NCBI GenBank assembly: GCA_020634575.1
Contig: JACKBM010000010.1
Location: 62,001-126,000, forward strand
Origin: Ardenticatenales bacterium
Lineage (GTDB): Bacteria > Chloroflexota > Anaerolineae > Promineifilales > Promineifilaceae
Length of the DNA stretch: 64,000 nt
Direction of reading: 5' to 3'
How positions within the stretch are numbered: position 1 is the first letter of the stretch; the number at the start of each line of letters is the position of its first letter. Under the pieces are notes generated by a model. The model searched no databases. It was given only the letters and a program-made list of their open reading frames with translations, and was not told the origin of the DNA. Both the position numbers and the translations under genes were made by a program. This document shows, piece after piece, positions 1-64,000 of the stretch.

Positions 1-585
1 GGCATACAGGATCATGAGTTGGCGGTGGCCGCTTTCCAGCCACGGTTCGAGGGTCAGCAGGCGCATTGCCAGATTGAGGCCTTCGGCAAAATCGCCCTGG
101 TTAATGGCCAGCTCGACAAGCCGGGAGAGGGCCCGGACGACCTGATCACGCAGTTGCTCCCCGGTTGTGAGCACCCATTCCTCAAAGATGACGGCGTTGG
201 CAACCGTGAAGCCGGCCAGAAATTCGCCACGGTAAAGGTCGATGCCGGCGCGCCACTGGGCCGGGTCGTCGCTGGCCAGGAGGCGGGTCAGGTTGGCGAC
301 GTCGAGTTGGTGAAGGGCGGCGCTATTGAAAGCCAGCGTATCACCTTCAGCCAGTAGATAGCCATCCAACTGTTTACGCAGGCTGGAGAGGGTGGTGGTG
401 AGATTGCGCCGGGCTTTGGCAGCGTCCATCTCGCTCCAGAGGAGATCGAGCAGGGCGTCGCGACTATGAGGCTGGTTGGTGACGGCAAGGTAGAAGAGGA
501 GGGCGCGGGCTTTGGCGGTGTTGAGCGAGACGGCCGTCTCAGCCAGTTTGATCTCTGGTGTTCCCAACAGATTCAGAACGAGCAC
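1..585 (-). CDS. BTAD/SARP-type transcriptional activator, N-terminal part
   Basis: The reading frame is open from a GTG at 585 to the window edge, so only about the first 195 residues are present. The start reads VLVLNLLGTPEIKLAE, followed by a winged-helix stretch (TAKARALLFYLAVT, then LLDLLWSEM and RRNLTTTLSSLRKQL) typical of SARP/OmpR-like DNA-binding domains. Next come helices of the bacterial transcriptional activator (BTAD) domain (LYRGEFLAGF, then LVELAINQGDFAEGLNLAMRLL). The family binds direct repeats and activates transcription, often fused to an NB-ARC or TPR module that would lie outside the window. An ATG at 587 is in another frame and stops after four codons, so GTG is preferred. 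No strong ribosome binding site is visible. Its target is unknown; the divergent small genes are possible candidates. Confidence 0.8.
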   Translation of the reverse strand, partial: MLVLNLLGTPEIKLAETAVSLNTAKARALLFYLAVTNQPHSRDALLDLLWSEMDAAKARRNLTTTLSSLRKQLDGYLLAEGDTLAFNSAALHQLDVANLTRLLASDDPAQWRAGIDLYRGEFLAGFTVANAVIFEEWVLTTGEQLRDQVVRALSRLVELAINQGDFAEGLNLAMRLLTLEPWLESGHRQLMILYA

Positions 586-757
586 ATTTTAACCCCGCGT
601 TGCTGCTGACCGGCGCTTTATTTGCACCCGATTTGCAGTTCATTTGCACCGGCCGATTAAGTTTAGCACATCGATTCGGGAAACCGCAGACGATTCCCAT
701 TAACAAGAAAAATCCGACCTTTGCGGTTTCCCCCAAATAGCGCGAGGGAGTGTCCTG

Positions 758-1000
758 GTGAATACGGCAAGCGAGAGCGCTGACGATAGACGAGATCTGC
801 AGTTGAGCTACAGCGCTTACCTGCTGCGCTGCTGGCGTGAGAGCGGCCCACCCGGTGAGCCGCCGGCCTGGCGGTTTAGCCTGGAGGGCGTTCAGGATCG
901 GCAGCGTCATGGTTTTGCTGATCTGGAAGCGCTGCTGGCCTATCTGGCGCGTGTCACACAGGTGAATGGCGATCCGGCCGGTCCCCAGCAACACCCATAA
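758..1000 (+). CDS. small conserved-type protein of unknown function
   Basis: Encodes 80 residues from a GTG at 758 preceded by a GAGGGAG ribosome binding site. The middle holds a recognisable block (SYSAYLLRCWRESG, then AWRFSLEGVQ and HGFADLEALLAYL), the kind of short stand-alone domain often placed next to SARP-type regulators in Chloroflexota. That family link is recollection, not something the sequence proves. No signal peptide or membrane segment. It is divergent from the SARP-like gene at 585. Function unknown. Confidence 0.6.
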   Translation: MNTASESADDRRDLQLSYSAYLLRCWRESGPPGEPPAWRFSLEGVQDRQRHGFADLEALLAYLARVTQVNGDPAGPQQHP

Positions 1001-1072
1001 ATAGTCGAGAGGCGGCCCTCGTGAGGGTTCGGATTGCCGCCCTCGGACGAGATTGTGAGAGGAGCAAATCTG

Positions 1073-1516
1073 ATGATGAAAAACCTGGTCTGTCCTATTT
1101 CCAGTGAACGGATCAATGGCCATGTGGTGCGGCTGACCGGCCTGATGATGGCCACGTTGCTGGCCCTTTTTCTGCTGACAGGTGACCCGTCGTTCATCCT
1201 GGCAGCGCTGGTGGATTACATGGTCCGGGCCTTTACCGACCTGCCCTACAGCCCGGCCAGCTGGCTGGCGGCGCGAATCGTCGCGCTGTTTGGTTGGCCG
1301 CTGAAGCGTATCGACCGGGCGCCCAAGATTTTTGCGGCGCGAGTGGGCTGGCTGTTTGCGGCCACGGCAGCAGCGTTGGCCTTTATCTATCTGCCCGCCA
1401 GCCAGATCGTGGCGGCGACGCTGATGGGTTTTGCCCTGCTGGAATCTGTGCTGGATCTGTGTGTTGGCTGTCTGGTTTACACCTACATCGTCCAACCAAT
1501 CTGGGGCCAGGCCTGA
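1073..1516 (+). CDS. DUF4395-like small integral membrane protein
   Basis: About 147 residues from the ATG at 1073, chosen because AGAGGAG lies 8 bases upstream and the product then begins MMKNLVCPISSERIN, the usual start of DUF4395 proteins. The frame is open upstream, but those residues are not family-like. Hydrophobic segments follow: one near the start (GLMMATLLALFLL), a second in the FILAALVDYMV region, and two near the C-terminus (WLFAATAAALAFIYL and ATLMGFALLESVLDLCVGCLVYTYI). DUF4395 proteins carry conserved Cys near both ends, and CP and CVGC are present here. This could mean a redox or metal role, but the biochemical function is unknown. It is 28 bases upstream of a DUF302 gene, probably an operon. 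Confidence 0.75.
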   Translation: MMKNLVCPISSERINGHVVRLTGLMMATLLALFLLTGDPSFILAALVDYMVRAFTDLPYSPASWLAARIVALFGWPLKRIDRAPKIFAARVGWLFAATAAALAFIYLPASQIVAATLMGFALLESVLDLCVGCLVYTYIVQPIWGQA

Positions 1517-1544
1517 TTGTCAGCGCAGGAAAGGAGACATTTTG

Positions 1545-1958
1545 ATGAAAAACCACAAGTACGGCCTGAGTGCCGACCTGAATTTATCCTTCGAGGTTGC
1601 CGTGAACGCCATCACCGCGGCACTCAAAACGGAAGGGTTCGGCATCCTGACCGAGATCGACGTCCAGGCGACGTTAAAAAAGAAGCTCGATGTACCCTTC
1701 CGGCGCTATCTGATTCTGGGCGCCTGCAATCCGCCGCTGGCCTATGAGGCATTACAAAACGAGCGCGAGATCGGTCTGTTGATGCCTTGTAACGTCATCG
1801 TTTATGAAGACGACGCGGGGAAAACGGTGGTCTCAATCGCGGACCCGCAGGCGATGGTGGCCATCACCGGCGCCCCGGCGCTGGCGGCGATGGCTGACAA
1901 AGCCAGAAACAAGCTGGCCCGAGCGCTGGCAACATTGCCAGAGACGGCGCCTGCCTGA
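1545..1958 (+). CDS. DUF302 domain protein
   Basis: A 137-residue soluble protein starting at the ATG at 1545 with AAGGAG about 8 bases upstream. The body (SFEVAVNAITAALKTEGFG, TEIDVQATLKKKL, YLILGACNPPLAYEAL, GLLMPCNVIVYED) matches the DUF302 fold. That fold is often found beside DUF4395, thiol or sulfur-related proteins. The conserved GACNP and LLPC Cys positions are kept. The frame extends further upstream, but that part overlaps the DUF4395 gene and has no ribosome binding site. Function unresolved; co-transcription with the preceding gene is likely. Confidence 0.8.
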   Translation: MKNHKYGLSADLNLSFEVAVNAITAALKTEGFGILTEIDVQATLKKKLDVPFRRYLILGACNPPLAYEALQNEREIGLLMPCNVIVYEDDAGKTVVSIADPQAMVAITGAPALAAMADKARNKLARALATLPETAPA

Positions 1959-2060
1959 GGACTGGCGGCACAACTCGTCAGTTTATTGCCGCTGTTTTAC
2001 GCCCGAAGGCAGCCCCGCTTGTGCCGGGCTGCCTTTGGGTCAACTTGAAAAGGATTTACC

Positions 2061-3407
2061 ATGAAGAACTACTTTTTATTCGTGCTGCTCCTGTTTGGCC
2101 TGGCGGCCTGTACAGGGGCGGCGCCAGAAGAAGGGGCGGCCCCACCGATCGTCTACCTGCCTACCACGGCGCCGGTTGTGATTTCGCCCACACCGACTGC
2201 CAATGACCCGGCGACTGCTCTACCCGTCGTCACGCTGGCCACGGCAACAGCGCAACCACCCGCGGCGACGGCTGGGCCACCGACGGAGACGCCAATGCCG
2301 CCACCGGCTACGCCCCTCCCGACCACGGCACCGGCCGATCCGTCGCCCACGCGCATCCAGTTTGCGACCGGGGCCAGCTCGGCCACGATCAGCGGTCACC
2401 TGGCGGCTGGCGAATCAATCGAATACCTGGCCTGGGGCGCGGCGGGGCAATGGACCCACGTGGAGCTCACCTCCGCCGATAACGTGGCCAACTTCGCCTT
2501 TGTCGGCCAAAGCGACGGGCAGCCGTACAAGCGGCTGGAAAACGAGCACCGTTTCTGGGACGGCGCTCTGCCCATCAATCAGGATTACCTGATCCGCCTT
2601 CATACCCTGACGACGACCGAGTTCACGCTCATCTTAACAATCGAACCCCTGGACAGCATCGTGCAACCACTTTGGCCAGTGGTGGATGGGTTAACCGGCT
2701 TTCTGCTGGGTGGCTCGCACAACGGGGAATGGGTGGACCCTTTTGTGGCGTTGAAATCGTTGCAGGACGGGGCGCGCCCTTATCAGGTCTACACCGGCAA
2801 CGGTTTCTGGGGCACGGCTACTGGTCAGCCCCCTGCGATGCCGTGGGCTGGTCCCTGTGGCGGCACGCCGGTGGTGGCCTTCGCGCCCGGCCTGGACCTG
2901 ACCGGCGCCATCGCCATCGTCGCGCCCTGGGAGGCGGCCCCGCGCCAGCCGGAAGCGTTGTCGCCTGACAACGCCGAATACCAGAACGCGGTGGGTGAGC
3001 TTTTGGCGGCGCAGGGGATCGCTGAGCCCGTCATCGAACTGACGGCTGTCCAGCGCATTGACCTGGAGGGAGATGGTGTCGACGAGGTCCTGATTGTCGC
3101 CAACCATCTGACGGGTCTGGGGAATGGTCTGCCCGCGGCCAACGCTGGCGACTATTCGCTGGTCGCTTTGCGGCAGGTTGTCAATGGTGTCGTCCAGACA
3201 ACGTTGCTGGCCAGCAACATCTATCCAGAGGCGGCCGAGCTGGTTGATCCGGTTCAATACAACCTGTTGGCCCTGCTGGATCTGAATGGCAATGGCCAGC
3301 TGGAGATCGTGGTGGAAGGCTGGCAATACGAGGGCCGTTTTGTCATGGTCTTTGAACTGCTGAATGGCGCTGTCTCGCTGGCATTGACGGCGGGGTGCAG
3401 TCAGTAA
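2061..3407 (+). CDS. secreted lipoprotein with Pro/Thr-rich linker
   Basis: A 448-residue protein with a type II signal peptide (hydrophobic FLFVLLLFGLAAC, lipobox LAAC with Cys17). A long Ala/Pro/Thr-rich linker to about residue 95 follows, typical of Chloroflexota surface lipoproteins. The rest is a globular extracellular domain. A segment near residues 330-410 (DLEGDGVDEVLIVANH and DLNGNGQLEIVVEG) resembles FG-GAP/VCBS-like Ca-binding beta-propeller blades. The start has an AAAAGGA site upstream. No enzyme motif recognised. The gene stands alone and ends just before a perfect 32-bp palindrome. Confidence 0.75.
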   Translation: MKNYFLFVLLLFGLAACTGAAPEEGAAPPIVYLPTTAPVVISPTPTANDPATALPVVTLATATAQPPAATAGPPTETPMPPPATPLPTTAPADPSPTRIQFATGASSATISGHLAAGESIEYLAWGAAGQWTHVELTSADNVANFAFVGQSDGQPYKRLENEHRFWDGALPINQDYLIRLHTLTTTEFTLILTIEPLDSIVQPLWPVVDGLTGFLLGGSHNGEWVDPFVALKSLQDGARPYQVYTGNGFWGTATGQPPAMPWAGPCGGTPVVAFAPGLDLTGAIAIVAPWEAAPRQPEALSPDNAEYQNAVGELLAAQGIAEPVIELTAVQRIDLEGDGVDEVLIVANHLTGLGNGLPAANAGDYSLVALRQVVNGVVQTTLLASNIYPEAAELVDPVQYNLLALLDLNGNGQLEIVVEGWQYEGRFVMVFELLNGAVSLALTAGCSQ

Positions 3408-3422
3408 GCAGCGGGCATAACG

Positions 3423-3454
3423 AGGGGAAGGGGACCGGCCGGTCCCCTTCCCCT
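3423..3454. terminator. perfect 32-bp palindrome, probable terminator
   Basis: Both halves are exact reverse complements: left half AGGGGAAGGGGACCGG, right half CCGGTCCCCTTCCCCT. It sits 15 bases after the lipoprotein stop codon. No T-tract follows, so intrinsic termination would be weak. The centre is the ACCGGCCGGT palindrome that recurs throughout the window. Confidence 0.5.
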
Positions 3455-3566
3455 GATGACGTCAATTGACACATTCGCCCGCGTTCTCGTCTACATCCTG
3501 GCAACCGCGAGCAGTCACAAGTGATAACCAGGCCTTGGCAACGAGCCTGAGGTATGCCGGATCAAA

Positions 3567-5495
3567 ATGAAAAAAACAACCGAAAATCTACCTTTGTCAG
3601 CAAAAGCAAACACGACCCGGGCAGATGCTGCCGGGAACAAAGAGCCACAAATTTCGGCCAGAACACCCTCGTTGACCCATCTGCGCGAAGCGGGCGTGCC
3701 ACACTCGCCGGACACAGTTCTGCGCAGTCAACGACAGCTTGGGAACAAGACAACCACACAGCTTCTGCAAGATCGCCAGCAGGCGGCGGCGAGTGAGGCC
3801 AACACGGCAACGCCCAAGACGACTGGTCCATCATTACATACTAATGGCCCGTTGGCGGGGCTGCAGCGCTTTGATGCCAAAGAGCACAAAAAAATGGGTG
3901 ACAGGGGCAGCGGGAAGAAGCAAGTAGCCCTGGCGCCAGACTATGTCCTTTCCTATGGTGATGTCGTCGCTATGGCCGGGGATCATTTTGCCAGCATTGC
4001 CCAAATGCGCCAGTTTGCCAGGAAAAAGAGCGGCAAGGAGAGTCGCGGTGAAATCGAATATGTACGAGAGTGGAAGCTAAAACAGCGAGGTCGCCAGTAT
4101 GATCCTGAGGCCAAAAAAGCGGCTACGGAGCGATATTATGCGCTGGCGGCCAAAAATCGCAGTCACTTTGTTAATCCGGATGAAAAGGACGCGGATCGCA
4201 CCCTTGGCGAAAAGGCCACAGATTACACGTTGGAACGAGGGGGAGCGGGCGAGGCGATCCCCATACCCGCGAATGCGGTTGCCGGCTATCACAGCAATCA
4301 CGTCATCGCCATTCGCGAGGCGGTGAAAGCGGGAGCGGCGGGCGAATCTATCCAGAATGCCCTGGCGGCTGATGCCTTTGCCAGCCACTTCCTGACCGAC
4401 GCCTTTTCGGCCGGCCATGTGCGAGTGCCGCGGGCCGCTGCGCAGACTTATTGGAATGCCAAAGTGCCGTTGTTCTTTCACAATCTGCAAGGTTTTATGG
4501 CTGAAAAAATCGCCGAGGAACTGCGCAAGACGAATGCCAAAGCCTCCATTGATTGGTTTCCCGATATCAAATACAAGCACCTCAGTGAGCAGATGGTTTA
4601 CGAGAAAGCTTTGGCGAAGATTCGCAAAGCCCTGAGTAATATGGGCCGAGTGGACTTTGGCGACCTCGTCGGATTGGCGCTTCATGACTGGGATAACGTA
4701 GCGGGGATCGAAGCCACCAGCGATGGCAAAGATGTCAGCCTGAAAGGGGATGGTCAAGCGAAGAAGCAAGATGAAGAGAAGTTGGCCATTAAAGCGGTAG
4801 CGCGGAGCGTTGCTGAGATTGAAAAGGCTTATGCGCTGGGCCAAAAGGGTGAGCGTGGCCAGGTGGAAAAGAAATTGCGCGGTAAAGATGGTCTATTTGC
4901 TGCCGAGCGGATGATACCTGTCGCCAAAGAGGATGATGCCCTGACCGGCACGCAGCCCAATAAATCTATCCCCTGGAAATTCAATTCGCCGTTTACCCTG
5001 TTTAAGGAAGCGCGTTTCAAAGCAGCGCTGGCTGTTTTTGCCAGAGAGAAGGCAAATGAAGTCAAGAATGTTGCCGCCAGTTTCGACAAAGCCCAGCAGG
5101 ATGCCATGAGAAATGGGATCATTCGACCGCTGCTCAAGAATCCCACCCGTATCATCAAACAGATTATTAACTGGACACCGCAGACCGGTGGTGGTGTTGG
5201 TGGCCATGATACGGATGATAACGCTCAAGATTATTATCGTGTGGCAGCACGCACAGCCGGAGGACTCGCCTCCCTGACGGTTATCCAGCGCATTCGCCTG
5301 ATTCGAGATTTGGATGCCGGGTTTGTCACCTTTGAGTCTGAAGAGGAAGCCATCTGGGACATCCTCAACAGCGCCAGCGACGCCAGTGCGCGCCAGGTTA
5401 TCAAGAAAGTGGGCTGGGACAAAATCGCCGGTATGTTGAGCGGCGCCGAAGATCGCAAGTTTCGGCAGCGTTTTCCGCGCCAAAGTTATCGCTGA
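3567..5495 (+). CDS. zinc phospholipase C/P1 nuclease-like protein with eCIS-cargo-type leader
   Basis: Encodes 642 residues. Residues 1-70 are disordered and polar and end in VLRSQRQLGNKTTTQLLQ, a form of the LQRxxGNxxxxxLLQ leader seen in cargo of extracellular contractile injection systems. A globular domain follows from about residue 95. It has EHKKMGD (106-112), SYGDVVAMAGDHF (129-141), His200, His242, His245, and ASHFLTDAFSAGH, in which His274-x3-Asp278-x5-His284 has the spacing of the zinc ligands of nuclease P1 and phospholipase C. The C-terminal about 70 residues (LTVIQRIRLIRDL, EEEAIWDILNSA, then GWDKIAGMLSG) form the helical module common at the end of such cargo. Predicted role: a zinc phosphodiesterase or lipase delivered outside the cell. 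No injection-system structural genes are in the window. There is no signal peptide. Confidence 0.7.
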   Translation: MKKTTENLPLSAKANTTRADAAGNKEPQISARTPSLTHLREAGVPHSPDTVLRSQRQLGNKTTTQLLQDRQQAAASEANTATPKTTGPSLHTNGPLAGLQRFDAKEHKKMGDRGSGKKQVALAPDYVLSYGDVVAMAGDHFASIAQMRQFARKKSGKESRGEIEYVREWKLKQRGRQYDPEAKKAATERYYALAAKNRSHFVNPDEKDADRTLGEKATDYTLERGGAGEAIPIPANAVAGYHSNHVIAIREAVKAGAAGESIQNALAADAFASHFLTDAFSAGHVRVPRAAAQTYWNAKVPLFFHNLQGFMAEKIAEELRKTNAKASIDWFPDIKYKHLSEQMVYEKALAKIRKALSNMGRVDFGDLVGLALHDWDNVAGIEATSDGKDVSLKGDGQAKKQDEEKLAIKAVARSVAEIEKAYALGQKGERGQVEKKLRGKDGLFAAERMIPVAKEDDALTGTQPNKSIPWKFNSPFTLFKEARFKAALAVFAREKANEVKNVAASFDKAQQDAMRNGIIRPLLKNPTRIIKQIINWTPQTGGGVGGHDTDDNAQDYYRVAARTAGGLASLTVIQRIRLIRDLDAGFVTFESEEEAIWDILNSASDASARQVIKKVGWDKIAGMLSGAEDRKFRQRFPRQSYR

Positions 5496-5777
5496 GGGCC
5501 AGGGTGCGATCATTCGGCGCTGTCTCCCTTTGGCGTCGTTAGAATTCCTGTCAGAATGATCCGGTATCCTCCCAGGCAGGGGGCCAACAGTCTACTGGCA
5601 AGAACGGCGCTTCAAGCATCGTTCGTAGATGGTAGTCGGACTGCAGCGCCATGCCTGATTCCTCACCGTCAGAATCATCATCAGAAAGATTCCCTAAGCT
5701 CAAAGTTGAGAAGAGTAAGCAGCGCACAACAGGCGCCCGCCTGGGTGCGTTGTCTGAGAGCAAGAAGGGACAATTTG

Positions 5778-6032
5778 ATGAAATCATTGCAGCTGACAGA
5801 TGTCGAGCGCGACATTCTGCAGATCCTGGCGGAATGGGCCTACCGGTTGGAGCCATTTGTGACGCGCCAGGTGTTACTGAGGGAGATACAGGTCAGCGAA
5901 ACTGAGCTGGATGCGGCCATAGGCCGGCTACTGGCTGTGGAATACGTTGAGCAGACCCATGATGAGGTGGCGAATCTGTTTATTACCGCCGAGGGCTGGC
6001 AACGCGTGGATATGCTGAACAGGTCGGCCTGA
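5778..6032 (+). CDS. small winged-helix-like protein
   Basis: 84 residues from the ATG at 5778, preceded by AAGAAGGGA. The frame is open further upstream, but those residues are low quality and lack a ribosome binding site. Predicted helices VERDILQILAEWAY, VTRQVLLREIQ, ETELDAAIGRLLAVEYV, then a strand pair (ANLFITAEGWQRVDML), resemble a compact winged-helix DNA-binding or adaptor domain. It lies between the two LQR..GN proteins and may belong to the same locus. The 282 bases upstream hold no convincing gene. Confidence 0.55.
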   Translation: MKSLQLTDVERDILQILAEWAYRLEPFVTRQVLLREIQVSETELDAAIGRLLAVEYVEQTHDEVANLFITAEGWQRVDMLNRSA

Positions 6033-6133
6033 TCCTGGATCATCAAGCCACACGGCAGACCGCAGAGCCGGCGACCCGAACACCGCGGCTGCCGGCAAAT
6101 ACCTTAACCCCCTAACAAACAAATTGACGATTC

Positions 6134-6358
6134 TCAGGAGTAAAGCGTCTTGTCCTGCCCGTCTTCACTGTCGGTAACATGGAAGCCGTAGCGCTCCATT
6201 TTGCTTTTGGGATGGCGCTGGAGCAGGTTCGTGACGGCTCGGTTACCGATGGTCCGCTGTAATTGAATTAGTGGGTGTGTGGCTTGATGGCTATCTTTGG
6301 GGCGGGCACGGACGGCATTCTCTTTGTTCTCAGGAAGCTGGTTTGCTTTTGCTTTCAA
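6134..6358 (-). CDS. small protein with LQRTIGNRAV leader motif
   Basis: A 74-residue minus-strand product from a TTG at 6358, chosen because GGAGGA lies 6 bases upstream. A further in-frame TTG at 6412 has no such site. The N-terminal 30 residues are polar and disordered. The core is IQLQRTIGNRAVTNLLQRH, a near-consensus copy of the LQRTIGN leader seen in proteins associated with extracellular contractile injection systems, followed by a short tail of about 25 residues. It resembles the leader of the convergent 642-residue protein. It could be a leader-only peptide, a truncated remnant of a larger cargo, or a small effector. The stop codon is clear and no frame continuation was seen. Confidence 0.55.
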   Translation of the reverse strand: MKAKANQLPENKENAVRARPKDSHQATHPLIQLQRTIGNRAVTNLLQRHPKSKMERYGFHVTDSEDGQDKTLYS

Positions 6359-6768
6359 AGGTGCATCCTCCGGCAAGCATGACTGCTGGTAATTCCGGTC
6401 AGTATAACACAACTGAAAAGGTGGAAGCTGGCTGGGCCAACAAATTTTGAAGGTAAAGGCGATACTGTCAGGTACGGCGCTGGTTATCTCTGCTGGCGCT
6501 GGGTCTAAGTAGTACCAGACGCCTATTTGGAATAAGACCCGGGTCCCTAAAATAGGAACTAGCTCCTATCCACTGTTCCCCGCAAAGGACCGCAGGAGCT
6601 TCCCCCACGAGGCGGCCTCCCCACCAGGTCGCCTTCTTTTTTTGCTGACCGACCGGTACCAAGTTCCCATCAACTACGAGCAGAATGCGATTACAATGCC
6701 TGCAGAGGTGCTACCTCGTGGGGTGGGATGATCCCGCAAACAGCATAAATATGTTGAGGGACGCAAAA

Positions 6769-6798
6769 GGGCAATCGCATTGGTGATTGCCCTTTTTG
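6769..6798 (+). terminator. rho-independent terminator
   Basis: Stem GGGCAATCGC / GTGATTGCCC (one G-T pair) with a 4-base loop, followed by TTTTTG. No coding frame reads into it on the plus strand, so it may end a small RNA. Confidence 0.7.
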
Positions 6799-6886
6799 TT
6801 GTGGGAGCAGAAAAAACTCGTTTGTATCGGGCTTGCGGGCAGCAGGCACACTGCGTAAGTGGGATTAAGTTTTTGCCCAGGGGGGC

Positions 6887-6915
6887 TTGTGATGGTCTGG
6901 CTTACCTTTTATAAT
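6887..6915 (+). promoter_or_regulatory. sigma70-type promoter upstream of signal peptidase
   Basis: TTGTGA at 6887-6892 and a perfect TATAAT at 6910-6915 with a 17-base spacer. Transcription would begin near 6922, about 55 bases before the TTG start of the signal peptidase gene. Confidence 0.6.
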
Positions 6916-6976
6916 CCGTGATGATGTGGGTCTGGTGGTAAGCCATCGGACCACTTTTAGCTGACGAGTCAATCAT

Positions 6977-7591
6977 TTGTTATCCTCTGAAGATCATTCC
7001 CCGACCGCTATTCCGGCCGAATCCATACGCGACGACGAAAAAATGCCGGCGCCGGAAGTGCCCATCAGCTACGTCATCCGTGATATTGTTGAGACCATCG
7101 TCCTGACGTTGTTGGCGTTCTGGCTGGCGCAGTCGGTCATCCAGGGCTTCCGGGTGACGGGGCCGAGTATGACGCCGACGCTGCTGGATGGTCAGTTCCT
7201 CTTCGTCAACAAGCTGGGTTATTTCCTTGAAGCGCCGGAGCGGGGTGACATCATCGTCTTTTGGCCGCCCTATGAGAGTGAGGACCGGCTAATCAAGCGG
7301 GTTATCGGTATTCCTGGCGATGAAGTGGCGGTCCATGATCAGCATGTTTTTGTCAACGGCGTGGAGCTGGACGAGCCCTACATCAATGCGGATCCCAGTT
7401 ATTCCGGGGAGTGGCATGTGCCCGAGGGTGAATTTTTTGTGCTCGGGGATAACCGTAACAGCTCCTATGATGGCCACAACTGGACATCCTTTGTGCCCAG
7501 AGATAATATTGTTGGCAAAGCGGCGATCATTTACTGGCCGGTACCCAATTGGGGACTGGCCCCCCATGTGCCCATCCTGGCTGACAACTGA
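6977..7591 (+). CDS. lepB: signal peptidase I
   Basis: A 204-residue S26 family protease that removes signal peptides at the outer face of the cytoplasmic membrane. There is one N-terminal membrane segment (about residues 36-56), then the catalytic Ser64 in GPSMTPTL, Lys107 in RLIKRVIGIPGDEV, and the conserved GDNRNSSYD box at 157-165. Length fits single-anchor Gram-positive-type or Chloroflexota enzymes. The start is uncertain: TTG at 6977 gives a 35-residue cytoplasmic tail, and ATG at 7043 would also keep the anchor; neither has a clear ribosome binding site. It precedes the microcompartment genes but is separated from them by a repeat cluster, so a functional link is not implied. Confidence 0.93.
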   Translation: MLSSEDHSPTAIPAESIRDDEKMPAPEVPISYVIRDIVETIVLTLLAFWLAQSVIQGFRVTGPSMTPTLLDGQFLFVNKLGYFLEAPERGDIIVFWPPYESEDRLIKRVIGIPGDEVAVHDQHVFVNGVELDEPYINADPSYSGEWHVPEGEFFVLGDNRNSSYDGHNWTSFVPRDNIVGKAAIIYWPVPNWGLAPHVPILADN

Positions 7592-7680
7592 CCCTTCGCT
7601 GCGCTCAGGGTGACAGGCACCTCGCTGCGCTCGGTGTGACGCCTCGCTGTGCTCGGCGTGACAGGCGTGACAGGCGGGTG
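7588..7680. repeat. cluster of short dispersed-type repeats (CTTCGCTGCGCTCAGGGTGACA family)
   Basis: Three degenerate copies of a roughly 25-base unit with a CTTCGCTGCGCTC core and GTGACA end, beginning at the stop codon of the signal peptidase gene. Such units are widespread short interspersed repeats in bacterial intergenic DNA. They fill the gap to the microcompartment operon. Confidence 0.6.
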
Positions 7681-7716
7681 AGTAGGGCAATTGCCGCTAT
7701 AACTGGGAACGGTCCA

Positions 7717-8415
7717 ATGGATCCTGATGAGTTGGAAAAGATGGTGCGCAAGGTGGTGGCCCGGACTTTGGGGCAGCGTTCTGGTCGCCTGATTGTTGAT
7801 GAAGAACTGATTCGGACCTTGCCCGCCGGGCAGCCGTATGAGGTACCGGCCGGTGCCCTCGTCACCCCCCTGGCTCGCCAGGCCGCCCTCGAGCTGCAAA
7901 TTAAACTGATTGAAGGTAATTCTACGCCGGGCCCCAAAGCTGGCGCCGCTTTACCTGGCGCGCAGACGGTCGCCATCGGCGCCGACCACGGCGGCTTCAA
8001 ACTCAAGGAACTCCTCAAAAAACAACTGGCTGACGCCCACTACAAAGTAGTTGATTGCGGCACCCATTCTACCGACGCGGTTGATTATCCTGACCAGGCG
8101 TATGCGGTCGCTCGCCTGGTGGCGGATGGGACGGCCTGGCGGGGCATCATCATTGATGGCGCCGGCATCGGCAGTTGTATGGCCGCCAACAAGGTGCCGG
8201 GCGTTAGGGCGGCGATGTGTTACGATCAGGCAACCGCCGTCAACAGTCGCGAGCATAACAACGCCAATGTCCTGACCCTCGGGGCCGGGCTCATTGGCGA
8301 TAACCTGGCCAAGGCGATCGTGACGACCTGGCTGAGCACCGAGTTTGGCGGCGGCCGTCACGGGCGGCGGGTGGATAAGATTGACGCCATCGAAAGGCGG
8401 TATACGAAGCGATGA
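7717..8415 (+). CDS. rpiB: RpiB/LacA-family sugar-phosphate isomerase with encapsulation peptide
   Basis: 232 residues from the ATG at 7717. Residues 1-19 ([19 protein letters not shown]) form an amphipathic helix like microcompartment encapsulation peptides, followed by a flexible linker to about residue 83. The rest is a full RpiB domain: [14 protein letters not shown] (87-100), [31 protein letters not shown] (147-165), HNNAN (180-184) and the C-terminal [11 protein letters not shown]. The enzyme interconverts ribose 5-phosphate and ribulose 5-phosphate. The extra N-terminal 83 residues are absent from housekeeping RpiB. It overlaps the next gene (ATGA) and is the first gene of the microcompartment locus, where it probably works in the lumen. 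A frame upstream of the ATG reads through repeats and is unlikely to be translated. Confidence 0.93.
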
Positions 8416-9296
8416 ATCAGTACGATAGACAGACCGTAGAGCGCATCATCGAGGAAGTCACCCGTGAGGTAGTCCTGCGGCTCAACCAGGCGCAGAACGG
8501 GGCGCCGGCCTGTGATTGCAGCGCTGGTGGCGCCGCCTGCGCGGACTGCGTCAACAAGATGGCGGCCGCCGGGGCCGACCGGGTTTCCGGCCGGTTGGGC
8601 AACAAATCTTACCAGAGCGACGTGGCCCGGCTCATCGACCATACGCTGCTGAAGGCGGACGCCAGCCAGGACGAGATCGCCCAGCTCTGCTACGAGGCCA
8701 AAACCTACAATTTTGCTTCGGTCTGCGTGAACCCGGCCCATGTCAAGCTGAGCGCCCAACTGCTCAAGGGTTCCCCGGTCAAGGTCTGCACCGTCATCGG
8801 CTTCCCGCTGGGGGCGTCGGCCTCGACGACCAAGGGGTTTGAGGCGGGCCAGGCGATTCGGGACGGGGCAACTGAGCTGGATATGGTGATCAACGTCGGC
8901 GCCCTGAAGTCGCAGGATTATGACGCCGTCCTGGAAGATATTGCGACCGTTGTGAGCGTTGGTCATGCCAGCAATGCGCTGGTCAAGACGATATTGGAAA
9001 CGGCGCTGCTGACGGATGAAGAGAAGGTGATCGCCTGCCAGCTGGCCAAGGTGGCGGGCGCGGATTTTGTTAAGACGTCGACCGGCTTTGGGCCGGGTGG
9101 GGCGACGGTTGAAGATGTGCGCCTGATGCGTCAGGTCGTCGGCCCGGATATTGGCGTCAAAGCGTCTGGCGGCGTGCGCACGTTTGAGGATGCGCAGGCG
9201 ATGGTGGCGGCGGGGGCGACCCGTTTGGGCGCCAGCGCCGGGGTACGCATCGTCAGTGGACAAAGCGCTGGGGCTGTGTCAAAATCCACCTACTGA
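8412..9296 (+). CDS. deoC: deoxyribose-phosphate aldolase with encapsulation peptide and Cys-rich linker
   Basis: A 294-residue class I aldolase cleaving 2-deoxyribose 5-phosphate to glyceraldehyde 3-phosphate and acetaldehyde. The catalytic set is present: Asp157 ([11 protein letters not shown]), Schiff-base Lys221 ([13 protein letters not shown]) and Lys250 ([11 protein letters not shown]). The usual family is about 215-260 residues; the extra here is N-terminal. Residues 5-26 form an amphipathic encapsulation-type helix, then a linker holds Cys34, Cys36, Cys43 and Cys46 (CDC...CADC), a possible metal or Fe-S site or disulfide hinge. It overlaps rpiB by 4 bases and the next gene by one base. 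In this setting acetaldehyde would be passed to the aldehyde dehydrogenase at 11927 inside the shell. Confidence 0.95.
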
Positions 9297-9553
9297 TGCC
9301 TATGATTTGCACTCAATGCCGCATTGGGCGGCTGCACGATATTCAGGCTCCCTACATCAAGGAGTTTCAGGGGCAGATGCTGGTCTTTTCGAATGTACCG
9401 GCCGGTCGCTGTGATGTCTGTGATGAGGTTGAGTATGATATGGCCTTTATGACCCGGTTGCTCTGCTTGCTGGACCCGGAGTACATGGCGGAGGCGGCCG
9501 ACATCGTCAAACGCCACACCCCCCAGCCCAACCAGGCCTGGCATTTTCTTTAA
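9296..9553 (+). CDS. YgiT-type zinc-ribbon protein
   Basis: 85 residues; the ATG overlaps the deoC stop (TGATG), so translation is coupled. CTQC near the start and CDVC at about 39-42 form a zinc ribbon like the N-terminal domain of MqsA/YgiT antitoxins. The C-terminal helix (FMTRLLCLLDPEYMAEAADIV) lacks a recognisable helix-turn-helix, and no MqsR-like toxin is adjacent. Within the microcompartment operon it could be a small regulator or adaptor. Role unknown. Confidence 0.65.
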   Translation: MPMICTQCRIGRLHDIQAPYIKEFQGQMLVFSNVPAGRCDVCDEVEYDMAFMTRLLCLLDPEYMAEAADIVKRHTPQPNQAWHFL

Positions 9554-9555
9554 AG

Positions 9556-9690
9556 AGGAGCCACGGATTAACACGGATTTGGCACGGATTATTTGGTGAT
9601 TTGGTCTTGATTGGCCATATCATAAATCGGGATATGACCTTCCCACTCATTCTAAATCCGTGCAAAATCCGTGTTAATCCGTGGCCAAAA
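9556..9690. repeat. ATCCGTG/CACGGAT inverted repeat pair
   Basis: Left part GCCACGGATTAACACGGATT; right part, about 70 bases later, is its near inverse (AATCCGTGTTAATCCGTGGC). The same family recurs at 48712-48830 and 52722-52800. Here it separates the zinc-ribbon gene from the first shell gene and could fold into a long hairpin in the operon transcript. Confidence 0.75.
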
Positions 9691-9706
9691 ATTCCCGGAG
9701 TGAGAC

Positions 9707-10348
9707 GTGTCTTCTGTTGAATTGCGTAGTTATGTGTTTTTGGACAGCTTGCAGGTGCAGCACGCCTCGTTTTTGGGGACGGTGGCCCGGGGCTTTTTGC
9801 CGTTGCCGGGTGACGCCTCGCTCTGGATTGAGATCTCCCCGGGGATTGAGATTAACCGGATCACCGATGTCGCCCTGAAGGCGACCGGGGTGCGGCCGGG
9901 GATGCAGATCGTGGAACGGCTTTATGGCTTGCTGGAGGTTCATTCCAGCAGCCAGGGCGAAGTTCGGGCGGCAGGCCAGGCGATTCTGGAGGCGCTGGAG
10001 CTGCATGAAGAGGATCGCCTCAAGCCCAGCGTCATCTCCAGCCAGATCATCCGCAACATCGACCCGCACCAGGCGCAGCTGATCAACCGGATGCGCCACG
10101 GGCATATGATCGTGGCCGGGCAGACGTTGTATGTGATGGAAGTGCAGCCGGCGGCCTATGCGGCCCTGGCCGCCAATGAAGCGGAAAAAGCGGCGCGGCT
10201 GAACATCCTGGAAGTCCAGGCGTTTGGCAGCTTCGGCCGGGTTTACCTCGGTGGTGAAGAGCAGGACGTGATGGCGGGTTACCAGGCGGCCATTGATGCC
10301 GTCGAGTCTATGACCGGCCGGTCCCAGGCCACCAAGAAATCAGAGTAA
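9707..10348 (+). CDS. tandem BMC-domain shell protein (BMC-T)
   Basis: 213 residues with two BMC domains. Domain 1 spans about 1-95 ([20 protein letters not shown], with [19 protein letters not shown] at its end). Domain 2 spans about 105-205 ([19 protein letters not shown] and [19 protein letters not shown]). Length and layout fit BMC-T proteins, which form pseudohexameric trimers in the facets of microcompartments and often gate large pores. The start is the GTG at 9707, six bases after a GTGAGAC stretch. It is the first shell gene of the locus. Which substrate would pass its pore cannot be told from sequence. Confidence 0.88.
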
Positions 10349-10349
10349 C

Positions 10350-10394
10350 TAATAGCTAACAGCTAACAGCTATTAGCTGTTAGCTGACAGCTTC
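10350..10394. repeat. AGCTAACAGC-type short tandem/inverted repeat
   Basis: Several copies of AGCTAACAGC and its inverse GCTGTTAGCT lie side by side, able to form a hairpin just upstream of the BMC-H ribosome binding site. Related copies occur at 15335-15368 and 35562-35592. Confidence 0.7.
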
Positions 10395-10406
10395 AAAGGA
10401 GAAGAT

Positions 10407-10697
10407 ATGGCAGATGCATTAGGCATGATCGAATGTCGCGGTTTTGCGGCCATGGTCGAAGCGTCGGATGCGATGGTGAAGGCGGCTCGTGTGGAGCTGG
10501 TCGGCTACGAGAAGACCGGCGGCGGCTTTGTGACCGCCATTGTGCGCGGTGACGTAGCGGCCGTGAAAGCAGCCGTCGAAGCGGGTACCCGTGGCGCTGA
10601 GAAAGTCGGCGAAGTGGTTTCCGTCCATGTCATCCCGCGCCCGCACGGCAATGTTGACCAGGTCCTGCCGCTGGGCCGGCAGGATGCGACTGATTAA
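10407..10697 (+). CDS. hexameric microcompartment shell protein (BMC-H)
   Basis: 96 residues forming a single BMC domain of the PduA/EutM/CcmK class: [19 protein letters not shown] start, [32 protein letters not shown] and [13 protein letters not shown] end. The pore-lining region after [12 protein letters not shown] is where selectivity would be set. AAGGAG precedes the ATG by about 8 bases. It is the only BMC-H gene visible in the locus, so it is likely the main facet tile. It lies 14 bases upstream of a BMC-P gene. Confidence 0.96.
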
Positions 10698-10711
10698 CCA
10701 GGCGTGGCAAC

Positions 10712-10999
10712 ATGTATTTAGGTAAGGTCGTCGGTACTGTCGTGGCCTCGCAAAAAGAGGCGTCGTTGGAAGGGCTCAAATTTTTGACCGTCCGGCGGCT
10801 GACGATTGATGGCCAGGAGACCGAAACCTACGTGGTGGCGGCGGATGCCGTTGGCGCCGGTCTGGGCGAGGTGGTGATGATCGCCACCGGCAGTTCGGCC
10901 CGGCAAACGGTGATGACCGACAAGCGGCCCTGTGACGCGGTCGTCATGGCCATTGTCGATACCTGGGAAGTCAACGGCGACGAAAAGTATCGCAAATAA
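10712..10999 (+). CDS. pentameric microcompartment vertex protein (BMC-P, EutN/CcmL family)
   Basis: 95 residues with the hallmarks of the EutN/CcmL family: [53 protein letters not shown] and [13 protein letters not shown]. These pentamers cap the vertices of the icosahedral shell. It is one of three BMC-P genes in this locus, the others being at 15963 and 16254. Confidence 0.95.
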
Positions 11000-11008
11000 A
11001 TGGGTATT

Positions 11009-11032
11009 GGCCCCGGGCGCAGGTCCGGGGCC
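11009..11032 (+). other. strong hairpin within the microcompartment operon
   Basis: Stem GGCCCCGG / CCGGGGCC with an 8-base interior, 9 bases after the BMC-P stop. No T-tract, so it may stabilise the 3' end of the shell transcript or attenuate rather than terminate. Confidence 0.5.
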
Positions 11033-11044
11033 AATTGACATTTG

Positions 11045-11926
11045 ATGACCCCTGCCACGAAGGAGAAACGGACCCAGCTGACGCAGTTTATCCGGGAGGT
11101 GCTGGCGCCTTTCCCGGAGCTGGTGGGTGTGGTTGGTATTGGTAGCATCGGGACCGGCCGGTGCCGGCCTGATTCGGACATCGACGCAGTCGTTTTTCTC
11201 GACCCGCTGGATCTGTACATTGTGCCGGCGGAAGCGATCTGGGTACCCCAGACCGATACATTCCACTCCATTTTTGCGGAAAGCGAGACGCTCGCGGCAG
11301 AAGGGATCCCACTGGATTTTCTGCGTCTGGATTTTCAGCTCTGGTCCAAGCCAGACTTTGTCTGGCCGGAAGCGCGCCGGGCTGAGTTGAGCCAGGGCTG
11401 GTTGGCCTATGATCGGGATGGCCGTCTGGCTGAGCTGATCGCCGCGCGCACCGCTTATGGTGAGGCGGAGCAAATCACCCGGCTGGATGAGGCGATCACC
11501 TGGCTGGACCAGCATCTGAACTGGGATGCACCCGAGCAGAATTGGAAGGCCTTAGGCCCCACCATCGCCCATGATCGGTTGCATGCGGCTTTTCAATACC
11601 TGGCGGCGGCGCTTTTTGCCTACAACCGGCGCTGGCTGCCCTGGCGTAACCGGCAGATGAGCGCTTTGCTGGCCTTGCCCTGGTTGCCGGACCATTTTGA
11701 CGACTGGGTGTTGCTGGCCAACAACGCGCCCTCCCTGGACAAGGTTGGCTATGACCGGCGGGTGCTGGCGCTGCGGACAATTTTTGACGATATTTTGCGT
11801 CAGGTCCGGCAGGATGGGTTGTATGGCGACGACCCGATCGGCGCAGCGTTTATTCGGTCGCATGAAGAGCCGGGGCGATCCTGGAATATGGCAACGTTCA
11901 ACGAGCGGCGCAGAAAGGCGGAGTAG
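11045..11926 (+). CDS. nucleotidyltransferase-fold protein in the microcompartment operon
   Basis: 293 residues from the ATG at 11045 (a TTG is directly before it). The N-terminal domain carries GIGSIGTGRCRPDSDIDAVVFL, the GS-x-G and D-x-D signature of polymerase-beta-like nucleotidyltransferases (about residues 32-53). The helical C-terminal half (about 140-270) resembles the substrate-binding part of aminoglycoside-type or lincosamide-type enzymes. The third catalytic acid may be in FLRLDFQLW. The stop is immediately followed by the aldehyde dehydrogenase ATG, so it is inside the operon. Substrate unknown; sugar or nucleoside phosphates would suit the neighbours. Confidence 0.75.
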   Translation: MTPATKEKRTQLTQFIREVLAPFPELVGVVGIGSIGTGRCRPDSDIDAVVFLDPLDLYIVPAEAIWVPQTDTFHSIFAESETLAAEGIPLDFLRLDFQLWSKPDFVWPEARRAELSQGWLAYDRDGRLAELIAARTAYGEAEQITRLDEAITWLDQHLNWDAPEQNWKALGPTIAHDRLHAAFQYLAAALFAYNRRWLPWRNRQMSALLALPWLPDHFDDWVLLANNAPSLDKVGYDRRVLALRTIFDDILRQVRQDGLYGDDPIGAAFIRSHEEPGRSWNMATFNERRRKAE

Positions 11927-13375
11927 ATGGATCAGAAACAAATCCAAACCATTATCGATCAGGTGATGCGCGAGATTGGCGGACCGGCCGGTGGCCCACC
12001 CCCAATCGAACGGCCGGCGCCCCCGCCACCGCCAGAACCGATCAAAGGGGATGACGGCCTTTTTGCCACGCTGGATGAAGCGGTGGCTGCCGCCCGTTAT
12101 GCCCACCAGGAACTTAACGCCCTGCCGCTGGCAATCCGCAAAGATCTGATCGCCCACATGCGCCAGGCGGGGCGCCAATACGCCACCGTGCTGGCGGAGA
12201 TGGCGGTCAGCGAGACCGGCATGGGCCGCGTCGAAGACAAAACGCTCAAGAACATCCTCAACGCTGATAAGGCTGAAGGGCCGGAAGGGTTGGACACCAC
12301 TGCCTGGACCGGCGACAAAGGGCTGACGCTTGTCGAGTATGCCCCCTACGGCGTCATCGGCGCCCTTACCCCCAGCACCAACCCGACGAGCACGGTGTTG
12401 TGCAACGGGATTGCGATGGTATCGGCCGGGAACGCGGTTGTCTTTAACGCCCATCCCAGCTCCAAAGGGGCGACCAACTACACCGTTCAGATTATGAACC
12501 GGGCGATCCAGAAGGCGGGCGGGCCGGCCAACCTGCTCTGCGCCGTGCGCGAGCCCACGCTGGAGAGTGCCCAGGGGCTGATGACCCATCGTGGCGTCAA
12601 CTTGCTGACCGTGACCGGCGGCGCCGCCGTCGTACGGGCGGCGATGCAGAGCGGCAAACGCGCCGTCTGCGCCGGCCCGGGCAACCCGCCGGTCGTCGTC
12701 GACGAAACGGCTGATATCGCGCAGGCCGGCCGGGATATCGTGATCGGCGGTTCCTTTGATAACAACATCGTCTGCACCACAGAAAAGATGACCTTTGCGG
12801 TCTCATCGATCTGTGATGATCTGATGAATGTGATGACCCGTAACGGGGCGATTAAGCTGAATAGCTGGCAGTTCAACCGGTTGTGGCAGGCCGTGACCGT
12901 CAAGGATCGCGGGCCGCGCAAATATGCGGATATGAACAAAGCATTTATCGGCAAGAACGCGTCCGTGCTGCTGGCTGAGATAGGCATCTCCGCCGGGCCG
13001 GAAGTGCGCCAGATCATTGCCGAAGTGCCAGCCGACCATCCAGCCGTTTGGTCGGAGCAGATGATGCCGCTGATGCCCATTGTGCGGGTGCAGAACGCGG
13101 ATGAGGGCATCGACCTGGCGGTGGAGGCCGAACATGGCTTCCGGCATACGGCGGTGATGCATTCCAAAAACCTGGATAACCTGAGCCGGATGGCTCGTTT
13201 GATGAATTGCAGCATCTTTGTGAAAAATGGACCAAACCTAGCCGGATTGGGCTATGGCGGCGAAGGGTATTGTTCGTTTACCATAGCAAGCCCAACGGGT
13301 GAAGGCTTAACAGGTCCGCGCAGTTTCAGTCGCATCCGCCGCTGCACATTGGTGGACTCCTTCCGAATTGTTTAG
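11927..13375 (+). CDS. microcompartment aldehyde dehydrogenase, PduP/EutE-like
   Basis: A 482-residue CoA-acylating-type aldehyde dehydrogenase. Residues 1-19 (MDQKQIQTIIDQVMREIGG) form an encapsulation helix, followed by a Pro-rich linker (24-38). The NAD-binding and catalytic domains contain EYAPYGVIGALTPSTNPT (137-154), the VTGG motif near 229-232, and the catalytic Cys283 in DNNIVCTTEK. It starts directly after the previous stop. Expected reaction: acetaldehyde from DeoC plus CoA and NAD+ to acetyl-CoA and NADH. PduP-like enzymes normally work with a phosphotransacylase and an alcohol dehydrogenase that recycle cofactors; neither is in the rest of this locus. Confidence 0.95.
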   Translation: MDQKQIQTIIDQVMREIGGPAGGPPPIERPAPPPPPEPIKGDDGLFATLDEAVAAARYAHQELNALPLAIRKDLIAHMRQAGRQYATVLAEMAVSETGMGRVEDKTLKNILNADKAEGPEGLDTTAWTGDKGLTLVEYAPYGVIGALTPSTNPTSTVLCNGIAMVSAGNAVVFNAHPSSKGATNYTVQIMNRAIQKAGGPANLLCAVREPTLESAQGLMTHRGVNLLTVTGGAAVVRAAMQSGKRAVCAGPGNPPVVVDETADIAQAGRDIVIGGSFDNNIVCTTEKMTFAVSSICDDLMNVMTRNGAIKLNSWQFNRLWQAVTVKDRGPRKYADMNKAFIGKNASVLLAEIGISAGPEVRQIIAEVPADHPAVWSEQMMPLMPIVRVQNADEGIDLAVEAEHGFRHTAVMHSKNLDNLSRMARLMNCSIFVKNGPNLAGLGYGGEGYCSFTIASPTGEGLTGPRSFSRIRRCTLVDSFRIV

Positions 13376-13434
13376 TTGTTTGCTGTAAAGCGGGGCGCTT
13401 GCCTTTAAGCTAAGAGCAAACACAGGGATTGACG

Positions 13435-13968
13435 ATGGCAAATTATCTTTATCGCCGGCCGACGCAGCTGGACTTATTTACCGATTCGTACCGGGTGAGC
13501 GGGCGCGCCATGATCGGTACGGGCGGGTTGTACGCCGAACTGGACAATCCAAACTCCTCATTTCTCGAGCTACAGGATGCCTATATTTCCCGGATTCATG
13601 AGCCGGGCGAGATTATCCTCAGCTATGAGACGGCCGCTTTCCGCAAAGATAATATCAATTTCATCATTTTGCAGGACCGCCGCGACGGCGTTGCTGTGGG
13701 TACACAGCATGGCCGTTCCGTGTTTACGCGCGGCCGGCCGATCAACCTGTTTGTGACCGTGCCAGCTTTTGAGATCAGCGGCACCGTCATGTACGAAGGA
13801 TCGCCGACCCCGCAATCATTGGTTGTGCAATCGATTGGCGGCTATCTGATGGCGTTTGACGCCAAGGCGATGGCTTCGGTTCGCCCAGACCTGGAATACA
13901 GCGGCGATTTGATCATGATTCATAAAGAACGCATTGGCATCCTTTGTCTGGACGCCAAGCGGCAGTAA
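13435..13968 (+). CDS. unknown protein in the microcompartment locus
   Basis: 177 residues from the ATG at 13435 (an upstream TTG is also in frame). The sequence is soluble and beta-rich (TGGLYAELDNPNSSFLELQDAY, EPGEIILSYETAAF, NLFVTVPAFEISGTVMYEG, YSGDLIMIHKERIGILC). The N-terminal half looks like a PilZ- or RHS-like small barrel, but I cannot assign it. No signal peptide or transmembrane segment. It lies between the aldehyde dehydrogenase and the receiver-ParA fusion, with 60-80 base gaps. It may work with the latter, as partner proteins of ParA-like ATPases often do, but that is only positional inference. Confidence 0.7.
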   Translation: MANYLYRRPTQLDLFTDSYRVSGRAMIGTGGLYAELDNPNSSFLELQDAYISRIHEPGEIILSYETAAFRKDNINFIILQDRRDGVAVGTQHGRSVFTRGRPINLFVTVPAFEISGTVMYEGSPTPQSLVVQSIGGYLMAFDAKAMASVRPDLEYSGDLIMIHKERIGILCLDAKRQ

Positions 13969-14046
13969 TTGATACGCAGGCTACTGACCTGATTGAGTGT
14001 TTTGGGTTAGTGGACAGCCAGCGCCATTCAGCAAGGAGGTCACTCC

Positions 14047-15183
14047 GTGGCTACCATATTTGCCATAGATGACGATCACCACCTACTCGACCTGGTCGCG
14101 ATGACCCTTTCCAAGGCGAATCACGAGGTCATCAAATTTAACCGGCCCGGCCCCGCCCTTGAAGAACTGAAAAAGACAAAACCAGACCTGATAGTGGTTG
14201 ACGTCATGATGCCGGAGATGAGCGGCCATGAGTTCTGCCGGCGCGTGCGCGCGGATGCGGAGACGCAGGCATTGCCGATCATGGTGCTGACGGCGCGGTC
14301 GCAGGCAATTGACCGGGCGGCGGCGTTGTCCAGCGGGGCGGACAGCTACATGTCCAAGCCATTTACGGCCAATGAACTGATCAGCGCCATCGACAGCATC
14401 CTGGTGACGGATGAAGAGGTCCCGGCCGAATCTCTGCCCAAGATCGGCATCGTCATTTCCGTGTTCTCCATGCATGGCGGTGTCGGGCAGACGACGCTGG
14501 CGGTGAACCTGGCGGCGGCGTTGCGCCATATCAGCAACAAGCCGGTCTGCCTGGTGGATATGTCGCCTTCAGTGGGTCAGGTGACGACCCATCTGCGTTT
14601 GCGGACGCGCAAGAGCTGGCTGGATCTGACCCGGCCGGAGGAGATCACCTGGCCATTGATCAAAGAAACGATGGTGCAGCATTCCTCCGGGCTACATGTG
14701 CTGGCTTCGCCGCCGGTGCCGGTTTCGGCGATGAAACCCTCCTTTGAAACAACCAAAGCGATTTTCGAGCAGCTGTACCAGCATTCGCTGTTTACGATTG
14801 TGGATACGCCGCCCGGGCTCAATCCGGCGGCGGAAGCGATTCTGGGGTTGTCTGACCTGATTTTCCATGTCGTGGTGCCGGAATTTACCTCCGTGCGAAT
14901 CGCCGCCAAGAGCAACATCGTGTTGGCAGAAGAGCCTTACAAGAGCCGGCAGAAAGTGCATGTCCTCAATCACATCACGCCGGAAGCCCAGCTGCCGGTT
15001 GATGCGATTGAAAAAGCGCTCAACGCTCGCATCGCTTTTGAAGTGGGCTATGACATGAAGCAGCCGCTGGCCCTGGCCCAGGGCGAACCGCTGCCCATGG
15101 ACTCCGACTCGTCGCCCATGCCCATGGCCGTCCGCCGGATTGCCACGGTGCTGTGGAACCGGATGAAGACGGGGGCGAGGTAG
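14047..15183 (+). CDS. receiver-ParA fusion, CpaE/TadZ-like, with degenerate Walker A
   Basis: 378 residues from a GTG at 14047 with AAGGAGG about 8 bases upstream. Residues 1-120 are an apparently complete receiver domain (acidic DDDH near residue 8, phospho-acceptor in IVVDVMMPEMSG, LTAR, SKPFT). Residues about 135-375 are a MinD/ParA-type domain. Its P-loop reads MHGGVGQTTLAVNLAAAL, where canonical proteins have KGGVGKTT; both the signature lysine and the P-loop lysine are replaced. The same kind of layout (receiver plus atypical Walker A) is known in TadZ/CpaE polar localisers. No tad/cpa pilus genes are nearby; the neighbours are shell genes on both sides. A role in placing microcompartments, similar in principle to McdA with carboxysomes, is a reasonable inference. 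Confidence 0.85.
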   Translation: MATIFAIDDDHHLLDLVAMTLSKANHEVIKFNRPGPALEELKKTKPDLIVVDVMMPEMSGHEFCRRVRADAETQALPIMVLTARSQAIDRAAALSSGADSYMSKPFTANELISAIDSILVTDEEVPAESLPKIGIVISVFSMHGGVGQTTLAVNLAAALRHISNKPVCLVDMSPSVGQVTTHLRLRTRKSWLDLTRPEEITWPLIKETMVQHSSGLHVLASPPVPVSAMKPSFETTKAIFEQLYQHSLFTIVDTPPGLNPAAEAILGLSDLIFHVVVPEFTSVRIAAKSNIVLAEEPYKSRQKVHVLNHITPEAQLPVDAIEKALNARIAFEVGYDMKQPLALAQGEPLPMDSDSSPMPMAVRRIATVLWNRMKTGAR

Positions 15184-15265
15184 CTGCGCGGGCGGCTGTC
15201 AGCCATCAGCGGTCAGCTGTCAGTGGCCCAGGGCGCGAATTGAGATGGTTTGTGTGGAATGTGGG

Positions 15266-15297
15266 ACTCCCCTGTTATAATGCAGGGGAGTTTTTTT
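15266..15297 (+). terminator. rho-independent terminator
   Basis: Perfect 9-bp stem ACTCCCCTG / CAGGGGAGT with an 8-base loop, then TTTTTTT. It lies 83 bases after the receiver-ParA gene and would end the first microcompartment transcript, so the three shell genes after it probably have their own promoter. Its loop contains TATAATG, which looks like a -10 box but is better explained as the loop. Confidence 0.85.
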
Positions 15298-15334
15298 GTT
15301 TGACTAACCCAATGCAGCAACTTCGCGAACGGTT

Positions 15335-15368
15335 CACTAACAGCTGTCAGCTAACAGCTAACAGCCAC
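15335..15368. repeat. AGCTAACAGC-type short repeat
   Basis: Copies of CAGCTAACAGCTAACAGCC directly upstream of the second BMC-T gene. A degenerate relative (GTCAGCCATCAGCGGTCAGC) is at 15196-15220. Confidence 0.6.
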
Positions 15369-15374
15369 TAACTC

Positions 15375-15953
15375 ATGACTTATCCCGCTCTCGCTCTCCT
15401 CGAATACACAAGCATCGCCGCCGGTATTGCGGCTGGGGATGCGATGGTGAAGCGGGCGCCGGTGGCGACGATTCAGGCGGGGACGGTGCAACCGGGCCAT
15501 TACCTGGTGTTGATCGCCGGCGATGTGGCCTCGGTGGGCGAAGCGTTGACGGCGGGGCGGGAGCTGGATGAGGCGGCGGTCTTTGACAGCCTGTTTCTGC
15601 CCAATGTGCATCCGGATGTCGTCAGCGGGCTGACCGGCGGGCGCGAGCCAGGGGCCGGCGAGGCGTTGGGCGTCATTGAGACGCGCAGCGTGGCGGCGGC
15701 GATCCGGGCGGCGGATGCCGGGGTCAAAGGGGCGGAAGTTGAACTGGTCCGCCTGCGCCTGGCGGATGGGCTGGGCGGCAAAGGGTTGACGCTTTTTGCC
15801 GGGCTGGTTTCGGATGTAGAGGCGGCGGTGGCCATCGCCGCGGCTGAGGCCGGCGATCTGCTCTTGCGCGAGCTGGTGGTGGCGCAGCTCCATGAGGAGA
15901 TGTGGCCGAATGTGTTAAACACCGGCCGGTTCGGCACCCACTTTGGCTGGTAG
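15375..15953 (+). CDS. second tandem BMC-domain shell protein (BMC-T)
   Basis: 192 residues with two BMC domains: one at about 1-92 (PALALLEYTSIAAGIAAGDAMVKRAP, QPGHYLVLIAGDVASVGEAL), the other at about 96-180 (ALGVIETRSVAAAIRAADAGVKGAEVELV, then LFAGLVSDVEAAVAIAAAEAG). The layout is like PduT-type trimers. The C-terminus (LHEEMWPNVLNTGRFGTHFGW) extends past the second domain. It is followed after 9 bases by a BMC-P gene. No Fe-S-type Cys is obvious in the pore loop. Confidence 0.9.
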   Translation: MTYPALALLEYTSIAAGIAAGDAMVKRAPVATIQAGTVQPGHYLVLIAGDVASVGEALTAGRELDEAAVFDSLFLPNVHPDVVSGLTGGREPGAGEALGVIETRSVAAAIRAADAGVKGAEVELVRLRLADGLGGKGLTLFAGLVSDVEAAVAIAAAEAGDLLLRELVVAQLHEEMWPNVLNTGRFGTHFGW

Positions 15954-15962
15954 AAGGTAACT

Positions 15963-16250
15963 ATGCAATTTGCACGCGTCATCGGCACCCTGGTGGCCAC
16001 GGAAAAATATGAAGGGCTGAGCGGGATTAAGTTCCTGGTGGTGCAGCCGCTGACTAAAGAGCTGGTACCGGCCGGTGCCCCAGTCGTCGCTGCCGACGCT
16101 ACCGAGCAGGCCGGCCCGGACGAGCTTGTTTTTATCGTCGGCAGCCGCGAGGCGGCCCAGGCGCTGCCCAACACCTTTGTGCCGGTTGATTCGGCGATTG
16201 TCGGCATTGTGGATGATGTAGAGTTGGCCGCGGCTGAGGTAACGGAGTAG
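15963..16250 (+). CDS. microcompartment vertex protein (BMC-P)
   Basis: 95 residues of the EutN/CcmL family: MQFARVIGTLVATEKYEGLSG, KFLVVQPL, VAADATEQAGPDELVFIVGSREA and DSAIVGIVDDVEL. Three different BMC-P proteins in one locus is common in sugar-phosphate-utilising type compartments. It lies between the BMC-T and the third BMC-P. Confidence 0.95.
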   Translation: MQFARVIGTLVATEKYEGLSGIKFLVVQPLTKELVPAGAPVVAADATEQAGPDELVFIVGSREAAQALPNTFVPVDSAIVGIVDDVELAAAEVTE

Positions 16251-16253
16251 CCC

Positions 16254-16514
16254 ATGTACGTCGGGATTGTCAGTGGCACCGTGGTGGCGACGATCAAGCA
16301 TCCGGCCTTTGCCGGGCAGAAGCTGCTGGTAGTGGACCAGATTGATCCGGCCGGTCAGCCCACCGGCCATTATGACATCTGCGTGGACAAAGCCCAGGCC
16401 GGCATTGGCGACCGGGTCCTGGTGCTGGATGAAGGCAATGGCGCCCGCCAGGTGCTGGAGCTGAGCACCGCCCCCATCCGCGCTGTCATCGTCGGCATCG
16501 TCGACGACATGTAA
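16254..16514 (+). CDS. microcompartment vertex protein (BMC-P), third copy
   Basis: 86 residues with MYVGIVSGTVVATIKHPAFAG, KLLVVDQIDPAG, CVDKAQAGIGDRVLVLDEGNGAR and RAVIVGIVDDM, a complete EutN/CcmL fold. The start codon is 3 bases after the preceding stop. It is the last shell gene of the locus; the following about 290 bases hold an inverted repeat and no gene. Confidence 0.95.
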   Translation: MYVGIVSGTVVATIKHPAFAGQKLLVVDQIDPAGQPTGHYDICVDKAQAGIGDRVLVLDEGNGARQVLELSTAPIRAVIVGIVDDM

Positions 16515-16608
16515 ATAGTTTCCCCTGAATACAATCTGAGAAAACTGCAAACTCGTGGCGGAAAAACGGTCCGGCGCCGTTGAGTGTATTAACCGCGCCA
16601 GCGCCTAA

Positions 16609-16665
16609 CCTCCGGGAGGCCCTTCAGCTGTTGGCAAGAGCACCGCCTACTGGGCCTCCCGGAGG
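16609..16665 (+). terminator. inverted repeat after the shell genes, possible terminator
   Basis: Perfect 14-base arms CCTCCGGGAGGCCC (16609-16622) and GGGCCTCCCGGAGG (16652-16665), with about 29 bases between. No T-tract. It probably closes the second shell transcript. Confidence 0.5.
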
Positions 16666-16807
16666 TAGGGCGGCGCCGTCTCTTTAAACATTTTCTACGC
16701 TTTCTTCATAAGTTGCTTACAACTCATTTCTATACTGCCTGTAATTCAACGGAGAACACCCCGCACCCAATCGACAACGCGGGCAATGTGACAAACGGAG
16801 TATTAAG

Positions 16808-17734
16808 ATGAACAAGCTGACACGTTATGGATTAGTAATGGGCGCCGGGATTGCCCTTCTAGGTATGGGTGGTATCACCGCCGCCTTCGCGACTGGGACG
16901 GTCGCTGAAGTGGCCCAGAACCGGATTTCGGTGATGGCCCAGGTGCAAAACGAAAACAATGATAATGGTGCGCAGAACGGCGAGACCGTGCGCAATCGTG
17001 AAGAGTATCGCTTCCTCGAACGGGAAGAAATGAAGATCGTCGTGGCGGAAGCCCTGGGCATGACGGTGGCAGAGCTGGACGCGGCCCATGATGCGGGCCT
17101 GACGCTGGCTGAGATCGCCGAACAGCAGGGTGTAAGCCTGGACGAAGTTGAAGCAGCCATCTATGCAGCCAAGGTTGCGGCAATTGACGAAGCAGTGGCG
17201 GCTGGTGAAATCACCGCTGACCAGGCAGACGCGATTATCGCCCGGCTGGATCTGGCCCAGATCGCCCGGGATATCTTTGACCGGGATGAGATGCAGGCCA
17301 TTGTGGCCGATGTCCTCGGTGTGACAGTAGAAGAGCTGGAAGCCGCGCGGGCTGATGGCACGGCTCGGGAGCTGTTCCAGAACGCGGATCATGACGCGAT
17401 TCGGGCAGCGCTGGAAGCATATCGGGCTGAGAAGGTTCAGGAAGCGCTGGACGCCGGCCTGATTACCCAGGAGCAGGCAGATCAGCTGCTGGCAGGCCCG
17501 TTCCGCTTCGGTGTCCGCGGCCCCGGCATGGGCCCGGGTGGGCATCGTCCTGGTGGACATGGTGATGGTGCTGGTCCGATGAATGGTGATGGCGCCAACA
17601 ATGCCCAACAGAGTGGTTATGGTGATGGCACCTGCGACGGCACTTGTGATGGTACGATGGATGGCCCCGGCCCGAACGCTGGCGGCAATGGTACCGGTCA
17701 AGGCAACCAGAATGGCAATGGCCAGGATGCCTGA
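16808..17734 (+). CDS. secreted helical-repeat protein with Gly/Asn-rich tail
   Basis: 308 residues: signal peptide (GLVMGAGIALLGMGGITAAFA, cleavage about residue 29), a linker, then a helical region with two related units (EALGMTVAELDAAHDAG... and DVLGVTVEELEAARADG...). Each unit is followed by helices ending in AGEITADQADAIIARL or AGLITQEQADQLLAG. After residue 230 the tail is Gly/Asn/Asp-rich and contains GDGTCDGTCDGT. The LGMTxxEL..A units resemble short helical modules of secreted Chloroflexota and Firmicutes proteins; the function is unknown. The tail could bind metal or simply be disordered. It precedes a two-component pair, which may sense the same signal. Terminator at 17804. Confidence 0.75.
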   Translation: MNKLTRYGLVMGAGIALLGMGGITAAFATGTVAEVAQNRISVMAQVQNENNDNGAQNGETVRNREEYRFLEREEMKIVVAEALGMTVAELDAAHDAGLTLAEIAEQQGVSLDEVEAAIYAAKVAAIDEAVAAGEITADQADAIIARLDLAQIARDIFDRDEMQAIVADVLGVTVEELEAARADGTARELFQNADHDAIRAALEAYRAEKVQEALDAGLITQEQADQLLAGPFRFGVRGPGMGPGGHRPGGHGDGAGPMNGDGANNAQQSGYGDGTCDGTCDGTMDGPGPNAGGNGTGQGNQNGNGQDA

Positions 17735-17803
17735 GCCTCACGAATGAGCTAACAACCGATTGCCGAGGTAATCCTCCCTTCCGGTAATCACTTCCTCTCC
17801 AAA

Positions 17804-17833
17804 CAGGGCCCAGCACACGCTGGGCCCTGTTTT
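17804..17833 (+). terminator. rho-independent terminator
   Basis: Perfect 11-bp stem CAGGGCCCAGC / GCTGGGCCCTG, ACAC loop, then TTTT. It ends the transcript of the secreted helical protein. Confidence 0.85.
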
Positions 17834-17936
17834 GGTTCAGCATCCGCTATATTCCCTTCACAACTTCTTCATATTGCGGCAGTATTATGAGATTATCGTT
17901 GCTATAGATTGAGGTATAGCGGAGAAGGTTAGCAAG

Positions 17937-18620
17937 ATGAAGACGATTCTGGTTGTGGATGATGAGGAACGGCTCGTTTCTGTCGTCAAAGCTTATTTAC
18001 AGCAAAGTGGTTATCGGGTAGTGACGGCAAACAATGGACGGCAGGCGTTATTTGTGGCCCGCGAAGAAAAACCGGACCTGATCATCCTGGATCTGATGAT
18101 GCCGGAGATGGATGGGCAGGAGTTTATGCGGTTGCACCGCAAGGAACGCGAGACGCCGATCATCATCCTGACGGCCAAAGTGGAAGAAGATGATCGGGTC
18201 ATAGGTCTGGAGTTGGGGGCGGATGATTACGTGACCAAGCCTTTCAGCCCACGGGAGCTGGTTGCCCGAGTGCGGGCCGTCCTGCGCCGAATGGGGCAGC
18301 GGGAGCCGGACACCGAACTGTTACGGGTTGGCGACATCACGCTGGATCAGAGCAGCTACCTGGTCCGCGTGAAAGGGGAGCGAGTTGATCTGACTCGTTC
18401 AGAGTTTGATCTGTTGGCCACCCTGATGACCTCACCGGGCCGGGCTTTTTCCCGCATGGACCTGCTGGACCGGCTTCAGGGGGTGGCCTACGATGGCTAT
18501 GAGCGGACGATTGATGTCCACATCAAAAATTTGCGGGCCAAACTGGAAGATAATCCGCGCAAACCGACTTATATCGAGACTGTTTATGGGATTGGGTACC
18601 GCTTTTCGGTAGATTCTTGA
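17937..18620 (+). CDS. OmpR/PhoB-family response regulator
   Basis: 227 residues. Receiver domain about 1-117 with acidic DDEE at 8-11, phospho-acceptor Asp in LIILDLMMPEMDGQEF, Thr in ILTAK and Lys in VTKPFSPREL. Winged-helix DNA-binding domain about 130-225 (TRSEFDLLATLM, then YERTIDVHIKNLRAKLED and YGIGYRF). A cognate sensor kinase begins 44 bases downstream. The gene follows the secreted helical protein, whose expression it may control. The stimulus is unknown. Confidence 0.95.
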   Translation: MKTILVVDDEERLVSVVKAYLQQSGYRVVTANNGRQALFVAREEKPDLIILDLMMPEMDGQEFMRLHRKERETPIIILTAKVEEDDRVIGLELGADDYVTKPFSPRELVARVRAVLRRMGQREPDTELLRVGDITLDQSSYLVRVKGERVDLTRSEFDLLATLMTSPGRAFSRMDLLDRLQGVAYDGYERTIDVHIKNLRAKLEDNPRKPTYIETVYGIGYRFSVDS

Positions 18621-18663
18621 GAGGGACCGGCCGGTCAACCTTCCCCCACGCAACTGAGGCATC

Positions 18664-20040
18664 ATGCGTTCACTCAGCACCAAAATGATCGCTGCCTTTG
18701 TGGCAGTTAGCATAGTCACCATTGTCCTCACCGTCATGCTGGCGCGCGGCGCTTCCGCCCGGACGTTTCGCAATTTTGTTGAAGATCAGGTGCAGGGCAG
18801 CGTCGTCGAAGCGCTCCAGGGGTATTACGCGCGCAATGGGAGCTGGCGCGGCGTGGAGCAATATCACGTTCCCGGCCAATTTGTGCGTATTCCGGGGCGC
18901 GGCGCCGGCCGTTTTGCCAGTCCGGGCTTTATCCTGGTCGATAATGGTGGGGTGGTGCTCATTGGCACCCAGACAACCCCCGCCCGGACTGTCTTACCGG
19001 CGGAGACGCTGGCAGATGCGGTCCCGCTCATCATCAATGATGAGCAAGTGGGCAGCCTCGTGTTGCTGGATTCGTTGGGGGCGGAACTGGTGCCGCCGGA
19101 ACTGCTCACGGAGTTTAATGACCAGGTCGAAAGGGCTATATTCCTGGGTGGCGCCAGCGCCCTCGTGCTGGCCATTTTGATGGGGGCCCTTTTTACGCGC
19201 TCCTTGACGCGGCCGGTCCGCGAGCTGACCCAGGCCACCCGCCAGGTCGCTGCCGGTACGCTGGATGAACCGGTGCCGGTCCGGTCCCAGGATGAGCTGG
19301 GTGAGCTGGCCTATGCTTTTAACCAGATGAATGATTCCCTGCGCGAGTCCGAGCAGAAGCGGCGCCAGATGACGGCTGATATCGCCCATGATCTGCGCAC
19401 GCCACTAAGCGTCATTCTGGGGCATGCTGAGGGGGTGCGCGATGGCGTCCTGCCGGCCGAAGATGAGACGTTTTTCATTATTTACGACGAGGCGCAGCGG
19501 TTACAGCGGCTGGTGGAGGAGTTGCGCACGCTGTCGCTGGCTGACTCAGGTGAGCTGACGCTGACGCGCCGGCCGGTGGAGCCAATGGCTTTATTGGGCC
19601 GGGCCGCCGCGGCACATGGGCCGCAGGCGCAACAAAACAATGTCACCCTGCTAGTAGAAGGCGGCGACACGTTGCCCCCCGTCAATGTGGATGCGGATCG
19701 GATTGCCCAGGTGTTGGATAACCTGGTGAGCAATGCGCTGCGGTATACACCGGCCGGTGGCCGCATCATCCTCAGCGGCCAGCGCGTCAATGGCAATGTA
19801 CAACTGCGCGTCCAGGACACTGGCCCTGGCATCCCCTCACAAGACCTACCCCATCTGTTTGATCGCTTCTACCGGGCCGACAAATCGCGGCAACGCCACG
19901 CTGGCGGCTCTGGCCTTGGCCTGGCGATCGCGAAATCAATTGTGCAGAACCATGGGGGACGGATCTGGGCGGAAAGTCAGTTGGGTGACGGCTCTACCTT
20001 TGTTCTCGAACTGCCGCTGGCACAGCTGACGGCCCTTTAA
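18664..20040 (+). CDS. membrane sensor histidine kinase
   Basis: 458 residues: N-terminal membrane helix (about 5-27), an extracytoplasmic sensor region to about residue 155, second membrane helix (about 156-180, FLGGASALVLAILMGALF), HAMP (RPVRELTQATRQVAAG), HisKA with the phospho-acceptor His in DIAHDLRTPLSVILGH, and a HATPase with VLDNLVSNALRYTP, DTGPGIP, FYR and GGSGLGLAIAKSIV. It is paired with the upstream response regulator. The sensor segment has no family I recognise. Confidence 0.95.
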   Translation: MRSLSTKMIAAFVAVSIVTIVLTVMLARGASARTFRNFVEDQVQGSVVEALQGYYARNGSWRGVEQYHVPGQFVRIPGRGAGRFASPGFILVDNGGVVLIGTQTTPARTVLPAETLADAVPLIINDEQVGSLVLLDSLGAELVPPELLTEFNDQVERAIFLGGASALVLAILMGALFTRSLTRPVRELTQATRQVAAGTLDEPVPVRSQDELGELAYAFNQMNDSLRESEQKRRQMTADIAHDLRTPLSVILGHAEGVRDGVLPAEDETFFIIYDEAQRLQRLVEELRTLSLADSGELTLTRRPVEPMALLGRAAAAHGPQAQQNNVTLLVEGGDTLPPVNVDADRIAQVLDNLVSNALRYTPAGGRIILSGQRVNGNVQLRVQDTGPGIPSQDLPHLFDRFYRADKSRQRHAGGSGLGLAIAKSIVQNHGGRIWAESQLGDGSTFVLELPLAQLTAL

Positions 20041-20047
20041 AAGGCAA

Positions 20048-20074
20048 ATGCCAGGCCATTGTTGGCCTGGCATT
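20048..20074 (+). terminator. rho-independent-like hairpin
   Basis: Perfect 10-bp stem ATGCCAGGCC / GGCCTGGCAT with a 6-base loop, 7 bases after the kinase stop. Only two Ts follow (TTCC), so it is a weak intrinsic terminator but well placed. Confidence 0.6.
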
Positions 20075-20150
20075 CCCCTGAGTCCGTCAGGATGACGCCA
20101 TATCCGGCTGGCGCCGTCCTGGCGGGTAGTGGGCCAGGGGCCCGGTAGCG

Positions 20151-20348
20151 CTAGAACCGATCGAAATAGGCGTTCACTTCGTTTTCAGCGTGTTCACGGG
20201 TGTAACCGTAACGCTCCTGAATGCGGCCCAGCAGCTTCTCGTACTCACCTTCGATGACGTCCAGGTCGTCGTTGGTCAGCTTGCCCCATTGTTTTTGTAC
20301 TTCGCCGCGAAACTGCTTCCAGTTACCTTGCAGGATATCTTTGTTCAT
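20151..20348 (-). CDS. csbD: CsbD-like stress response protein
   Basis: 65 residues: MNKDILQGNWKQFRGEVQKQ, WGKLTNDDLDVIEG, then YEKLLGRIQERYGYTREHAE, the conserved CsbD layout. These small hydrophilic proteins are general-stress induced in many bacteria; the molecular role is unknown. A GGAGG lies upstream of the ATG. The gene is convergent with the sensor kinase and divergent from the next kinase at 20535. Confidence 0.95.
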   Translation of the reverse strand: MNKDILQGNWKQFRGEVQKQWGKLTNDDLDVIEGEYEKLLGRIQERYGYTREHAENEVNAYFDRF

Positions 20349-20497
20349 TCTAGTTTTGCCTCCAGAATTTCGACCACGTCGTCGGAACGACGGGTAAGGG
20401 ATTGCGAATTAATCTGCTTACACTTTACCGGAGACCGACGCTGACCTGAATGGGTCATGATATATGGCCCAGGCATACAAAGGATATATCCCGTCCA

Positions 20498-20526
20498 TTG
20501 GTTGTCGCTGGCGGATCGCTTATAAT
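20498..20526 (+). promoter_or_regulatory. sigma70-type promoter, leaderless start of the NarX-like kinase
   Basis: TTGGTT at 20498-20503, 17-base spacer, perfect TATAAT at 20521-20526. Transcription should begin about 20533, at or next to the ATG at 20535, so the message would be leaderless. Confidence 0.6.
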
Positions 20527-20534
20527 CCTTCCTG

Positions 20535-22139
20535 ATGGATGGGCGGCAACTACCCAATCAGATGGATGAAGGACCCGTTTCGGCGGGTTTCTTTCACGCG
20601 CTTTTTGAAGATGCCCCGTTGGGCAAACTCGTCCTCGATCTGGGCCTGCACATTGTCAAGGGCAACGGCCAGATCGCTATCCTCCTCAAACGCAAAAAAA
20701 CGGAAATACTGGGCCTACCGCTGACGGCCCTAATCGAACCTGATGATCTGCAGACGCATGCGGCATGGCTAGAGAGCCTGCGTGATCCTGAAAGTTTGCC
20801 GGAGCCAGCCAGCCTGCGTCTGCGGCACGAGGCCGGCCCGCTCTGGTGCTTATTGCGGCCAGCCCGGATCGTTTCCCAGGAAAGCGATGCGCCTGTGATT
20901 CTGCTGATAGTCGAGGACATCAGTCAGTCGCGGGATGAGAGCCGGCAATGGCAACAAGAACGGCGCCATCTTCAGCTGCTAAATGAGCTGCTGCTTAAGG
21001 GGCTGGTCCAGGACATCCGGCCGGCGGAGACGGCACAGGAAGCGCTTTCGCTGATCATCAATAACCTGTCTGTGCTGCGGGGCGAGATGTTTATCTTGCG
21101 CCAGCAGAAATTGAGCGTGTTGGCTCTGGCCGGTTATGTCGAAAGCGATCTGACGAAGCGCCAGACCCAGGTCGAGCAGCGTTTTCAGCAGGCGGCCGTG
21201 CAACATGTGTTGGAGTCTGGCAAGGGGTTGACGGTGCCGGATGTGAACTGCCAGGATTACTGGCTGCCGATTCCTGATCTGGATGATGAGATCTGTTCCG
21301 TGGCGATGCTGCCCTTGATGGCGAATAAACGAATCATCGGCGTTATGAGCCTGTTAAGTGATGAGGCCAACTATTTCACGGAGGAACGGTTACCCTGGCT
21401 GACAGCGGTAGCCGCAACCGTGGCGACGTCGTTGAACAACGCCAATCTGATCTTTCAGATCCGGCGGGGGCGGGAGCGTTTGCAGCAGTTAACCGGCCGG
21501 ATCGTCCGCGCTCAGGAAGAGGAACGACGGCGTGTCTCCCGGGCCCTGCATGACGAGACCGGGCAGGCGATGATCACCCTCCAACTCTGTCTGGATGGCA
21601 TCCGGTCGGAACTGGCAGATGAGAACCCGCTCCAGGAAAAGCTGGCTGAAGCAAACCGGCTCCTCGTCGAGACCTCGGCCATGCTCGGGCGGATGGCGCA
21701 TAGCCTCTGCCCACCCGAATTGGCCAGCCTTGGCCTGAACGCCGCCCTGGAATCTCTGTGCGAGGAATATGCCCGGCACGTCCCCTACGCCATCAGCTAC
21801 ATTGGCAGCAGCCAGGTTGAGGATCTGCCCGAAGATCTGGGCATCAGCTTCTACCGCTGCTTACAGGAATCGCTGACGAATATCACCAAACATTCTCAGG
21901 CAACTCAGGTCCAGGTTACGCTGCGCGCCAGCGAGGATGAAATCATCCTGACGATCACGGATAACGGCCACGGCTTCCCCCTTGTGCAACTGCTGGAGGA
22001 GGAAGTGAATTCGGTTACGCTGGGTATCCTGGGCATGAAAGAACGCTTTGAGAGTCATAAAGGGCATGTCGACATCCAGTCGTCACCGGATGGTACCACG
22101 CTCGTTGCCCAGGCTCCCCGGCCTAACACCGACGCATGA
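20535..22139 (+). CDS. NarX/DegS-type histidine kinase with PAS-like and GAF-like domains
   Basis: 534 residues, no membrane segment. A PAS-like region at about 15-135 is followed by a coiled linker, a GAF-like domain at about 150-310 (QEALSLIINNLSVLRGEMFILR, then VAMLPLMANKRIIGVMSLL), a HisKA_3 dimerisation domain with the His in SRALHDETGQAM, and a HATPase (LQESLTNITKHSQATQVQV, DNGHGF, LGILGMKERFESHKGHVDI). It is cytoplasmic, so it probably senses a small ligand or redox state through GAF/PAS. Its stop overlaps the next response regulator (ATGA), its clear partner. An in-frame ATG at 20535 fits the promoter. Confidence 0.93.
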   Translation: MDGRQLPNQMDEGPVSAGFFHALFEDAPLGKLVLDLGLHIVKGNGQIAILLKRKKTEILGLPLTALIEPDDLQTHAAWLESLRDPESLPEPASLRLRHEAGPLWCLLRPARIVSQESDAPVILLIVEDISQSRDESRQWQQERRHLQLLNELLLKGLVQDIRPAETAQEALSLIINNLSVLRGEMFILRQQKLSVLALAGYVESDLTKRQTQVEQRFQQAAVQHVLESGKGLTVPDVNCQDYWLPIPDLDDEICSVAMLPLMANKRIIGVMSLLSDEANYFTEERLPWLTAVAATVATSLNNANLIFQIRRGRERLQQLTGRIVRAQEEERRRVSRALHDETGQAMITLQLCLDGIRSELADENPLQEKLAEANRLLVETSAMLGRMAHSLCPPELASLGLNAALESLCEEYARHVPYAISYIGSSQVEDLPEDLGISFYRCLQESLTNITKHSQATQVQVTLRASEDEIILTITDNGHGFPLVQLLEEEVNSVTLGILGMKERFESHKGHVDIQSSPDGTTLVAQAPRPNTDA

Positions 22140-22786
22140 AAACGGTTGTCATAGCCGATGATCATCAGCTTGTCCGGGAAGGGATCCGGGCGCTGCTTGA
22201 TAAGCAGCCTGGCATCGAGGTTGTTGGTGAAGCCGCCGATGGGGTGGCGGCGGTTGCCCTTGTCAAGAAACTGGCGCCGGACTTTGTCATTATGGATCTG
22301 GCGATGCCCAAACAAGATGGTCTCCAGGCGACGCGGCAGGTGCGCAAACTGGGTGGGCCGACAGAAGTGATTATCCTGTCCATGCATGCTCGGCCGGCCT
22401 TTGTCCAACAGGCGTTGCGGCGCGGCGCCCGGGCTTACCTGCTCAAGAGCGCCATTAGCGAGGAGTTAATGGCGGCCCTGGCGGCGGCAGAACAGGGGGA
22501 AACCTACCTGAGCCAGGCTGTGAGCGAGGGGCTACAGGATAACTGGCTGTCCTTGCAGGATGATACCGGCAGCCTCGCTCTTGGGGAGAGTCTGACTGAA
22601 CGCGAACGCCAGGTGCTGCAGCTCATCGCCGAAGGGCACACCAATAACGAGATCGCGGCATTGCTGACCGTTACTGCCAAGACAGTCAGCAAACATCGTA
22701 CCAGCCTGATGGCCAAGCTGGACGTTCATGATTTGCCTGGTTTGATGCGGGCGGCCATCAAGCACAACCTCATTTTTGTCTCCTGA
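22136..22786 (+). CDS. NarL/FixJ-family response regulator
   Basis: 216 residues: receiver about 1-120 with DDHQ near the start, phospho-acceptor in FVIMDLAMPKQDG, Ser in ILSMH and Lys in YLLKSAI; LuxR-type helix-turn-helix about 150-212 (LTERERQVLQLIAEGHTNNEIAALL, then VSKHRTSLMAKL). It overlaps the upstream kinase by 4 bases, so the pair is translationally coupled. Confidence 0.96.
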   Translation: MKTVVIADDHQLVREGIRALLDKQPGIEVVGEAADGVAAVALVKKLAPDFVIMDLAMPKQDGLQATRQVRKLGGPTEVIILSMHARPAFVQQALRRGARAYLLKSAISEELMAALAAAEQGETYLSQAVSEGLQDNWLSLQDDTGSLALGESLTERERQVLQLIAEGHTNNEIAALLTVTAKTVSKHRTSLMAKLDVHDLPGLMRAAIKHNLIFVS

Positions 22787-22953
22787 TTTTCACAATTGAG
22801 CTGGATAAAGGTCACAGAATTGGCCTGTGCCCCCAAAAATGGGGTCATTTCCCCATGCCACTGGGCTGTGCCCGTGCGAATATCTTTATGGGTTCGGTTG
22901 CTTACGCAGTTCAGGATCCTGTAGCGGGTAGGTCTGGCTTCCAAAGGAGAACC

Positions 22954-23625
22954 ATGAGAATACGCTTGATCTTGTTGGGTGAGACCGAGCTGATTAACGC
23001 CTTTATTTGTGATGCCCTGAGGGCGCATCCGGATATTGAAGTCATTGAAACATTAACTTCGCTGGCGGAACTAAGGCGACTGCTTGAAGACCAGATCTGT
23101 GACGTCGTGATGATTCATGCGCGTGATGGGCGTCATCTGGGGCTATCCGCAGTCTACTGGTTGAACAACAATTATCCGAAGTTACGGGCGCTGGTCTTTG
23201 ATCTGCCATTGGTGGCGGGCATCATCGTACCTTACCTGGAAGCCGGGGCGCGTGGTTATGTGTCTCGCGAAGATAATGTGGCTGAAATGGTGCGCAAGAT
23301 CCAGGGTGTGTATGAAAACCGGCCGGTCATCTGCCCCGAGATCACCGGGCTTCTCATGGTGCGGCTTACCGAATTGGCCGAAAACCGCGGGAATCCGGGC
23401 ATGAATCTGCGAATGGTGGCAAAATTAACCCGGCGTGAACGGGAAGTTCTCTGTCTACTGGGCCAGGAACTGAGCAATCAGGAAATAGCCGCCCAGTTGT
23501 TCATTGAGTTGGGTACGGTCAAAAATCACGTCCACCGCATCTTGAAAAAACTTAAGGTAGGCAGCCGTCATGAAGCTGTCGCCTTTTTACCGGTCCTTGA
23601 AACATGGCGGAACCAGCGCTATTGA
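22954..23625 (+). CDS. LuxR-family regulator with receiver lacking the phospho-acceptor
   Basis: 223 residues from the ATG at 22954, chosen for AAAGGAG 5 bases upstream. The N-terminal domain has a receiver-like fold (IRLILLGETELINAF, ICDVVMIHARDGR, LRALVFDLPLVAGIIVPYLEAGARGYV), but the acidic pocket and the phospho-acceptor Asp are missing: the usual LLDVRMP region is IHARDG. The DNA-binding domain is intact (LTRREREVLCLLGQELSNQEIAAQL and VKNHVHRILKKL). It probably acts without phosphorylation, by ligand or protein contact. Follows the NarX/NarL pair on the same strand. Confidence 0.88.
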   Translation: MRIRLILLGETELINAFICDALRAHPDIEVIETLTSLAELRRLLEDQICDVVMIHARDGRHLGLSAVYWLNNNYPKLRALVFDLPLVAGIIVPYLEAGARGYVSREDNVAEMVRKIQGVYENRPVICPEITGLLMVRLTELAENRGNPGMNLRMVAKLTRREREVLCLLGQELSNQEIAAQLFIELGTVKNHVHRILKKLKVGSRHEAVAFLPVLETWRNQRY

Positions 23626-23689
23626 GTGAGTGTAACTCTGGCGCAGTGGGCAAGAGATTGCCACAACGGCTTTTAGAAGCTTAGGAATA

Positions 23690-24268
23690 ATGATGGAACA
23701 AGACGCTATATTTGTCTCGCGCGAACTTGATATCGTCGAGCTAATGATTACATCGCTGCCAGATTATCTGGTTTTCGATGGTATTTTTTATCCCCTGACC
23801 GGCGCCTCATTGCCCCGGCTCACCCTGGGCAGCCTGCTGATGCGGCTCTATCGTCTGGGGGCCATCGCCGACAGCCTGGAGCCTGATGCCGCCCAACGGC
23901 TAAAAACCGCCTGTAATCGATTTGCGGCGCTGATCCCGAACAACCAGGTCGCCATTGAGCAGAAGGCGGGTGCTGAACTGGATATGCGTCTGCAGCAATG
24001 GGAATCGGCCAATATTGAATGGCGTGATAAAGGTGCTGAAGAGGGTTTCTGGCAGAACAATGTTGAGATCCGCACCATTATCAATGCGCTTGTCAGCTTT
24101 TTGCAAAAGGCGCCTTTTCATGTGCATGTGGCCCAGGTAGAAGAGATGCTGGCAACGGATTCGTTGTGGCAGGCTGTCTGGCACAGTGGTCCCTTTGTCT
24201 GGGCCGAGGTCTGGGAGCCAGCCTACCCGAAAGCCCACTACTGGTGGCTCTATGGAGAGCCAGGGTAG
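23690..24268 (+). CDS. unknown protein
   Basis: 192 residues, soluble and mostly helical. No signal peptide or recognisable domain. Features: LDIVELMITSLPDYLVFDGIFYPL at the N-terminus, a charged centre (LDMRLQQWESANIEWRDKGAE), and a Trp-rich end (VWAEVWEPAYPKAHYWWLYG). A second ATG lies one codon downstream and has better spacing to AGGAA. The 3' end overlaps the convergent AI-2E gene by about 19 bases. No role can be given. Confidence 0.65.
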   Translation: MMEQDAIFVSRELDIVELMITSLPDYLVFDGIFYPLTGASLPRLTLGSLLMRLYRLGAIADSLEPDAAQRLKTACNRFAALIPNNQVAIEQKAGAELDMRLQQWESANIEWRDKGAEEGFWQNNVEIRTIINALVSFLQKAPFHVHVAQVEEMLATDSLWQAVWHSGPFVWAEVWEPAYPKAHYWWLYGEPG

Positions 24269-25413
24269 CGTTCCGCCTCTGCCAACAGCTGACCCAGCCG
24301 GGCCACGATATTGCGCAGGGCCGGCTGGACAGCCTCCGGGTCCAGGCGCTCTTGTAAGGCGGCGTAGCGGTCATGCAACTCAGAAAGTTGAATGTTTGAT
24401 TCGCGGTAGGCCAGATAAGCGGTAAACAACTGGTTGCCGATGACGGTAAGCGTTGCCGCCAACAAGGGGGCAAACAGGATTCCCCCAGCGCCGATCGCCT
24501 CAACCAGAGGGACGGTGATGAGCAGGATGACAAGGTAAGGTTGGCGCTGCCGGCCAGACCAGCGTGGCTCCAGGACATGCTCCAGCAGGAAGCTGATCAC
24601 CAAGACCAGTACGAGGGCCAGCAAGCCTAACCAGGCTGATTCGATGGCGCCCAGAATAAACGCGGCCAGCGCCGTGATCAGACTGCCGAGTAGGGGAATA
24701 AAGGCGGCTATACCGGCGATCACGCCCAACGCCAGCGGATAGTCCAGGCCAATCAGCGCGCTCACAAGGGTCAGCAAAATCGCAGCGATGATGCTCTGGC
24801 GCACCTTGCCCCGCAGGTAAGCCCCCAGTACTTCTTCCGTTTCCCGCCAGATGGAGCGGGCGACGGCCCGATTGTTGGCCGGCAAGACAGCCAGCCAGAA
24901 CCTTTCCAGACGATTCTGTTCAATGCTCCAATAGGCGCTAAGCGCCAGCAACAAAACAAGTGTGCCCAGGAAAGTCAGCAGCTGCTGGGAGAGGGTGACA
25001 ACCGCTGGCAGCAACTGCTCCAGCGCCTGCTCGTCTGCGGGTACAGAGAGAAACGTGGCTGGTAGTCGCTCTGCGAGCCCCTGTTGCCAGCCTGTGCTCA
25101 TTGACCAGCGCTGCCAGATAACCTGATACTCGAGGACCAACCGGTTGGCCGTATTGTTTAGATCGGTAATCACCTGGTCGCCAGTGAACAAGACGATGGC
25201 TAAAAGGATCAGGATCAGGCCAAGGTAGGTCAGCAAATGGGCCAGGCCGATGGGGACATGCCGCGCGGTGAGACGGGTGATTACCGGCCGGAGCGCCGCC
25301 GCCACAATCACGGCAAAAAGAAAGAGCAACACAACCAGGCGGAACTGCCAGAAAATCACGAGAAGCGCCAGGGTGCTCAAGACAATGACGCTATAACGGG
25401 CCAGCTTTGTCAT
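24250..25413 (-). CDS. AI-2E/PerM-family membrane transporter
   Basis: 387 residues with about eight membrane segments in the order of the AI-2E (PerM/TqsA) family: an N-terminal pair (VIVLSTLALLVIFWQF and LVVLLFLFAVIVAAAL), a soluble middle region, then a C-terminal block including LGVIAGIAAFIPLLGSLI and ALVLVLVISFLLEHVLEPRW. The VxxLGxFIPxxG-like region is kept as FIPLLG. The cytoplasmic C-terminus is charged. Members export diverse small molecules or couple to sodium; the substrate here is unknown. Overlaps its upstream paralogue by 4 bases. Confidence 0.9.
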   Translation of the reverse strand: MTKLARYSVIVLSTLALLVIFWQFRLVVLLFLFAVIVAAALRPVITRLTARHVPIGLAHLLTYLGLILILLAIVLFTGDQVITDLNNTANRLVLEYQVIWQRWSMSTGWQQGLAERLPATFLSVPADEQALEQLLPAVVTLSQQLLTFLGTLVLLLALSAYWSIEQNRLERFWLAVLPANNRAVARSIWRETEEVLGAYLRGKVRQSIIAAILLTLVSALIGLDYPLALGVIAGIAAFIPLLGSLITALAAFILGAIESAWLGLLALVLVLVISFLLEHVLEPRWSGRQRQPYLVILLITVPLVEAIGAGGILFAPLLAATLTVIGNQLFTAYLAYRESNIQLSELHDRYAALQERLDPEAVQPALRNIVARLGQLLAEAERYPGSP

Positions 25414-26675
25414 GGCAATTGTTCTCCCTGTTGCTGCTGAAGCAATGTTGCCAGATCCGCCGCAATTGCTTCCGCCGTTTCCTCGACCAGGTCATTGTCT
25501 GCCTCTTCCATAGCTGTGCGGGCACGATACTGCTCCTGCATATCGGCAATTAACTGGGTCGTCTGGTAGCGCAGCAGGCTCAATTGGTCCCGGCCGGTGG
25601 CCGCTGCCTTATCCTGGCTGAGTTCATCCCAATGGAACTCCCAGATGAGCTGGATCACCGCCGCCATTGGAATGGAAATGATCGCGCCCAGGATACCGAA
25701 AAAGGTGCCGAATCCCAGCAGGGAGAGCAGGGCAACCAGCGGACTGATGCCCAAAGCCCGTTTCATGATGTGGGGGACGAGAAAGCTGTTTTCCAGCTGT
25801 TGGATGATGCCCGTGGCGACCAGGACCCAGATGGCGGCGGTCGGCGAAGCAGACAGGCCAATCATCATGGCCGGGATGGCGCCGAGAAAGGGGCCGACAA
25901 TGGGGATTGCTTCCATCAGGCCAGCAAAGGCGGCCAGGATCAGCGCATTGGGCAGGCCGATGAGGAGATAAGCAACCAGGGCCAGAATCGCGATGGCCAG
26001 GCAGAGCATGAGCTGCCCCTGGACATAGCGGGCCAACCGATCCTCGATGCGGCTGATCAGCTGGCGCAGGCTATCCCGCCGGGACACCGGTACAAGTAGA
26101 AAGAGGCTCTGCTTAATTCGGGCATTTTCCAGCGTCCAGAAAAAAGCGAGGGCCAGGACGATGATGAGTTGCACAGGCAACATCACGTTACTGCCGAGTG
26201 TAATAGGCGGCGCCGCCTCAGCCCCTTCCTCACCAGCGACCACGCTGTTGCTGACCAGAGGTAACAGCTCGGACAGATCCGCGGGCAGGATGCCGGTAAT
26301 GCGCCGTAGGAGGATGTTGGGAATGCCGTTCAACGCCGCCCGGAGATTTTGGTACCCCTCGTTCAGCGTCGTGACAAAATCAGCGCCTTGTCTGAGGATG
26401 ACGGGAACGCTGTACCAGAGAAAGGCGCCGCCCAGCAGGAGAAATGTGGCATAGATGAGGGCAATGCTCAGGCCACGCGGGAGGCCGCGCTGGTGAAGCC
26501 AGTTCACGGCTGGTTCCAGAGCGACGCTGATGATGATGGCAGCAATCAGCAGAAGGACAATCAGATAATAATGAGTCAGGAGCCAGAAAAACAGGGAGAC
26601 CGACGTGATCACCAGGGTGGCCAGGACGAGAGTTCTATCAGAGATATCAGGCAGCTTCAGATTATTTTGCCACAT
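25410..26675 (-). CDS. AI-2E/PerM-family membrane transporter, first of a tandem pair
   Basis: 421 residues, same family as the following gene but divergent: membrane segments near LVLATLVITSVSLFFWLL, LIVLLLIAAIIISVALEP, and C-terminal LAIAILALVAYLLIGLPNALI, LMEAIPIVGPFLGAIP, and LGISPLVALLSLLGFGTFFG. The C-terminal about 60 residues are long and acidic/Gln-rich, cytoplasmic. The start of the next gene overlaps its stop (ATGA), so the two are made together and may form a hetero-oligomer. Confidence 0.9.
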   Translation of the reverse strand: MWQNNLKLPDISDRTLVLATLVITSVSLFFWLLTHYYLIVLLLIAAIIISVALEPAVNWLHQRGLPRGLSIALIYATFLLLGGAFLWYSVPVILRQGADFVTTLNEGYQNLRAALNGIPNILLRRITGILPADLSELLPLVSNSVVAGEEGAEAAPPITLGSNVMLPVQLIIVLALAFFWTLENARIKQSLFLLVPVSRRDSLRQLISRIEDRLARYVQGQLMLCLAIAILALVAYLLIGLPNALILAAFAGLMEAIPIVGPFLGAIPAMMIGLSASPTAAIWVLVATGIIQQLENSFLVPHIMKRALGISPLVALLSLLGFGTFFGILGAIISIPMAAVIQLIWEFHWDELSQDKAAATGRDQLSLLRYQTTQLIADMQEQYRARTAMEEADNDLVEETAEAIAADLATLLQQQQGEQLP

Positions 26676-26794
26676 GGGTCACGATTCAGGATGTCGCTTT
26701 GCAGCGCAGGTGACGGAGGGATAGATCAAGACAACCGCTGCTTCCGTAATTATTGGGAAACAGCGGTTGTCTGGCAAGGGAATCTTATCAGGGT

Positions 26795-27052
26795 TTAGGC
26801 GCGCTGGACAAGTCCGGCGACGAACAGGAGGACGATGGCGCCGATAACGGCGACAAGCAGCGTCCACAGGTTAAAGCCGGTTGCTCCGGTAGCCCCCACG
26901 AGGTTAAAGAGAAAACCGCCGATCAGAGCGCCGACGATACCGACGACGATATTGGCGATAGCGCCCATCTGAGCGTCACGGCCCATGATCATGCTGGCCA
27001 ACCAGCCAGCGATGCCACCCATGATAATCCACAAAATGATATTGACTAACAT
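26795..27052 (-). CDS. GlsB/YeaQ/YmgE-family stress membrane protein
   Basis: 85 residues with three hydrophobic segments (IILWIIMGGIAGWLASMIMG, IANIVVGIVGALIGGFLFN, and WTLLVAVIGAIVLLFVAGLV), the typical transglycosylase-associated small membrane protein. GGAGGAAA precedes the ATG. Family members are general-stress induced in many bacteria; mechanism unknown. Divergent from the LuxR-type regulator at 27200. Confidence 0.95.
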   Translation of the reverse strand: MLVNIILWIIMGGIAGWLASMIMGRDAQMGAIANIVVGIVGALIGGFLFNLVGATGATGFNLWTLLVAVIGAIVLLFVAGLVQRA

Positions 27053-27096
27053 TGTTTCCTCCGTTTAGTTAGGATTGGTCATTAATTCATTTTTGA

Positions 27097-27117
27097 TTCG
27101 ATATCTTTCGTATCGAA
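27097..27117. promoter_or_regulatory. inverted repeat in the divergent promoter region
   Basis: TTCGATA / TATCGAA, perfect 7-base arms with a 7-base centre, in an AT-rich gap between the divergent stress membrane gene and LuxR-type regulator. A plausible operator for a dimeric regulator. Confidence 0.4.
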
Positions 27118-27199
27118 CATAGTGTCCAGTTTATGGGTTTTGACGTTCTTTAAATAGAATCCAGATATAAAACGACGATACAGTTGGGATACATTTGCT

Positions 27200-27832
27200 A
27201 TGATTCGAGTTGTAATTGCTGAAGATCACACAATGGTACGCGAGGGGTTACGCGCTCTTTTGGAGCGGGCCGGCCGGTTTCATATTCTGGCGGAGGCGCG
27301 GGATGGCGCTGAGGCGATAGCCCTGACCGGGCAGCACCGGCCGGATGTCCTCATCCTGGATATCGCCATGCCAGATATGACCGGGCTGGAAGTTAGCCGC
27401 CGCCTGCTGGCAGGGCCCGGCGCACCCGCCATCGTGATTCTCTCCATGTATGACCATATCTATCTCATTAACCAGTTGTTGGCGCTGGGCGTCAAAGGGT
27501 ACCTGCCGAAGGCGGCCACGCCGGATGAGCTGGTGCTGGCGGTCACCATGGCCAGCCAGGGGATTATTTATGTGAGTCCGCTCATTGGGGGACCGGCCGG
27601 TGATGGCAGGGAGGCGCTGCCCCCTATTAGCTCCCTCACTGACCGGGAGTTACAAGTCCTGAGCCTGATCTTTCAGGGCGCTACCAACGTGATGATGGCG
27701 GAACAGCTTGGCCTCAGTCCCCGGACAATAGAAAAACATCGAGCTTCTCTCATGGAGAAGCTCGATGTCACTGATCTGGCCTCCCTGATTCGGGTGGCTT
27801 TGCATCTTGGCCTGGTTGAGATGGAGCGTTAG
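27200..27832 (+). CDS. NarL/FixJ-family response regulator
   Basis: 210 residues: receiver with EDHT near the start, phospho-acceptor in VLILDIAMPDMTG, Ser in ILSMYDH and Lys in YLPKAATPDEL; LuxR-type helix-turn-helix (LTDRELQVLSLIFQGATNVMMAEQL, then IEKHRASLMEKL). No adjacent kinase; orphan. It shares a divergent region with the GlsB/YeaQ gene and overlaps the convergent BrkB-like gene tail-to-tail by 3-4 bases. Confidence 0.95.
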   Translation: MIRVVIAEDHTMVREGLRALLERAGRFHILAEARDGAEAIALTGQHRPDVLILDIAMPDMTGLEVSRRLLAGPGAPAIVILSMYDHIYLINQLLALGVKGYLPKAATPDELVLAVTMASQGIIYVSPLIGGPAGDGREALPPISSLTDRELQVLSLIFQGATNVMMAEQLGLSPRTIEKHRASLMEKLDVTDLASLIRVALHLGLVEMER

Positions 27833-28902
27833 CGCCGTCTGGGGTTCAGGATCTGGGCCAGAGCCAGCGGCAGCGCCAAAAGGGTGACCATGATGGCGTG
27901 AAAACGGCGCACGCGCTGTTCCAGGGCTGAAGGAAGCGCTGAACCAGGCGGATAGGTAACAACCGACCGGGCTGGCGCCGCTGGCTGATCCGCTCTGGCG
28001 GGTGCCAGGCGAGCCGCTGGCCGAGGCTCAGGTTCCAACGAGATGGCGCCTTCATCCGGCACCAGCCGCTTGCCATAGCGGTTAGCATATACCTGGGTAA
28101 ACTCCGCGCCCAGGAACAAAAGCTGCGCAGAATAATAAACCCAGAGCAAAATAATGATGAGCGAGCCAGCGGCCCCATAAGTGGATTGGGGCGCCCCCCG
28201 GCCTAAATAAAAGCCAATCGCCCATTTGCCCAGCGTAAACAGCAGGGCTGTGACCACGCTGCCGATCCAGACATCGCGCCAGGCGATCTGGACATCGGGA
28301 ATAACTTTGAAAATCAGAGCAAACAGGAGCGTGACGATGCCGAAGGAGACCAGGAAATTCAGGATCTGGGCCAACAGCACGGCAGCCGGTAAAAGCCCGG
28401 CCACAAATTCCTGGATGGCGGCCAGACCCGTGCTCAGAAGAAGTGAAACCAGCAGCAAAAAACCTACCCCGAGAACCATGGTGAAGGAGAAAAAGCGGCG
28501 CTTGATCGTTTCCCAGAGGCCCATGTTGGGATCACTTTGTACTTCCCAGATGGTGTTGAGGGCATCCTGCAGCTGACCAAAAACGCCCGAGGCGCCCAAA
28601 AACAGGGTGGCGACGCTGATGAGGGTGGCCAGGACGGTACCGGCCGGATCGGCAGCATTTTCCAGGATAGCGGCAATTGCTTCGCCGCCGGCATCGCCAA
28701 TCAAGCCCGCAATTTCAGCCGTCACCCGGGTCTGGGCGTCAACGAAGACCTGACCGGCGATTGCCAGGATGATGATCAACAGCGGCGGCAGCGAGAAAAT
28801 GGTGTAATAGGACAAGGCCGCCGCCAGCCGGGCCGCATCATCCTCGCGCCACTCCTTGTAGGTCTGAGTCAGGAGGTATTTACTCTCATGCCATCGGGAC
28901 AT
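27829..28902 (-). CDS. YihY/BrkB-family membrane protein
   Basis: 357 residues from the ATG at 28902, 4 bases after the stop of the lipid kinase gene. The family signature AARLAAALSYYTIFSLPPLLIII lies near residues 22-45. Six membrane segments follow, with VLGVGFLLLVSLLLSTGLAA, LNFLVSFGIVTLLFALIFKVIPD, RDVWIGSVVTALLFTLGKWAIGFYLGR and AAGSLIIILLWVYYSAQLLFLGAEFTQVYA. The C-terminal 60 residues are soluble and Ala/Pro-rich. Function in this family remains poorly defined, possibly transport. An N-terminally longer frame overlaps the lipid kinase and is not family-like. Confidence 0.9.
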   Translation of the reverse strand: MSRWHESKYLLTQTYKEWREDDAARLAAALSYYTIFSLPPLLIIILAIAGQVFVDAQTRVTAEIAGLIGDAGGEAIAAILENAADPAGTVLATLISVATLFLGASGVFGQLQDALNTIWEVQSDPNMGLWETIKRRFFSFTMVLGVGFLLLVSLLLSTGLAAIQEFVAGLLPAAVLLAQILNFLVSFGIVTLLFALIFKVIPDVQIAWRDVWIGSVVTALLFTLGKWAIGFYLGRGAPQSTYGAAGSLIIILLWVYYSAQLLFLGAEFTQVYANRYGKRLVPDEGAISLEPEPRPAARLAPARADQPAAPARSVVTYPPGSALPSALEQRVRRFHAIMVTLLALPLALAQILNPRRR

Positions 28903-28906
28903 CGGC

Positions 28907-29854
28907 TTACTCCAGGACTGGTTCAGCCTGCCGGGCTGTGGCTTGTTCAGTGGGTTCAGTTGATAGCGGCACCAGCAGGCAGACGCTCTGCGGAGCCAGG
29001 ACGATGTTGATAGGCGTCTGGCCCAGTACCTCCCCATCGGCATGCACATCCAGAGGGGGCGTGGCGGTGAGCTCGAGAGACCGTCGCATGGGAAAATAGG
29101 TGATGTTGTGCAGCGCTTCTGGCTGACCCCGCAACAGGCCCCACAGCAGAGTCAGCCCATCAGCCCACCCGCGCAACTGCACCAGACCGATGTTGATACA
29201 ACCATCGTCCGGGCTGACGTCTTCGCCGAAGCTCAGGGGGCCAAGGCCCACCTCCGGCAGGTTAATGGCGATCAGCTCAGCCGCGTGCCGTTTGTAACTC
29301 TGGCCGTCAATCGTAAATTCCAGGTGGTAGGATTTCTGTTGCCAGAGTTGTAATGCCAGCTGTTTGAGGTAGGCCCAACTACCGAGCCGATCTTTTTCGG
29401 CCCGTGTCGCCCCGGCGATGGCGGCGCCATCAAGGCCTGCGCCCACAGCCAGCAGCGCCAGTTTGCCATCGACCTGCATCGCATCCAGGCAGCGAATATC
29501 GTGCGGCTGGGTCAGCTGAGCGATGGCATCTTCATAGTTGGCCGGGATACCCAGGTTGCGGGCGATCACATTGGCCGTCCCACCAGGCACGATAGCCAGC
29601 GGGATGTCAGAATGTTGGAGGGGTTGGGCAACAGCGGCCACGGTGCCATCGCCGCCTGAGGCGATCAGGCAGTCGGCGCCGTCAGCTAGCGCTTCCTGAA
29701 CGACCCTGTCAAAATCGGTGTCCGGGCTGGTTTCGTGCACGGCCATCAGGGAATCAGCCAGCGTCTGCTCTAGCAAGTTGATAATCTCAGCGCCGTGGCC
29801 GCCGCCGGCGACCGGGTTAACGATGGCGAAGTAACGTGAAGGGTTAGCTGTCAT
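28907..29854 (-). CDS. diacylglycerol kinase-family lipid kinase
   Basis: 315 residues of the YegS/BmrU/DgkB type. NPVAGGGHGAEII near residues 13-25, catalytic loop ASGGDGTVAAV at about 65-75, LAIVPGGTANVIARNLGI about 85-102, and FGEDVSPDDGCINIGLVQL in the second domain. It phosphorylates diacylglycerol or a related lipid with ATP at the inner face of the membrane. It is the first gene of a pair with the BrkB-like protein. The promoter must lie in the short gap that also holds a REP element. The C-terminus is Glu/Thr-rich and weakly conserved. Confidence 0.93.
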   Translation of the reverse strand: MTANPSRYFAIVNPVAGGGHGAEIINLLEQTLADSLMAVHETSPDTDFDRVVQEALADGADCLIASGGDGTVAAVAQPLQHSDIPLAIVPGGTANVIARNLGIPANYEDAIAQLTQPHDIRCLDAMQVDGKLALLAVGAGLDGAAIAGATRAEKDRLGSWAYLKQLALQLWQQKSYHLEFTIDGQSYKRHAAELIAINLPEVGLGPLSFGEDVSPDDGCINIGLVQLRGWADGLTLLWGLLRGQPEALHNITYFPMRRSLELTATPPLDVHADGEVLGQTPINIVLAPQSVCLLVPLSTEPTEQATARQAEPVLE

Positions 29855-29884
29855 AAAGCGTCAAATTGCTCCTCGGTCTAAAGA

Positions 29885-29941
29885 TGAGAGGTTCGCCAAC
29901 CCGACGGGTCCGCCAACCCGTCGGGTTGGCGAACCCCTCAC
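29885..29941. repeat. REP/BIME-like inverted pair (AACCCG-W-CGGGTT family)
   Basis: Two palindromic cores in inverted orientation, each flanked by GGTTCGCC/GGCGAACC, bracketed by GAGAGG at the left and CCCCTC at the right. It lies between the divergent lipid kinase and hydrolase genes. Same family as the copies near the RAYT gene at 40908. Confidence 0.85.
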
Positions 29942-30094
29942 CGCAGCGGTATCAGATTGGGTTGGGAACCTTAACTTAAGGATAATGGGTACAGGACGCG
30001 GCGAAACGCCGGTCAATCCCGGTTTCTGGCCGGGGAATCTGCCGGGGCAGTATGGGGGATTTCCCTGGGGACCGGCCGGTTCAGGAGATAAATC

Positions 30095-30970
30095 ATGATC
30101 TGGCGGAACATGGACCAGAAAACCCTTGACGATGCGTACAACCAGCGCGTTTACGCCCCCAATTTTCAACAGATTCTGGGCCGCTATGAGCAGAATAGCG
30201 AACGAGCCCGCCAGCGTCTGGGCCAGCCACAGCGCCGGCACTATGGCCCCGCCCCAATCGAAGGGCTCGACCTGTTTCTTTGTGACCAGCCGGCTGCCCC
30301 CATCCAGATCTTTATCCACGGCGGCGCCTGGCGTAGTGGCAGTGCTCGAAGTTATGCCTTTCCCGCCGAGATGTTCCGGGCCGCCGGCGCCCATTGGCTC
30401 GTACCCGATTTCAGCTGGGTGCAGGATGTGGGTGATAGTTTGCTGCCCATCGCCGACCAGGTGCGCCGGGCTGTGGCCTGGGTTTACCAGCACGCGACTG
30501 ACTTTGGCGGTGATCCCGGGCGCATCTTTCTCTCCGGGCACTCCTCAGGCGCCCATCTCGCGGCCGTCATCCTCACGACTGACTGGGCCGGTACGTTTGG
30601 GTTGCCGCCAGACATTATCAAGGGGGGACTGTGTTGCAGCGGGATGTATGATCTGGCGCCGGTGCGGCTGTCTGCCCGGGGCAACTACATCGCTTTTACG
30701 GATGAGATGGAGGCGGCGCTCAGCCCGCAGCGCCAGCTGGATCAGTTGCGAACGCCGCTCATCGTGGCCTGCGGGACGGAGGAGACACCGGAGTTTCAGC
30801 GGCAGGCCCGCGAGTTTGTCAGCGTCGCCAGAGCAGCTGGAAAGAATGTGCAGCTATTGATTGGCGACGGGTACAATCATTTTGAGATTCTGGAGACGCT
30901 GGCCAACCCGTTTGGTCTGTTGGGTCGGGCGGTTTTGAGTCAGATGGGGTTGATGAATCGTTTTCAGTAA
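30095..30970 (+). CDS. alpha/beta-hydrolase, kynurenine formamidase/esterase-like
   Basis: 291 residues. Oxyanion-hole motif IFIHGGAWRSG near residues 73-83, nucleophile elbow SGHSSGAHLA near 149-158, a late Asp (in the PLIVACGTEETPEF region) and His (YNHFEI near 267). The fold and HGGAW motif fit arylformamidase-like and lipase-GDXG-like enzymes. Substrate unknown. It is 12 bases upstream of a gamma-glutamylcyclotransferase-like gene and then a VOC gene on the same strand, so an operon is likely. Confidence 0.88.
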   Translation: MIWRNMDQKTLDDAYNQRVYAPNFQQILGRYEQNSERARQRLGQPQRRHYGPAPIEGLDLFLCDQPAAPIQIFIHGGAWRSGSARSYAFPAEMFRAAGAHWLVPDFSWVQDVGDSLLPIADQVRRAVAWVYQHATDFGGDPGRIFLSGHSSGAHLAAVILTTDWAGTFGLPPDIIKGGLCCSGMYDLAPVRLSARGNYIAFTDEMEAALSPQRQLDQLRTPLIVACGTEETPEFQRQAREFVSVARAAGKNVQLLIGDGYNHFEILETLANPFGLLGRAVLSQMGLMNRFQ

Positions 30971-30982
30971 GGATTAGAAGTG

Positions 30983-31444
30983 ATGCTTTACTTTGGATAT
31001 TGCACGTTGCTGGATGTGGCCGAGATGGCCCGCTTTTGTCCCGGGGCCAAACCGGCCGGTGTTGCCCAACTCACTGGCTATCAACTTTGCTTCTCCCGCT
31101 ATCAAAGCGACCCGACCGGAGGCTCCTGCGACATTGTTGCCCGGCCGGGCCACCGCATGTGGGGTTTGCTTTATGAAATGATCCCGGCCGAATATGACGA
31201 GCTGGATCGATTGGCCGGCGTCGACAAGGGGCACCTGGCGCGCATCGATATCCTGGTGACGCTGGCCGACGGGCGGCGGTTGGCAGTGACGACGTATCAG
31301 AATCCGGGACCGGCCGGTCCGTTCACTCCCACGCCCGCCTACTGCGAACCGATTTTGCGCGGTGCCCAAGCCATCGAATTGCCCGCAACCTATATTGCCG
31401 AGCTAAACGAGATTATCGCCGCTCACGGCGTGTCCCAATCTTAA
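30983..31444 (+). CDS. gamma-glutamylcyclotransferase-like protein
   Basis: 153 residues from the ATG at 30983 (GTG directly before). It starts with a YFGYCTLLD loop in place of the usual YGS(N)L motif of the fold, followed by YQLCFSRYQSDPTGG, HRMWGLLYEMIPAEYDELDRLAG (catalytic Glu region), and TPAYCEPILRGA. Proteins of this fold cyclise gamma-glutamyl amines or split small peptides; the divergent loop makes the exact activity uncertain. Located between the hydrolase and a VOC protein. Confidence 0.75.
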   Translation: MLYFGYCTLLDVAEMARFCPGAKPAGVAQLTGYQLCFSRYQSDPTGGSCDIVARPGHRMWGLLYEMIPAEYDELDRLAGVDKGHLARIDILVTLADGRRLAVTTYQNPGPAGPFTPTPAYCEPILRGAQAIELPATYIAELNEIIAAHGVSQS

Positions 31445-31454
31445 GGAGGAAATG

Positions 31455-32324
31455 ATGAGCAACACCATCCCCAACATCCAGGCGACCAATGCTTTTTACT
31501 ATTATCGCGATGTCAATGCCGCCTGGGCTTTTTACCGAGACATCCTGGGCCTGGAAACGGTCGTCGACTACGGCTTTGCCAAAATCATGCGTGTCGCCCG
31601 TAACACCTATCTCACCCTGGTCGATGCGGCCCAGGGAATGCATGATGCCGACGAACCCAAGAGCGTCACCCTGGCGATGGTTACCGACGAAGTGGCGGAA
31701 TGGTATGATTATTTGGTCGGCGCCGGGGTGACGATGCACAAGGGCTACAACCCCAAACCGGGTAGCAACCACGATGGCTTTGTCGCCCTGGACCCCGAAG
31801 GGTATTTCCTCGAGTTCGAGATCTTCAATCCTCATCCCGAAAATGAGCAGATATTGCCGCTACTGGCCGAGATTGAGCCGCTTTATACCGGCCTGGGCTC
31901 GCGGCCGGCGGCGCTGGGCATACGGGCTACGGTGCAGTGGCTTTATTACAAGGACATTCCCCGCATGATGGCTTTTTATGAGTCGTTACTGGGCGTGAGC
32001 CTGGCTGTCGATCAGGGTTGGGCCAAGGTGTACCAGGTCGCCGGCAGCGGTTTTCTGGGACTGGTTGATGGGGCGAAGGGATTGCATGGGACCACACCGG
32101 AAAAATGTGTCACCGTCAGCTTTTTTACCGGGGATGTTGAGGGCTGGTTTGCCCGCGCCGCGGCTCGCGACGATCTGCGGCTGCGCACCCCTGCCGTTGG
32201 CGATGAGAGCGGCAAAGTACGCATCTTCGTCGGTTATGATCCCGAAGGCTATTTCCTGGAATGGGATACGTTTGTGCCGGATCCGGCGAATGAGAAGCTG
32301 CTGGGTTATCTGGCCGCTAATTGA
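31455..32324 (+). CDS. two-domain VOC-family protein
   Basis: 289 residues from the second ATG, 5 bases after AAGGAGG. Two vicinal-oxygen-chelate domains: about 8-130 (ATNAFYYYRDVNAAWAFYRD, DPEGYFLEFEIF) and about 150-285 (VQWLYYKDIPRMMAFYESLLG, then YDPEGYFLEWDTF). Metal ligands would be His/Glu at the ends of the strands (for example the Glu in FLEFE and FLEWD). Similar pairs act as glyoxalase or ring-cleavage dioxygenases, or as antibiotic-binding proteins. Substrate unknown. Confidence 0.9.
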   Translation: MSNTIPNIQATNAFYYYRDVNAAWAFYRDILGLETVVDYGFAKIMRVARNTYLTLVDAAQGMHDADEPKSVTLAMVTDEVAEWYDYLVGAGVTMHKGYNPKPGSNHDGFVALDPEGYFLEFEIFNPHPENEQILPLLAEIEPLYTGLGSRPAALGIRATVQWLYYKDIPRMMAFYESLLGVSLAVDQGWAKVYQVAGSGFLGLVDGAKGLHGTTPEKCVTVSFFTGDVEGWFARAAARDDLRLRTPAVGDESGKVRIFVGYDPEGYFLEWDTFVPDPANEKLLGYLAAN

Positions 32325-32720
32325 GCAAGTGCGGCTTGTAAACCTGGACCAGTGTCAGCGGTGGCCCATGAGACAGTCGTGCCGATGGCCGCGGTGCTGC
32401 TCAGAGGTGGCGGGCAATAAAGACACACAATGGAAACAAAACACAGAAAGGGTCCGTCGATTGGCGGTGAGCTGTTCACCCTGATGGGGCAGAGTATGAC
32501 AACAACTGTCATTAAACACTCCAGGTGCTCACTAACAGCAATAAAACGTCGTGAGGGTGTACGGTTGAAAGTGCAGCGTTTAATGGCTATCAGGCAACGA
32601 TGTGCGTGGCAGCCATTGCGAGCAGTTGAGCATGGCAGCATCGCTATGATGAAAAGGGATGCCGGTATAACTCCTGGAAAATCGTAGCGATATGGAGAAA
32701 GGCTTTACGTTGGGCCGGAC
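32325..32720. other. 396-bp gene-free stretch
   Basis: No coding frame with recognisable content on either strand. Composition shifts to a lower GC than the flanking genes and stays low through 34.4 kb. No clear terminator, repeat or RNA was seen. Confidence 0.5.
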
Positions 32721-33020
32721 TTGAAACATAAGATCAGTAAGCTGGCAATGCTGTCGCTCATCATATCAGGCTTGGGGAATCTAGCGACATGGCTTGTCTT
32801 GCTCTGGACCTATTTCACCGTGCCGCCTCTTGGGGTAGTTGAGTACCTTCCGCTCGGACTCACGGCCCTACTCTTGAAGGTTGCCTATCTCCTTTCTGTG
32901 AGCATTGCCATTATCGCAGCTGTTGTGAACAAGACCTTTTCACCAGACGTAAAGATGGCTTTGTTGATCAGTGTGCTTTCTTATCCATTGTTCTTGGCAG
33001 GGGTGTATATCGTCCTATAG
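32721..33020 (+). CDS. small membrane protein
   Basis: 99 residues with three hydrophobic segments (LAMLSLIISGLGNLATWLVLLWTYF, LLLKVAYLLSVSIAIIAAVV, and ALLISVLSYPLFLAGVYIVL). The start is a TTG at 32721 with GGAGAAAGG about 20 bases upstream, so translation is unproven. No family recognised. Codon use and GC are lower than in the neighbours, as in the following gene, suggesting a recently acquired block. Confidence 0.55.
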   Translation: MKHKISKLAMLSLIISGLGNLATWLVLLWTYFTVPPLGVVEYLPLGLTALLLKVAYLLSVSIAIIAAVVNKTFSPDVKMALLISVLSYPLFLAGVYIVL

Positions 33021-33125
33021 AGATGGGTAAAATACATGACGGCACTTGTCAATTGAGAAGCTGGTTGCACTAAAGAGTCGGGCGCAGAGCGCCCAAGGGG
33101 ATATGATTTCACGGAGAATCGACAT

Positions 33126-34400
33126 ATGCCAAAACTTGCTCTGTTTTCCGTATTTATGTTCGTATTTTTCACTGCATGTGTTGCTAATAGCCAGCTTGAA
33201 CCCGGGGTTGAATCGGCTGCATTTCCCGAAAACCTCGTGGCTCCGGTCAAGCTTTCAGAAGGGTTGCCCCTAGTCGAAAGACAAATAGCTTATTGTGAAT
33301 TTGACCTTTCACTAGGGCGCCCTCAGGGGGAGATAAAGATAACAAGTCCTCTTGGCACAAGCGGCTTTTACGTGGAATCGCCTGTTCCTGCCGCGACAAA
33401 TTCAGACATAGGATGTCTCGGGCCAACTGTCTTCGGTTTGGATTGGTCACCAGATGGCAAGGCCTTGCTCTTCAATCTTGGGCCTAGTGTACCTGCAAAG
33501 TCTGATGTAGATACAAACGGCCAGCCTGTAAATTCTTCGGTTTTGCTAAACCCGCCAAAATATACTTTTTATGGCTTTGCTCACGCCCCTACCTGGTCGC
33601 CACAAGGGAATCTTATTGCATTCATCAGTAAATTCCAGGAAGGTCCTGGGCAAATAGGTGAACCGCCTTTTGCCCCCAGTCTCTTTATCAGTGAATCAGA
33701 TGGTTCAGACCCTAGATTCTTTGTACAAGAACAAACAGGTGGTGGTATTTCCAGTTATCCAGTATGGTCACATGATGGCACTCGTGTAGCTTATATGCTT
33801 AGTTTGCCGGCCAATGGTATGGGTATCCTGGATGTGGAATCGGGGGAGGTTACCTATTTTGATGCGCAAAACTTCTATGAAATTCCTCAAGGAGTTTTAG
33901 AATTACATGGAATCCGTCCCCGTGACAGTATTGCCTGGCTTCCAGGTGACAAAATCATCTTGTTTTTGACTAATAGTGAGTCTGAAACGGAAGATATTTT
34001 GTGGCGTGTAGAAGTAGAGAGTGGCAACTTGACCAAAATGTACCAGGCGAATATTAAACAAATAGCATTGTCACCAGATGGAAAGACATTAGCTTTGATT
34101 ACAGCAGAGGGATTCCCAGAGAAGCACATGATTAAAACGCTATCCCTTACGGATGAGATGCGGTTGCAGAATCTGGTAACTGAGTCTGTTTGGGAAAATG
34201 CGACTAATCAGGAAATTGAAATCAGAGATTTGGCCTGGTCATTAGATGGCCGTTATCTTGCTTTTGCTGCCGATCCTGACAACAATTTTGATCTCTTTGT
34301 TTGGGATACCCAGACTACAGAGTTCACACAATTGACGCATACGCCCAAGCTAGCTGAATTCGCTCTAGCGTGGCGCCCCTCTCTCGAAACCGATAACTGA
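33126..34400 (+). CDS. lipoprotein with TolB/PD40-like beta-propeller
   Basis: 424 residues, signal peptide with lipobox FTAC near residue 18. The rest is a beta-propeller with WD40-like PD40 blades: LDWSPDGKALLF, PTWSPQGNLIAFIS, PVWSHDGTRVAYML, IALSPDGKTLALIT and LAWSLDGRYLAFAAD. Such domains bind proteins or peptidoglycan at the cell surface. The gene is clearly richer in A/T than its neighbours, consistent with transfer. It is convergent with the aminotransferase at 34476. No enzymatic motif. Confidence 0.8.
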   Translation: MPKLALFSVFMFVFFTACVANSQLEPGVESAAFPENLVAPVKLSEGLPLVERQIAYCEFDLSLGRPQGEIKITSPLGTSGFYVESPVPAATNSDIGCLGPTVFGLDWSPDGKALLFNLGPSVPAKSDVDTNGQPVNSSVLLNPPKYTFYGFAHAPTWSPQGNLIAFISKFQEGPGQIGEPPFAPSLFISESDGSDPRFFVQEQTGGGISSYPVWSHDGTRVAYMLSLPANGMGILDVESGEVTYFDAQNFYEIPQGVLELHGIRPRDSIAWLPGDKIILFLTNSESETEDILWRVEVESGNLTKMYQANIKQIALSPDGKTLALITAEGFPEKHMIKTLSLTDEMRLQNLVTESVWENATNQEIEIRDLAWSLDGRYLAFAADPDNNFDLFVWDTQTTEFTQLTHTPKLAEFALAWRPSLETDN

Positions 34401-34412
34401 GGATCTATCCGC

Positions 34413-34446
34413 AAAGGAGGTAGACACGGCCATGCCCACCTCCTTT
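34413..34446. terminator. bidirectional terminator hairpin
   Basis: Perfect 9-bp stem AAAGGAGGT / ACCTCCTTT between convergent genes, with a loop of about 16 bases and A/T runs on both sides. It would act on both strands. Confidence 0.65.
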
Positions 34447-34475
34447 ATTATCGTAAGTTCAGGTGATGCGATGCG

Positions 34476-35549
34476 CTACTGGCTCCGCCAGGCGGCCAGG
34501 GCGTGGGCGACGCGGTCCATCTGCTCGGCGGTGCCGATGCTGAAGCGGAGGTGATCGTTGAGGTCGTACATCCCCATCGGCCGTATCACGATCCCTTCAT
34601 TACGCAGAAACGCATAACAATCCTTGGCCTCGGCAGCCGAAGCAAATTTACAGAGGACAAAGCTGGTCTGGCTGCGGATCGGCGCCAGGCCCAGCTCTTC
34701 AAGCTGGTCGGTGAATTGTTCGCGGGCGACCCGGTTGAGGGCGCGTACCCGGGCGACGTGGGCCTGATCCACCATGGCGATCTCCGCCGCCGCCGTGCTC
34801 AGCGAAGAGACGGCGTTGGGGATTTTGACCTGGCGAATAAGCTGCATCGTCTCCTCCGGGAAGTAGCCCCAGCCAACGCGCATACCAGCCAGACCATACA
34901 CCTTGGAGAAGGTGCGGACGATGGCCGTGTTGCCCCGGTCGGCCAGGTCAAAGTTGGCGCTGTAGCGCTCCTCGTCCACGTACTCACTGTACGCTTCGTC
35001 CAGTAGAAGCAGCACATCATCCGGCAAATTGTCGCGTAGGCGCTCAATTTCGGCCCGGGGGAGATAGGTGCCGGTCGGGTTGCCAGGGTTGGCCAGGAAG
35101 ATCATGCTGGTATCCGGCCGGACCGCCGCCAGAATGTTGTCCACACTCACGGTCAGGTCAGACTCCAGGGCAATGTTGGCCTGGCCATCATTCAGCTTCG
35201 TCGCCATCTGAAAATATTGGTAGCCGTACTGGCTGGAAACGGCTGAGCGGCCAGCTTCCAGGTACAACGTGGCCAAAAAATAGAGCAGCGTGGTTGAGCC
35301 GGCGCCGCACCAGACCCGCTCAGGGTCCAGCCCGTGCGTCTGGGCGATGGTGTGGCGCAAGCTGGTGAAATCATGGTCTGGGTAGAGCGACGGGTTGAGG
35401 ACATTCTGTCGTAAATAGTCGGCCACGCCCGGGGCGACGCCATGCATACTTTCGTTTTTGGACAGTTGCAGCAGCTCTTCACCATCCGGGTCGGTGACGC
35501 TGGAAAGTTCAAAGGGGGGCAGATTTTGGAATGTTGCGCGTGGTTTCAT
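34476..35549 (-). CDS. histidinol-phosphate aminotransferase-like PLP enzyme
   Basis: 357-residue fold-type I aminotransferase: LQLSKNESMHGVAPGV near the start, GAGSTTLLYFLATLYL, FLANPGNPTGTYLP, LLLDEAYSEYVDEE, then the PLP lysine region TFSKVYGLAGMRVGWGYFP (Lys in SKVYG), and the C-terminal RPMGMYDLNDHLRFSIGT. This fits HisC-like enzymes, which convert histidinol phosphate or related amino acids. No other his genes are near, so another amino donor is possible. Promoter region contains a short AGCTAACAGC-type repeat. Confidence 0.88.
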   Translation of the reverse strand: MKPRATFQNLPPFELSSVTDPDGEELLQLSKNESMHGVAPGVADYLRQNVLNPSLYPDHDFTSLRHTIAQTHGLDPERVWCGAGSTTLLYFLATLYLEAGRSAVSSQYGYQYFQMATKLNDGQANIALESDLTVSVDNILAAVRPDTSMIFLANPGNPTGTYLPRAEIERLRDNLPDDVLLLLDEAYSEYVDEERYSANFDLADRGNTAIVRTFSKVYGLAGMRVGWGYFPEETMQLIRQVKIPNAVSSLSTAAAEIAMVDQAHVARVRALNRVAREQFTDQLEELGLAPIRSQTSFVLCKFASAAEAKDCYAFLRNEGIVIRPMGMYDLNDHLRFSIGTAEQMDRVAHALAAWRSQ

Positions 35550-35561
35550 GAGACCTCGGGT

Positions 35562-35592
35562 TAGCTGTTAGCTAATAGCTGTCAGCTCTTAG
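35562..35592. repeat. AGCTAACAGC-type short repeat
   Basis: TTAGCTGTTAGCTAATAGCTGTCAGCTC upstream of the aminotransferase gene; same family as those in the microcompartment locus. Written here as short copies of GTTAGCTAATAGCTGTCAGC. Confidence 0.6.
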
Positions 35593-35732
35593 GATTACTT
35601 TGAACGGCCAGGGGTGATCGGCAGGGTCTCAGACGTCGGCGATGGGCGAATGACTGCGGGTCACCAACGGCTGATCTTATCGCAACCAACTACAAAATGC
35701 CCAAAAACAATCCGTGTGATAAAACCGCGCGC

Positions 35733-36767
35733 ATGACAGACGTCGTAAAAATCGTCAATGCCAGCGCGCCTACCCGGATCTGTGACAATGGGGGTTGGAC
35801 TGATACCTGGTTTGCCGGCCGCGGGCGCATCTTCAACATCGCCATTACACCGCGGGTTGAAGTGCAGATTCGTTGTCGGGCACTTGCCCAAAGTCGGCCA
35901 CGGGTGCTGATCAACGCGGCTAATTTTGGCGACCGGTATGTGTGGAGCGGCTGGGCGACCGGCCGGTACGAACGCCATCCCCTCCTGGAGGCGACCATCG
36001 ACCAGATCGGGCTGCCTGATGAGCTCGCCCTGGAAATCGACATCTATTCCGAAGCGCCGCACGGTGCTTCAATGGGGACCTCGGCGGCCGTTTGCGTGGC
36101 TCTGGCGGCGGCGCTCGACGCCCTCACGCCGGGCCGGCGCACCCCGCACGAGCTGGCCTACGCCGCCCACGCGGTGGAGACAGAGAGGCTGGGCCAGCAA
36201 TCCGGTATTCAGGATCAGCTGGCGGCGGCCTATGGCGGGATTAACTATATCGAGATGGAAGATTATCCGGCGGCGACGGTTGAGCAGTTGGCGTTGCCAC
36301 CGGCGACCTTGCTGGAGCTGGAGCGCCGGCTGCTGCTGGTGTATCTGGGCCGGCCGCACCACTCCTCGGCGGTGCATGAGATGGTGATACGGAGGTTGGA
36401 GATGGCGGGACCGGCCGGTTCCCAGCTTGAGCCGTTACGTCAGGCCGCCACCGCCAGCCGGGCGGCGCTTCTGGCCGCTGATTTTGCCGCTTTCGGCGCG
36501 GCGCTGCAGCGGAATACTGAGGCGCAGCGAGCCTTGCACCCGGCCCTGGTGGGCGAGGCGGCCCAGGCAATAATCGAGATCGCCCGGCGGCATGAGGCGC
36601 TGGGCTGGAAAGTGAATGGCGCCGGTGGCGACGGCGGCTCAGTGGCTATCCTGACGGGGCCAGATCGGGCCGAAGCACGCGCCTTGCGGGCCGCAATCCT
36701 GGCCGCGAACCCGGCCTGGCGTTTGCTGCCGCTGGCCCTGAGCCCGGCCGGAGCGCAGGTCTGGTGA
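35733..36767 (+). CDS. GHMP-family sugar kinase
   Basis: 344 residues from the ATG at 35733, where the product begins VKIVNASAPTRICDNGGWTDTW as in HddA/sugar-1-kinases; an earlier in-frame ATG at 35697 adds residues of poor quality. The ATP-binding motif is APHGASMGTSAAVCVALAAAL near residues 108-128. Motif 3 is GAGGDGGSVAIL at about 304-315. It probably phosphorylates the anomeric position of a heptose, fucose-like or other sugar. It is divergent from the aminotransferase and followed by REP-like repeats. Substrate not predictable. Confidence 0.88.
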   Translation: MTDVVKIVNASAPTRICDNGGWTDTWFAGRGRIFNIAITPRVEVQIRCRALAQSRPRVLINAANFGDRYVWSGWATGRYERHPLLEATIDQIGLPDELALEIDIYSEAPHGASMGTSAAVCVALAAALDALTPGRRTPHELAYAAHAVETERLGQQSGIQDQLAAAYGGINYIEMEDYPAATVEQLALPPATLLELERRLLLVYLGRPHHSSAVHEMVIRRLEMAGPAGSQLEPLRQAATASRAALLAADFAAFGAALQRNTEAQRALHPALVGEAAQAIIEIARRHEALGWKVNGAGGDGGSVAILTGPDRAEARALRAAILAANPAWRLLPLALSPAGAQVW

Positions 36768-36770
36768 GCG

Positions 36771-36825
36771 GCGAGGGGTCCCCCACCCGACGGGTACCGC
36801 ACCCGTCGGGTCCCCAACCCCTCGG
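36771..36825. repeat. REP/BIME-like inverted pair
   Basis: CGAGGGG head at the left, two ACCCGWCGGGT cores in inverted order, and CCCCTCG at the right. It lies 4 bases after the GHMP kinase stop. Confidence 0.85.
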
Positions 36826-36934
36826 CAGCGGGAGGCGCGGCGCCGCGGGTTGGCGTCTGCCCTGGGCACGCCGGTGCAAATTGTGGCGCTGGCGTCGCCG
36901 CCAGCCTGCGCGCCAACCTGGCCCGCTGGCTGGC

Positions 36935-37050
36935 AACCTGACAGGTCCCCCCAACCTGACGGGTCCCCCCAACCTGACGGGTCCCCCCAACCTGTCGGGT
37001 CCCCCCAACCTGTCGGGTCCCCCCAACCCGTCGGGTTGGCCAACCCCTTT
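36935..37050. repeat. six-copy 18-bp tandem array derived from the REP core
   Basis: Units begin at 36935, 36953, 36971, 36989, 37007 and 37025. The unit is AACCTGACGGGTCCCCCC with changes at the centre (A/T) and ends; the last unit is a complete REP-like palindrome ending in TTGGCCAACCCC. The gap between the GHMP kinase and the next gene (36768-37128) is made of this array and the preceding BIME-like pair; a short low-quality coding-like stretch between them is probably not a gene. Confidence 0.9.
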
Positions 37051-37128
37051 CGTGGGCGAATGGTGGGGCGGGCGTCGAATGCTGGCGCCGGTCCTGGGGT
37101 ATGCTGGGCAAAACAGCAGGAGTTTGCC

Positions 37129-38142
37129 ATGAATGCCACCATCGCCCAGGTTGTGACAGCCGCCACTGGCTGGTCGTCAGCGCAGTTTCAGGTCCAGTTG
37201 CGCCCGCCGCTCACCATCCAGAGCAATAATCTGTACGATGTTATGGGGCCAGGGCCGCGGCTCATCGCCAAGGAATATCTCAACAAGGACGAGCTGCCGG
37301 CCGCCCCCACCCGCGAGTTTCTCTCCCTTCAGCTCCTGGCCCCCTACAACATCGCGCCACAGCCGCGCTTTTTTGATCTGGCGGAAGGGCCGATCGTGCT
37401 CTATGAATTTATGAACGGTGAGATGTGGCCGGAGCAGTCGCCAACCCCTGCCATGCTGACGGGGCTGGCCGAAAGCTGGCTGACCATGCGGCGCCTGGGC
37501 TCGGATGGCCTCTGGGCATCGCGGGGCCTGGAGACGTTGCCGCAGATTGTCGTTAACACGGGCAAGCGGCTGCAGACTTATCTGGAGTGGGCCGAAGGGC
37601 AGATTGGCGTGACCACGGCCTTTGCTGCTGAGAGCCGCCATCTGCTGCAGCGGGCGGCAACGGCCCACGAAAAGCTAACGGCCCGGCCGATCCTCCATTA
37701 TTTCTGCCGCTCTGATCCCCGCTTCGCCAACCTGATCCACCGGCCGGATGGCCGGGTTGGTATGGTGGATTGGGAAGATGCCGGCCTGCATGACCCGGCC
37801 TATGCCATCGCCGGCTTTTTTGGTCACGCCAACCAGGAACATCTGCTGACTGCAACAGACCGGGCCGTTTTTATGGCTGCGTATCGCGCGGGGCTGGCCG
37901 CGGACGAAGACCCCGAACTGCCGGCGCGAGTGGCCCTTTACGAGAGGCTGCTATCGGTCGCCTGGCTGGCGTTGTTGCTGGGAGCAGGTTGTAACCGGCC
38001 GGATCAGCGCGATTGGCAGGTTCATCATATGCCGGTGAACGCCAAGCTGCACCGCTTCCGCGCCCGTGCGTTGAGCGACTCCTATGCAGAATTCGAGCAG
38101 AAGCTGATGACGCTTGAACCCATCCCATTCTTTCCTACCTAG
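37129..38142 (+). CDS. aminoglycoside-phosphotransferase-like (APH/choline kinase-fold) protein
   Basis: 337 residues from the ATG at 37129, with CAGGAG 8 bases upstream. N-lobe with the ATP lysine in LIAKEYLNK, acidic hinge YEFMNGEMWPEQ, catalytic loop LHYFCRSDPRFANLIH (His..Asp...Asn) and metal site MVDWEDAGLHDPAYAIAGF. Typical of APH-fold kinases acting on small molecules rather than resistance enzymes. A longer upstream frame reads through the 18-bp array and is not accepted. The catalytic loop has CRSDPR in place of the usual HGDLHP/GDFGPGN, so the Asp is kept but the His is shifted. Confidence 0.82.
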   Translation: MNATIAQVVTAATGWSSAQFQVQLRPPLTIQSNNLYDVMGPGPRLIAKEYLNKDELPAAPTREFLSLQLLAPYNIAPQPRFFDLAEGPIVLYEFMNGEMWPEQSPTPAMLTGLAESWLTMRRLGSDGLWASRGLETLPQIVVNTGKRLQTYLEWAEGQIGVTTAFAAESRHLLQRAATAHEKLTARPILHYFCRSDPRFANLIHRPDGRVGMVDWEDAGLHDPAYAIAGFFGHANQEHLLTATDRAVFMAAYRAGLAADEDPELPARVALYERLLSVAWLALLLGAGCNRPDQRDWQVHHMPVNAKLHRFRARALSDSYAEFEQKLMTLEPIPFFPT

Positions 38143-38201
38143 CCAGCCCGCGGCGCCTTGGCTACACTTCTGCAGAACCACAGACGTGGTCTGGAGAAAA
38201 T

Positions 38202-38726
38202 ATGAGCCAAACCATCGCCAAACCCCAGCCGGGCGAATATGCGCCCTATGCCATCATGTACATCGACCTGGTGCCAGATGATGGCCAGCTACTGACCCAT
38301 CTCAGCCAAAATCTACAGACGGTTACCGAGCTGGCCCGGTCATTTCCCGTGGCCAGGCTGACCGCGCCCTGCGGTCCGGGTGAGTGGACGATTCAGGAGA
38401 TCCTGGTCCATATCATGGATACGGAGCGAGTGTTCGCCTACCGGACCCTGCGCCTGGCCCGGGGTGACAGGACCGTGCTACCCGGCTTTGCGGAGAACGA
38501 CTATGCCGCCGCCTCCCGCGCCAATGAGCGCACCCTGGCAGATATCTTGACCGAGTACGAGGCCGTGCGGCAGGCTTCGGTGACCTTGCTGGGTAGCTTT
38601 GCTGAGGAGATCTGGACGCGGACCGGCAGCGCCAGCGGCAATCCCTTGAGCGTGCGTGGGGCGGCTTTCCAGATTGCCGGCCACGAATTGCACCACCTTT
38701 ACAGCATTCGCGAAAATTATCTGTAG
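38202..38726 (+). CDS. DinB-family protein
   Basis: 174 residues, four-helix DinB fold: GEWTIQEILVHIMDTERVFAYRTLRLARGD (first metal His in LVHIMDTE) and ... FQIAGHELHHLYSIREN (His pair in the last helix). Metal-binding members include bacillithiol and mycothiol transferases. Substrate unknown. It is followed by an inverted repeat and an alcohol dehydrogenase. Confidence 0.92.
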   Translation: MSQTIAKPQPGEYAPYAIMYIDLVPDDGQLLTHLSQNLQTVTELARSFPVARLTAPCGPGEWTIQEILVHIMDTERVFAYRTLRLARGDRTVLPGFAENDYAAASRANERTLADILTEYEAVRQASVTLLGSFAEEIWTRTGSASGNPLSVRGAAFQIAGHELHHLYSIRENYL

Positions 38727-38759
38727 GTGCGTTGCCCGTACTGCCCGGGAGAGAATGGG

Positions 38760-38813
38760 CCGCGAATGCTTCGCTTCGCTCAGCACAGGTTCAGCGAAGC
38801 GAAGCATTTGCGG
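38760..38813. repeat. 21-base inverted repeat with GCTTCGCTTCGCT core
   Basis: Left arm 38760-38780 and right arm 38793-38813 are near-perfect inverses (one or two mismatches) with a 12-base centre. It belongs to the CTTCGCT short-repeat type also seen at 7588. It sits between the DinB and alcohol dehydrogenase genes and may act as a weak terminator. Confidence 0.6.
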
Positions 38814-38834
38814 CAAAACTAGTAGGAGCGAACG

Positions 38835-39878
38835 ATGAAAGCAGTTTATTACGAGCAATTTGGCGGCCCGATTCGTGTGGAGACCGTACCCGACCCGGAG
38901 CCGGCCTCGGAAGGCGTGGTGATTCAGGTGGCTGCTACCGGTCTCTGCCGGAGTGACTGGCACGGTTGGATGGGACATGACCCGGACATGCGCCTGCCGC
39001 ACGTCCCCGGGCATGAGCTGGCTGGCGTGGTCAGCGCGGTGGGCCGCGATGTGCGTCGTTGGCAAGTGGGCGACCGGGTGACGGTGCCCTTCGTGAGCGG
39101 CTGCGGTCATTGTCCCGAATGCCTTTCCGGTAACCACCACGTCTGTGATACCCAGTTCCAGCCCGGTTTCACCCATTGGGGTTCTTTTGCCGACTATGTC
39201 GCTCTGGAATACGCCGATATCAACCTGGTGCGCTTGCCGGAATGGCTGGGGTTTGACACGGCGGCCAGCTTAGGCTGCCGCTTTGTAACCTCGTTTCGGG
39301 CGGTGGTTGACCAGGGCAAGGTGACGGCCGGCCAATGGGTGGCCGTGCATGGTTGTGGCGGCGTGGGGCTGTCCGCCATCATGATCGCGACGGCGCTGGG
39401 CGCTCAGGTGGTGGGAATCGACATTGACGAGGCGAAGCTGGAGTTGGCCCGCTCGCTGGGGGCCGTCGCCACGGTGAACGGGGCGACCAGCGCCGACGTT
39501 GTGGCCGAGGTTCGCGAGCTGACCGGTGGTGGCGCTCACGTGTCGCTGGACGCGCTGGGTAATCCGTCTACCTGCTTCAACTCCATCGCTAATTTGCGCA
39601 AGCGGGGCAAGCACGTTCAGGTTGGCCTGCTCCTGGGTGAGCAGAGCCGCCCGGCCCTGCCGATGGATCTGGTTCTGGCCTATGAGCTGGAGATTCTGGG
39701 CAGCCATGGGATGCAGGCCCATCGTTACCCGGAGATGCTGGCGATGATCGAGCGGGGCTGGTTGCAGCCGGAGCGGCTAATCGGCCGGCGCATTGGGCTG
39801 TCTGAGGCGCCGGCGGCCTTGCAGGCGATGGATAGTTTTGCGACGATGGGGATCACGATTATTGAACCGGCCGGTTAG
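38835..39878 (+). CDS. zinc-dependent medium-chain alcohol dehydrogenase
   Basis: 347 residues. Catalytic zinc ligands in [14 protein letters not shown] (Cys37) and [12 protein letters not shown] (His-Glu); structural zinc Cys cluster in [15 protein letters not shown]; nucleotide-binding [27 protein letters not shown]. This is a Zn-ADH of the threonine/sorbitol/alcohol dehydrogenase class. AGTAGGAGCG precedes the ATG. It ends just before an agmatinase gene, with no evident metabolic link. Confidence 0.95.
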
Positions 39879-39896
39879 CAACAGGAAGAACGCCAG

Positions 39897-40865
39897 ATGA
39901 GCCAATACAAACGTTACCATCCCGTCTCCGCTATGGAGTTCCCGCGCTATTCGGGCATTCGCAGCTTTATGCGGCTCCCCCAGGTGAGTGACTTAAGCCA
40001 GGATGTCGACATCGCCATCGTGGGTGTCCCGTTTGACACGGGCGGCACCTTCCGGGTCGGCGCCCGTTTTGGGCCGGGCGGCATACGGGAGCATTCCCTG
40101 CTGCTGCGCCCCTACAACCCATTTCTGGATGTGGTGCTGTTCGAGCATTGCTCCTGCGTGGATTATGGCGATCTGGCAACAGTGCCCGGTTATCTGCCTG
40201 AATCGCATGCAATGATTCAGCAGGGCGCAGCGGCGGTCCTGGCCCATGAAGGAGTGACGCCTATTTTTCTGGGTGGTGACCATTCTGTTTCTCTGCCATT
40301 GCTGCGGGCGGTGGCGGCTAAACATGGGCCAGTGGGCTTAATCCATTTTGACTCGCACAGCGATCTATGGCACAGCTATTTCGACGGCAAAGATACACAC
40401 GGGACCCCATTCCGGCGGGCCCTGGAGGAAGGGTTGATTGAGCCGGCACGCTCCTGCCAGGTGGGGCTGCGCGGGTCGCTGTATGACCAGGCCGATTATC
40501 AGATGACGCAAGAGGCGGGGATGTTGCTGGTGGATGGGCCGCAACTGCACCGCCAGGGTATCCCGGCGACGATTGAGCAAATTGTGGCTCGGGCCGGCAG
40601 AGGGCCATTGTATCTGACCTTTGACATTGATTTTGTCGACCCGACCTTTGCGCCGGGGACCGGGACGCCGGAAGTGGGCGGTTTCAACAGCGCCCAATGC
40701 CAGGAGTTGCTGCGCGGGCTGGCGCCATTGGCCGGGCAGTTTGTCGCCTATGACCTGGTCGAGGTGATGCCAGCCTACGATCCGGCTGGGACCACCTGTC
40801 TGCTGGCGGCCAACCTGGTCTACGAGATGATGTCGTTGGTCGCGCTGGCCCACAAAACAGGTTAA
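39897..40865 (+). CDS. agmatinase/arginase-family ureohydrolase
   Basis: 322 residues with all manganese motifs: LGGDHSVSLPLL, IHFDSHSDLWHSY, and TFDIDFVDPTFAPGTGTPEVGG. It cleaves guanidino compounds such as agmatine, guanidinobutyrate or formiminoglutamate. The GTGTPEVGG end fits the agmatinase subgroup. The stop TAA (40863-40865) abuts a REP element. Upstream of it is the alcohol dehydrogenase (18-base gap). Confidence 0.93.
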   Translation: MSQYKRYHPVSAMEFPRYSGIRSFMRLPQVSDLSQDVDIAIVGVPFDTGGTFRVGARFGPGGIREHSLLLRPYNPFLDVVLFEHCSCVDYGDLATVPGYLPESHAMIQQGAAAVLAHEGVTPIFLGGDHSVSLPLLRAVAAKHGPVGLIHFDSHSDLWHSYFDGKDTHGTPFRRALEEGLIEPARSCQVGLRGSLYDQADYQMTQEAGMLLVDGPQLHRQGIPATIEQIVARAGRGPLYLTFDIDFVDPTFAPGTGTPEVGGFNSAQCQELLRGLAPLAGQFVAYDLVEVMPAYDPAGTTCLLAANLVYEMMSLVALAHKTG

Positions 40866-40914
40866 CCAACCCGACGGGTCGGCCAACCCGTCGGGTTGGC
40901 GAACCCCTCACTCC
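40866..40914. repeat. REP/BIME-like inverted pair at the 3' ends of agmatinase and RAYT genes
   Basis: CAACCCGACGGGT, CGGCC, then AACCCGTCGGGTTGGCGAACCCCTCA. The right-hand head, read on the minus strand, is TGAGGGGTTCGCC, in which TGA is the stop codon of the RAYT gene. Confidence 0.9.
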
Positions 40915-41510
40915 CAATCATCGATCGCCCATTCGGCCGTATCGGCTGCCCCGTTGACATAGTGATGGCTGGCGATGAATGGTTGGCGGCCGCCAAACCA
41001 GGCGAGGCAATCCGGCCGGTTGAGCAGCGTGGGCGTTTTAGCCAACAAATCCCAATACGAACTCCAGGGCCAATCCCGAAAATCTGCCACAAAGCCATGT
41101 TTGGCCGGGTTCTGGTGGATGTAGGGGATGACGGTTAGCAGGTGGCCTTCATCCTTGATGGGGACGCGTTTGAAGGGACGTTCAAACAGGCTGCCGGTGC
41201 GTTGATTTTTGTTGTTGAATGACTTGGCATAGGCATTCAGGCAATTGCCAATAGCCTGGCTGGCCATTTCTGGTGAAACGGTGACAACATTGCCCTCAAG
41301 CTGGATATCCTCTTTGATCTGCACTAGGGCATGGAAGTGATTGCCCATCAGGCAGTATGCAAACGTATCCAGCATTTGATTGGCGTGATGTTCCCATTTC
41401 TCGAGGAACGAGCGGTAGTCCTTATCCGAGCGATAAATCGGTTCACGGTTAACCCCACGGCTAAAAAGATGATAAAAGAGACCGGGAAGAAGAGGAGCTG
41501 CGGAACTCAT
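40908..41510 (-). CDS. REP-associated tyrosine transposase (RAYT, Y1_Tnp)
   Basis: 200 residues from the ATG at 41510. The HUH motif is His58-Phe-His60 in LMGNHFHALVQI, and the nucleophile is Tyr94 in LNAYAKSFNNKNQRTGSLFERPFKR. The layout and length are those of RAYT/TnpA-REP, single-copy domesticated transposases that act on REP palindromes. Both sides carry matching palindromes: a pair at 40866-40914 and a 12-copy array at 41613-41827. An alternative start upstream (41549) is in the leader and has no ribosome binding site. It is the likely source of the dispersed REP-like copies in this window. Confidence 0.92.
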   Translation of the reverse strand: MSSAAPLLPGLFYHLFSRGVNREPIYRSDKDYRSFLEKWEHHANQMLDTFAYCLMGNHFHALVQIKEDIQLEGNVVTVSPEMASQAIGNCLNAYAKSFNNKNQRTGSLFERPFKRVPIKDEGHLLTVIPYIHQNPAKHGFVADFRDWPWSSYWDLLAKTPTLLNRPDCLAWFGGRQPFIASHHYVNGAADTAEWAIDDWE

Positions 41511-41612
41511 GAGAAACCTCCGAAAAAATGAAGTGGCGTTCATATACAATCAACGGAGATTCCGCTTTTTTCCGACACGAATTTGCTCAATCTATTCCTT
41601 TCTGAAAACAGA

Positions 41613-41827
41613 TTGACCCGACAGGTTCGACAACCCGACGGGTTCGGCAACCCGACAGGTTCGGCAACCCGACAGGTTCGGCAACCCGACAGGTTCGGCA
41701 ACCCGACAGGTTCGGCAACCCGACAGGTTCGGCAACCCGACAGGTTCGGCAACCCGACAGGTTCGGCAACCCGACAGGTTTGGCAACCCGACGGGTTTGG
41801 CAACCCGACGGGTTCGGCAACCCCTCA
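41613..41827. repeat. twelve-copy 17-bp tandem array of the REP core
   Basis: Unit CAACCCGACAGGTTCGG, period 17, twelve units. Most have CAGG at the centre; the second and the last two have CGGG, the full palindrome. The right end becomes CAACCCCTCA, which is the inverse head TGAGGGG of the REP-like family. It fills nearly all of the gap between the RAYT start and the Fpg stop. Confidence 0.95.
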
Positions 41828-42733
41828 GCGCCGGCGGTCCTGGATGTGGGCTTCGAGCTCTTCGGGGGTGCGGGGCCAATCTTGTTTGAGGAGGCGGGAG
41901 AGGGCGCGGTCGGCCAGGAGGCGGCCGCCGGTCTGGCAGGTGGGGCAATAGTTGGTCTCGCTGCTGGCGTATTTGATGCGTTGGATAGGGGTGCCGCAGA
42001 CGGGGCAGGGCTGCCCGTATTTGCCGTGTACCGCCATCGCTTCGTGAAAGGCGGTGACACGCGCAGGGAAACCATCGCCCACTTCCTGGCGTAGCCGCTC
42101 CGTCCAGTCAAGTAATATGCCACGACTGGCTTCGTATAGCCCCGCGATCTGATCGTCGGTTATTTTGCTGGTGAGCAGGAAAGGGGAGAGGCCGGCCCGG
42201 TGCAGGATTTCGTCTGAATAGGCGTTGCCGATGCCGTCAATCAGGCGAGGATCGGTCAGGCTCCGCTTGAGGGTGTGGTTTTCGCGGCGGAGCGCCGCAG
42301 TAAACTGGTCCAGACCGGTGGTCAGGACGTTGACGCCACCGCGATTAAAGGCCGCCAACGCCTCGCGCCCCTGGACAAGATGCAGTGCCGCCCGTTTCTG
42401 GGAAGTTGACTCGGTAAGCAGGAGGGTGCCGTGGGGGAAATCCAGGGCCGCCAGGCCGCGTTTGGCCGGGATGATCGCGCCGGCCTTTTGCCAGTGCAGC
42501 CGGCCGTTGATCATCAGATGCAGGGCCATAAAATAATCGCCCTCGAAGCCGAAGATGATGCGCTTGCCAAGGCGGCCAAGCTCAGTCACAGTCCGGCCGG
42601 TAAACGTTTCCGGCGCCGGCTCATACGTACGCAGCAAAAATGGCGTCTTGATGCGGAGCTGCTTTAGGGGCTGGCCCAGCAGAAAATGCTCTAACCGCTC
42701 AACATAGACGGTGATGTCGGGATATTCAGGCAT
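41825..42733 (-). CDS. formamidopyrimidine/endonuclease VIII-like DNA glycosylase
   Basis: 302 residues of the Fpg/Nei family. MPEYPDI N-terminus (catalytic Pro2 and Glu3), helix-two-turn-helix with RSLTDPRLIDGIGNAYSDEIL, and a C-terminal zinc finger with CPVCGTPIQRIKYA and NYCPTCQTGG. It removes oxidised bases from DNA. The conserved Lys (K57-like) is in LGRLGKRIIFGF. The stop codon TGA is fused to the REP head. Upstream of it is a TPR gene. Confidence 0.95.
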   Translation of the reverse strand: MPEYPDITVYVERLEHFLLGQPLKQLRIKTPFLLRTYEPAPETFTGRTVTELGRLGKRIIFGFEGDYFMALHLMINGRLHWQKAGAIIPAKRGLAALDFPHGTLLLTESTSQKRAALHLVQGREALAAFNRGGVNVLTTGLDQFTAALRRENHTLKRSLTDPRLIDGIGNAYSDEILHRAGLSPFLLTSKITDDQIAGLYEASRGILLDWTERLRQEVGDGFPARVTAFHEAMAVHGKYGQPCPVCGTPIQRIKYASSETNYCPTCQTGGRLLADRALSRLLKQDWPRTPEELEAHIQDRRR

Positions 42734-42740
42734 GCCAGGC

Positions 42741-43601
42741 TCAGCCCGCGCCTAACGCCACCATGTCCACTTCCGCGGCGATATAGCCAAAGGCTGACCA
42801 TTGCGGCGTCGCCAGCACCATGTTGAAGATCTCGCGGGCGCGCGCTTCGTCGCCATTGTAGAGGTACCAGTTGCCGACGCCATACCCCTGCGTGGCTATG
42901 GCGATGGCGGTGCTCTCCGGCGTCTCTTCTTCTGGCTGCAGCAAGGATTCCGGGGTGCGCTCTCCCTTATACATCAGCAGCCGGTTCAGGTAAGATGGGC
43001 TTTCGACGATGGTCATACCGCTGTGAATCGGTTCGAGGACGGCGGCCGCTTCTGCCGGCCGGTTCAGCCGGCGCAGGCTCATGTAAAGCCAGTCGCTGGT
43101 CGCCGTGATCGAATCGTCATTGTCCGAATAGGTCATACAGGTATGGTAGCTGTCGATGGCTTTGGCAAACTGCCCCGTTAAATAGTAGCTGAGGCCGAGA
43201 TGGTACCAGATGTTGAAATGGGAATTGGAGACGGGCTGGTTGAGCCGGTTGGGGGTGCCGTCCGGTTCGACGGCGACCGGCCGGTCCGCGGCCAGCTGCG
43301 CCGCTGCCTCAAAATCGGCGATGGCCTTGTCAAACTGGCGGGTGGAAATGTAGCGGTGACCGCGATGTCGGCGGAGCTCGTGCGAATCCGGGTAGCGCTC
43401 CAGGCCATCCGTAAAAACCTGAATGGCCTCATCGTACCGGAAAATATAGGCCAGCCGGCGCCCGTACCAGATCATGTTTTCCAGGGTGGGGTCCGCCGCA
43501 AAATTAGCTTCGGCGGCGGTCAGGTTTGCTTGCAGCCGGGCGGCCGTAGCCGCGGACATGGCGGGGACCGGGAGTTCTTGGCCCAAAAGCGACTTTGTCA
43601 T
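42741..43601 (-). CDS. tetratricopeptide-repeat protein
   Basis: 286 residues from the ATG at 43601; a longer frame upstream is unsupported. TPR-like helix pairs: ENMIWYGRRLAYIFRYDEAIQVFTDGLE, ELRRHRGHRYISTRQFDKAIADFEAAAQL, HLGLSYYLTGQFAKAIDSYHTCM and later GDEARAREIFNMVLATPQWSA. Probably a protein-interaction scaffold. No signal peptide. Ends 7 bases before the Fpg start, so they may be co-transcribed. Confidence 0.8.
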   Translation of the reverse strand: MTKSLLGQELPVPAMSAATAARLQANLTAAEANFAADPTLENMIWYGRRLAYIFRYDEAIQVFTDGLERYPDSHELRRHRGHRYISTRQFDKAIADFEAAAQLAADRPVAVEPDGTPNRLNQPVSNSHFNIWYHLGLSYYLTGQFAKAIDSYHTCMTYSDNDDSITATSDWLYMSLRRLNRPAEAAAVLEPIHSGMTIVESPSYLNRLLMYKGERTPESLLQPEEETPESTAIAIATQGYGVGNWYLYNGDEARAREIFNMVLATPQWSAFGYIAAEVDMVALGAG

Positions 43602-43646
43602 GATATCTCCATGTGCCGGCCGCTGTGGACAAGGGCAGCCGGTCAA

Positions 43647-43991
43647 CTAATCAGGAAATTTGTAAACCAGGCGGCCGACGTAATAAAGGGAACTGGCTTC
43701 GGGCGTTTGCATCTGATTGGGTTCGTATACCAGAATGGCGGCGTCGTATAGGCCAGCCATGTGGCGAACCTTGTAGCCCCAGCAGTGAAAATCCGGCGTG
43801 TCTTGCAGAAGCTCGTAAATCGAGTCCGCTTTGGTATTAAAGACGATTTGAATGTGCTCCGGATCAAAACGTGTGAAGCCGACCTCCTGCAGGAAGCGAG
43901 CCGGTTGGCCGTTGGTTGAAAATACGAACCGATTCAACGCAGTCGCTGAATCGAAGCGCTGATGAGCCAGGAAAATATTTACTGCGGGCAT
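43647..43991 (-). CDS. unknown small protein
   Basis: 114 residues from the ATG at 43991. No signal peptide or family recognised. Features: VNIFLAHQRFDSATALNRFVFST, ADSIYELLQDTPDFHCWGYKVRHMAG. It might be a small sensor or toxin-like domain, but nothing supports a role. It is upstream of the TPR gene, on the same strand, separated by 45 bases. Confidence 0.55.
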   Translation of the reverse strand: MPAVNIFLAHQRFDSATALNRFVFSTNGQPARFLQEVGFTRFDPEHIQIVFNTKADSIYELLQDTPDFHCWGYKVRHMAGLYDAAILVYEPNQMQTPEASSLYYVGRLVYKFPD

Positions 43992-44079
43992 GGCGTTTCT
44001 CTTCTTCACCGAAACCGGCCGGTTTCCAGCCGGCGAGTCTGAAGAGATTATACCAGCCTATGAAAGAGGTCAAAACGGC

Positions 44080-45204
44080 CTAGCGCTGCATCTCCAGCAA
44101 CAGGTCACGCGCCCGCCCTAACGCTTCCAGCAAATATTCTGGCGGCAGGCCAAAACTGATGCGCAAATGATGGTCCAGGCCAAAATGATCGCCAGGCACC
44201 ATCAAAACGCTTTTCTCTAGCCGCAGCTTTTCCACAAATTCGCTGGAATTGATCTCCAGGTGATAGCGAGGAAAGGCGATGGCGGCAGCATCCGGTGGCG
44301 TCAGGCTGAATAGGCCCGGATGGTCAGCCAGCCATTTCTCCAGGATTGGGTAGCCTTTGCGGATGTATGCTCGAGAGCGGGCAAGCAGTTTGGGCCGAAC
44401 GTCTGCTGAGAGGGCCAGAGCCGCCAGCTTGTTGGCCAGCATGGTGGCGCTGATGGTGGTGTATTCGTGCCGGGCCCAGATTTCGTCCAGGGTTGTGGTC
44501 GGGCCGGCGACCCAGCCGAGGCGCAACCCGGGCAGCCCGTACGCCTTGCTCATGCTGCCGATCGCCAGGACTTTGTCATAGCGGCCATAGAAGGAGGGGT
44601 TCTCTGTGTCGCTTAAACGGGTGGCGCCGCGATAGACCTCATCGGCCAGGATCCAGGCGCCGACCCGATCAGCGGCGGCGACGATGGCATCCATTTCGCT
44701 GGTGGTGAGGATCCGGCCGGTCGGGTTATTCGGATTACAGATCGCGATCAGCTTCGTTTGGGGCGTTACCGCCTCCGCCAGCTCAGCCAGATCCGGCGCC
44801 CAACCCTGCGCTTCGTCAAGCCGAAAACTGCGGACGTTGACGCCATGATTTCTGGCGATACCCCATATCTGCATGTAGTTGGGCAACATCGTCACCATTT
44901 CATCCCCGGGCTCTAACAAAGTGCGGATGGCGATGTAGTTGGCTTCAATGGCGCCGACCGTGACCAGCACCTGCTCCTCAGTCGCGCCATCGTACAGGGC
45001 AGCGATGTTGGCCCGCAAAGCGGGTATGCCATTGACATGAGGATAGTTCAAATCGGTTGCCAGCAACTCCTCAATGAGTTGCGGATTGCCTTCCAGGAGC
45101 TCGCCCAGGACAACAGGATGGACACCGCTCTCGGACAAATTAAAATCAACGGTTTGTTCGTGGAGCGACATCATGCGCTCCAGAGCAAAGGGATGGAAAC
45201 TCAT
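44080..45204 (-). CDS. PLP-dependent aminotransferase (class I/II)
   Basis: 374 residues. Fold-type I signature: LNYPHVNGIPALRANIAALY, EANYIAIRTLLEPGDEMVTMLPNYMQ, IAICNPNNPTGRILTTSEMDAI, DEVYRGA and SMSKAYGLPGLRLGWVAGP (PLP Lys in MSKAYG). A general aminotransferase, near aspartate/aromatic or valine-type enzymes. Adjacent to a TPR-containing histidine kinase on the same strand, gap 9 bases. Confidence 0.9.
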   Translation of the reverse strand: MSFHPFALERMMSLHEQTVDFNLSESGVHPVVLGELLEGNPQLIEELLATDLNYPHVNGIPALRANIAALYDGATEEQVLVTVGAIEANYIAIRTLLEPGDEMVTMLPNYMQIWGIARNHGVNVRSFRLDEAQGWAPDLAELAEAVTPQTKLIAICNPNNPTGRILTTSEMDAIVAAADRVGAWILADEVYRGATRLSDTENPSFYGRYDKVLAIGSMSKAYGLPGLRLGWVAGPTTTLDEIWARHEYTTISATMLANKLAALALSADVRPKLLARSRAYIRKGYPILEKWLADHPGLFSLTPPDAAAIAFPRYHLEINSSEFVEKLRLEKSVLMVPGDHFGLDHHLRISFGLPPEYLLEALGRARDLLLEMQR

Positions 45205-45213
45205 AAAAAATCC

Positions 45214-47082
45214 TCAGCGAACTGGTTGGGCAGGAATGGACAGGGAAAAGGTGCTGCCCTGTTGATGTCCGGCCGAATAGGCAACGACGGTGCCGCCCAT
45301 GATCTCGGTCAGGCTTTTGACGATGCTGAGTCCCAGACCGATACCCCGAATGGTTTCGACATTACTACCGCGAAAAAGCGGCTCGAAAATCCGGTTGGTT
45401 TGTTCGGGGGCAATGCCAATGCCATTATCCTTGATCGTCAGCTGCAACTGACCGGCCTCGTGATTAAAAGCGATCATGAGCTCTGGTGGGCTGCCCCCAT
45501 ATTTTATGCCGTTGCTTACCAGGTTGAAACCTATCTGTTGCCATAACAATGGATCTGCCATGATACGGGTCTGGTCTGCCACATCAAACTGAAATTTGAT
45601 GGTCGCCTGATTGGCAAACTCGGCCATCCAGGCAGCCTGCAAATGTTGAGCCAGCCGGGATACCGTAAAGTTGACGTATTCTGGCACAATGTTGCCCTGG
45701 TTCGTCTGGCTGGCCACGATGGCATCATCCAGCAGCGAATCCAGGTAATCAACCTGCTCGTTGACGCGCTCCAGGTACTCCACTTTTTTGGCTTCGGACA
45801 GGTGTGAGCCATATTTGCGCAATGATTCGGCAGCTGCCTTAATGATAGCCAGCGGGGTGCGGAATTCATGGGAGACATTGTTGATGATCCGCGTGTTGAG
45901 CCGGTTTAGTTCTGCTTCGCGTGAGAGCGAGGAGGCTAATTCGTGGGTGCGCGATTGCACATCTTCTTCCAGTTCAAGCGTGCGCAAACGGTAACTCTCA
46001 GCTTCTTCCTTCGCCTCAGCCGCCTGTTTCATGCTTTCCAGCCGTTTGAACCGCTGCTCATTCTCCTGAGAAAAGACCTTTTCTTTGATCTGATGGAAAT
46101 GTTCAAAATGCTCAAGAGACGCGGCAAAATTGCCGCTTACTTTGTAGAGGGCAGCCAGGAGGTAATGGATGCGGTATTGCTGGGGCAACATCTTTTGCCG
46201 GTCAGCCAGCGCCAGGCCCTCTTCCAGCCAGGCGATGCCCGATTCAGGTTGATTGCTGTGCTGTTCCAGTTCCCCTAAATTGATGATGCCATCCAGCCGC
46301 AGTTGCATATCGCCTATTTTTTCGGCAAAGGCGATATGCTCGGAAATGAACTGGCGAGCGAGGGCAAGACGCCCCATCCAGAGATAACTTTCGCCCAGGA
46401 TACGCAGACAAACACCTTCAATGTAGATGTTCCCGCAGCGACGGGCCAGTTGCAGCCCCTGCAGGCCTGCTTCCAGCGCTGCCTCGTTCTGGCCCAACTG
46501 GACATAGCTAGCTGCTTTGTGCGCAATGGCGGTGCATTGCTGGTCCAGATCATCCTGCTCGATTGCGCTCTGCAGGCTGCGCTCGTAATAAGCGATGGCC
46601 TCGCGCGGATGGTTCAGGCGGGCGTAAATATCGCCTATGCTCTTGAGAGCCCGGCCTCTGACTGATTCCAGGTTTGACTTTTCGGCGATCTGGAGTTCGG
46701 CCAGATGAGCATCCAGGGCGGCCGCGTAGTTGCCCAACGAGGAGTTGATCTGTCCCAACTGATTTTGGGCCCGGGCCACACCGGCATCATTTTTCAGGTT
46801 GCCATAGAGGGCCAGCGCCCGCGTTGCCTGAGACAGGGCGCGCACATACTCGGTCTGGGCGATATTGTACTGGCTGAGATTAATGAGGCTGTCGGCGATG
46901 CCGGGCACATAGATCTCGCCTTCCTGGGCCAGGATCTGGGCCTGTTCGCTCAAAGCGATAGCCCGCTCCCGATTCTGGTATTGCACAGCCTGGCTCAACT
47001 TGTTGAGCAGGTCGACTTGCTGGTTACGTTCGCTTGCCTGGGCGAGTTCTTCTTCAAGGTGGTGGATCTGCAAAAGGCTCAT
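45214..47082 (-). CDS. TPR-containing soluble histidine kinase
   Basis: About 622 residues from the ATG at 47082. The N-terminal half is an array of TPR-like repeats (QNQLGQINSSLGNYAAALDAHL, KSIGDIYARLNHPREAIAYYERSLQ, AHKAASYVQLGQNEAALEAGLQ and others). A coiled-coil region (KRLESMKQAAEAKEEAESYRLRTLELEEDV) leads to HisKA with the His in NNVSHEFRTPLAIIKAAAES and HATPase (FNLVSNGIKYGG, DNGIGIAPEQTNRIFEPLFRGSN, GIGLGLSIVKSL). No membrane segment. The TPR input resembles soluble kinases that read partner proteins. No response regulator adjacent. Confidence 0.88.
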   Translation of the reverse strand: MSLLQIHHLEEELAQASERNQQVDLLNKLSQAVQYQNRERAIALSEQAQILAQEGEIYVPGIADSLINLSQYNIAQTEYVRALSQATRALALYGNLKNDAGVARAQNQLGQINSSLGNYAAALDAHLAELQIAEKSNLESVRGRALKSIGDIYARLNHPREAIAYYERSLQSAIEQDDLDQQCTAIAHKAASYVQLGQNEAALEAGLQGLQLARRCGNIYIEGVCLRILGESYLWMGRLALARQFISEHIAFAEKIGDMQLRLDGIINLGELEQHSNQPESGIAWLEEGLALADRQKMLPQQYRIHYLLAALYKVSGNFAASLEHFEHFHQIKEKVFSQENEQRFKRLESMKQAAEAKEEAESYRLRTLELEEDVQSRTHELASSLSREAELNRLNTRIINNVSHEFRTPLAIIKAAAESLRKYGSHLSEAKKVEYLERVNEQVDYLDSLLDDAIVASQTNQGNIVPEYVNFTVSRLAQHLQAAWMAEFANQATIKFQFDVADQTRIMADPLLWQQIGFNLVSNGIKYGGSPPELMIAFNHEAGQLQLTIKDNGIGIAPEQTNRIFEPLFRGSNVETIRGIGLGLSIVKSLTEIMGGTVVAYSAGHQQGSTFSLSIPAQPVR

Positions 47083-47308
47083 GGGAATATTGAACGCTGG
47101 GTGGTGGGCCAAAGCTATAGGTTTGCGGTCGACAACGAATCGGATGAAGTAGATAGGGTTAAATCGACACTTGTATGATATCTACAAACGGCGCTGAGTT
47201 GACTTTGGGGAGATTACGAAATTTGTAGGTCTACGTCAAGGGAAAGGCGCTGCAGTTGGTCAAACAATCATCTCTGTGAATGCCCCGCAGCGCCATCTGG
47301 CGTACACT

Positions 47309-47363
47309 GACCAACCCGACAGGTTGGTTAATCCGTCGGGTTGGTCAACCTGTCGGTGTAGGA
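47309..47363. repeat. degenerate REP-like copies
   Basis: Copies CCAACCCGACAGGTTGG, TTAATCCGTCGGGTTGG and TCAACCTGTCGG in a row, without a clear GAGGGG head. It lies just upstream of the transporter gene at 47374 and after the divergent TPR kinase start. Confidence 0.75.
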
Positions 47364-47373
47364 GGATGGTGCG

Positions 47374-47811
47374 ATGGTTTCTTTTCTGGTGCAATTGTTG
47401 GTGGGGATTGCCGGCGGGATCGCCTCCGGTCTTCAAGCCCCGTTTACCGGGCTGATGGGTCAGAAAATGGGCGAGATGGCCAGTGTGTTTGTGACTTATG
47501 TGGGGGGCGCAATTGTGATCGCCATCATCACGGTGTTTGCTGGTGGTCAGGGGCTATCGGGCTGGCGGACGCTACCCTGGTACGTGTTCCTCGCCGGGCC
47601 AATGGGCCTGGTGATTGTTGGCTCCCTCAGCTACACCGTGCCCCGTCTCGGCGCCACGACGGCGACGACACTCTTTGTCCTTTCCTGGCTGGCCTTCAGC
47701 GCCCTCGCCGACCATTTTGGCTGGTTTGGCCTGGCCGCCCGGCCGCTGGATATCAGCCGGTTGCTGGGCGTACTCGCCCTGATCGCCGGCACCTGGCTCG
47801 TCATCCGCTGA
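47374..47811 (+). CDS. DMT-superfamily small transporter (YdcZ/DUF606-like)
   Basis: 145 residues with five hydrophobic segments (LVQLLVGIAGGIASGLQAPFTGLMG, VFVTYVGGAIVIAIITVFAGG, WYVFLAGPMGLVIVGSLSYTVP, ATTLFVLSWLAFSALADHFG and LLGVLALIAGTWLVIR). It is half-length, as DUF606 proteins are, and would form a dimer. The TGA stop is fused to the REP head. AGGAGG lies 6 bases before the ATG. Confidence 0.9.
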   Translation: MVSFLVQLLVGIAGGIASGLQAPFTGLMGQKMGEMASVFVTYVGGAIVIAIITVFAGGQGLSGWRTLPWYVFLAGPMGLVIVGSLSYTVPRLGATTATTLFVLSWLAFSALADHFGWFGLAARPLDISRLLGVLALIAGTWLVIR

Positions 47812-48694
47812 GGGGTTGCCCAACCCGTCGGGTTGGCGAACCCGACGGGTCGGCGAACTGGATCTGGGCCCGCATCGCCAGGTGGCCATCGTGGCTGGTG
47901 GCCCAGGCTTCGCCATTGGCCCGGCCGTTGACGGTGAAGGGATGCGGATTGAACAACGGGCTGATACCGCGATAGCTAAAGCGGGCCAGCTCTTGCTCCG
48001 GGAATTGGTGATAGAACAGGTCCAAAAGCAAGGTGGCTGTCAGGGGACCATGGACGACGAGGTCGGGGTAGCCTTCTTGCTGGCGGCAGTAGTCGACGTC
48101 GTAATGAATGCGGTGGGCGTTGAAGGTAAGGGCGGAGTAGCGGAAGAGGAGGATGGGATCCGGCCGGTACTCAACCCCAAACTCGCCGCCTGCGGGTGCT
48201 GAGGGCGCTTCACCCCCACCACCAGCTTCGGCCACCGGCTCCCGGTAAACGATGGTTTGCTCCTCGCTCAGCCGCACCTCGCCCGCCACGCTGATCTCAT
48301 GGCTCACCACCACAAACACCAGCCGGCCACTGCGTCCTTCTTTGGGCGTAATCGAACGTATCGTCGACCGCTGAGTAGCCGTCTCGCCCAGGAGTAGGGG
48401 GCGCTGGAAGTGCAACTCGCCACCGGCCCACATCCGCCGCGGCGGTTCCGGGCCACCAAAGCTTACCGGCGGCATAAACCCGCCCAACTGGGCATGCCCC
48501 TCCAGCCCCAACTGGCTTGCTCGAGTCGCCTCATGAAAATAAAGCCAATGCCAGGCCGGTGGCAACCGGTCCCCTGCCCTGAACGCCGGCGGCCGGTCCA
48601 GCGTCGCCGCCAATAAATTCGCCGTCTCCACCGCCAAAACCGCCGTCACCCGCCGCTCCCGGCCCACCCATTCCTGCAACACATCCAGGTTCAT
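47801..48694 (-). CDS. MaoC/HTD2-like dehydratase, possible mesaconyl-CoA hydratase type
   Basis: About 297 residues from the ATG at 48694 (an earlier ATG at 48730 lacks family residues). The N-terminal half is FAS1-like dehydratase (QEWVGRERRVTAVLAVETANLLAATL and HWLYFHEATRASQLGLEGH), and the C-terminal half carries a MaoC-like hot dog (DPILLFRYSALTFNAHRIHYDVDYC and YPDLVVHGPLTATLLLDLFY). This is the layout of 3-methylfumaryl-CoA hydratase and related HTD2-like enzymes in Chloroflexota. The last 15 residues (DPSGSPTRRVGQPLSG) are encoded by the REP element, overlapping the transporter gene, and are not part of the enzyme fold. Confidence 0.82.
   Translation of the reverse strand: MNLDVLQEWVGRERRVTAVLAVETANLLAATLDRPPAFRAGDRLPPAWHWLYFHEATRASQLGLEGHAQLGGFMPPVSFGGPEPPRRMWAGGELHFQRPLLLGETATQRSTIRSITPKEGRSGRLVFVVVSHEISVAGEVRLSEEQTIVYREPVAEAGGGGEAPSAPAGGEFGVEYRPDPILLFRYSALTFNAHRIHYDVDYCRQQEGYPDLVVHGPLTATLLLDLFYHQFPEQELARFSYRGISPLFNPHPFTVNGRANGEAWATSHDGHLAMRAQIQFADPSGSPTRRVGQPLSG
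47809..47853. repeat. REP/BIME-like pair fused to a stop codon
   Basis: TGAGGGGTTGCCCAACCCG on the plus strand, then TCGGGTTGGCGAACCCGACGGGTCGGCG. TGA is the stop of the small transporter gene, and the minus-strand hydratase gene reads through it. Confidence 0.9.
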
Positions 48695-48711
48695 CTTGAT
48701 TACCTTTGGAT

Positions 48712-48830
48712 CTTTGCCACGGATTAGCACAGATTTAGCACGGATTCTTGGTTGTGATTACTCATTCAGCTTGATCTCAATGAAGAAAAATCCGTGCCCA
48801 ATCCGTGTTAATCCGTGGCCGCTCTCTTCT
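48712..48830. repeat. ATCCGTG/CACGGAT inverted repeat pair
   Basis: TTGCCACGGATTAGCACAGA at the left and AATCCGTGTTAATCCGTGGC at the right, separated by about 70 bases. The right arm is translated as the last codons and stop (GCGGCCACGGATTAA) of the EamA gene on the minus strand. Confidence 0.85.
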
Positions 48831-49776
48831 CCTCAATGATTGGCGTCGCGTCCTCAGTTTTGAGGCGGGATTCGCGGAAGAAGATGTACAGGCCGCTGGC
48901 CAGGGTCAGGCCGGCGCCGATCCAGGTGGCCGTCGTCGGTATTTCGCGCCAGAAAACGTAGCCCCACATCACATTAATCGGCAGTGTCACATACTCAAAC
49001 GGCGCCGCCACCGAAGCCAGGGCCAGGCTATACGCCCGGGCCACCAGGAACATGCCGCTGGCCCAGACAAAGCCGAGGCCGGCGATAATCGCCAGGTCCA
49101 GGAGGCTGGGCATCGACCAGGCGCGGAACAGGAAGGCGACACTGGGATGGAATTCCGGCCGGTCCCCCACCAGCGCCGCCAACGGCGCCAGCACAAAGGC
49201 CGCCGCCAGATAAACCGTCACACTGTAGTAAGCCATCGTCGCGCTGCTGTCATGCGCTTTCAGCCGCCGGGTCAGCATCAACGCCAAGGCGTAGGTAATT
49301 GTCGCCAGAAACACAAAGACGCTGCCCAGATTAAAGCTGTCCGTCCCCGGCCGCACGATAAATAACACGCCGGCAAAGCCGATAATCAGGGCGATCCAGC
49401 GGCGCGGCCCCACTTTCTCTCCCAACAACAGCACCGACAACGCCGTAATCGTCAGCGGCGCGGAAAAGCGGATGGAAGCCGCTTCCGCCAAGGGCAAGGC
49501 AGCCAGCCCCATAAAATAGGTCGTGTAGGAAAGAAAAAGGAAGAAACCGCGGCCATACTCCAGCAGCTTCTGCTGCGTTTTGGGCCAGCCCTGGCCGCCT
49601 TCCATACGGAAAAACCAGATGGTTAACGGTAGCGCCACCAGGCTGCGGATGATGACGATCTCCAGCACCGGGTAGCTGCTATTGATAAATTTAATGGCGA
49701 TGTTCTGAAAGGAGAAAATGAACATGGCCAGGATGATCCAGAAAATACCCTGGATGTTGTCGCTGTATCGTTTCAT
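48808..49776 (-). CDS. EamA/DMT-family transporter
   Basis: 322 residues, ten hydrophobic segments in two EamA units: WIILAMFIFSFQNIAIKFI, LEIVIIRSLVALPLTIWF, FFLFLSYTTYFMGLAALPLAEA, ITALSVLLLGEKVGPRRWIALIIGFAGVLFIV, and the second half from FVFLATITYALALMLTRRL. Likely exports a metabolite. The start overlaps the stop of the upstream M81 gene by 4 bases, so they are an operon. The last residues (EEKRAATD) come from the inverted repeat. Confidence 0.92.
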   Translation of the reverse strand: MKRYSDNIQGIFWIILAMFIFSFQNIAIKFINSSYPVLEIVIIRSLVALPLTIWFFRMEGGQGWPKTQQKLLEYGRGFFLFLSYTTYFMGLAALPLAEAASIRFSAPLTITALSVLLLGEKVGPRRWIALIIGFAGVLFIVRPGTDSFNLGSVFVFLATITYALALMLTRRLKAHDSSATMAYYSVTVYLAAAFVLAPLAALVGDRPEFHPSVAFLFRAWSMPSLLDLAIIAGLGFVWASGMFLVARAYSLALASVAAPFEYVTLPINVMWGYVFWREIPTTATWIGAGLTLASGLYIFFRESRLKTEDATPIIEEKRAATD

Positions 49777-51242
49777 TCGTTAAATGGGTTATCCACCCAG
49801 GGGAACTTGTGCCGGTCGACGCGCTCGTACGGGATTTCCGTAAAACGTGGGGCGATGGCGCCCGGCGCGGACATATAAACAATCTCAGAGGCCAGCGGCG
49901 CGAAACCGGCGTAGAAATGCTGAGTCGACTTAACCACAATAAGCCGCTTGCTGACCAGGTCAATAGCCAGTTCCGTAAAGGCCATCGGCCCAAACACCTG
50001 GCCCCGCTCCGTGTTCACCACAATGTCGATGCCCTGACAATGCAACGCCACCGCATCACCGACAAACTGGCGGATGGGCGGGTTTTCGCCCTGCGGCCAC
50101 TCCTGGAACATGCCCTCACGAATACGGGTGACCGTCACTTCCAGGTCCAAAGGATCACCCGACATAGGCCCCATTTTGCCGCCCAGCCGCAGCTGTAATC
50201 TGGCCCCTTCCCCAGCCGCCTGGGCGACGCGCACGGCAATCGGGTCCCAGAACATGCCGATGGCCGCGTCGGTGACACCGCGGGCCAGCAGTTCACGCAG
50301 GACAAAGGTCGAGTCGCTGGGTGCGCCGCCGCCAGCGTTGTCCGCCTGATCGGCCACGACAACCGGACCGCGTGGGTTAGCCAAAGCCTTATCCAGCGCT
50401 TCGTTCATGGGCAGGGAATTGATCTGGGTTTCGTGGCGCAGAGCAAAGAATTGACGACCAAACTCATCGGCTACCGCCTGCGCCAGGTCCGGGTCGTTGT
50501 CGGTGATGGCCAGGATCTGGGCTGAGCAGGTCGGCACATCGCCCCAGGGAAAGGTGTGGAAAAGCGACACTGACAACACGCCCGGCCGTTTCTCCGCCGT
50601 GCTCATGGAGTCCACGAAGCTCCGCATCGGCTCGTACGGCGTGAGGAAAAAACCGATCATGCGGCAGTCGAAACGGGCCATGACCGGCCGGATCTCTCCC
50701 GCCAGCGCCCGCGCACAAATGTCAAACAACTCCACGGCCCGGTCGGCAATATCCGTGTGTGGATATTCCTTGTACAGGACGATGGCGTCAGCCTCAGCCA
50801 TCAGCTGGTCGGTCAGGTCAGAGTGCAGGTCGAACTCAGCGCCGACAATCACGTCCGGCCCGACGATCTCTCGCACCCGGTGGACGATGTCGGTTTCACA
50901 ATCATCATATCCTTCAGCCACCATGGCGCCGTGCAGGGTGAGCAGGACCATGTCGACTGGCAGCGCTGCCTCCAGATCCGCCAGCATCTCGTCCCGCAGC
51001 GCTTCGTAGACGGGGCGGGGGGTGATACCGGCCGGTTGCGCATACGCCAGCAGCCCCGGGCAAAATTCCCAGCCCCGCGCCTGGCACAATTCGTACCAGA
51101 CCCGCGACGCATTGCCGTAATCCGAGTCGCCCCCGTTTGGATCAAATTCGTGACCGCGGCGCACGTGGTAATCGGCCAGGCCGGTCGGGAAGGGCGCAAA
51201 GGTGTTGGTTTCCGTCAGTACGCCGCCGCTAAAAACTTTCAT
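49773..51242 (-). CDS. M81-family metallopeptidase, MlrC-like
   Basis: 489 residues: MKVFSGGVLTETNTFAPFPTGL, LLTLHGAMVAEGYDDCETDI, VIVGAEFDLHSDLTDQLM (metal His/Asp), YKEYPHTDIADRA, and SDSTFVLRELLARGVTDAAIGMFWDPIA. This matches the MlrC (microcystin LR degradation protein C) family, zinc peptidases that also include D-amino-acid and small-amide hydrolases. It overlaps the methyltransferase upstream by 4 bases and the transporter downstream by 4, so the three form one operon. Confidence 0.94.
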   Translation of the reverse strand: MKVFSGGVLTETNTFAPFPTGLADYHVRRGHEFDPNGGDSDYGNASRVWYELCQARGWEFCPGLLAYAQPAGITPRPVYEALRDEMLADLEAALPVDMVLLTLHGAMVAEGYDDCETDIVHRVREIVGPDVIVGAEFDLHSDLTDQLMAEADAIVLYKEYPHTDIADRAVELFDICARALAGEIRPVMARFDCRMIGFFLTPYEPMRSFVDSMSTAEKRPGVLSVSLFHTFPWGDVPTCSAQILAITDNDPDLAQAVADEFGRQFFALRHETQINSLPMNEALDKALANPRGPVVVADQADNAGGGAPSDSTFVLRELLARGVTDAAIGMFWDPIAVRVAQAAGEGARLQLRLGGKMGPMSGDPLDLEVTVTRIREGMFQEWPQGENPPIRQFVGDAVALHCQGIDIVVNTERGQVFGPMAFTELAIDLVSKRLIVVKSTQHFYAGFAPLASEIVYMSAPGAIAPRFTEIPYERVDRHKFPWVDNPFNE

Positions 51243-52048
51243 GCTGGTTCTCCTGCCTGCTCAATCACTGTACCTTTGACGGCCCAGGCCCTGGCAACCA
51301 GTGGGATGGAGCCGTCCGCATCTTGGGGCAAAGTCGCTTGCAATCGTTGCACCAGCGCGTCACGGGTGGCCGCGGGTAGCGAGCTGACGTAGGCCGGCGC
51401 CGGCCCAACTTTGCCCAGGAACGGCTCCCAGAAATCAGCAAAATCCGTGAAAGGCGTGGCAACCTCAAGTGGGGCGACTGCCAGCTCGGCCAGCCCCGTC
51501 CCGGCCATGAGTGCTGTCAGCGCTTCCGGCTGGCAGAGCGGGAAGCGCTCGCCTTCATCCAGAGCTCGGGCACCCGGGTCGATGGCGACGGCCGCGTCCC
51601 AAAAATAGCGCAGCATCTGCATCCGCCCGGCATAATCCCAGATGTAAAAACCAACTTGCCCGCCGGGGCGGGTGACCCGGATCATTTCGGCAACGGCGTC
51701 TGCCGGCTCCGGGACAAAGTTCAGGACCAGACCAGAAACCGTCGCCTCAAACTGATTGTCCTCAGCCGGGATGCTTTCGGCCTGGCCCAGCTTGAATTGG
51801 GCCTGACCGGCCGGGAACACCTGCTGCCCATGCGCCACAAAGGCGGCTGATGAATCAATGCCGGTGATCATGGCCGGCTGCTGCGTCGCCAGGATGATCT
51901 GGCTCAGGGCGCCGGTGCCACAGCCCACATCCAGCCACAGGCTATGCGGCGGCGCGTTCAGCCAGCGCAGAAATTCGGCCGCGACGAGGCGACTCCAGCG
52001 CCCCATAAATCTTTCGTAAGGGTTTCCCGCAATCCAGGCATCATCCAT
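51239..52048 (-). CDS. SAM-dependent methyltransferase (class I)
   Basis: 269 residues from the ATG at 52048. Motif I is LWLDVGCGTGALSQIIL near residues 38-54; ITGIDSSAAFVAHG; then AEDNQFEATVSGLVLNFVPEP and RVTRPGGQVGFYIWDYAG. UbiE/COQ5-like fold. The substrate is unknown. An earlier frame start is not supported. It overlaps the M81 gene by 4 bases. Confidence 0.9.
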   Translation of the reverse strand: MDDAWIAGNPYERFMGRWSRLVAAEFLRWLNAPPHSLWLDVGCGTGALSQIILATQQPAMITGIDSSAAFVAHGQQVFPAGQAQFKLGQAESIPAEDNQFEATVSGLVLNFVPEPADAVAEMIRVTRPGGQVGFYIWDYAGRMQMLRYFWDAAVAIDPGARALDEGERFPLCQPEALTALMAGTGLAELAVAPLEVATPFTDFADFWEPFLGKVGPAPAYVSSLPAATRDALVQRLQATLPQDADGSIPLVARAWAVKGTVIEQAGEPA

Positions 52049-52061
52049 CAGTACTCCCGGT

Positions 52062-52640
52062 TCACGTGCTGAACCATTCTGCTTCCGGCTGACCCAGCAG
52101 ACGCTGCACGTCATTGACATGATGCAAATTGTGATACAGGGTGAAAAAAAGGATTTCGCGGATGGTGAGGAGGCCTAGCAGCGGATGTTCACCCCGGTAT
52201 TTTTCCAGGTCGTCCTCGGACCAGCCCTCCAGAGCCGCCAGGAGCGCTGCCCCATGCCGCTGCCACTCCGCGAGGAGGTGCTCCCGGCTGGCGGCTGAGG
52301 TGTCGGTCACTTCGGGTAGATACCGGCCGGATGCCCGCCCACCCCCGGCCAGGGCGACATTCACATAGCGATCCCGTAGGGCAGCCAGGCTGCCGGAGGG
52401 CGCCTCTGCCAGGCCGAACCGCATACGCAGGGCCAGACGGGGCAGCTTCAGGCCCAACAGGACCGGTTGACAGGATTTGATCAGGTGGGCTAGGTTATCA
52501 GCCGGCGACCAGATCTCGGGTGGAGCGGCAAAGAATTGCTCGGGGGGGATAGCGGCGAAGAACGCATGGACGGCCGGATGCTCCTGGGCAAAGCTGTCAC
52601 GAATCTCATCCAGGCTGAAAGGGGCGCCCAACTGCAACAT
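52062..52640 (-). CDS. DinB-family protein
   Basis: 192 residues: APFSLDEIRDSFAQEHPAVHAFF, EIWSPADNLAHLIKSCQP (first His), VTDTSAASREHLLAEWQRHG and LLTIREILFFTLYHNLHHVNDVQRLLG (His pair). Fold and metal-site spacing match the DinB superfamily. It is 14 bases upstream of the methyltransferase start on the same strand. Confidence 0.88.
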   Translation of the reverse strand: MLQLGAPFSLDEIRDSFAQEHPAVHAFFAAIPPEQFFAAPPEIWSPADNLAHLIKSCQPVLLGLKLPRLALRMRFGLAEAPSGSLAALRDRYVNVALAGGGRASGRYLPEVTDTSAASREHLLAEWQRHGAALLAALEGWSEDDLEKYRGEHPLLGLLTIREILFFTLYHNLHHVNDVQRLLGQPEAEWFST

Positions 52641-52721
52641 AGGTTTTCTCCTCCGCCCGCTATTCTAGCAGCAAGGCGCTCCCCGCCGCCACGAAATAGT
52701 AAGGCGTGTTGTGGGGGGTTT

Positions 52722-52800
52722 TTTGCCACGGATTAGCACGGATTTGCCACGGATTCTGAGGAGGATGAACCTAAAAGAAATCTGTGCCAATCTGTGGCTT
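52722..52800. repeat. ATCCGTG/CACGGAT repeat
   Basis: TTGCCACGGATTAGCACGGA, TTTGCCACGGATTCT, then AATCTGTGCCAATCTGTGGC. It is translated on the minus strand as the C-terminus of the cupin gene. Confidence 0.8.
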
Positions 52801-53425
52801 TCTTCTCCCCGACTAAAGGATTGGTCTCGAGGTCGCCGTACCAGGCAAAGAGGGTGAGCATCGGCTCGGTCAGGGTGCGCATGGCGTGGGGCTGGTTGGT
52901 CGCGTGGTAGATGAGCGAACCGGCCGGTCGTCTCACCCAGCCCCCATCATCCACCTGCCATTCCCCCTCGCCAGACAGCACCCCATAAAACTCGATGGCC
53001 GGGTGCCAATGGGAGGCGTAGAAGATGTTGGGCCCCTGAATGGTCAGCCCCGCCAGCACCTGCTCGCTGCTCCAGACAGGGCCTGGACCTTCAGCCGGAC
53101 GCGGCCCGACCAGCTCAACGAACGCATAGGCGCCTGCAAGTTCCGGCCCGGCGTAGCTGACCGGCATCGTCGACCAGGGCAACTGTGCCGCCGTGGCCTG
53201 GACTGCTGTGACCAGCCGTTGCAGGGCCCGGGCGGCCGGCACACGCGGTCGATGACCCAGCCAATCTGTTACGACAGGTGGGCAGTGCGGGGTGATGGTT
53301 GGGTTTCCGGCCGGTGTAGCCTGGATCGCGGTCACGATGGCGTCAAAAGTGGGCTGATCAGCGCCTGCGGCCGGCTGCCAGAAACGAAATGCGTCGACAA
53401 AAGCAGGCCACAATTGCGCGTGCAT
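52733..53425 (-). CDS. cupin, DMSP lyase-like
   Basis: 230 residues. The cupin motif 1 is His139-x-His141-x3-Glu145 (IFYASHWHPAIEFYGVLSG) and motif 2 holds His180 (YHATNQPHAMRTL). The fold and the HWHPxxE and YHxxxxPH layout match dimethylsulfoniopropionate lyase DddQ/DddL-like proteins, though activity on DMSP cannot be shown from sequence. The last about 20 residues (KKATDWHRFLLGSSSSESVA) come from the inverted repeat at 52722 and are atypical. It may be a general dioxygenase-fold protein instead. Confidence 0.8.
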   Translation of the reverse strand: MHAQLWPAFVDAFRFWQPAAGADQPTFDAIVTAIQATPAGNPTITPHCPPVVTDWLGHRPRVPAARALQRLVTAVQATAAQLPWSTMPVSYAGPELAGAYAFVELVGPRPAEGPGPVWSSEQVLAGLTIQGPNIFYASHWHPAIEFYGVLSGEGEWQVDDGGWVRRPAGSLIYHATNQPHAMRTLTEPMLTLFAWYGDLETNPLVGEKKATDWHRFLLGSSSSESVANPC

Positions 53426-53470
53426 CCCAAACAGATACCCGGCAATATGAAATTAGGCAAGGAATTCGTC

Positions 53471-54286
53471 CTACTGTCCTGCTAGTTTTGCTTCAATGAC
53501 CTCGGCGAAGACAGCGAACGGCTGAGCGCCGAATAGCTGTTGACCATTAATGTCGAACGTCGGTCGCTGGCGAATGCCGGCTTCGCGCCGCTGGCTATCC
53601 AGCGCGGTGATGTGACCATGGGCCTCGCCACTGCTGTAGCATTCATTGAACTGCGCCACATCCACACCAACCGATTCGGCGATTGCCGCAAAATAAGCGT
53701 CGTCAGCCGAACTCAGCTCTCGCTGGTTTTCGAAGAAGCGGTCATGGACGTTCCAGAACGCGTCCGGGCTCTGCCGGCCGATGCAATCCGCCGCCGCATG
53801 CGCATTCATGCTGCCCGGGCCAAAGTCGACGATGGGCCAGAAGACGATCTTAACCAGGCCATTGTCCACGTAATTGCTGATGATTTCCTTCTCGGATCCT
53901 AGCACGTAGGATCGGCAGGTACTTCAGAAGAAGTCCGAATAATCAATCAGTACCACCGGCGCATCGGCCCGGCCGCGGAAATAGGTGCCGTCCGCGTTGC
54001 GCCCGTTGACTTCGACCTCAGTCATTGTCTCAGTGGCTTCGGTCGGACTGGCTTGCGTCGTAGCCGTTGCTTCGGCCATGGCCGGCTCGTCTGTTGGGTC
54101 ACTGCCAGCTGTTGCTGCAACAACGACGGCGACGGTCGCGGTAGCCGGGACATCGGTGGCCGCTGGCGCGGTTGTAGCGGCTGGCGCCGTTGCCTCGCCC
54201 GCAGTTTCGCTGCCTGAGCTGCAAGCTGCCAGCAGGATGCCCCCCAGCAGTAGCAAACTGAACAGCCGGTTCACTTGTTTATTCAT
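53471..54286 (-). CDS. DsbA-like selenocysteine lipoprotein (UxxC), second of a pair
   Basis: Read with one in-frame TGA (53924-53926) as selenocysteine, this is a 271-residue lipoprotein. Lipobox is LLAAC (Cys22), followed by a Thr/Ala/Pro-rich linker to about residue 95. The thioredoxin-fold domain begins with ADAPVVLIDYSDFF, then U121-Ser-Thr-Cys124-Arg, the place where homologues have CxxC. After that come KIVFWPIVDFGPGSMNAHAAADCIG, FWNVHDRFFENQ, and RPTFDINGQQLFGAQPFAVF with the cis-Pro. Without recoding it would stop right at the active site, and the remaining 144 residues would be an orphan fragment. The start overlaps the upstream paralogue by 8 bases. Function: probably an extracytoplasmic thiol oxidoreductase. 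Sec machinery is not in the window. Confidence 0.82.
53895..53913 (-). other. putative bacterial SECIS hairpin, downstream gene
   Basis: On the minus strand GATCCTA, loop CGTGC, TAGGATC, beginning 10 bases after the TGA at 53924. Perfect 7-bp stem. The loop carries G and U as bacterial SECIS apical loops do, 17 bases downstream of the UGA. The paralogue has the same spacing and loop but a different stem sequence. Confidence 0.75.
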
Positions 54287-55118
54287 CAGGTAACTCCGTC
54301 CGGATCACGCCGGCGAAAATGTCGAAGGGGGCAGCGCCGAAGAAGACCTGCCCATTGATATCAAAAACGGGTTGACCGCTAATGCCACGCTCGCGGCGAA
54401 TGGTATCCAGCTCGAGGACATGAGCCACCGACGCCGGATCATCGTAACAAGCCTCAAAGGTGGCCTGGTCAGCGCCCACAGCCGCTGCCGCGCTGACGAA
54501 ATAATCCCGATCGGCCCGCCACAAGGCTGTCTGGTCTGTAAACAGTTGGTCGTGAATCTCCCAGAACAGGGCCGGATCCTGCCAACCAACGCAGAAAGCG
54601 GTCAGGGTTGAGTAGACGCTGGGCTGCCCATGATTGAGCACCGGCCAAAACACCATCTGCAACTGACCGCTGTCGACAAACTCAGCGGCGAGCTGTTTCT
54701 CAGTGCCTAGCACGTAGGCACGGCAATTGGGTCAGAGAAAGTCCGAATAATCAATCAGACGGACCGGGGCGCTTGGCGAGCCACGGTAAAAGGTCCCCTC
54801 AAACTCCCCGTACCACGGTTCAGCCGTGGCTGTGGGTTCGCTGGGGACAGGCGTGGCCGTCGCCTCTACCGGGGTCAGCGTCGGCCCCGGTGTGTATGTT
54901 GCCGGCGCTGGCAGTTCAGTCTGCGTGGGACGCGGGGCGTTGGGTGCGCTGGTTGCCGTCGCCACCGCAGCCCCCGACTCATCGGGTCCCTGCGACAGAT
55001 CTTCCTCTTGCATAGCCGACGCAAGGACCCGATGAGTCGGGGGCGGGGGCGAGGAGCTCGGCTGGCAACCTATGAGAACGGCCAGGAGTAACCCTGACCA
55101 GATAAGTCGTTTCAGCAT
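54279..55118 (-). CDS. DsbA-like selenocysteine lipoprotein (UxxC), first of a pair
   Basis: Read with the in-frame TGA at 54732-54734 as selenocysteine, 279 residues from the ATG at 55118, chosen for GGGAAG 7 bases upstream (an ATG at 55124 is too close to that site). Lipobox LIGC (Cys18), a long Thr/Pro-rich linker, then SAPVRLIDYSDFL, U129-Pro-Asn-Cys132-Arg at the expected active site. After it follow LQMVFWPVLNHGQPSVYSTL, FWEIHDQLFTDQ and GQPVFDINGQVFFGAAPFDIF (cis-Pro). The two genes have about the same domain order and overlap by 8 bases, so they are translated together. TGA is an ordinary stop elsewhere in the window, which argues against a reassigned code. Confidence 0.82.
54703..54721 (-). 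other. putative bacterial SECIS hairpin, upstream gene
   Basis: On the minus strand GTGCCTA, loop CGTGC, TAGGCAC, beginning 10 bases after the TGA at 54732. Perfect 7-bp stem. The inner CTA/TAG pairs and loop match the other hairpin; outer pairs differ but still pair (compensatory changes). Confidence 0.75.
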
Positions 55119-55217
55119 AAACATTCTTCCCGGCCAGTTATAGATCTCAGGACAGCCGGATTCTGTGGGCAAGCTTACATGAAATGGGGCGCGGGAACTC
55201 TTACAGGTTGGTTACAG

Positions 55218-55925
55218 TCAGGCCGGGCGCTGGCCCACATGGATGGCGATGGTGCCGAACATGAACAGCTTGTAACTCACATTCTGGAAGCCGGCCGCGC
55301 GCATCAATTCCGCCAATTCTTCGGGGGCCTTGAACTGTTGGGTGCTGTCCGGCAGATAAGAGTAAGCTTCGGACTCGCCGGTGAGCAGCCGACCCAGGAG
55401 CGGGATGACATAGTTGAGATGGATGAGGATAAAAGGGCGCAACAAATTGCGTTTTGGCGGGCTTGATTCCAGGATGACGATGCGGCCACCCGGCTTCAGC
55501 ACCCTGCGCTGTTCGGCCAACGCGCCCGGTACATCGATGACATTGCGCATCAGGAAGCCGGAGGTGACGGCATCAAACAACTGGTCGGGGAAGGGTAGAG
55601 CCAGGGTGTCGGAACCGACCCAACGAATGGTTTGCCGGTTGGGAATCCGTTTGCCGGCTTGCATCATCTCAATGGTGAAGTCACCGCCGACCGCTTCAAT
55701 GCCGGGCTGCTGCTTCAACCCTTCCAGGGCGATGTCGCCGGTGCCGGTGGCGATGTCGAGGAGGCGACCGCCGGGCGGGAGCTGGGCTTGCTGGATGACG
55801 TAGCGGCGCCAGCGAATATCCTGGCCGCCAGTCATCACCCGGTTCATCAGGTCATACCGGCCGGCGATACGGGCGAACATGCCCTGGACGTAATCCGCCC
55901 GTTCTTTGCCTTGCAGATGGGCCAT
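55218..55925 (-). CDS. ubiE: ubiquinone/menaquinone biosynthesis methyltransferase
   Basis: 235 residues. The UbiE/MenG pattern is clear: VQGMFARIAGRYDLMNRVMTGG, LLDIATGTGDIALEGL (SAM motif I), GGDFTIEMMQAGK, LPFPDQLFDAVTSGFLMRNV and GGRIVILESSPPKRN. It C-methylates the quinone precursor, so the organism makes menaquinone or ubiquinone. It follows FtsK on the same strand (2-base gap) and may share its transcript. Confidence 0.96.
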   Translation of the reverse strand: MAHLQGKERADYVQGMFARIAGRYDLMNRVMTGGQDIRWRRYVIQQAQLPPGGRLLDIATGTGDIALEGLKQQPGIEAVGGDFTIEMMQAGKRIPNRQTIRWVGSDTLALPFPDQLFDAVTSGFLMRNVIDVPGALAEQRRVLKPGGRIVILESSPPKRNLLRPFILIHLNYVIPLLGRLLTGESEAYSYLPDSTQQFKAPEELAELMRAAGFQNVSYKLFMFGTIAIHVGQRPA

Positions 55926-55927
55926 GT

Positions 55928-58654
55928 TTACTCTTCGGGGGTCAGATCCAGCACATCGCGCGCTTTGCTGGTGCCGGTGGGCGGGCCGATGATCCCTTTC
56001 TCTTCCATGTAATCAATAATGCGAGCCGCGCGCGTGTAACCGATGCGGAAGCGGCGCTGCAGCAACGAGGTTGAGGCCTTATTCATTTCCCGTACCGCCG
56101 TGATCGCCTCTTCAAGGAGATCGTCGTCAAATTCCTCCTCCTGCTCCCGTTCGACCAGATCTTCCCAGAGGGGCGGCTGTTCGATTGTGGTTGCGGTGGT
56201 GACGGGCGGTGGGGCAGCAGGTGCCGCTACAGGGGCGAACTCGGGGGGCACCTCTACAATATCGGGCGCCAGGATCTCTTCTGCCTCGTCAGACTCTTCA
56301 ATCTCGGCGGCGGGTTCTGGCGCTGCTGGCGGTGGGGGCGGCGTGGACACGCGGCGCGAGGGCGGCGCGGCTTCATATTCCCCTTCCGGCAGCGTGACGG
56401 AACGCTCTTCGATCAGCGAGCGCGCCTGGGCGTCTTCAGCGGTAATGAGGTTATAGCGGCGGGCTGTCTTCCAATAATCAATCAGCCGATCCAGCTCATC
56501 TTCGCTAACATAACAGCCCTGCAGGCGAACAGGTGCGGCCGCATCCGGACTCTGAAATAGCATGTCACCCTTACCCAGCAGCCGCTCCGCCCCAGTCGAG
56601 TCCAGGATGACGCGACTGTCCGTGCTGGAGGCAACGGCAAAGGCGATGCGCGCCGGGAAGTTCGCTTTGATGAGGCCGGTCACAACATCGACCGAGGGAC
56701 GCTGGGTGGCGATGATCATATGCATGCCGGTCGCCCGGGCCATCTGCGCCAGCCGGCTGATGCCCCGTTCCGTCTCTTCCGGCGATAACATCATCAGGTC
56801 CGCCAGCTCGTCGATCACAATGACGATATAGGGCAGCTTGTTGCGCTTCTTGCGCCCCATCTTCTTGTTGTATTCGACGATGTTGCGCGCGCCGATCTCG
56901 GCAAACCGCTTGTAACGGTTTTCCATCTCCCGAATCGCCCATTGCAGCACGCCGATAACCCGGTCCATCTCCACCACGACTGGCGCAACCAGGTGGGGGA
57001 TGCCGTTATAGCCGGTCAGCTCGACCCGTTTCGGGTCAACCATGACAAATTTGAGCTCTTCTGGCGTATTTTCCAGCAGCAGACAGGCAATGATGGCGTT
57101 GACGCAGACCGACTTACCGGAACCGGTTGTACCGGCGACCAGCAGGTGCGGCATCTTGGATAGGTCGGTGCAAACCGGTTGCCCCGCCACATTCTGCCCC
57201 AGGCCAATGCGGACCGGGGATTTGATCTTCTGGTAGTCGCCTGACTCCATCAGGTCGCGCAGCGAAACGAGGGCCGTGGCGGTATTGGGCACTTCGATGC
57301 CGACGTAGCCCTTGCCGGGGACAGGCGCCTGCACACGCACACTGTGGGCGGCCAGCGCCAGCGCCAGGTCATCCGCCAGGCTGGCGATTTTGCCGACCTT
57401 GACCTTGGTCCGTTTGCCGCCGCGCATCTCCAGGAATTGCGGCTCGACGCCGAACTGGGTGACGGTGGGACCCTGGTTGATGTCCACGACAATAGCCGGG
57501 GCGCCAAAGCTTTCTAGCGTATGTTCGATGACCTCGACCTGCTCACGGATGCTGTCGTTGCTGATCTCCTGGTCAGAGCCTGACTCCAGGACTTCGGCCA
57601 GGACAGGGAGCTGCCAGTTGGGTTCCCGTTGCAGCTGACCTTCTGGCTCATCCAGGTCGGTTGGGGGCGTGGCGGCGATTTCCGGCTCGGCCGGTTGGGC
57701 GGCGGTATTGCGCCGCCCCCGGCTGCCATTGCGCGTTGCTGCCGCCGCTGGCGCCGCTGTTTCGGCCGCTGGCGGTTCCTGGTCAACTTCGAAGGGGATG
57801 TCGTCATCAGGCGGCGGTGGGGGTTCATTGCGGGGGAGGTCACGAACCGGCCGGTTTGGCCGCACCGGCTCCCGCCGCGCATTCCCCAGCGGCAACGGCC
57901 GCTGCTCGGGTACAGCTTCGCGGACCGGTCGCTCCCTAAGACCCTGCCAGGCCGCTGTAATAAAGGCGCCAAAATCGGTGCGACTGACGCCGCTAACCAG
58001 AATGGCGCCCAGCAAGCCGAGAATCAACAAAATGAAGACGGTGCCAATCGTGTCAAAGGCCTGTACAGATAGGCCGGCGAGCACACCGCCCAGATAACCA
58101 CCGCCCTGTTGATTGCGGGCCACAGCCATGTAATCCAGGACACCTTCACTCTGATTGACCACAATCAAGGAGGCAAAGGTGCTGAAGACCAGGAAGAGCA
58201 GCACCGCGCCTGTGACACGCCAGCCACTGAATCGAGGCGGCTGGTCCATCCCCCACAGCACCAGGTAGATGCCGGTGCCCGCCATAAATAGCGGTACCAG
58301 GATGCCGCCCCAGCCAAACAACGTGCGCAGCCAGCGCTCCAGCGTCATGGGCAGTATGCCCCTGTTGGGCGAGATCAGGCTCAGCACCAAAATCCCGGTT
58401 GTAAATATCAGGATGATGCCAACAACCAGGGCTTTCTGCTGCAAATCGAGGGAGAAATTAAATTTCGGCAGCAGGTTTCGTTTGGGGCGGCGAGTACTGC
58501 TGTTACTTCGTTTGCTGCTGGTCCGCTTGCTGCTGCTGGTCCGCCGTGAAGCGGAGCTGCTCCGGCCCGAGGTTCCGCCGCGGGTTGCCTGCACCTTCTT
58601 GGTCGTATTTTTTTTGCTGGTGGTACGACGCCCGTCTGGAGATTTCCGTGTCAT
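55928..58654 (-). CDS. ftsK: DNA translocase FtsK/SpoIIIE
   Basis: About 908 residues from the ATG at 58654 (an ATG at 58672 overlaps the -10 box). A Ser/Arg/Lys-rich N-terminus leads to four membrane segments (LVVGIILIFTTGILVLSLI, GGILVPLFMAGTGIYLVLWG, VTGAVLLFLVFSTFASLIVV, TIGTVFILLILGLLGAILV). A Pro/Ala/Glu-rich linker follows, then the motor: Walker A LLVAGTTGSGKSVCVNAII, Walker B-like VIVIDELADLMM, and a gamma winged helix at the C-terminus (TSLLQRRFRIGYTRAARIIDYMEEKGIIGPP). It pumps DNA during division. KOPS-reading is by the gamma domain. Confidence 0.96.
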   Translation of the reverse strand: MTRKSPDGRRTTSKKNTTKKVQATRGGTSGRSSSASRRTSSSKRTSSKRSNSSTRRPKRNLLPKFNFSLDLQQKALVVGIILIFTTGILVLSLISPNRGILPMTLERWLRTLFGWGGILVPLFMAGTGIYLVLWGMDQPPRFSGWRVTGAVLLFLVFSTFASLIVVNQSEGVLDYMAVARNQQGGGYLGGVLAGLSVQAFDTIGTVFILLILGLLGAILVSGVSRTDFGAFITAAWQGLRERPVREAVPEQRPLPLGNARREPVRPNRPVRDLPRNEPPPPPDDDIPFEVDQEPPAAETAAPAAAATRNGSRGRRNTAAQPAEPEIAATPPTDLDEPEGQLQREPNWQLPVLAEVLESGSDQEISNDSIREQVEVIEHTLESFGAPAIVVDINQGPTVTQFGVEPQFLEMRGGKRTKVKVGKIASLADDLALALAAHSVRVQAPVPGKGYVGIEVPNTATALVSLRDLMESGDYQKIKSPVRIGLGQNVAGQPVCTDLSKMPHLLVAGTTGSGKSVCVNAIIACLLLENTPEELKFVMVDPKRVELTGYNGIPHLVAPVVVEMDRVIGVLQWAIREMENRYKRFAEIGARNIVEYNKKMGRKKRNKLPYIVIVIDELADLMMLSPEETERGISRLAQMARATGMHMIIATQRPSVDVVTGLIKANFPARIAFAVASSTDSRVILDSTGAERLLGKGDMLFQSPDAAAPVRLQGCYVSEDELDRLIDYWKTARRYNLITAEDAQARSLIEERSVTLPEGEYEAAPPSRRVSTPPPPPAAPEPAAEIEESDEAEEILAPDIVEVPPEFAPVAAPAAPPPVTTATTIEQPPLWEDLVEREQEEEFDDDLLEEAITAVREMNKASTSLLQRRFRIGYTRAARIIDYMEEKGIIGPPTGTSKARDVLDLTPEE

Positions 58655-58670
58655 AAGCTTACTCGGCAGC

Positions 58671-58676
58671 ATTATA
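58671..58676 (-). promoter_or_regulatory. -10 box upstream of ftsK
   Basis: Perfect TATAAT on the minus strand, overlapping an in-frame ATG at 58672. If used, transcription starts near 58664, so the first usable start codon is the ATG at 58654 and the leader is only about 10 bases. No good -35 was seen. Confidence 0.4.
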
Positions 58677-58745
58677 ACATGGCGCGGACCATATCACTAT
58701 ACATAATCGCCGAAAATTCACGTAATTAATGATACCTGACTGAGC

Positions 58746-58774
58746 TTGATAGATTAATGAAAAATGAGTAGAAT
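58746..58774 (+). promoter_or_regulatory. sigma70-type promoter of the secreted protein gene
   Basis: TTGATA (58746-58751), 17-base spacer, TAGAAT (58769-58774), five of six matches at each box. The start codon is 48 bases downstream. Confidence 0.7.
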
Positions 58775-58822
58775 CTCAGCTAGCTTTTTAGAGGAACCAT
58801 AAAAGGACAGAAATCAGGAGCT

Positions 58823-59761
58823 ATGCAGATGAGAAAATCACGTTCATTGTTTATTTCGTTACTGATCGTGGCCATTATGATGGCGACGGCAGTAACTGTC
58901 ATGGCCCAGGATCGGGATGATGCGCCGACAGTCGTTGGGTCTTCGGTACCCGAAAAGGGGCCCTCGCTTCCACTTACGCCATTGGGCATTGATGCGCTGC
59001 TTTACGACAATGGTTCGCTCATCAACAGCGCCGGTACCGGCGTTGGTGGGGCGGATGAAAGCGTCTTGCAAACGACCTCCCTGGGGTTGAACACGCTTGG
59101 CTTCGGGCACCAGGCTCTAAATGGCAACCGTGTTGCTGATGATTTTACGGTATCTCATGCCGGCGGTTGGGATGTCTCCACGATCACCTTCTATGCCTAC
59201 CAGACGGGTAGCACCACGACCTCGACGATGACCGGTGCAAACCTGCGCATCTGGGATGGTGTGCCGGCTGCGGTTGGCAGCAATGTAATCTGGGGTGATA
59301 CCTCCACCAACGTCATGACGTCGACAACCTGGTCCAACATTTACCGGGTCACTGAGACAACAACTGGTAGCAACGTTGATCGTCCCATCATGATGGTTGT
59401 GATTGAGGTGAATCAGCAGCTGCCGGCCGGTACCTACTGGCTGGATTGGCAGGTTGATGGCTCGTTGGGCTCCGGCCCCTGGGCGCCGCCAGTCACCATC
59501 AATGGTCAGGCTTCTACTGGTAACGGCCTGCAATCCCTGGATGACGGTGCTACCTTTGCCGCGGCGCTGGATACCGGTACGGGCACGCCGCAGCAAGGCT
59601 TCCCCTTCCTTATTGAAGGCCAGCTGACCGCTCCGACCGATGTTTCCTTCTCCAGCTTCTCCGGCGATGCTGCGGGCAGCAGCCTGCCGCTGGTCGTTGG
59701 CCTGGTTGTCCTGACTATCCTGGCCGGGGCGATTGTCCTGCGCCGCCAGGTGGCCCACTAA
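58823..59761 (+). CDS. secreted surface protein with C-terminal membrane anchor
   Basis: 312 residues: signal peptide (SLFISLLIVAIMMATAVTVMAQ), a beta-rich extracellular domain with many Thr/Ser/Gly (VADDFTVSHAGGWDVSTITFYAY, TYWLDWQVDGSLGSGPWAPPV), and a C-terminal sorting-type end: a hydrophobic helix (SLPLVVGLVVLTILAGAIVL) and Arg-rich tail (RRQVAH). The N-terminal part resembles the beta-sandwich found next to IPTL/VPEP-type anchors. Function unknown; a strong promoter and terminator suggest high expression. Confidence 0.8.
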   Translation: MQMRKSRSLFISLLIVAIMMATAVTVMAQDRDDAPTVVGSSVPEKGPSLPLTPLGIDALLYDNGSLINSAGTGVGGADESVLQTTSLGLNTLGFGHQALNGNRVADDFTVSHAGGWDVSTITFYAYQTGSTTTSTMTGANLRIWDGVPAAVGSNVIWGDTSTNVMTSTTWSNIYRVTETTTGSNVDRPIMMVVIEVNQQLPAGTYWLDWQVDGSLGSGPWAPPVTINGQASTGNGLQSLDDGATFAAALDTGTGTPQQGFPFLIEGQLTAPTDVSFSSFSGDAAGSSLPLVVGLVVLTILAGAIVLRRQVAH

Positions 59762-59792
59762 AGCGCCATCGGTTACGATTAAATAAATGAGA

Positions 59793-59822
59793 AGAGCCGC
59801 TCCGAATGGGGCGGCTCTTTTT
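59793..59822 (+). terminator. rho-independent terminator
   Basis: Stem AGAGCCGC / GCGGCTCT, loop TCCGAATGGG, then TTTTTC. It ends the secreted protein transcript. Confidence 0.85.
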
Positions 59823-59839
59823 CTTTGTCTAAATGAAAG

Positions 59840-59871
59840 CAAAAAGGGGCGCTGTGAGGGCGCCCCTTTTA
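59840..59871. terminator. bidirectional terminator
   Basis: AAAAAGGGGCGC, TGTGAG and GCGCCCCTTTT form an 8-9-bp stem with A-run and T-run on both sides. It would also end the minus-strand gene at 59889. Confidence 0.8.
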
Positions 59872-59888
59872 CTCATCCAGTTCTGGCT

Positions 59889-60083
59889 TTAGCCCTTCTT
59901 CAGGACTGGCAGACCATTGCGGCTTTCGGAGACGACGTAGCCGGCCGGAACCGCGTCCATCGCGCCATCCTTAACTTCCTTGGCGAAGAAGTAGAGCATC
60001 TGCTTCGTACCATTGCGCAGCGTGGTCTCACGACCGTGCAGGAAGTAGGTCTTGCCTTTTGAATTAGTGTGTGAATAAGCCAT
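59889..60083 (-). CDS. small conserved-type protein, unknown function
   Basis: 64 residues from the ATG at 60083, with GGAGG 6 bases upstream. Sequence: MAYSHTNSKGKTYFLHGRE, then TKQMLYFFAKEVKDGAMDAV and SESRNGLPVLKKG. Short Lys-rich beta-type fold, frequent as a stand-alone small protein in Chloroflexota by recollection. An upstream frame extension has no ribosome binding site. Strong promoter-like A/T-rich sequence upstream suggests good expression. Confidence 0.75.
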   Translation of the reverse strand: MAYSHTNSKGKTYFLHGRETTLRNGTKQMLYFFAKEVKDGAMDAVPAGYVVSESRNGLPVLKKG

Positions 60084-60461
60084 TAGAACCTCCGTATGTG
60101 TTGGGTTTCCACAAAACTCTGCCCCCAACGACTCATGTTGAGCTGTTTCGGGCTGCATTATACCGAAAGCTTTACCTCCTGAACGAAAAGCAAAGCACAT
60201 TTCCGGTAAAATTCATTTATAAACGGCACTTTTTGTCTATTATGCCACGTTTTGTTGCTAGCTTAAGAAAAAGATCGTGAATTTTTCTCTTAACTCTCAT
60301 CAACTGATGTCATAATACAACAAAACAAATCTATCGTAAAGCCCCTGTAAACAAATGAATAGAGCCTCTTGTGTCCGTTTGCGCGATCTGCTACTATACG
60401 GGTCGATCTTTTAGCGGAAGACCTCGACCGGCCGGTTGAGGTCTTTTTATGTGAGTAACAG
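60084..60461. other. A/T-rich divergent region between a small gene and typA
   Basis: 378 bases, clearly richer in A/T than the rest. The right end holds a likely typA promoter (TTGTGT, 17 bases, TACTAT near 60370-60399) and the hairpin at 60418. No further gene seen on either strand. Confidence 0.5.
60418..60448 (+). terminator. terminator-like hairpin in the typA leader
   Basis: AAGACCTC, centre GACCGGCCGGTT, GAGGTCTT, then TTTT. The 28-base palindrome has only one mismatched pair. It lies 14 bases before the typA start codon and downstream of the likely promoter, so it could act as an attenuator or as a terminator for upstream transcription. Confidence 0.7.
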
Positions 60462-62315
60462 ATGACAACGAAACGAACTGACCTGCGGAATATCGCCATT
60501 ATCGCCCATGTTGACCACGGCAAAACCACCCTGGTCGATGGCTTGCTGCGCCAGGCCCAGGTTTTCCGCAGCAACCAGCAGGTGGCCGAGCGCGTCATGG
60601 ATTCCAATGACCTGGAGCGTGAACGCGGCATCACTATCCTGGCCAAGAATACCGCCATCACCATCCCTGACCCGGATACGGGCCAGCTGGTCAAGATTAA
60701 TATTGTAGACACCCCGGGCCATGCTGACTTTGGCGGTGAGGTGGAGCGCGTTCTCAACATGGTTGATGGTGTGCTCCTGCTGGTCGATGCCGCCGAAGGG
60801 CCAATGCCGCAGACCCGCTTTGTGCTCAAGAAAGCGCTCGAGCGTGGCCATCGCGTGATTGTTGTCATTAACAAGGTCGATCGCCGTGATGCTGACGTGG
60901 ATCGTGTCCTTGATGAGACCTTTGATCTCTTCATTGAACTGGGCGCGACTGACGAGCAGGCTGAATTCCCGGTTGTCTATTCCATTGCCACCAGTGGCCA
61001 ATCCGGCCTGGATGCGTCGCTGACGGCTGATCTCCAGCCATTGTTCCAGACCATTCTGCGCGAGATCCCCTGTCCGGTTGTGGAGATGGAGGCGCCGCTG
61101 CAAATCCTGGTCACCAACCTGTTCTATGACAACTATCAGGGCCTTAATGCGATTGGCCGTATCCACGCCGGCGAGATCCGTCTGGGGCAACAGCTGGCCC
61201 GGATCAAGCTGGATGGTTCGATTGTGGCTGCCGAGGCGCGCTACCTGTATCAGTTTGATGGCCTGGCCCGCACCGATGTGGAAGGCGCCACCGCTGGCGA
61301 CATAGTCGCTATTGCGGGTCTGGATGAGATCAACATTGGCGAGACCCTGGCGGACCCGGAAAGCCCGGTGGCCTTGCCGGCTATCATCGTGGAAGCGCCC
61401 ACTGTGCGGATGAGCTTTGGCGTCAACACCTCTCCCTTTGCCGGCACCGAAGGGCGCTGGGGCACCTCGCGCCGCCTGCGGGAACGGCTGTTCAGCGAGC
61501 TCAAAAACAATGTGGCTTTGCGTGTGGAAGAGACCAGCAGCCCGGATACCTTCACCGTTTCCGGCCGGGGTGAGCTGCACCTCGCTATCCTGATTGAGAC
61601 GATGCGCCGGGAAGGGTATGAGTTCCAGGTGTCGCGCCCGGAGGTGATTGTCCTGGACGGGCCGGATGGTGAAAAATTGGAACCTTACGAGGATGTCCAT
61701 ATCGAGACCTCGCCGGATACCGTGGGGACGGTCGTGGAAATGATGGGCAAGCGCAAGGGTGAGCTGCAAAACATGCGTGACAGCAGCAGTGGTTCCGTAC
61801 ACCTGAACTACATTGTGCCGACGCGTGGTCTGCTGGGTTTCCGCCACCAATTCCTGACGGCCACCAAGGGGCAGGGGGTTCTCAACACCATTTTCCATGG
61901 CCACGGCCCCCTCTCCGGGGTCATCCCCAGCCGCTCGCGTGGTTCGCTGGTTGCCTTTGAAGGCGGCACAACCAATACCTATGGCATCAAGAATGCGGAA
62001 GATCGGGGCATCATGTTTATCGGCCCCGGAATTGAGGTTTACGCTGGTATGGTTGTTGGTGAGCACCAGCGGCCGGGCGACCTGGACGTCAATATCTGCA
62101 AGAAGAAGCAGCTCACCAATATGCGTAACGCCATCCGCGACATTGAAGTGCGGGTGACGCCGGCGCGCCAGATGAGCCTGGATGAGTCGATCGAGTATCT
62201 GGCGGATGATGAACTGCTGGAAGTGACCCCGGAAAACCTGCGTATTCGCAAGCGGATCCTGGACAAGACCACCCGCGAAAAGATCGCCAAACGCGCCCGC
62301 GCCGAGCTGGCCTAG
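60462..62315 (+). CDS. typA: translational GTPase TypA/BipA
   Basis: 617 residues. G1 [16 protein letters not shown]2 [11 protein letters not shown]3 [17 protein letters not shown]4 VINKVDR and the EF-G-like domains II-V, with the C-terminal BipA-specific region ([46 protein letters not shown]). It is a ribosome-binding GTPase for stress and assembly. The start is the ATG at 60462 after a weak GAGTAACAG. Confidence 0.97.
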
Positions 62316-62341
62316 CGCCCGCCGCCCCCGATGGCAACCAG

Positions 62342-62947
62342 CTATTTCCCCTGATGATACAAAGCGTATAACTTCTCGTATTGCTCCGGTTGGTCCAGAT
62401 CCTGGAGAATTGCCTCGTTGTCGACTGGCAGGAGGTGAACGGCGCCTGGGTGGGCCCGGAGCAGTTGGCGGGGGGCGCTACCGGCCGGTAACGTCAGCAG
62501 CTCCGCAAAATGCTCAGCGCCGATCAATACCGGGTTGCCCCGCTGGCCTTCATAAACTGGCGCGATGATGCTGCCTGCGCTGGCATCGTACGCGTGGCTG
62601 AGAGCGTCCAGGATGGTTGGGGGGATGAAGGGTTGGTCGGCGAGCAGGACGAGGATGGCGCGGGTACCGGCCGGTAACATCCGCACTGCGACTTGCAACG
62701 AAGAGACCATCTCCCCCGCTTCATAATCCGGATTGTGCAGAATGGTGATGTCTAAGCCAGTGGCTGCCGCCGCCACCGCTGTCGCTTCATGGCCGGTGAC
62801 GAGGATGACCTGGTCGGCCTGTGAGGCCAGTGCCTGGCGCAGCGTTGCCGCCACGACGGTGCTGTCACCCCAGGGCAGCAACTGTTTGGTCTGCCCCATG
62901 CGGCGGCCCCGGCCGGCCGCCAGGACGATGGCCACGAGCGGTCCCAT
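62342..62947 (-). CDS. MobA-like NTP transferase (MocA/CTP:molybdopterin cytidylyltransferase-like)
   Basis: 201 residues. NTP-binding motif VLAAGRGRRMGQTKQLLPWGDS near the start, VTGHEATAVAA, ILVLLADQPFIPPTILDAL and GQRGNPVLIGAEHF. It probably transfers CMP or GMP to molybdopterin, as in MocA/MobA. The ATG at 62947 overlaps the upstream ABC-F stop (TGATG); a GTG at 62950 also lies there. No other molybdenum genes in the window. Confidence 0.88.
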   Translation of the reverse strand: MGPLVAIVLAAGRGRRMGQTKQLLPWGDSTVVAATLRQALASQADQVILVTGHEATAVAAAATGLDITILHNPDYEAGEMVSSLQVAVRMLPAGTRAILVLLADQPFIPPTILDALSHAYDASAGSIIAPVYEGQRGNPVLIGAEHFAELLTLPAGSAPRQLLRAHPGAVHLLPVDNEAILQDLDQPEQYEKLYALYHQGK

Positions 62948-64000
62948 CACTCCCCGATCTCGGCCAGTTCCAGCCAGCGCAGCTCAGCCAGCTCCAGCTC
63001 TTCTTTGAGAGTATCCAGTTGGGCGACTAATTCCTGCAGGCGCTGATAATCCGCGCCGGCATCGTTGATGGCCGCCTCCAGCTCCCCTTTGCGATCTTCC
63101 AGGTTGATGATTTCCAGCTCCAGCGCTTCGTACTCTTTTTGCTCGCGCCAGGTGCGTTTGCGCGTGCGTGGTGGGGCTGCCTGGACCGGCGCCGGGGCCG
63201 CTTTGGGTTTGTTGCGGGCCGCCTGCTGCGCCAGCTGCTCCTCGCGAACCTGCCGGTAGCTGGCGTAGGGCGTTGGGTAGCGGGTGCCCAGCACACCATC
63301 TTCAAAGCTGACCAGGAAATCGACGTTGCGGTCCAGAAAATAGCGGTCGTGGCTGACGACGACCAGGCACCCCTGGAACTGGTCCAGGAATTCTTCCAGG
63401 ACGGCCAGCGTCTGGATGTCGAGGTCATTGGTAGGCTCGTCCAGGAAGAGGACGTTGGGCTGGAGCGCCAGGGTGCGCAGGAGGTAAAGGCGCCGTTGTT
63501 CGCCGCCGCTCAGGCTGCTGACGTAGGCACGCTGTTGCGGCCGGGGGAAGAGGAACCATTCCAGCATCTGGGCCGCTTCGACCCGCTCGCCGGCATCCGT
63601 GTGGATGAGCGGCGCGACCTCTTCGATGGCAGCCAGGACCAGTTTGTCCCGATCCAGGTTACGGCTTAGCTGATCGTAATAGCCGAGGGTGACGGTGCTG
63701 CCCCATTCCACCTGGCCGCTGTCTGGCTGGGTGTGGTTGGCCAGGATGTCCAGGAAGGTGCTTTTGCCGGTCCCGTTCGGGCCGATGATGCCGATCCGGT
63801 CACCGGGATTAAGGCTGAAATCAACGTTCTCAAAGAGTTGCAGGCCATCATAGCTTTTGCTGAGGTTGGTCGCTTCCAGGACCCGTTTGCCCAGCCGCCG
63901 GCTGGCCAGGGCCATCGCCACGCGCTGGTCACCCCGGTCGTAAGCGATCTTTTGCAGCTCTTCGACGCGTTGCTTGCGCGCTTTTTGTTTGGTGCTGCGG
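62947..64000 (-). CDS. ABC-F ATPase, C-terminal part
   Basis: The frame is open to the window edge (about 351 residues). The part seen holds the linker (QRVAMALASRRLGKRVLEATNLSK), the second ATPase domain with Walker A GIIGPNGTGKSTFLDILAN, signature SSLSGGEQRRLYLLRTLAL, Walker B NVLFLDEPTNDLD, H-loop VVSHDRYFLDR, and a charged C-terminal coiled coil (LELEIINLEDRKGELEAAI...). This matches Uup/EttA-like ABC-F proteins, which act on ribosomes or DNA; the first ATPase domain lies beyond 64000. Confidence 0.93.
   Translation of the reverse strand, partial: RSTKQKARKQRVEELQKIAYDRGDQRVAMALASRRLGKRVLEATNLSKSYDGLQLFENVDFSLNPGDRIGIIGPNGTGKSTFLDILANHTQPDSGQVEWGSTVTLGYYDQLSRNLDRDKLVLAAIEEVAPLIHTDAGERVEAAQMLEWFLFPRPQQRAYVSSLSGGEQRRLYLLRTLALQPNVLFLDEPTNDLDIQTLAVLEEFLDQFQGCLVVVSHDRYFLDRNVDFLVSFEDGVLGTRYPTPYASYRQVREEQLAQQAARNKPKAAPAPVQAAPPRTRKRTWREQKEYEALELEIINLEDRKGELEAAINDAGADYQRLQELVAQLDTLKEELELAELRWLELAEIGE

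What the first reader, a model, noticed from the sequence alone, without database searches (positions are those of the whole stretch)
53471..55118. Tandem UGA-encoded selenocysteine lipoproteins with UxxC thioredoxin sites
Two overlapping minus-strand genes each contain exactly one in-frame TGA. In both it falls at the first Cys of the DsbA-type CxxC: DYSDFF-U-STCR and DYSDFL-U-PNCR, where homologues read DFxCPxC. The frames before and after each TGA are in register (54286 to 53905 is 127 codons; 55172 to 53713+1000 likewise in register), and each half is a normal part of one lipoprotein. A standard annotation would report four fragments. I know of DsbA-like selenoproteins in a few bacteria, but a tandem lipoprotein pair like this in this setting would be new to me.
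Basis: partly seen in the sequence, partly recalled or inferred. Interest (0 to 1): 0.95.

Follow-up and report, generated by a model that had tools for sequence, protein, structure and literature searches.

The report
Paired selenocysteine DsbA-like surface lipoproteins
Two overlapping genes, likely from an uncultured Chloroflexota bacterium, each carry one in-frame UGA codon at the catalytic position of a DsbA-like protein, and this codon is predicted to be read as the rare amino acid selenocysteine; the protein family is already known, and the side-by-side pair is the less usual part.

Summary
Two minus-strand genes (54279-55118 and 53471-54286, overlapping by 8 nt) each carry one in-frame TGA, at the first residue of the active-site motif (UPNC, USTC). 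Selenocysteine is strongly supported. 21 of 24 related loci have TGA at that codon, 2 have Cys and 1 does not reach it. A 7-bp hairpin begins at the 11th nucleotide after the UGA, with a CGUG loop in 45 of 45 sequences and many compensatory changes (0 of 500 shuffles reach them). Cys-coding relatives fold much more weakly there. 14 of 20 relatives' genomes hold selA, selB, tRNA-Sec and selD together; the window's own genome is not available. The proteins are not a new family: both pass the cut-off of NCBIfam NF041057, '(seleno)lipoprotein', listed in reviews as a 'DsbG-like' UxxC selenoprotein. What is less usual is the pair. Of 27 genomes of one order with the UGA form, 26 have one copy and one has two, 7.4 kb apart. 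The window's copies belong to two old subtypes that differ beside the cis-proline (Arg against Gln). Best reading: two extracytoplasmic, lipid-anchored thiol-disulfide enzymes of BdbD/DsbA fold; reduction or oxidation is open. New member of a known kind.

The parts
54279..55118 (-). Gene 1 (upstream): lipoprotein with one in-frame TGA, 279 aa read through, active site UPNC, Gln before the cis-proline (QPVF)
   Evidence: lipobox VLIGC read from the sequence
53471..54286 (-). Gene 2 (downstream): lipoprotein with one in-frame TGA, 271 aa read through, active site USTC, Arg before the cis-proline (RPTF)
   Evidence: lipobox LLAAC read from the sequence
54732..54734 (-). UGA codon of gene 1, predicted selenocysteine 129
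   Evidence: aligns with the Cys of relatives
53924..53926 (-). UGA codon of gene 2, predicted selenocysteine 121
   Evidence: aligns with Cys in P0003 (57% identical) and six other database relatives
54703..54721 (-). SECIS-like hairpin of gene 1: GUGCCUA-CGUGC-UAGGCAC
53895..53913 (-). SECIS-like hairpin of gene 2: GAUCCUA-CGUGC-UAGGAUC; two compensated differences from gene 1
54279..54286 (-). 8-nt overlap of gene 1 stop and gene 2 start (ATGAATAA); translational coupling is inferred
55218..55925 (-). Upstream neighbour: UbiE-like methyltransferase; such an ORF lies upstream of the family gene in 14 of 61 loci, window included (many loci are short)
   Evidence: the name is recalled from the sequence
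55928..58672 (-). FtsK/SpoIIIE-type ATPase, used to find the nearest relatives
   Evidence: the name is recalled from the sequence

Best explanation
The two overlapping genes each carry one in-frame UGA followed by a conserved RNA hairpin, and this UGA is predicted to be read as selenocysteine, which would give two membrane-anchored DsbA-like thiol-disulfide enzymes with a UxxC active site. SelB would bind the hairpin, which begins at the 11th nucleotide after the UGA, and deliver Sec-tRNA(Sec) (inferred from relatives). Signal peptidase II and lipidation at the lipobox cysteine would place both enzymes outside the membrane on a Thr/Pro/Ala-rich tether (inferred from sequence). There the selenolate would attack disulfides or oxidised thiols of surface proteins and be reset through the selenenylsulfide with the second cysteine (inferred). 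The two copies are old subtypes, R-cisPro and Q-cisPro, kept side by side and probably with different substrates or partners (inferred). I think disulfide reduction or isomerisation, fed by a DsbD/CcdA-type protein, is somewhat more likely than oxidation (about 0.55 to 0.45).
Against: No genome is held for the window; the window has no tRNA and no Rfam match over gathering score. Folded alone, the two hairpins are not exceptional (z -1.29 and -1.89; 20 and 12 of 200 shuffles fold as well). In one search only one of the 24 Cys forms (L015) is placed in the UGA-form tree; the others are Cys paralogues of the same fold, and four of the 24 fold at -8.5 kcal/mol or lower. Direction of electron flow is not shown: VKOR in 11 of 19 relatives, DsbD_TM in 17 of 19, but DsbD_TM is also common in the controls (10 of 14; VKOR 3 of 14). 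No partner gene was seen next to the pair. BdbD, the closest fold, is recalled as an oxidase, which argues against the reductase reading.
Confidence: 0.85

Rival explanations
1. UGA is a true stop. Each gene yields a short N-terminal lipoprotein and, from a GTG inside the hairpin loop, a separate C-terminal protein.
For: The mechanical ORF list starts the second piece at that GTG, and 119 of the 120 database proteins listed are 138-147 aa C-terminal pieces.
Against: The split removes the catalytic residue; the N-terminal piece is mostly a tether. The GTG is part of an invariant RNA loop and the start is a prediction. Full-length Cys forms exist (P0003, L015). UGA sits at exactly that codon in 21 of 24 loci.
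Confidence: 0.03
2. The UGAs are assembly errors or decay in pseudogenes.
For: The window's genome is not held and its source is unknown.
Against: One UGA per gene at the same catalytic codon in many independent assemblies; no other stop in either frame; pN well below pS after the UGA in 10 of 10 pairs of relatives; fragments 94% and 89% identical to the C-terminal halves of gene 2 and gene 1 are each listed from a single contig of 47,854 bp, so very probably one contig.
Confidence: 0.01
3. The organism reassigns UGA generally (for example to Trp).
For: An in-frame UGA appears to be read through.
Against: UGA ends 26 of 54 non-overlapping mechanical ORFs of at least 150 aa in the window; TGG occurs 265 times in them. 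Relatives carry tRNA-Sec. The hairpin would have no purpose.
Confidence: 0.01
4. Sec is right, but the enzymes are oxidases of the BdbD/DsbA kind, reset by a VKOR/DsbB-type protein.
For: Closest folds are BdbD and corynebacterial DsbA/TsdA. VKOR is present in 11 of 19 relatives, among them the two nearest by FtsK score, G003 and G006.
Against: VKOR was not found in 8 of 19 genomes with the UGA form, though assemblies may be incomplete. A Sec-Cys bridge is usually more reducing than Cys-Cys (recalled).
Confidence: 0.4

Closest known systems
NCBIfam NF041057, Rcas_1661 family thioredoxin-like (seleno)lipoprotein; 'DsbG-like protein' of selenoproteome reviews
   Same: Both proteins pass the curated cut-off by about 90 bits; UxxC motif as listed in PMC9312934 and PMC13188914, the latter with one Sec (table passages seen).
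   Different: Two diverged copies in overlapping genes; 26 of the 27 order genomes with the UGA form have one copy.
BdbD of Bacillus subtilis (3eu3/3eu4), DsbA/TsdA of Corynebacterium diphtheriae (4pwo, 7unn)
   Different: 22-27% identity; Sec predicted in place of the first Cys; Arg or Gln before the cis-proline.
DsbA-like selenoproteins (PF01323, UxxC) of other bacteria
   Same: Listed as UxxC selenoproteins in PMC13188914 and named in PMC1794560 (table passages seen).
   Different: The two window proteins score above the curated cut-off for only one NCBIfam model, NF041057; those other selenoproteins were not compared here.

Membership tests
NF041057 Rcas_1661 (seleno)lipoprotein | Score over the curated cut-off of 190 bits | tested here: met
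   283.6 and 280.6 bits
NF041057 Rcas_1661 (seleno)lipoprotein | Lipoprotein signal with lipobox cysteine | tested here: met
   LLAAC and VLIGC read by eye; no signal predictor was run; predicted N-terminal helix 3-18 in gene 2
Bacterial selenoprotein | In-frame UGA aligned with Cys of homologues | tested here: met
Bacterial selenoprotein | Hairpin closely downstream of the UGA with a G-containing apical loop (criterion recalled) | tested here: met
   no Rfam family matched
Bacterial selenoprotein | selA, selB, selC, selD in the same genome | not testable with these tools
   No genome held for the window; all four in 14 of 20 relatives with the UGA form
Bacterial selenoprotein | Selenium present in the protein | not testable with these tools
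   needs 75Se label or mass spectrometry
DsbA/BdbD fold | Thioredoxin fold with helical insertion and cis-Pro loop | tested here: met
   proline 242 invariant in the 21 sequences of alignment A4; that it is cis is inferred from the family
DsbG/DsbC isomerase | N-terminal dimerisation domain | tested here: inconclusive
   Residues 21-90 are predicted as low-confidence coil, ten-residue means of pLDDT 53-58; no such domain seen, oligomers not tested

The most novel reading that the evidence does not exclude
The overlapping genes encode a dedicated surface relay of two selenoenzymes, made at a fixed ratio from one transcript: an R-cisPro copy and a Q-cisPro copy that pass electrons from one selenenylsulfide to the other or share one client system. 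It would be one form of a wider habit of Anaerolineae to multiply Sec-DsbA units, which in two relatives goes as far as a single three-domain chain with two UGA codons.
Probability: 0.2. Interest if true: 0.65.

Novelty: new member of a known kind. Interest (0 to 1): 0.42.

Why it matters
Protein databases mostly hold this family as fragments: in a profile search that scored 7,998 candidates out of 5.8 billion proteins, 119 of the 120 listed hits were C-terminal pieces cut at the UGA and one was a full-length Cys form. The loci here give a family-wide hairpin model that finds the UGA in raw DNA, so these enzymes can be annotated correctly. The pair, with its Arg/Gln difference beside the cis-proline, is a natural experiment on why an exposed enzyme keeps selenium; P0003, placed among UGA forms in the tree, has Cys instead. 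The two-UGA chains in relatives raise the question of how well one ribosome can decode UGA twice in one protein.

Tried and rejected
Viral contigs gave no relative, but one of the six patterns there demanded a Cys codon at the UGA position, so that test was weak. A single-protein search found 7 proteins; the search with an alignment found 133, mostly fragments among the 120 listed. The window holds no tRNA and no Rfam match. Neighbour genes gave no partner: UbiE-like (14 of 61 loci), FtsK-like (7) and, downstream in 12 of 61 loci but not in the window, a short-chain dehydrogenase recur (names recalled). VKOR and DsbD_TM counts do not settle direction (19 of the 20 UGA-form genomes were given, G011 left out). 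selA does not clearly separate genomes with the UGA form (24 of 27) from the rest of the order (21 of 29). tallies 21 of 24 genomes over the tRNA-Sec cut-off; eight lower hits of 32.7-50.5 bits that I fetched proved by ARAGORN to be 5 tRNA-Ser, 2 tRNA-Leu and 1 tRNA-Arg, so I count only hits with anticodon TCA. G015, whose copy is Cys, has a tRNA-Sec by ARAGORN but no selA match and no selB or selD over cut-off; I cannot tell loss from a gap in the assembly. L022 (Rubrobacter) was dropped from the hairpin alignment because it belongs to another group. 13 of the 27 genomes that the hairpin model finds gave sequences to the model; 14 are independent. My pattern for the active site missed L103, L105, L106 and the second copy in L081 at first and was widened. 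The automatic reading of the residue before the cis-proline was wrong for several rows; seven were checked by eye. Both trees are quick ones without bootstrap. Of the 30 loci fetched in or linked to (L033-L062), I read UGA at the active site in 29; L062 was not seen on its own. Papers PMC1088965, PMC2398784 and PMC7435645 mention 'DsbG-like' and were seen only as listings.

Full report
What is there. On the minus strand, gene 1 (54279-55118) and gene 2 (53471-54286) overlap by 8 nt; the stop of gene 1 and the start of gene 2 share ATGAATAA. Each frame has exactly one TGA, read as U129 in gene 1 and U121 in gene 2, in DYSDFL-U-PNCR and DYSDFF-U-STCR. A table-11 ORF list splits them into four ORFs. 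Both joined proteins match Pfam Thioredoxin_4 and DSBA over the catalytic part and are 42% identical over 251 aligned positions. Both begin with a signal-like stretch and a lipobox (LLAAC, VLIGC; read by eye), followed by a Thr/Pro/Ala-rich stretch.

Homologues. In an alignment of the two proteins with seven database relatives, the UGA position is Cys in all seven; P0003 is 57% identical to gene 2 with Cys there. A scan of the genome collection (one genome for each of 84,980 species) gave 24 loci: 21 have TGA at that codon, two have Cys codons (L015, L024) and L023 does not reach it. 22 of the 24 bear titles of Chloroflexota groups (placement of some names recalled); L022 is a Rubrobacter and L024 a Phenylobacterium. 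In 298 genomes of the class of G003, 47 hold a match over the family cut-off; of the 42 matches over the cut-off on their own score, 34 (in 33 genomes) carry one TGA and 8 none, and the 31 best all carry one; in 29 of the 30 of these matches held as loci I read it at the active site. In the order of G003, 29 of 56 genomes pass; all 28 matches that pass on their own score carry one TGA, in 27 genomes.

The hairpin. The 45 UGA-form sequences (two from the window, 43 from loci; L022 left out) align without gaps. A 7-bp stem begins at the 11th nucleotide after the UGA and closes a 5-nt loop; C21, G22, T23 and G24 (counted from the T of TGA) are the same in 45 of 45, although C21 and G24 are third codon positions. 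On 44 distinct rows, 95.8% of cells pair, 6 of 7 pairs show changes on both sides and 91 cells have a double change; shuffles give 26.0 with sd 6.4 and none of 500 reaches it, and sliding the partners by 1-3 columns gives 3 to 21. The tool warns that such shuffles do not keep relatedness; the slid versions do. The window's own two copies differ by two compensated pairs: GUGCCUA/UAGGCAC and GAUCCUA/UAGGAUC. Energies of the single hairpins are only mildly below shuffles (z -1.29 and -1.89), so the case rests on comparison, not on energy. Across loci, the stretch after the codon folds at -10.2 kcal/mol on average in 74 UGA forms and at -4.7 in 24 Cys forms (one-sided p 1.6e-9); most of these Cys forms are paralogues, L015 being the one placed in the UGA-form tree, and it folds at -2.7. 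The covariance model R1 finds the two window sites at 54.7 and 51.4 bits and nothing else above 10.2. In the 56 genomes of the order it finds 28 places in exactly the 27 genomes with the UGA form; 14 of these genomes gave no sequence to the model.

Decoding. In the 20 of 24 locus genomes with the family's UGA form, tRNA-Sec with anticodon TCA is found in 17, selA over cut-off in 19, selB in 18 and selD in 19, every one of these selD genes itself with one in-frame TGA. All four are present in 14 of 20. G003, nearest of 47 genomes by FtsK at 61% identity, has all four. UGA also serves as a normal stop: it ends 26 of 54 non-overlapping mechanical ORFs in the window. Downstream of the UGA (from the 15th codon on), nonsynonymous differences are far rarer than synonymous ones in 10 of 10 pairs of relatives (dN/dS 0.03-0.22 in the 7 pairs that were not saturated).

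What it is. Both proteins pass the cut-off of NCBIfam NF041057, 'Rcas_1661 family thioredoxin-like (seleno)lipoprotein' (283.6 and 280.6 bits against 190). Reviews list that family as 'DsbG-like protein', UxxC (PMC13188914, with the model number and one Sec, and PMC9312934, with pfam13462; table passages only); a 'DsbG-like' selenoprotein family appears already in PMC1794560 (passages). So the proteins are new members of a known selenoprotein family. Searches for 'selenolipoprotein' (none), for selenoprotein with Anaerolineae (6 papers, listing and abstract starts only) and for NF041057 or Rcas_1661 (one paper) showed me no description of a tandem pair; most subscription papers are not in that library.

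The pair. Of the 27 order genomes with the UGA form, 26 have one hairpin place and G005 has two, 7.4 kb apart. In the tree (quick, SH-aLRT only) gene 2 groups with L001, L002, L035 and the Cys form P0003 (support 93), gene 1 with 19 others (98, starred). All 5 rows of the first group have Arg before the cis-proline, and all 20 of the second have Gln. The two copies of G005 are likewise one Gln and one Arg type. So this looks not like a fresh duplication but like two old subtypes side by side. Fragments 94% and 89% identical to the C-terminal halves of gene 2 and gene 1 are each listed from one contig of 47,854 bp, very probably the same contig, so the pair is likely kept in a relative.

Verdict. 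Observation confirmed; the Sec interpretation is very well supported; the claim of a new kind is not. The pair of subtypes and the two-UGA chains of relatives are the parts worth following.

Noticed in passing
L083:1146-3158 (G225) and L086:2-1741 minus (G153, cut off by the fetched stretch): Three Thioredoxin_4 units in one lipoprotein-like chain with two in-frame UGAs, in units 1 and 3 (UPFC..UPFC; UPYC..UPYC); the middle unit has CPQC or no Cys pair. Three of the four UGAs were folded and are followed by a hairpin. NF041057 matches in three stretches (461 and 421 bits). PMC13188914 lists one Sec for this family.
   Followed up: partly
L084, L085, L088, L089, L090, L093, L094, L095, L096: A second group of Sec-DsbA-like proteins (such as DFQ-UPFC or UPYC) in genomes of the same class, with hairpins that differ from the NF041057 one.
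   Followed up: partly
L007, L008, L011, L012: Two Cys-type Thioredoxin_4 units, apparently in one ORF, lie directly upstream of the Sec gene, so Cys and Sec copies form arrays.
   Followed up: no
L022:718: DsbA-like protein with in-frame UGA (UPYC) in a Rubrobacter MAG; of the four Sec genes only selA passed its cut-off there.
   Followed up: no
window 52733-53425 minus: Gene just downstream of the pair matches Pfam DMSP_lyase (2e-21) and Cupin_2.
   Followed up: no
window 7636-15953: Likely bacterial microcompartment locus: two BMC-domain proteins, aldehyde dehydrogenase, DeoC and RpiB homologues.
   Followed up: no
window 36934-37036, 41616-41823 and smaller arrays: A 17-18-nt repeat (ACCCGACAGGTTCGGCA and similar units) forms tandem arrays at several places.
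   Followed up: no
public protein databases: 119 of the 120 listed relatives are C-terminal pieces of 138-147 aa, 107 of them starting MLG or VLG, as expected for a start at the GTG inside the hairpin loop: probably mass misannotation.
   Followed up: partly
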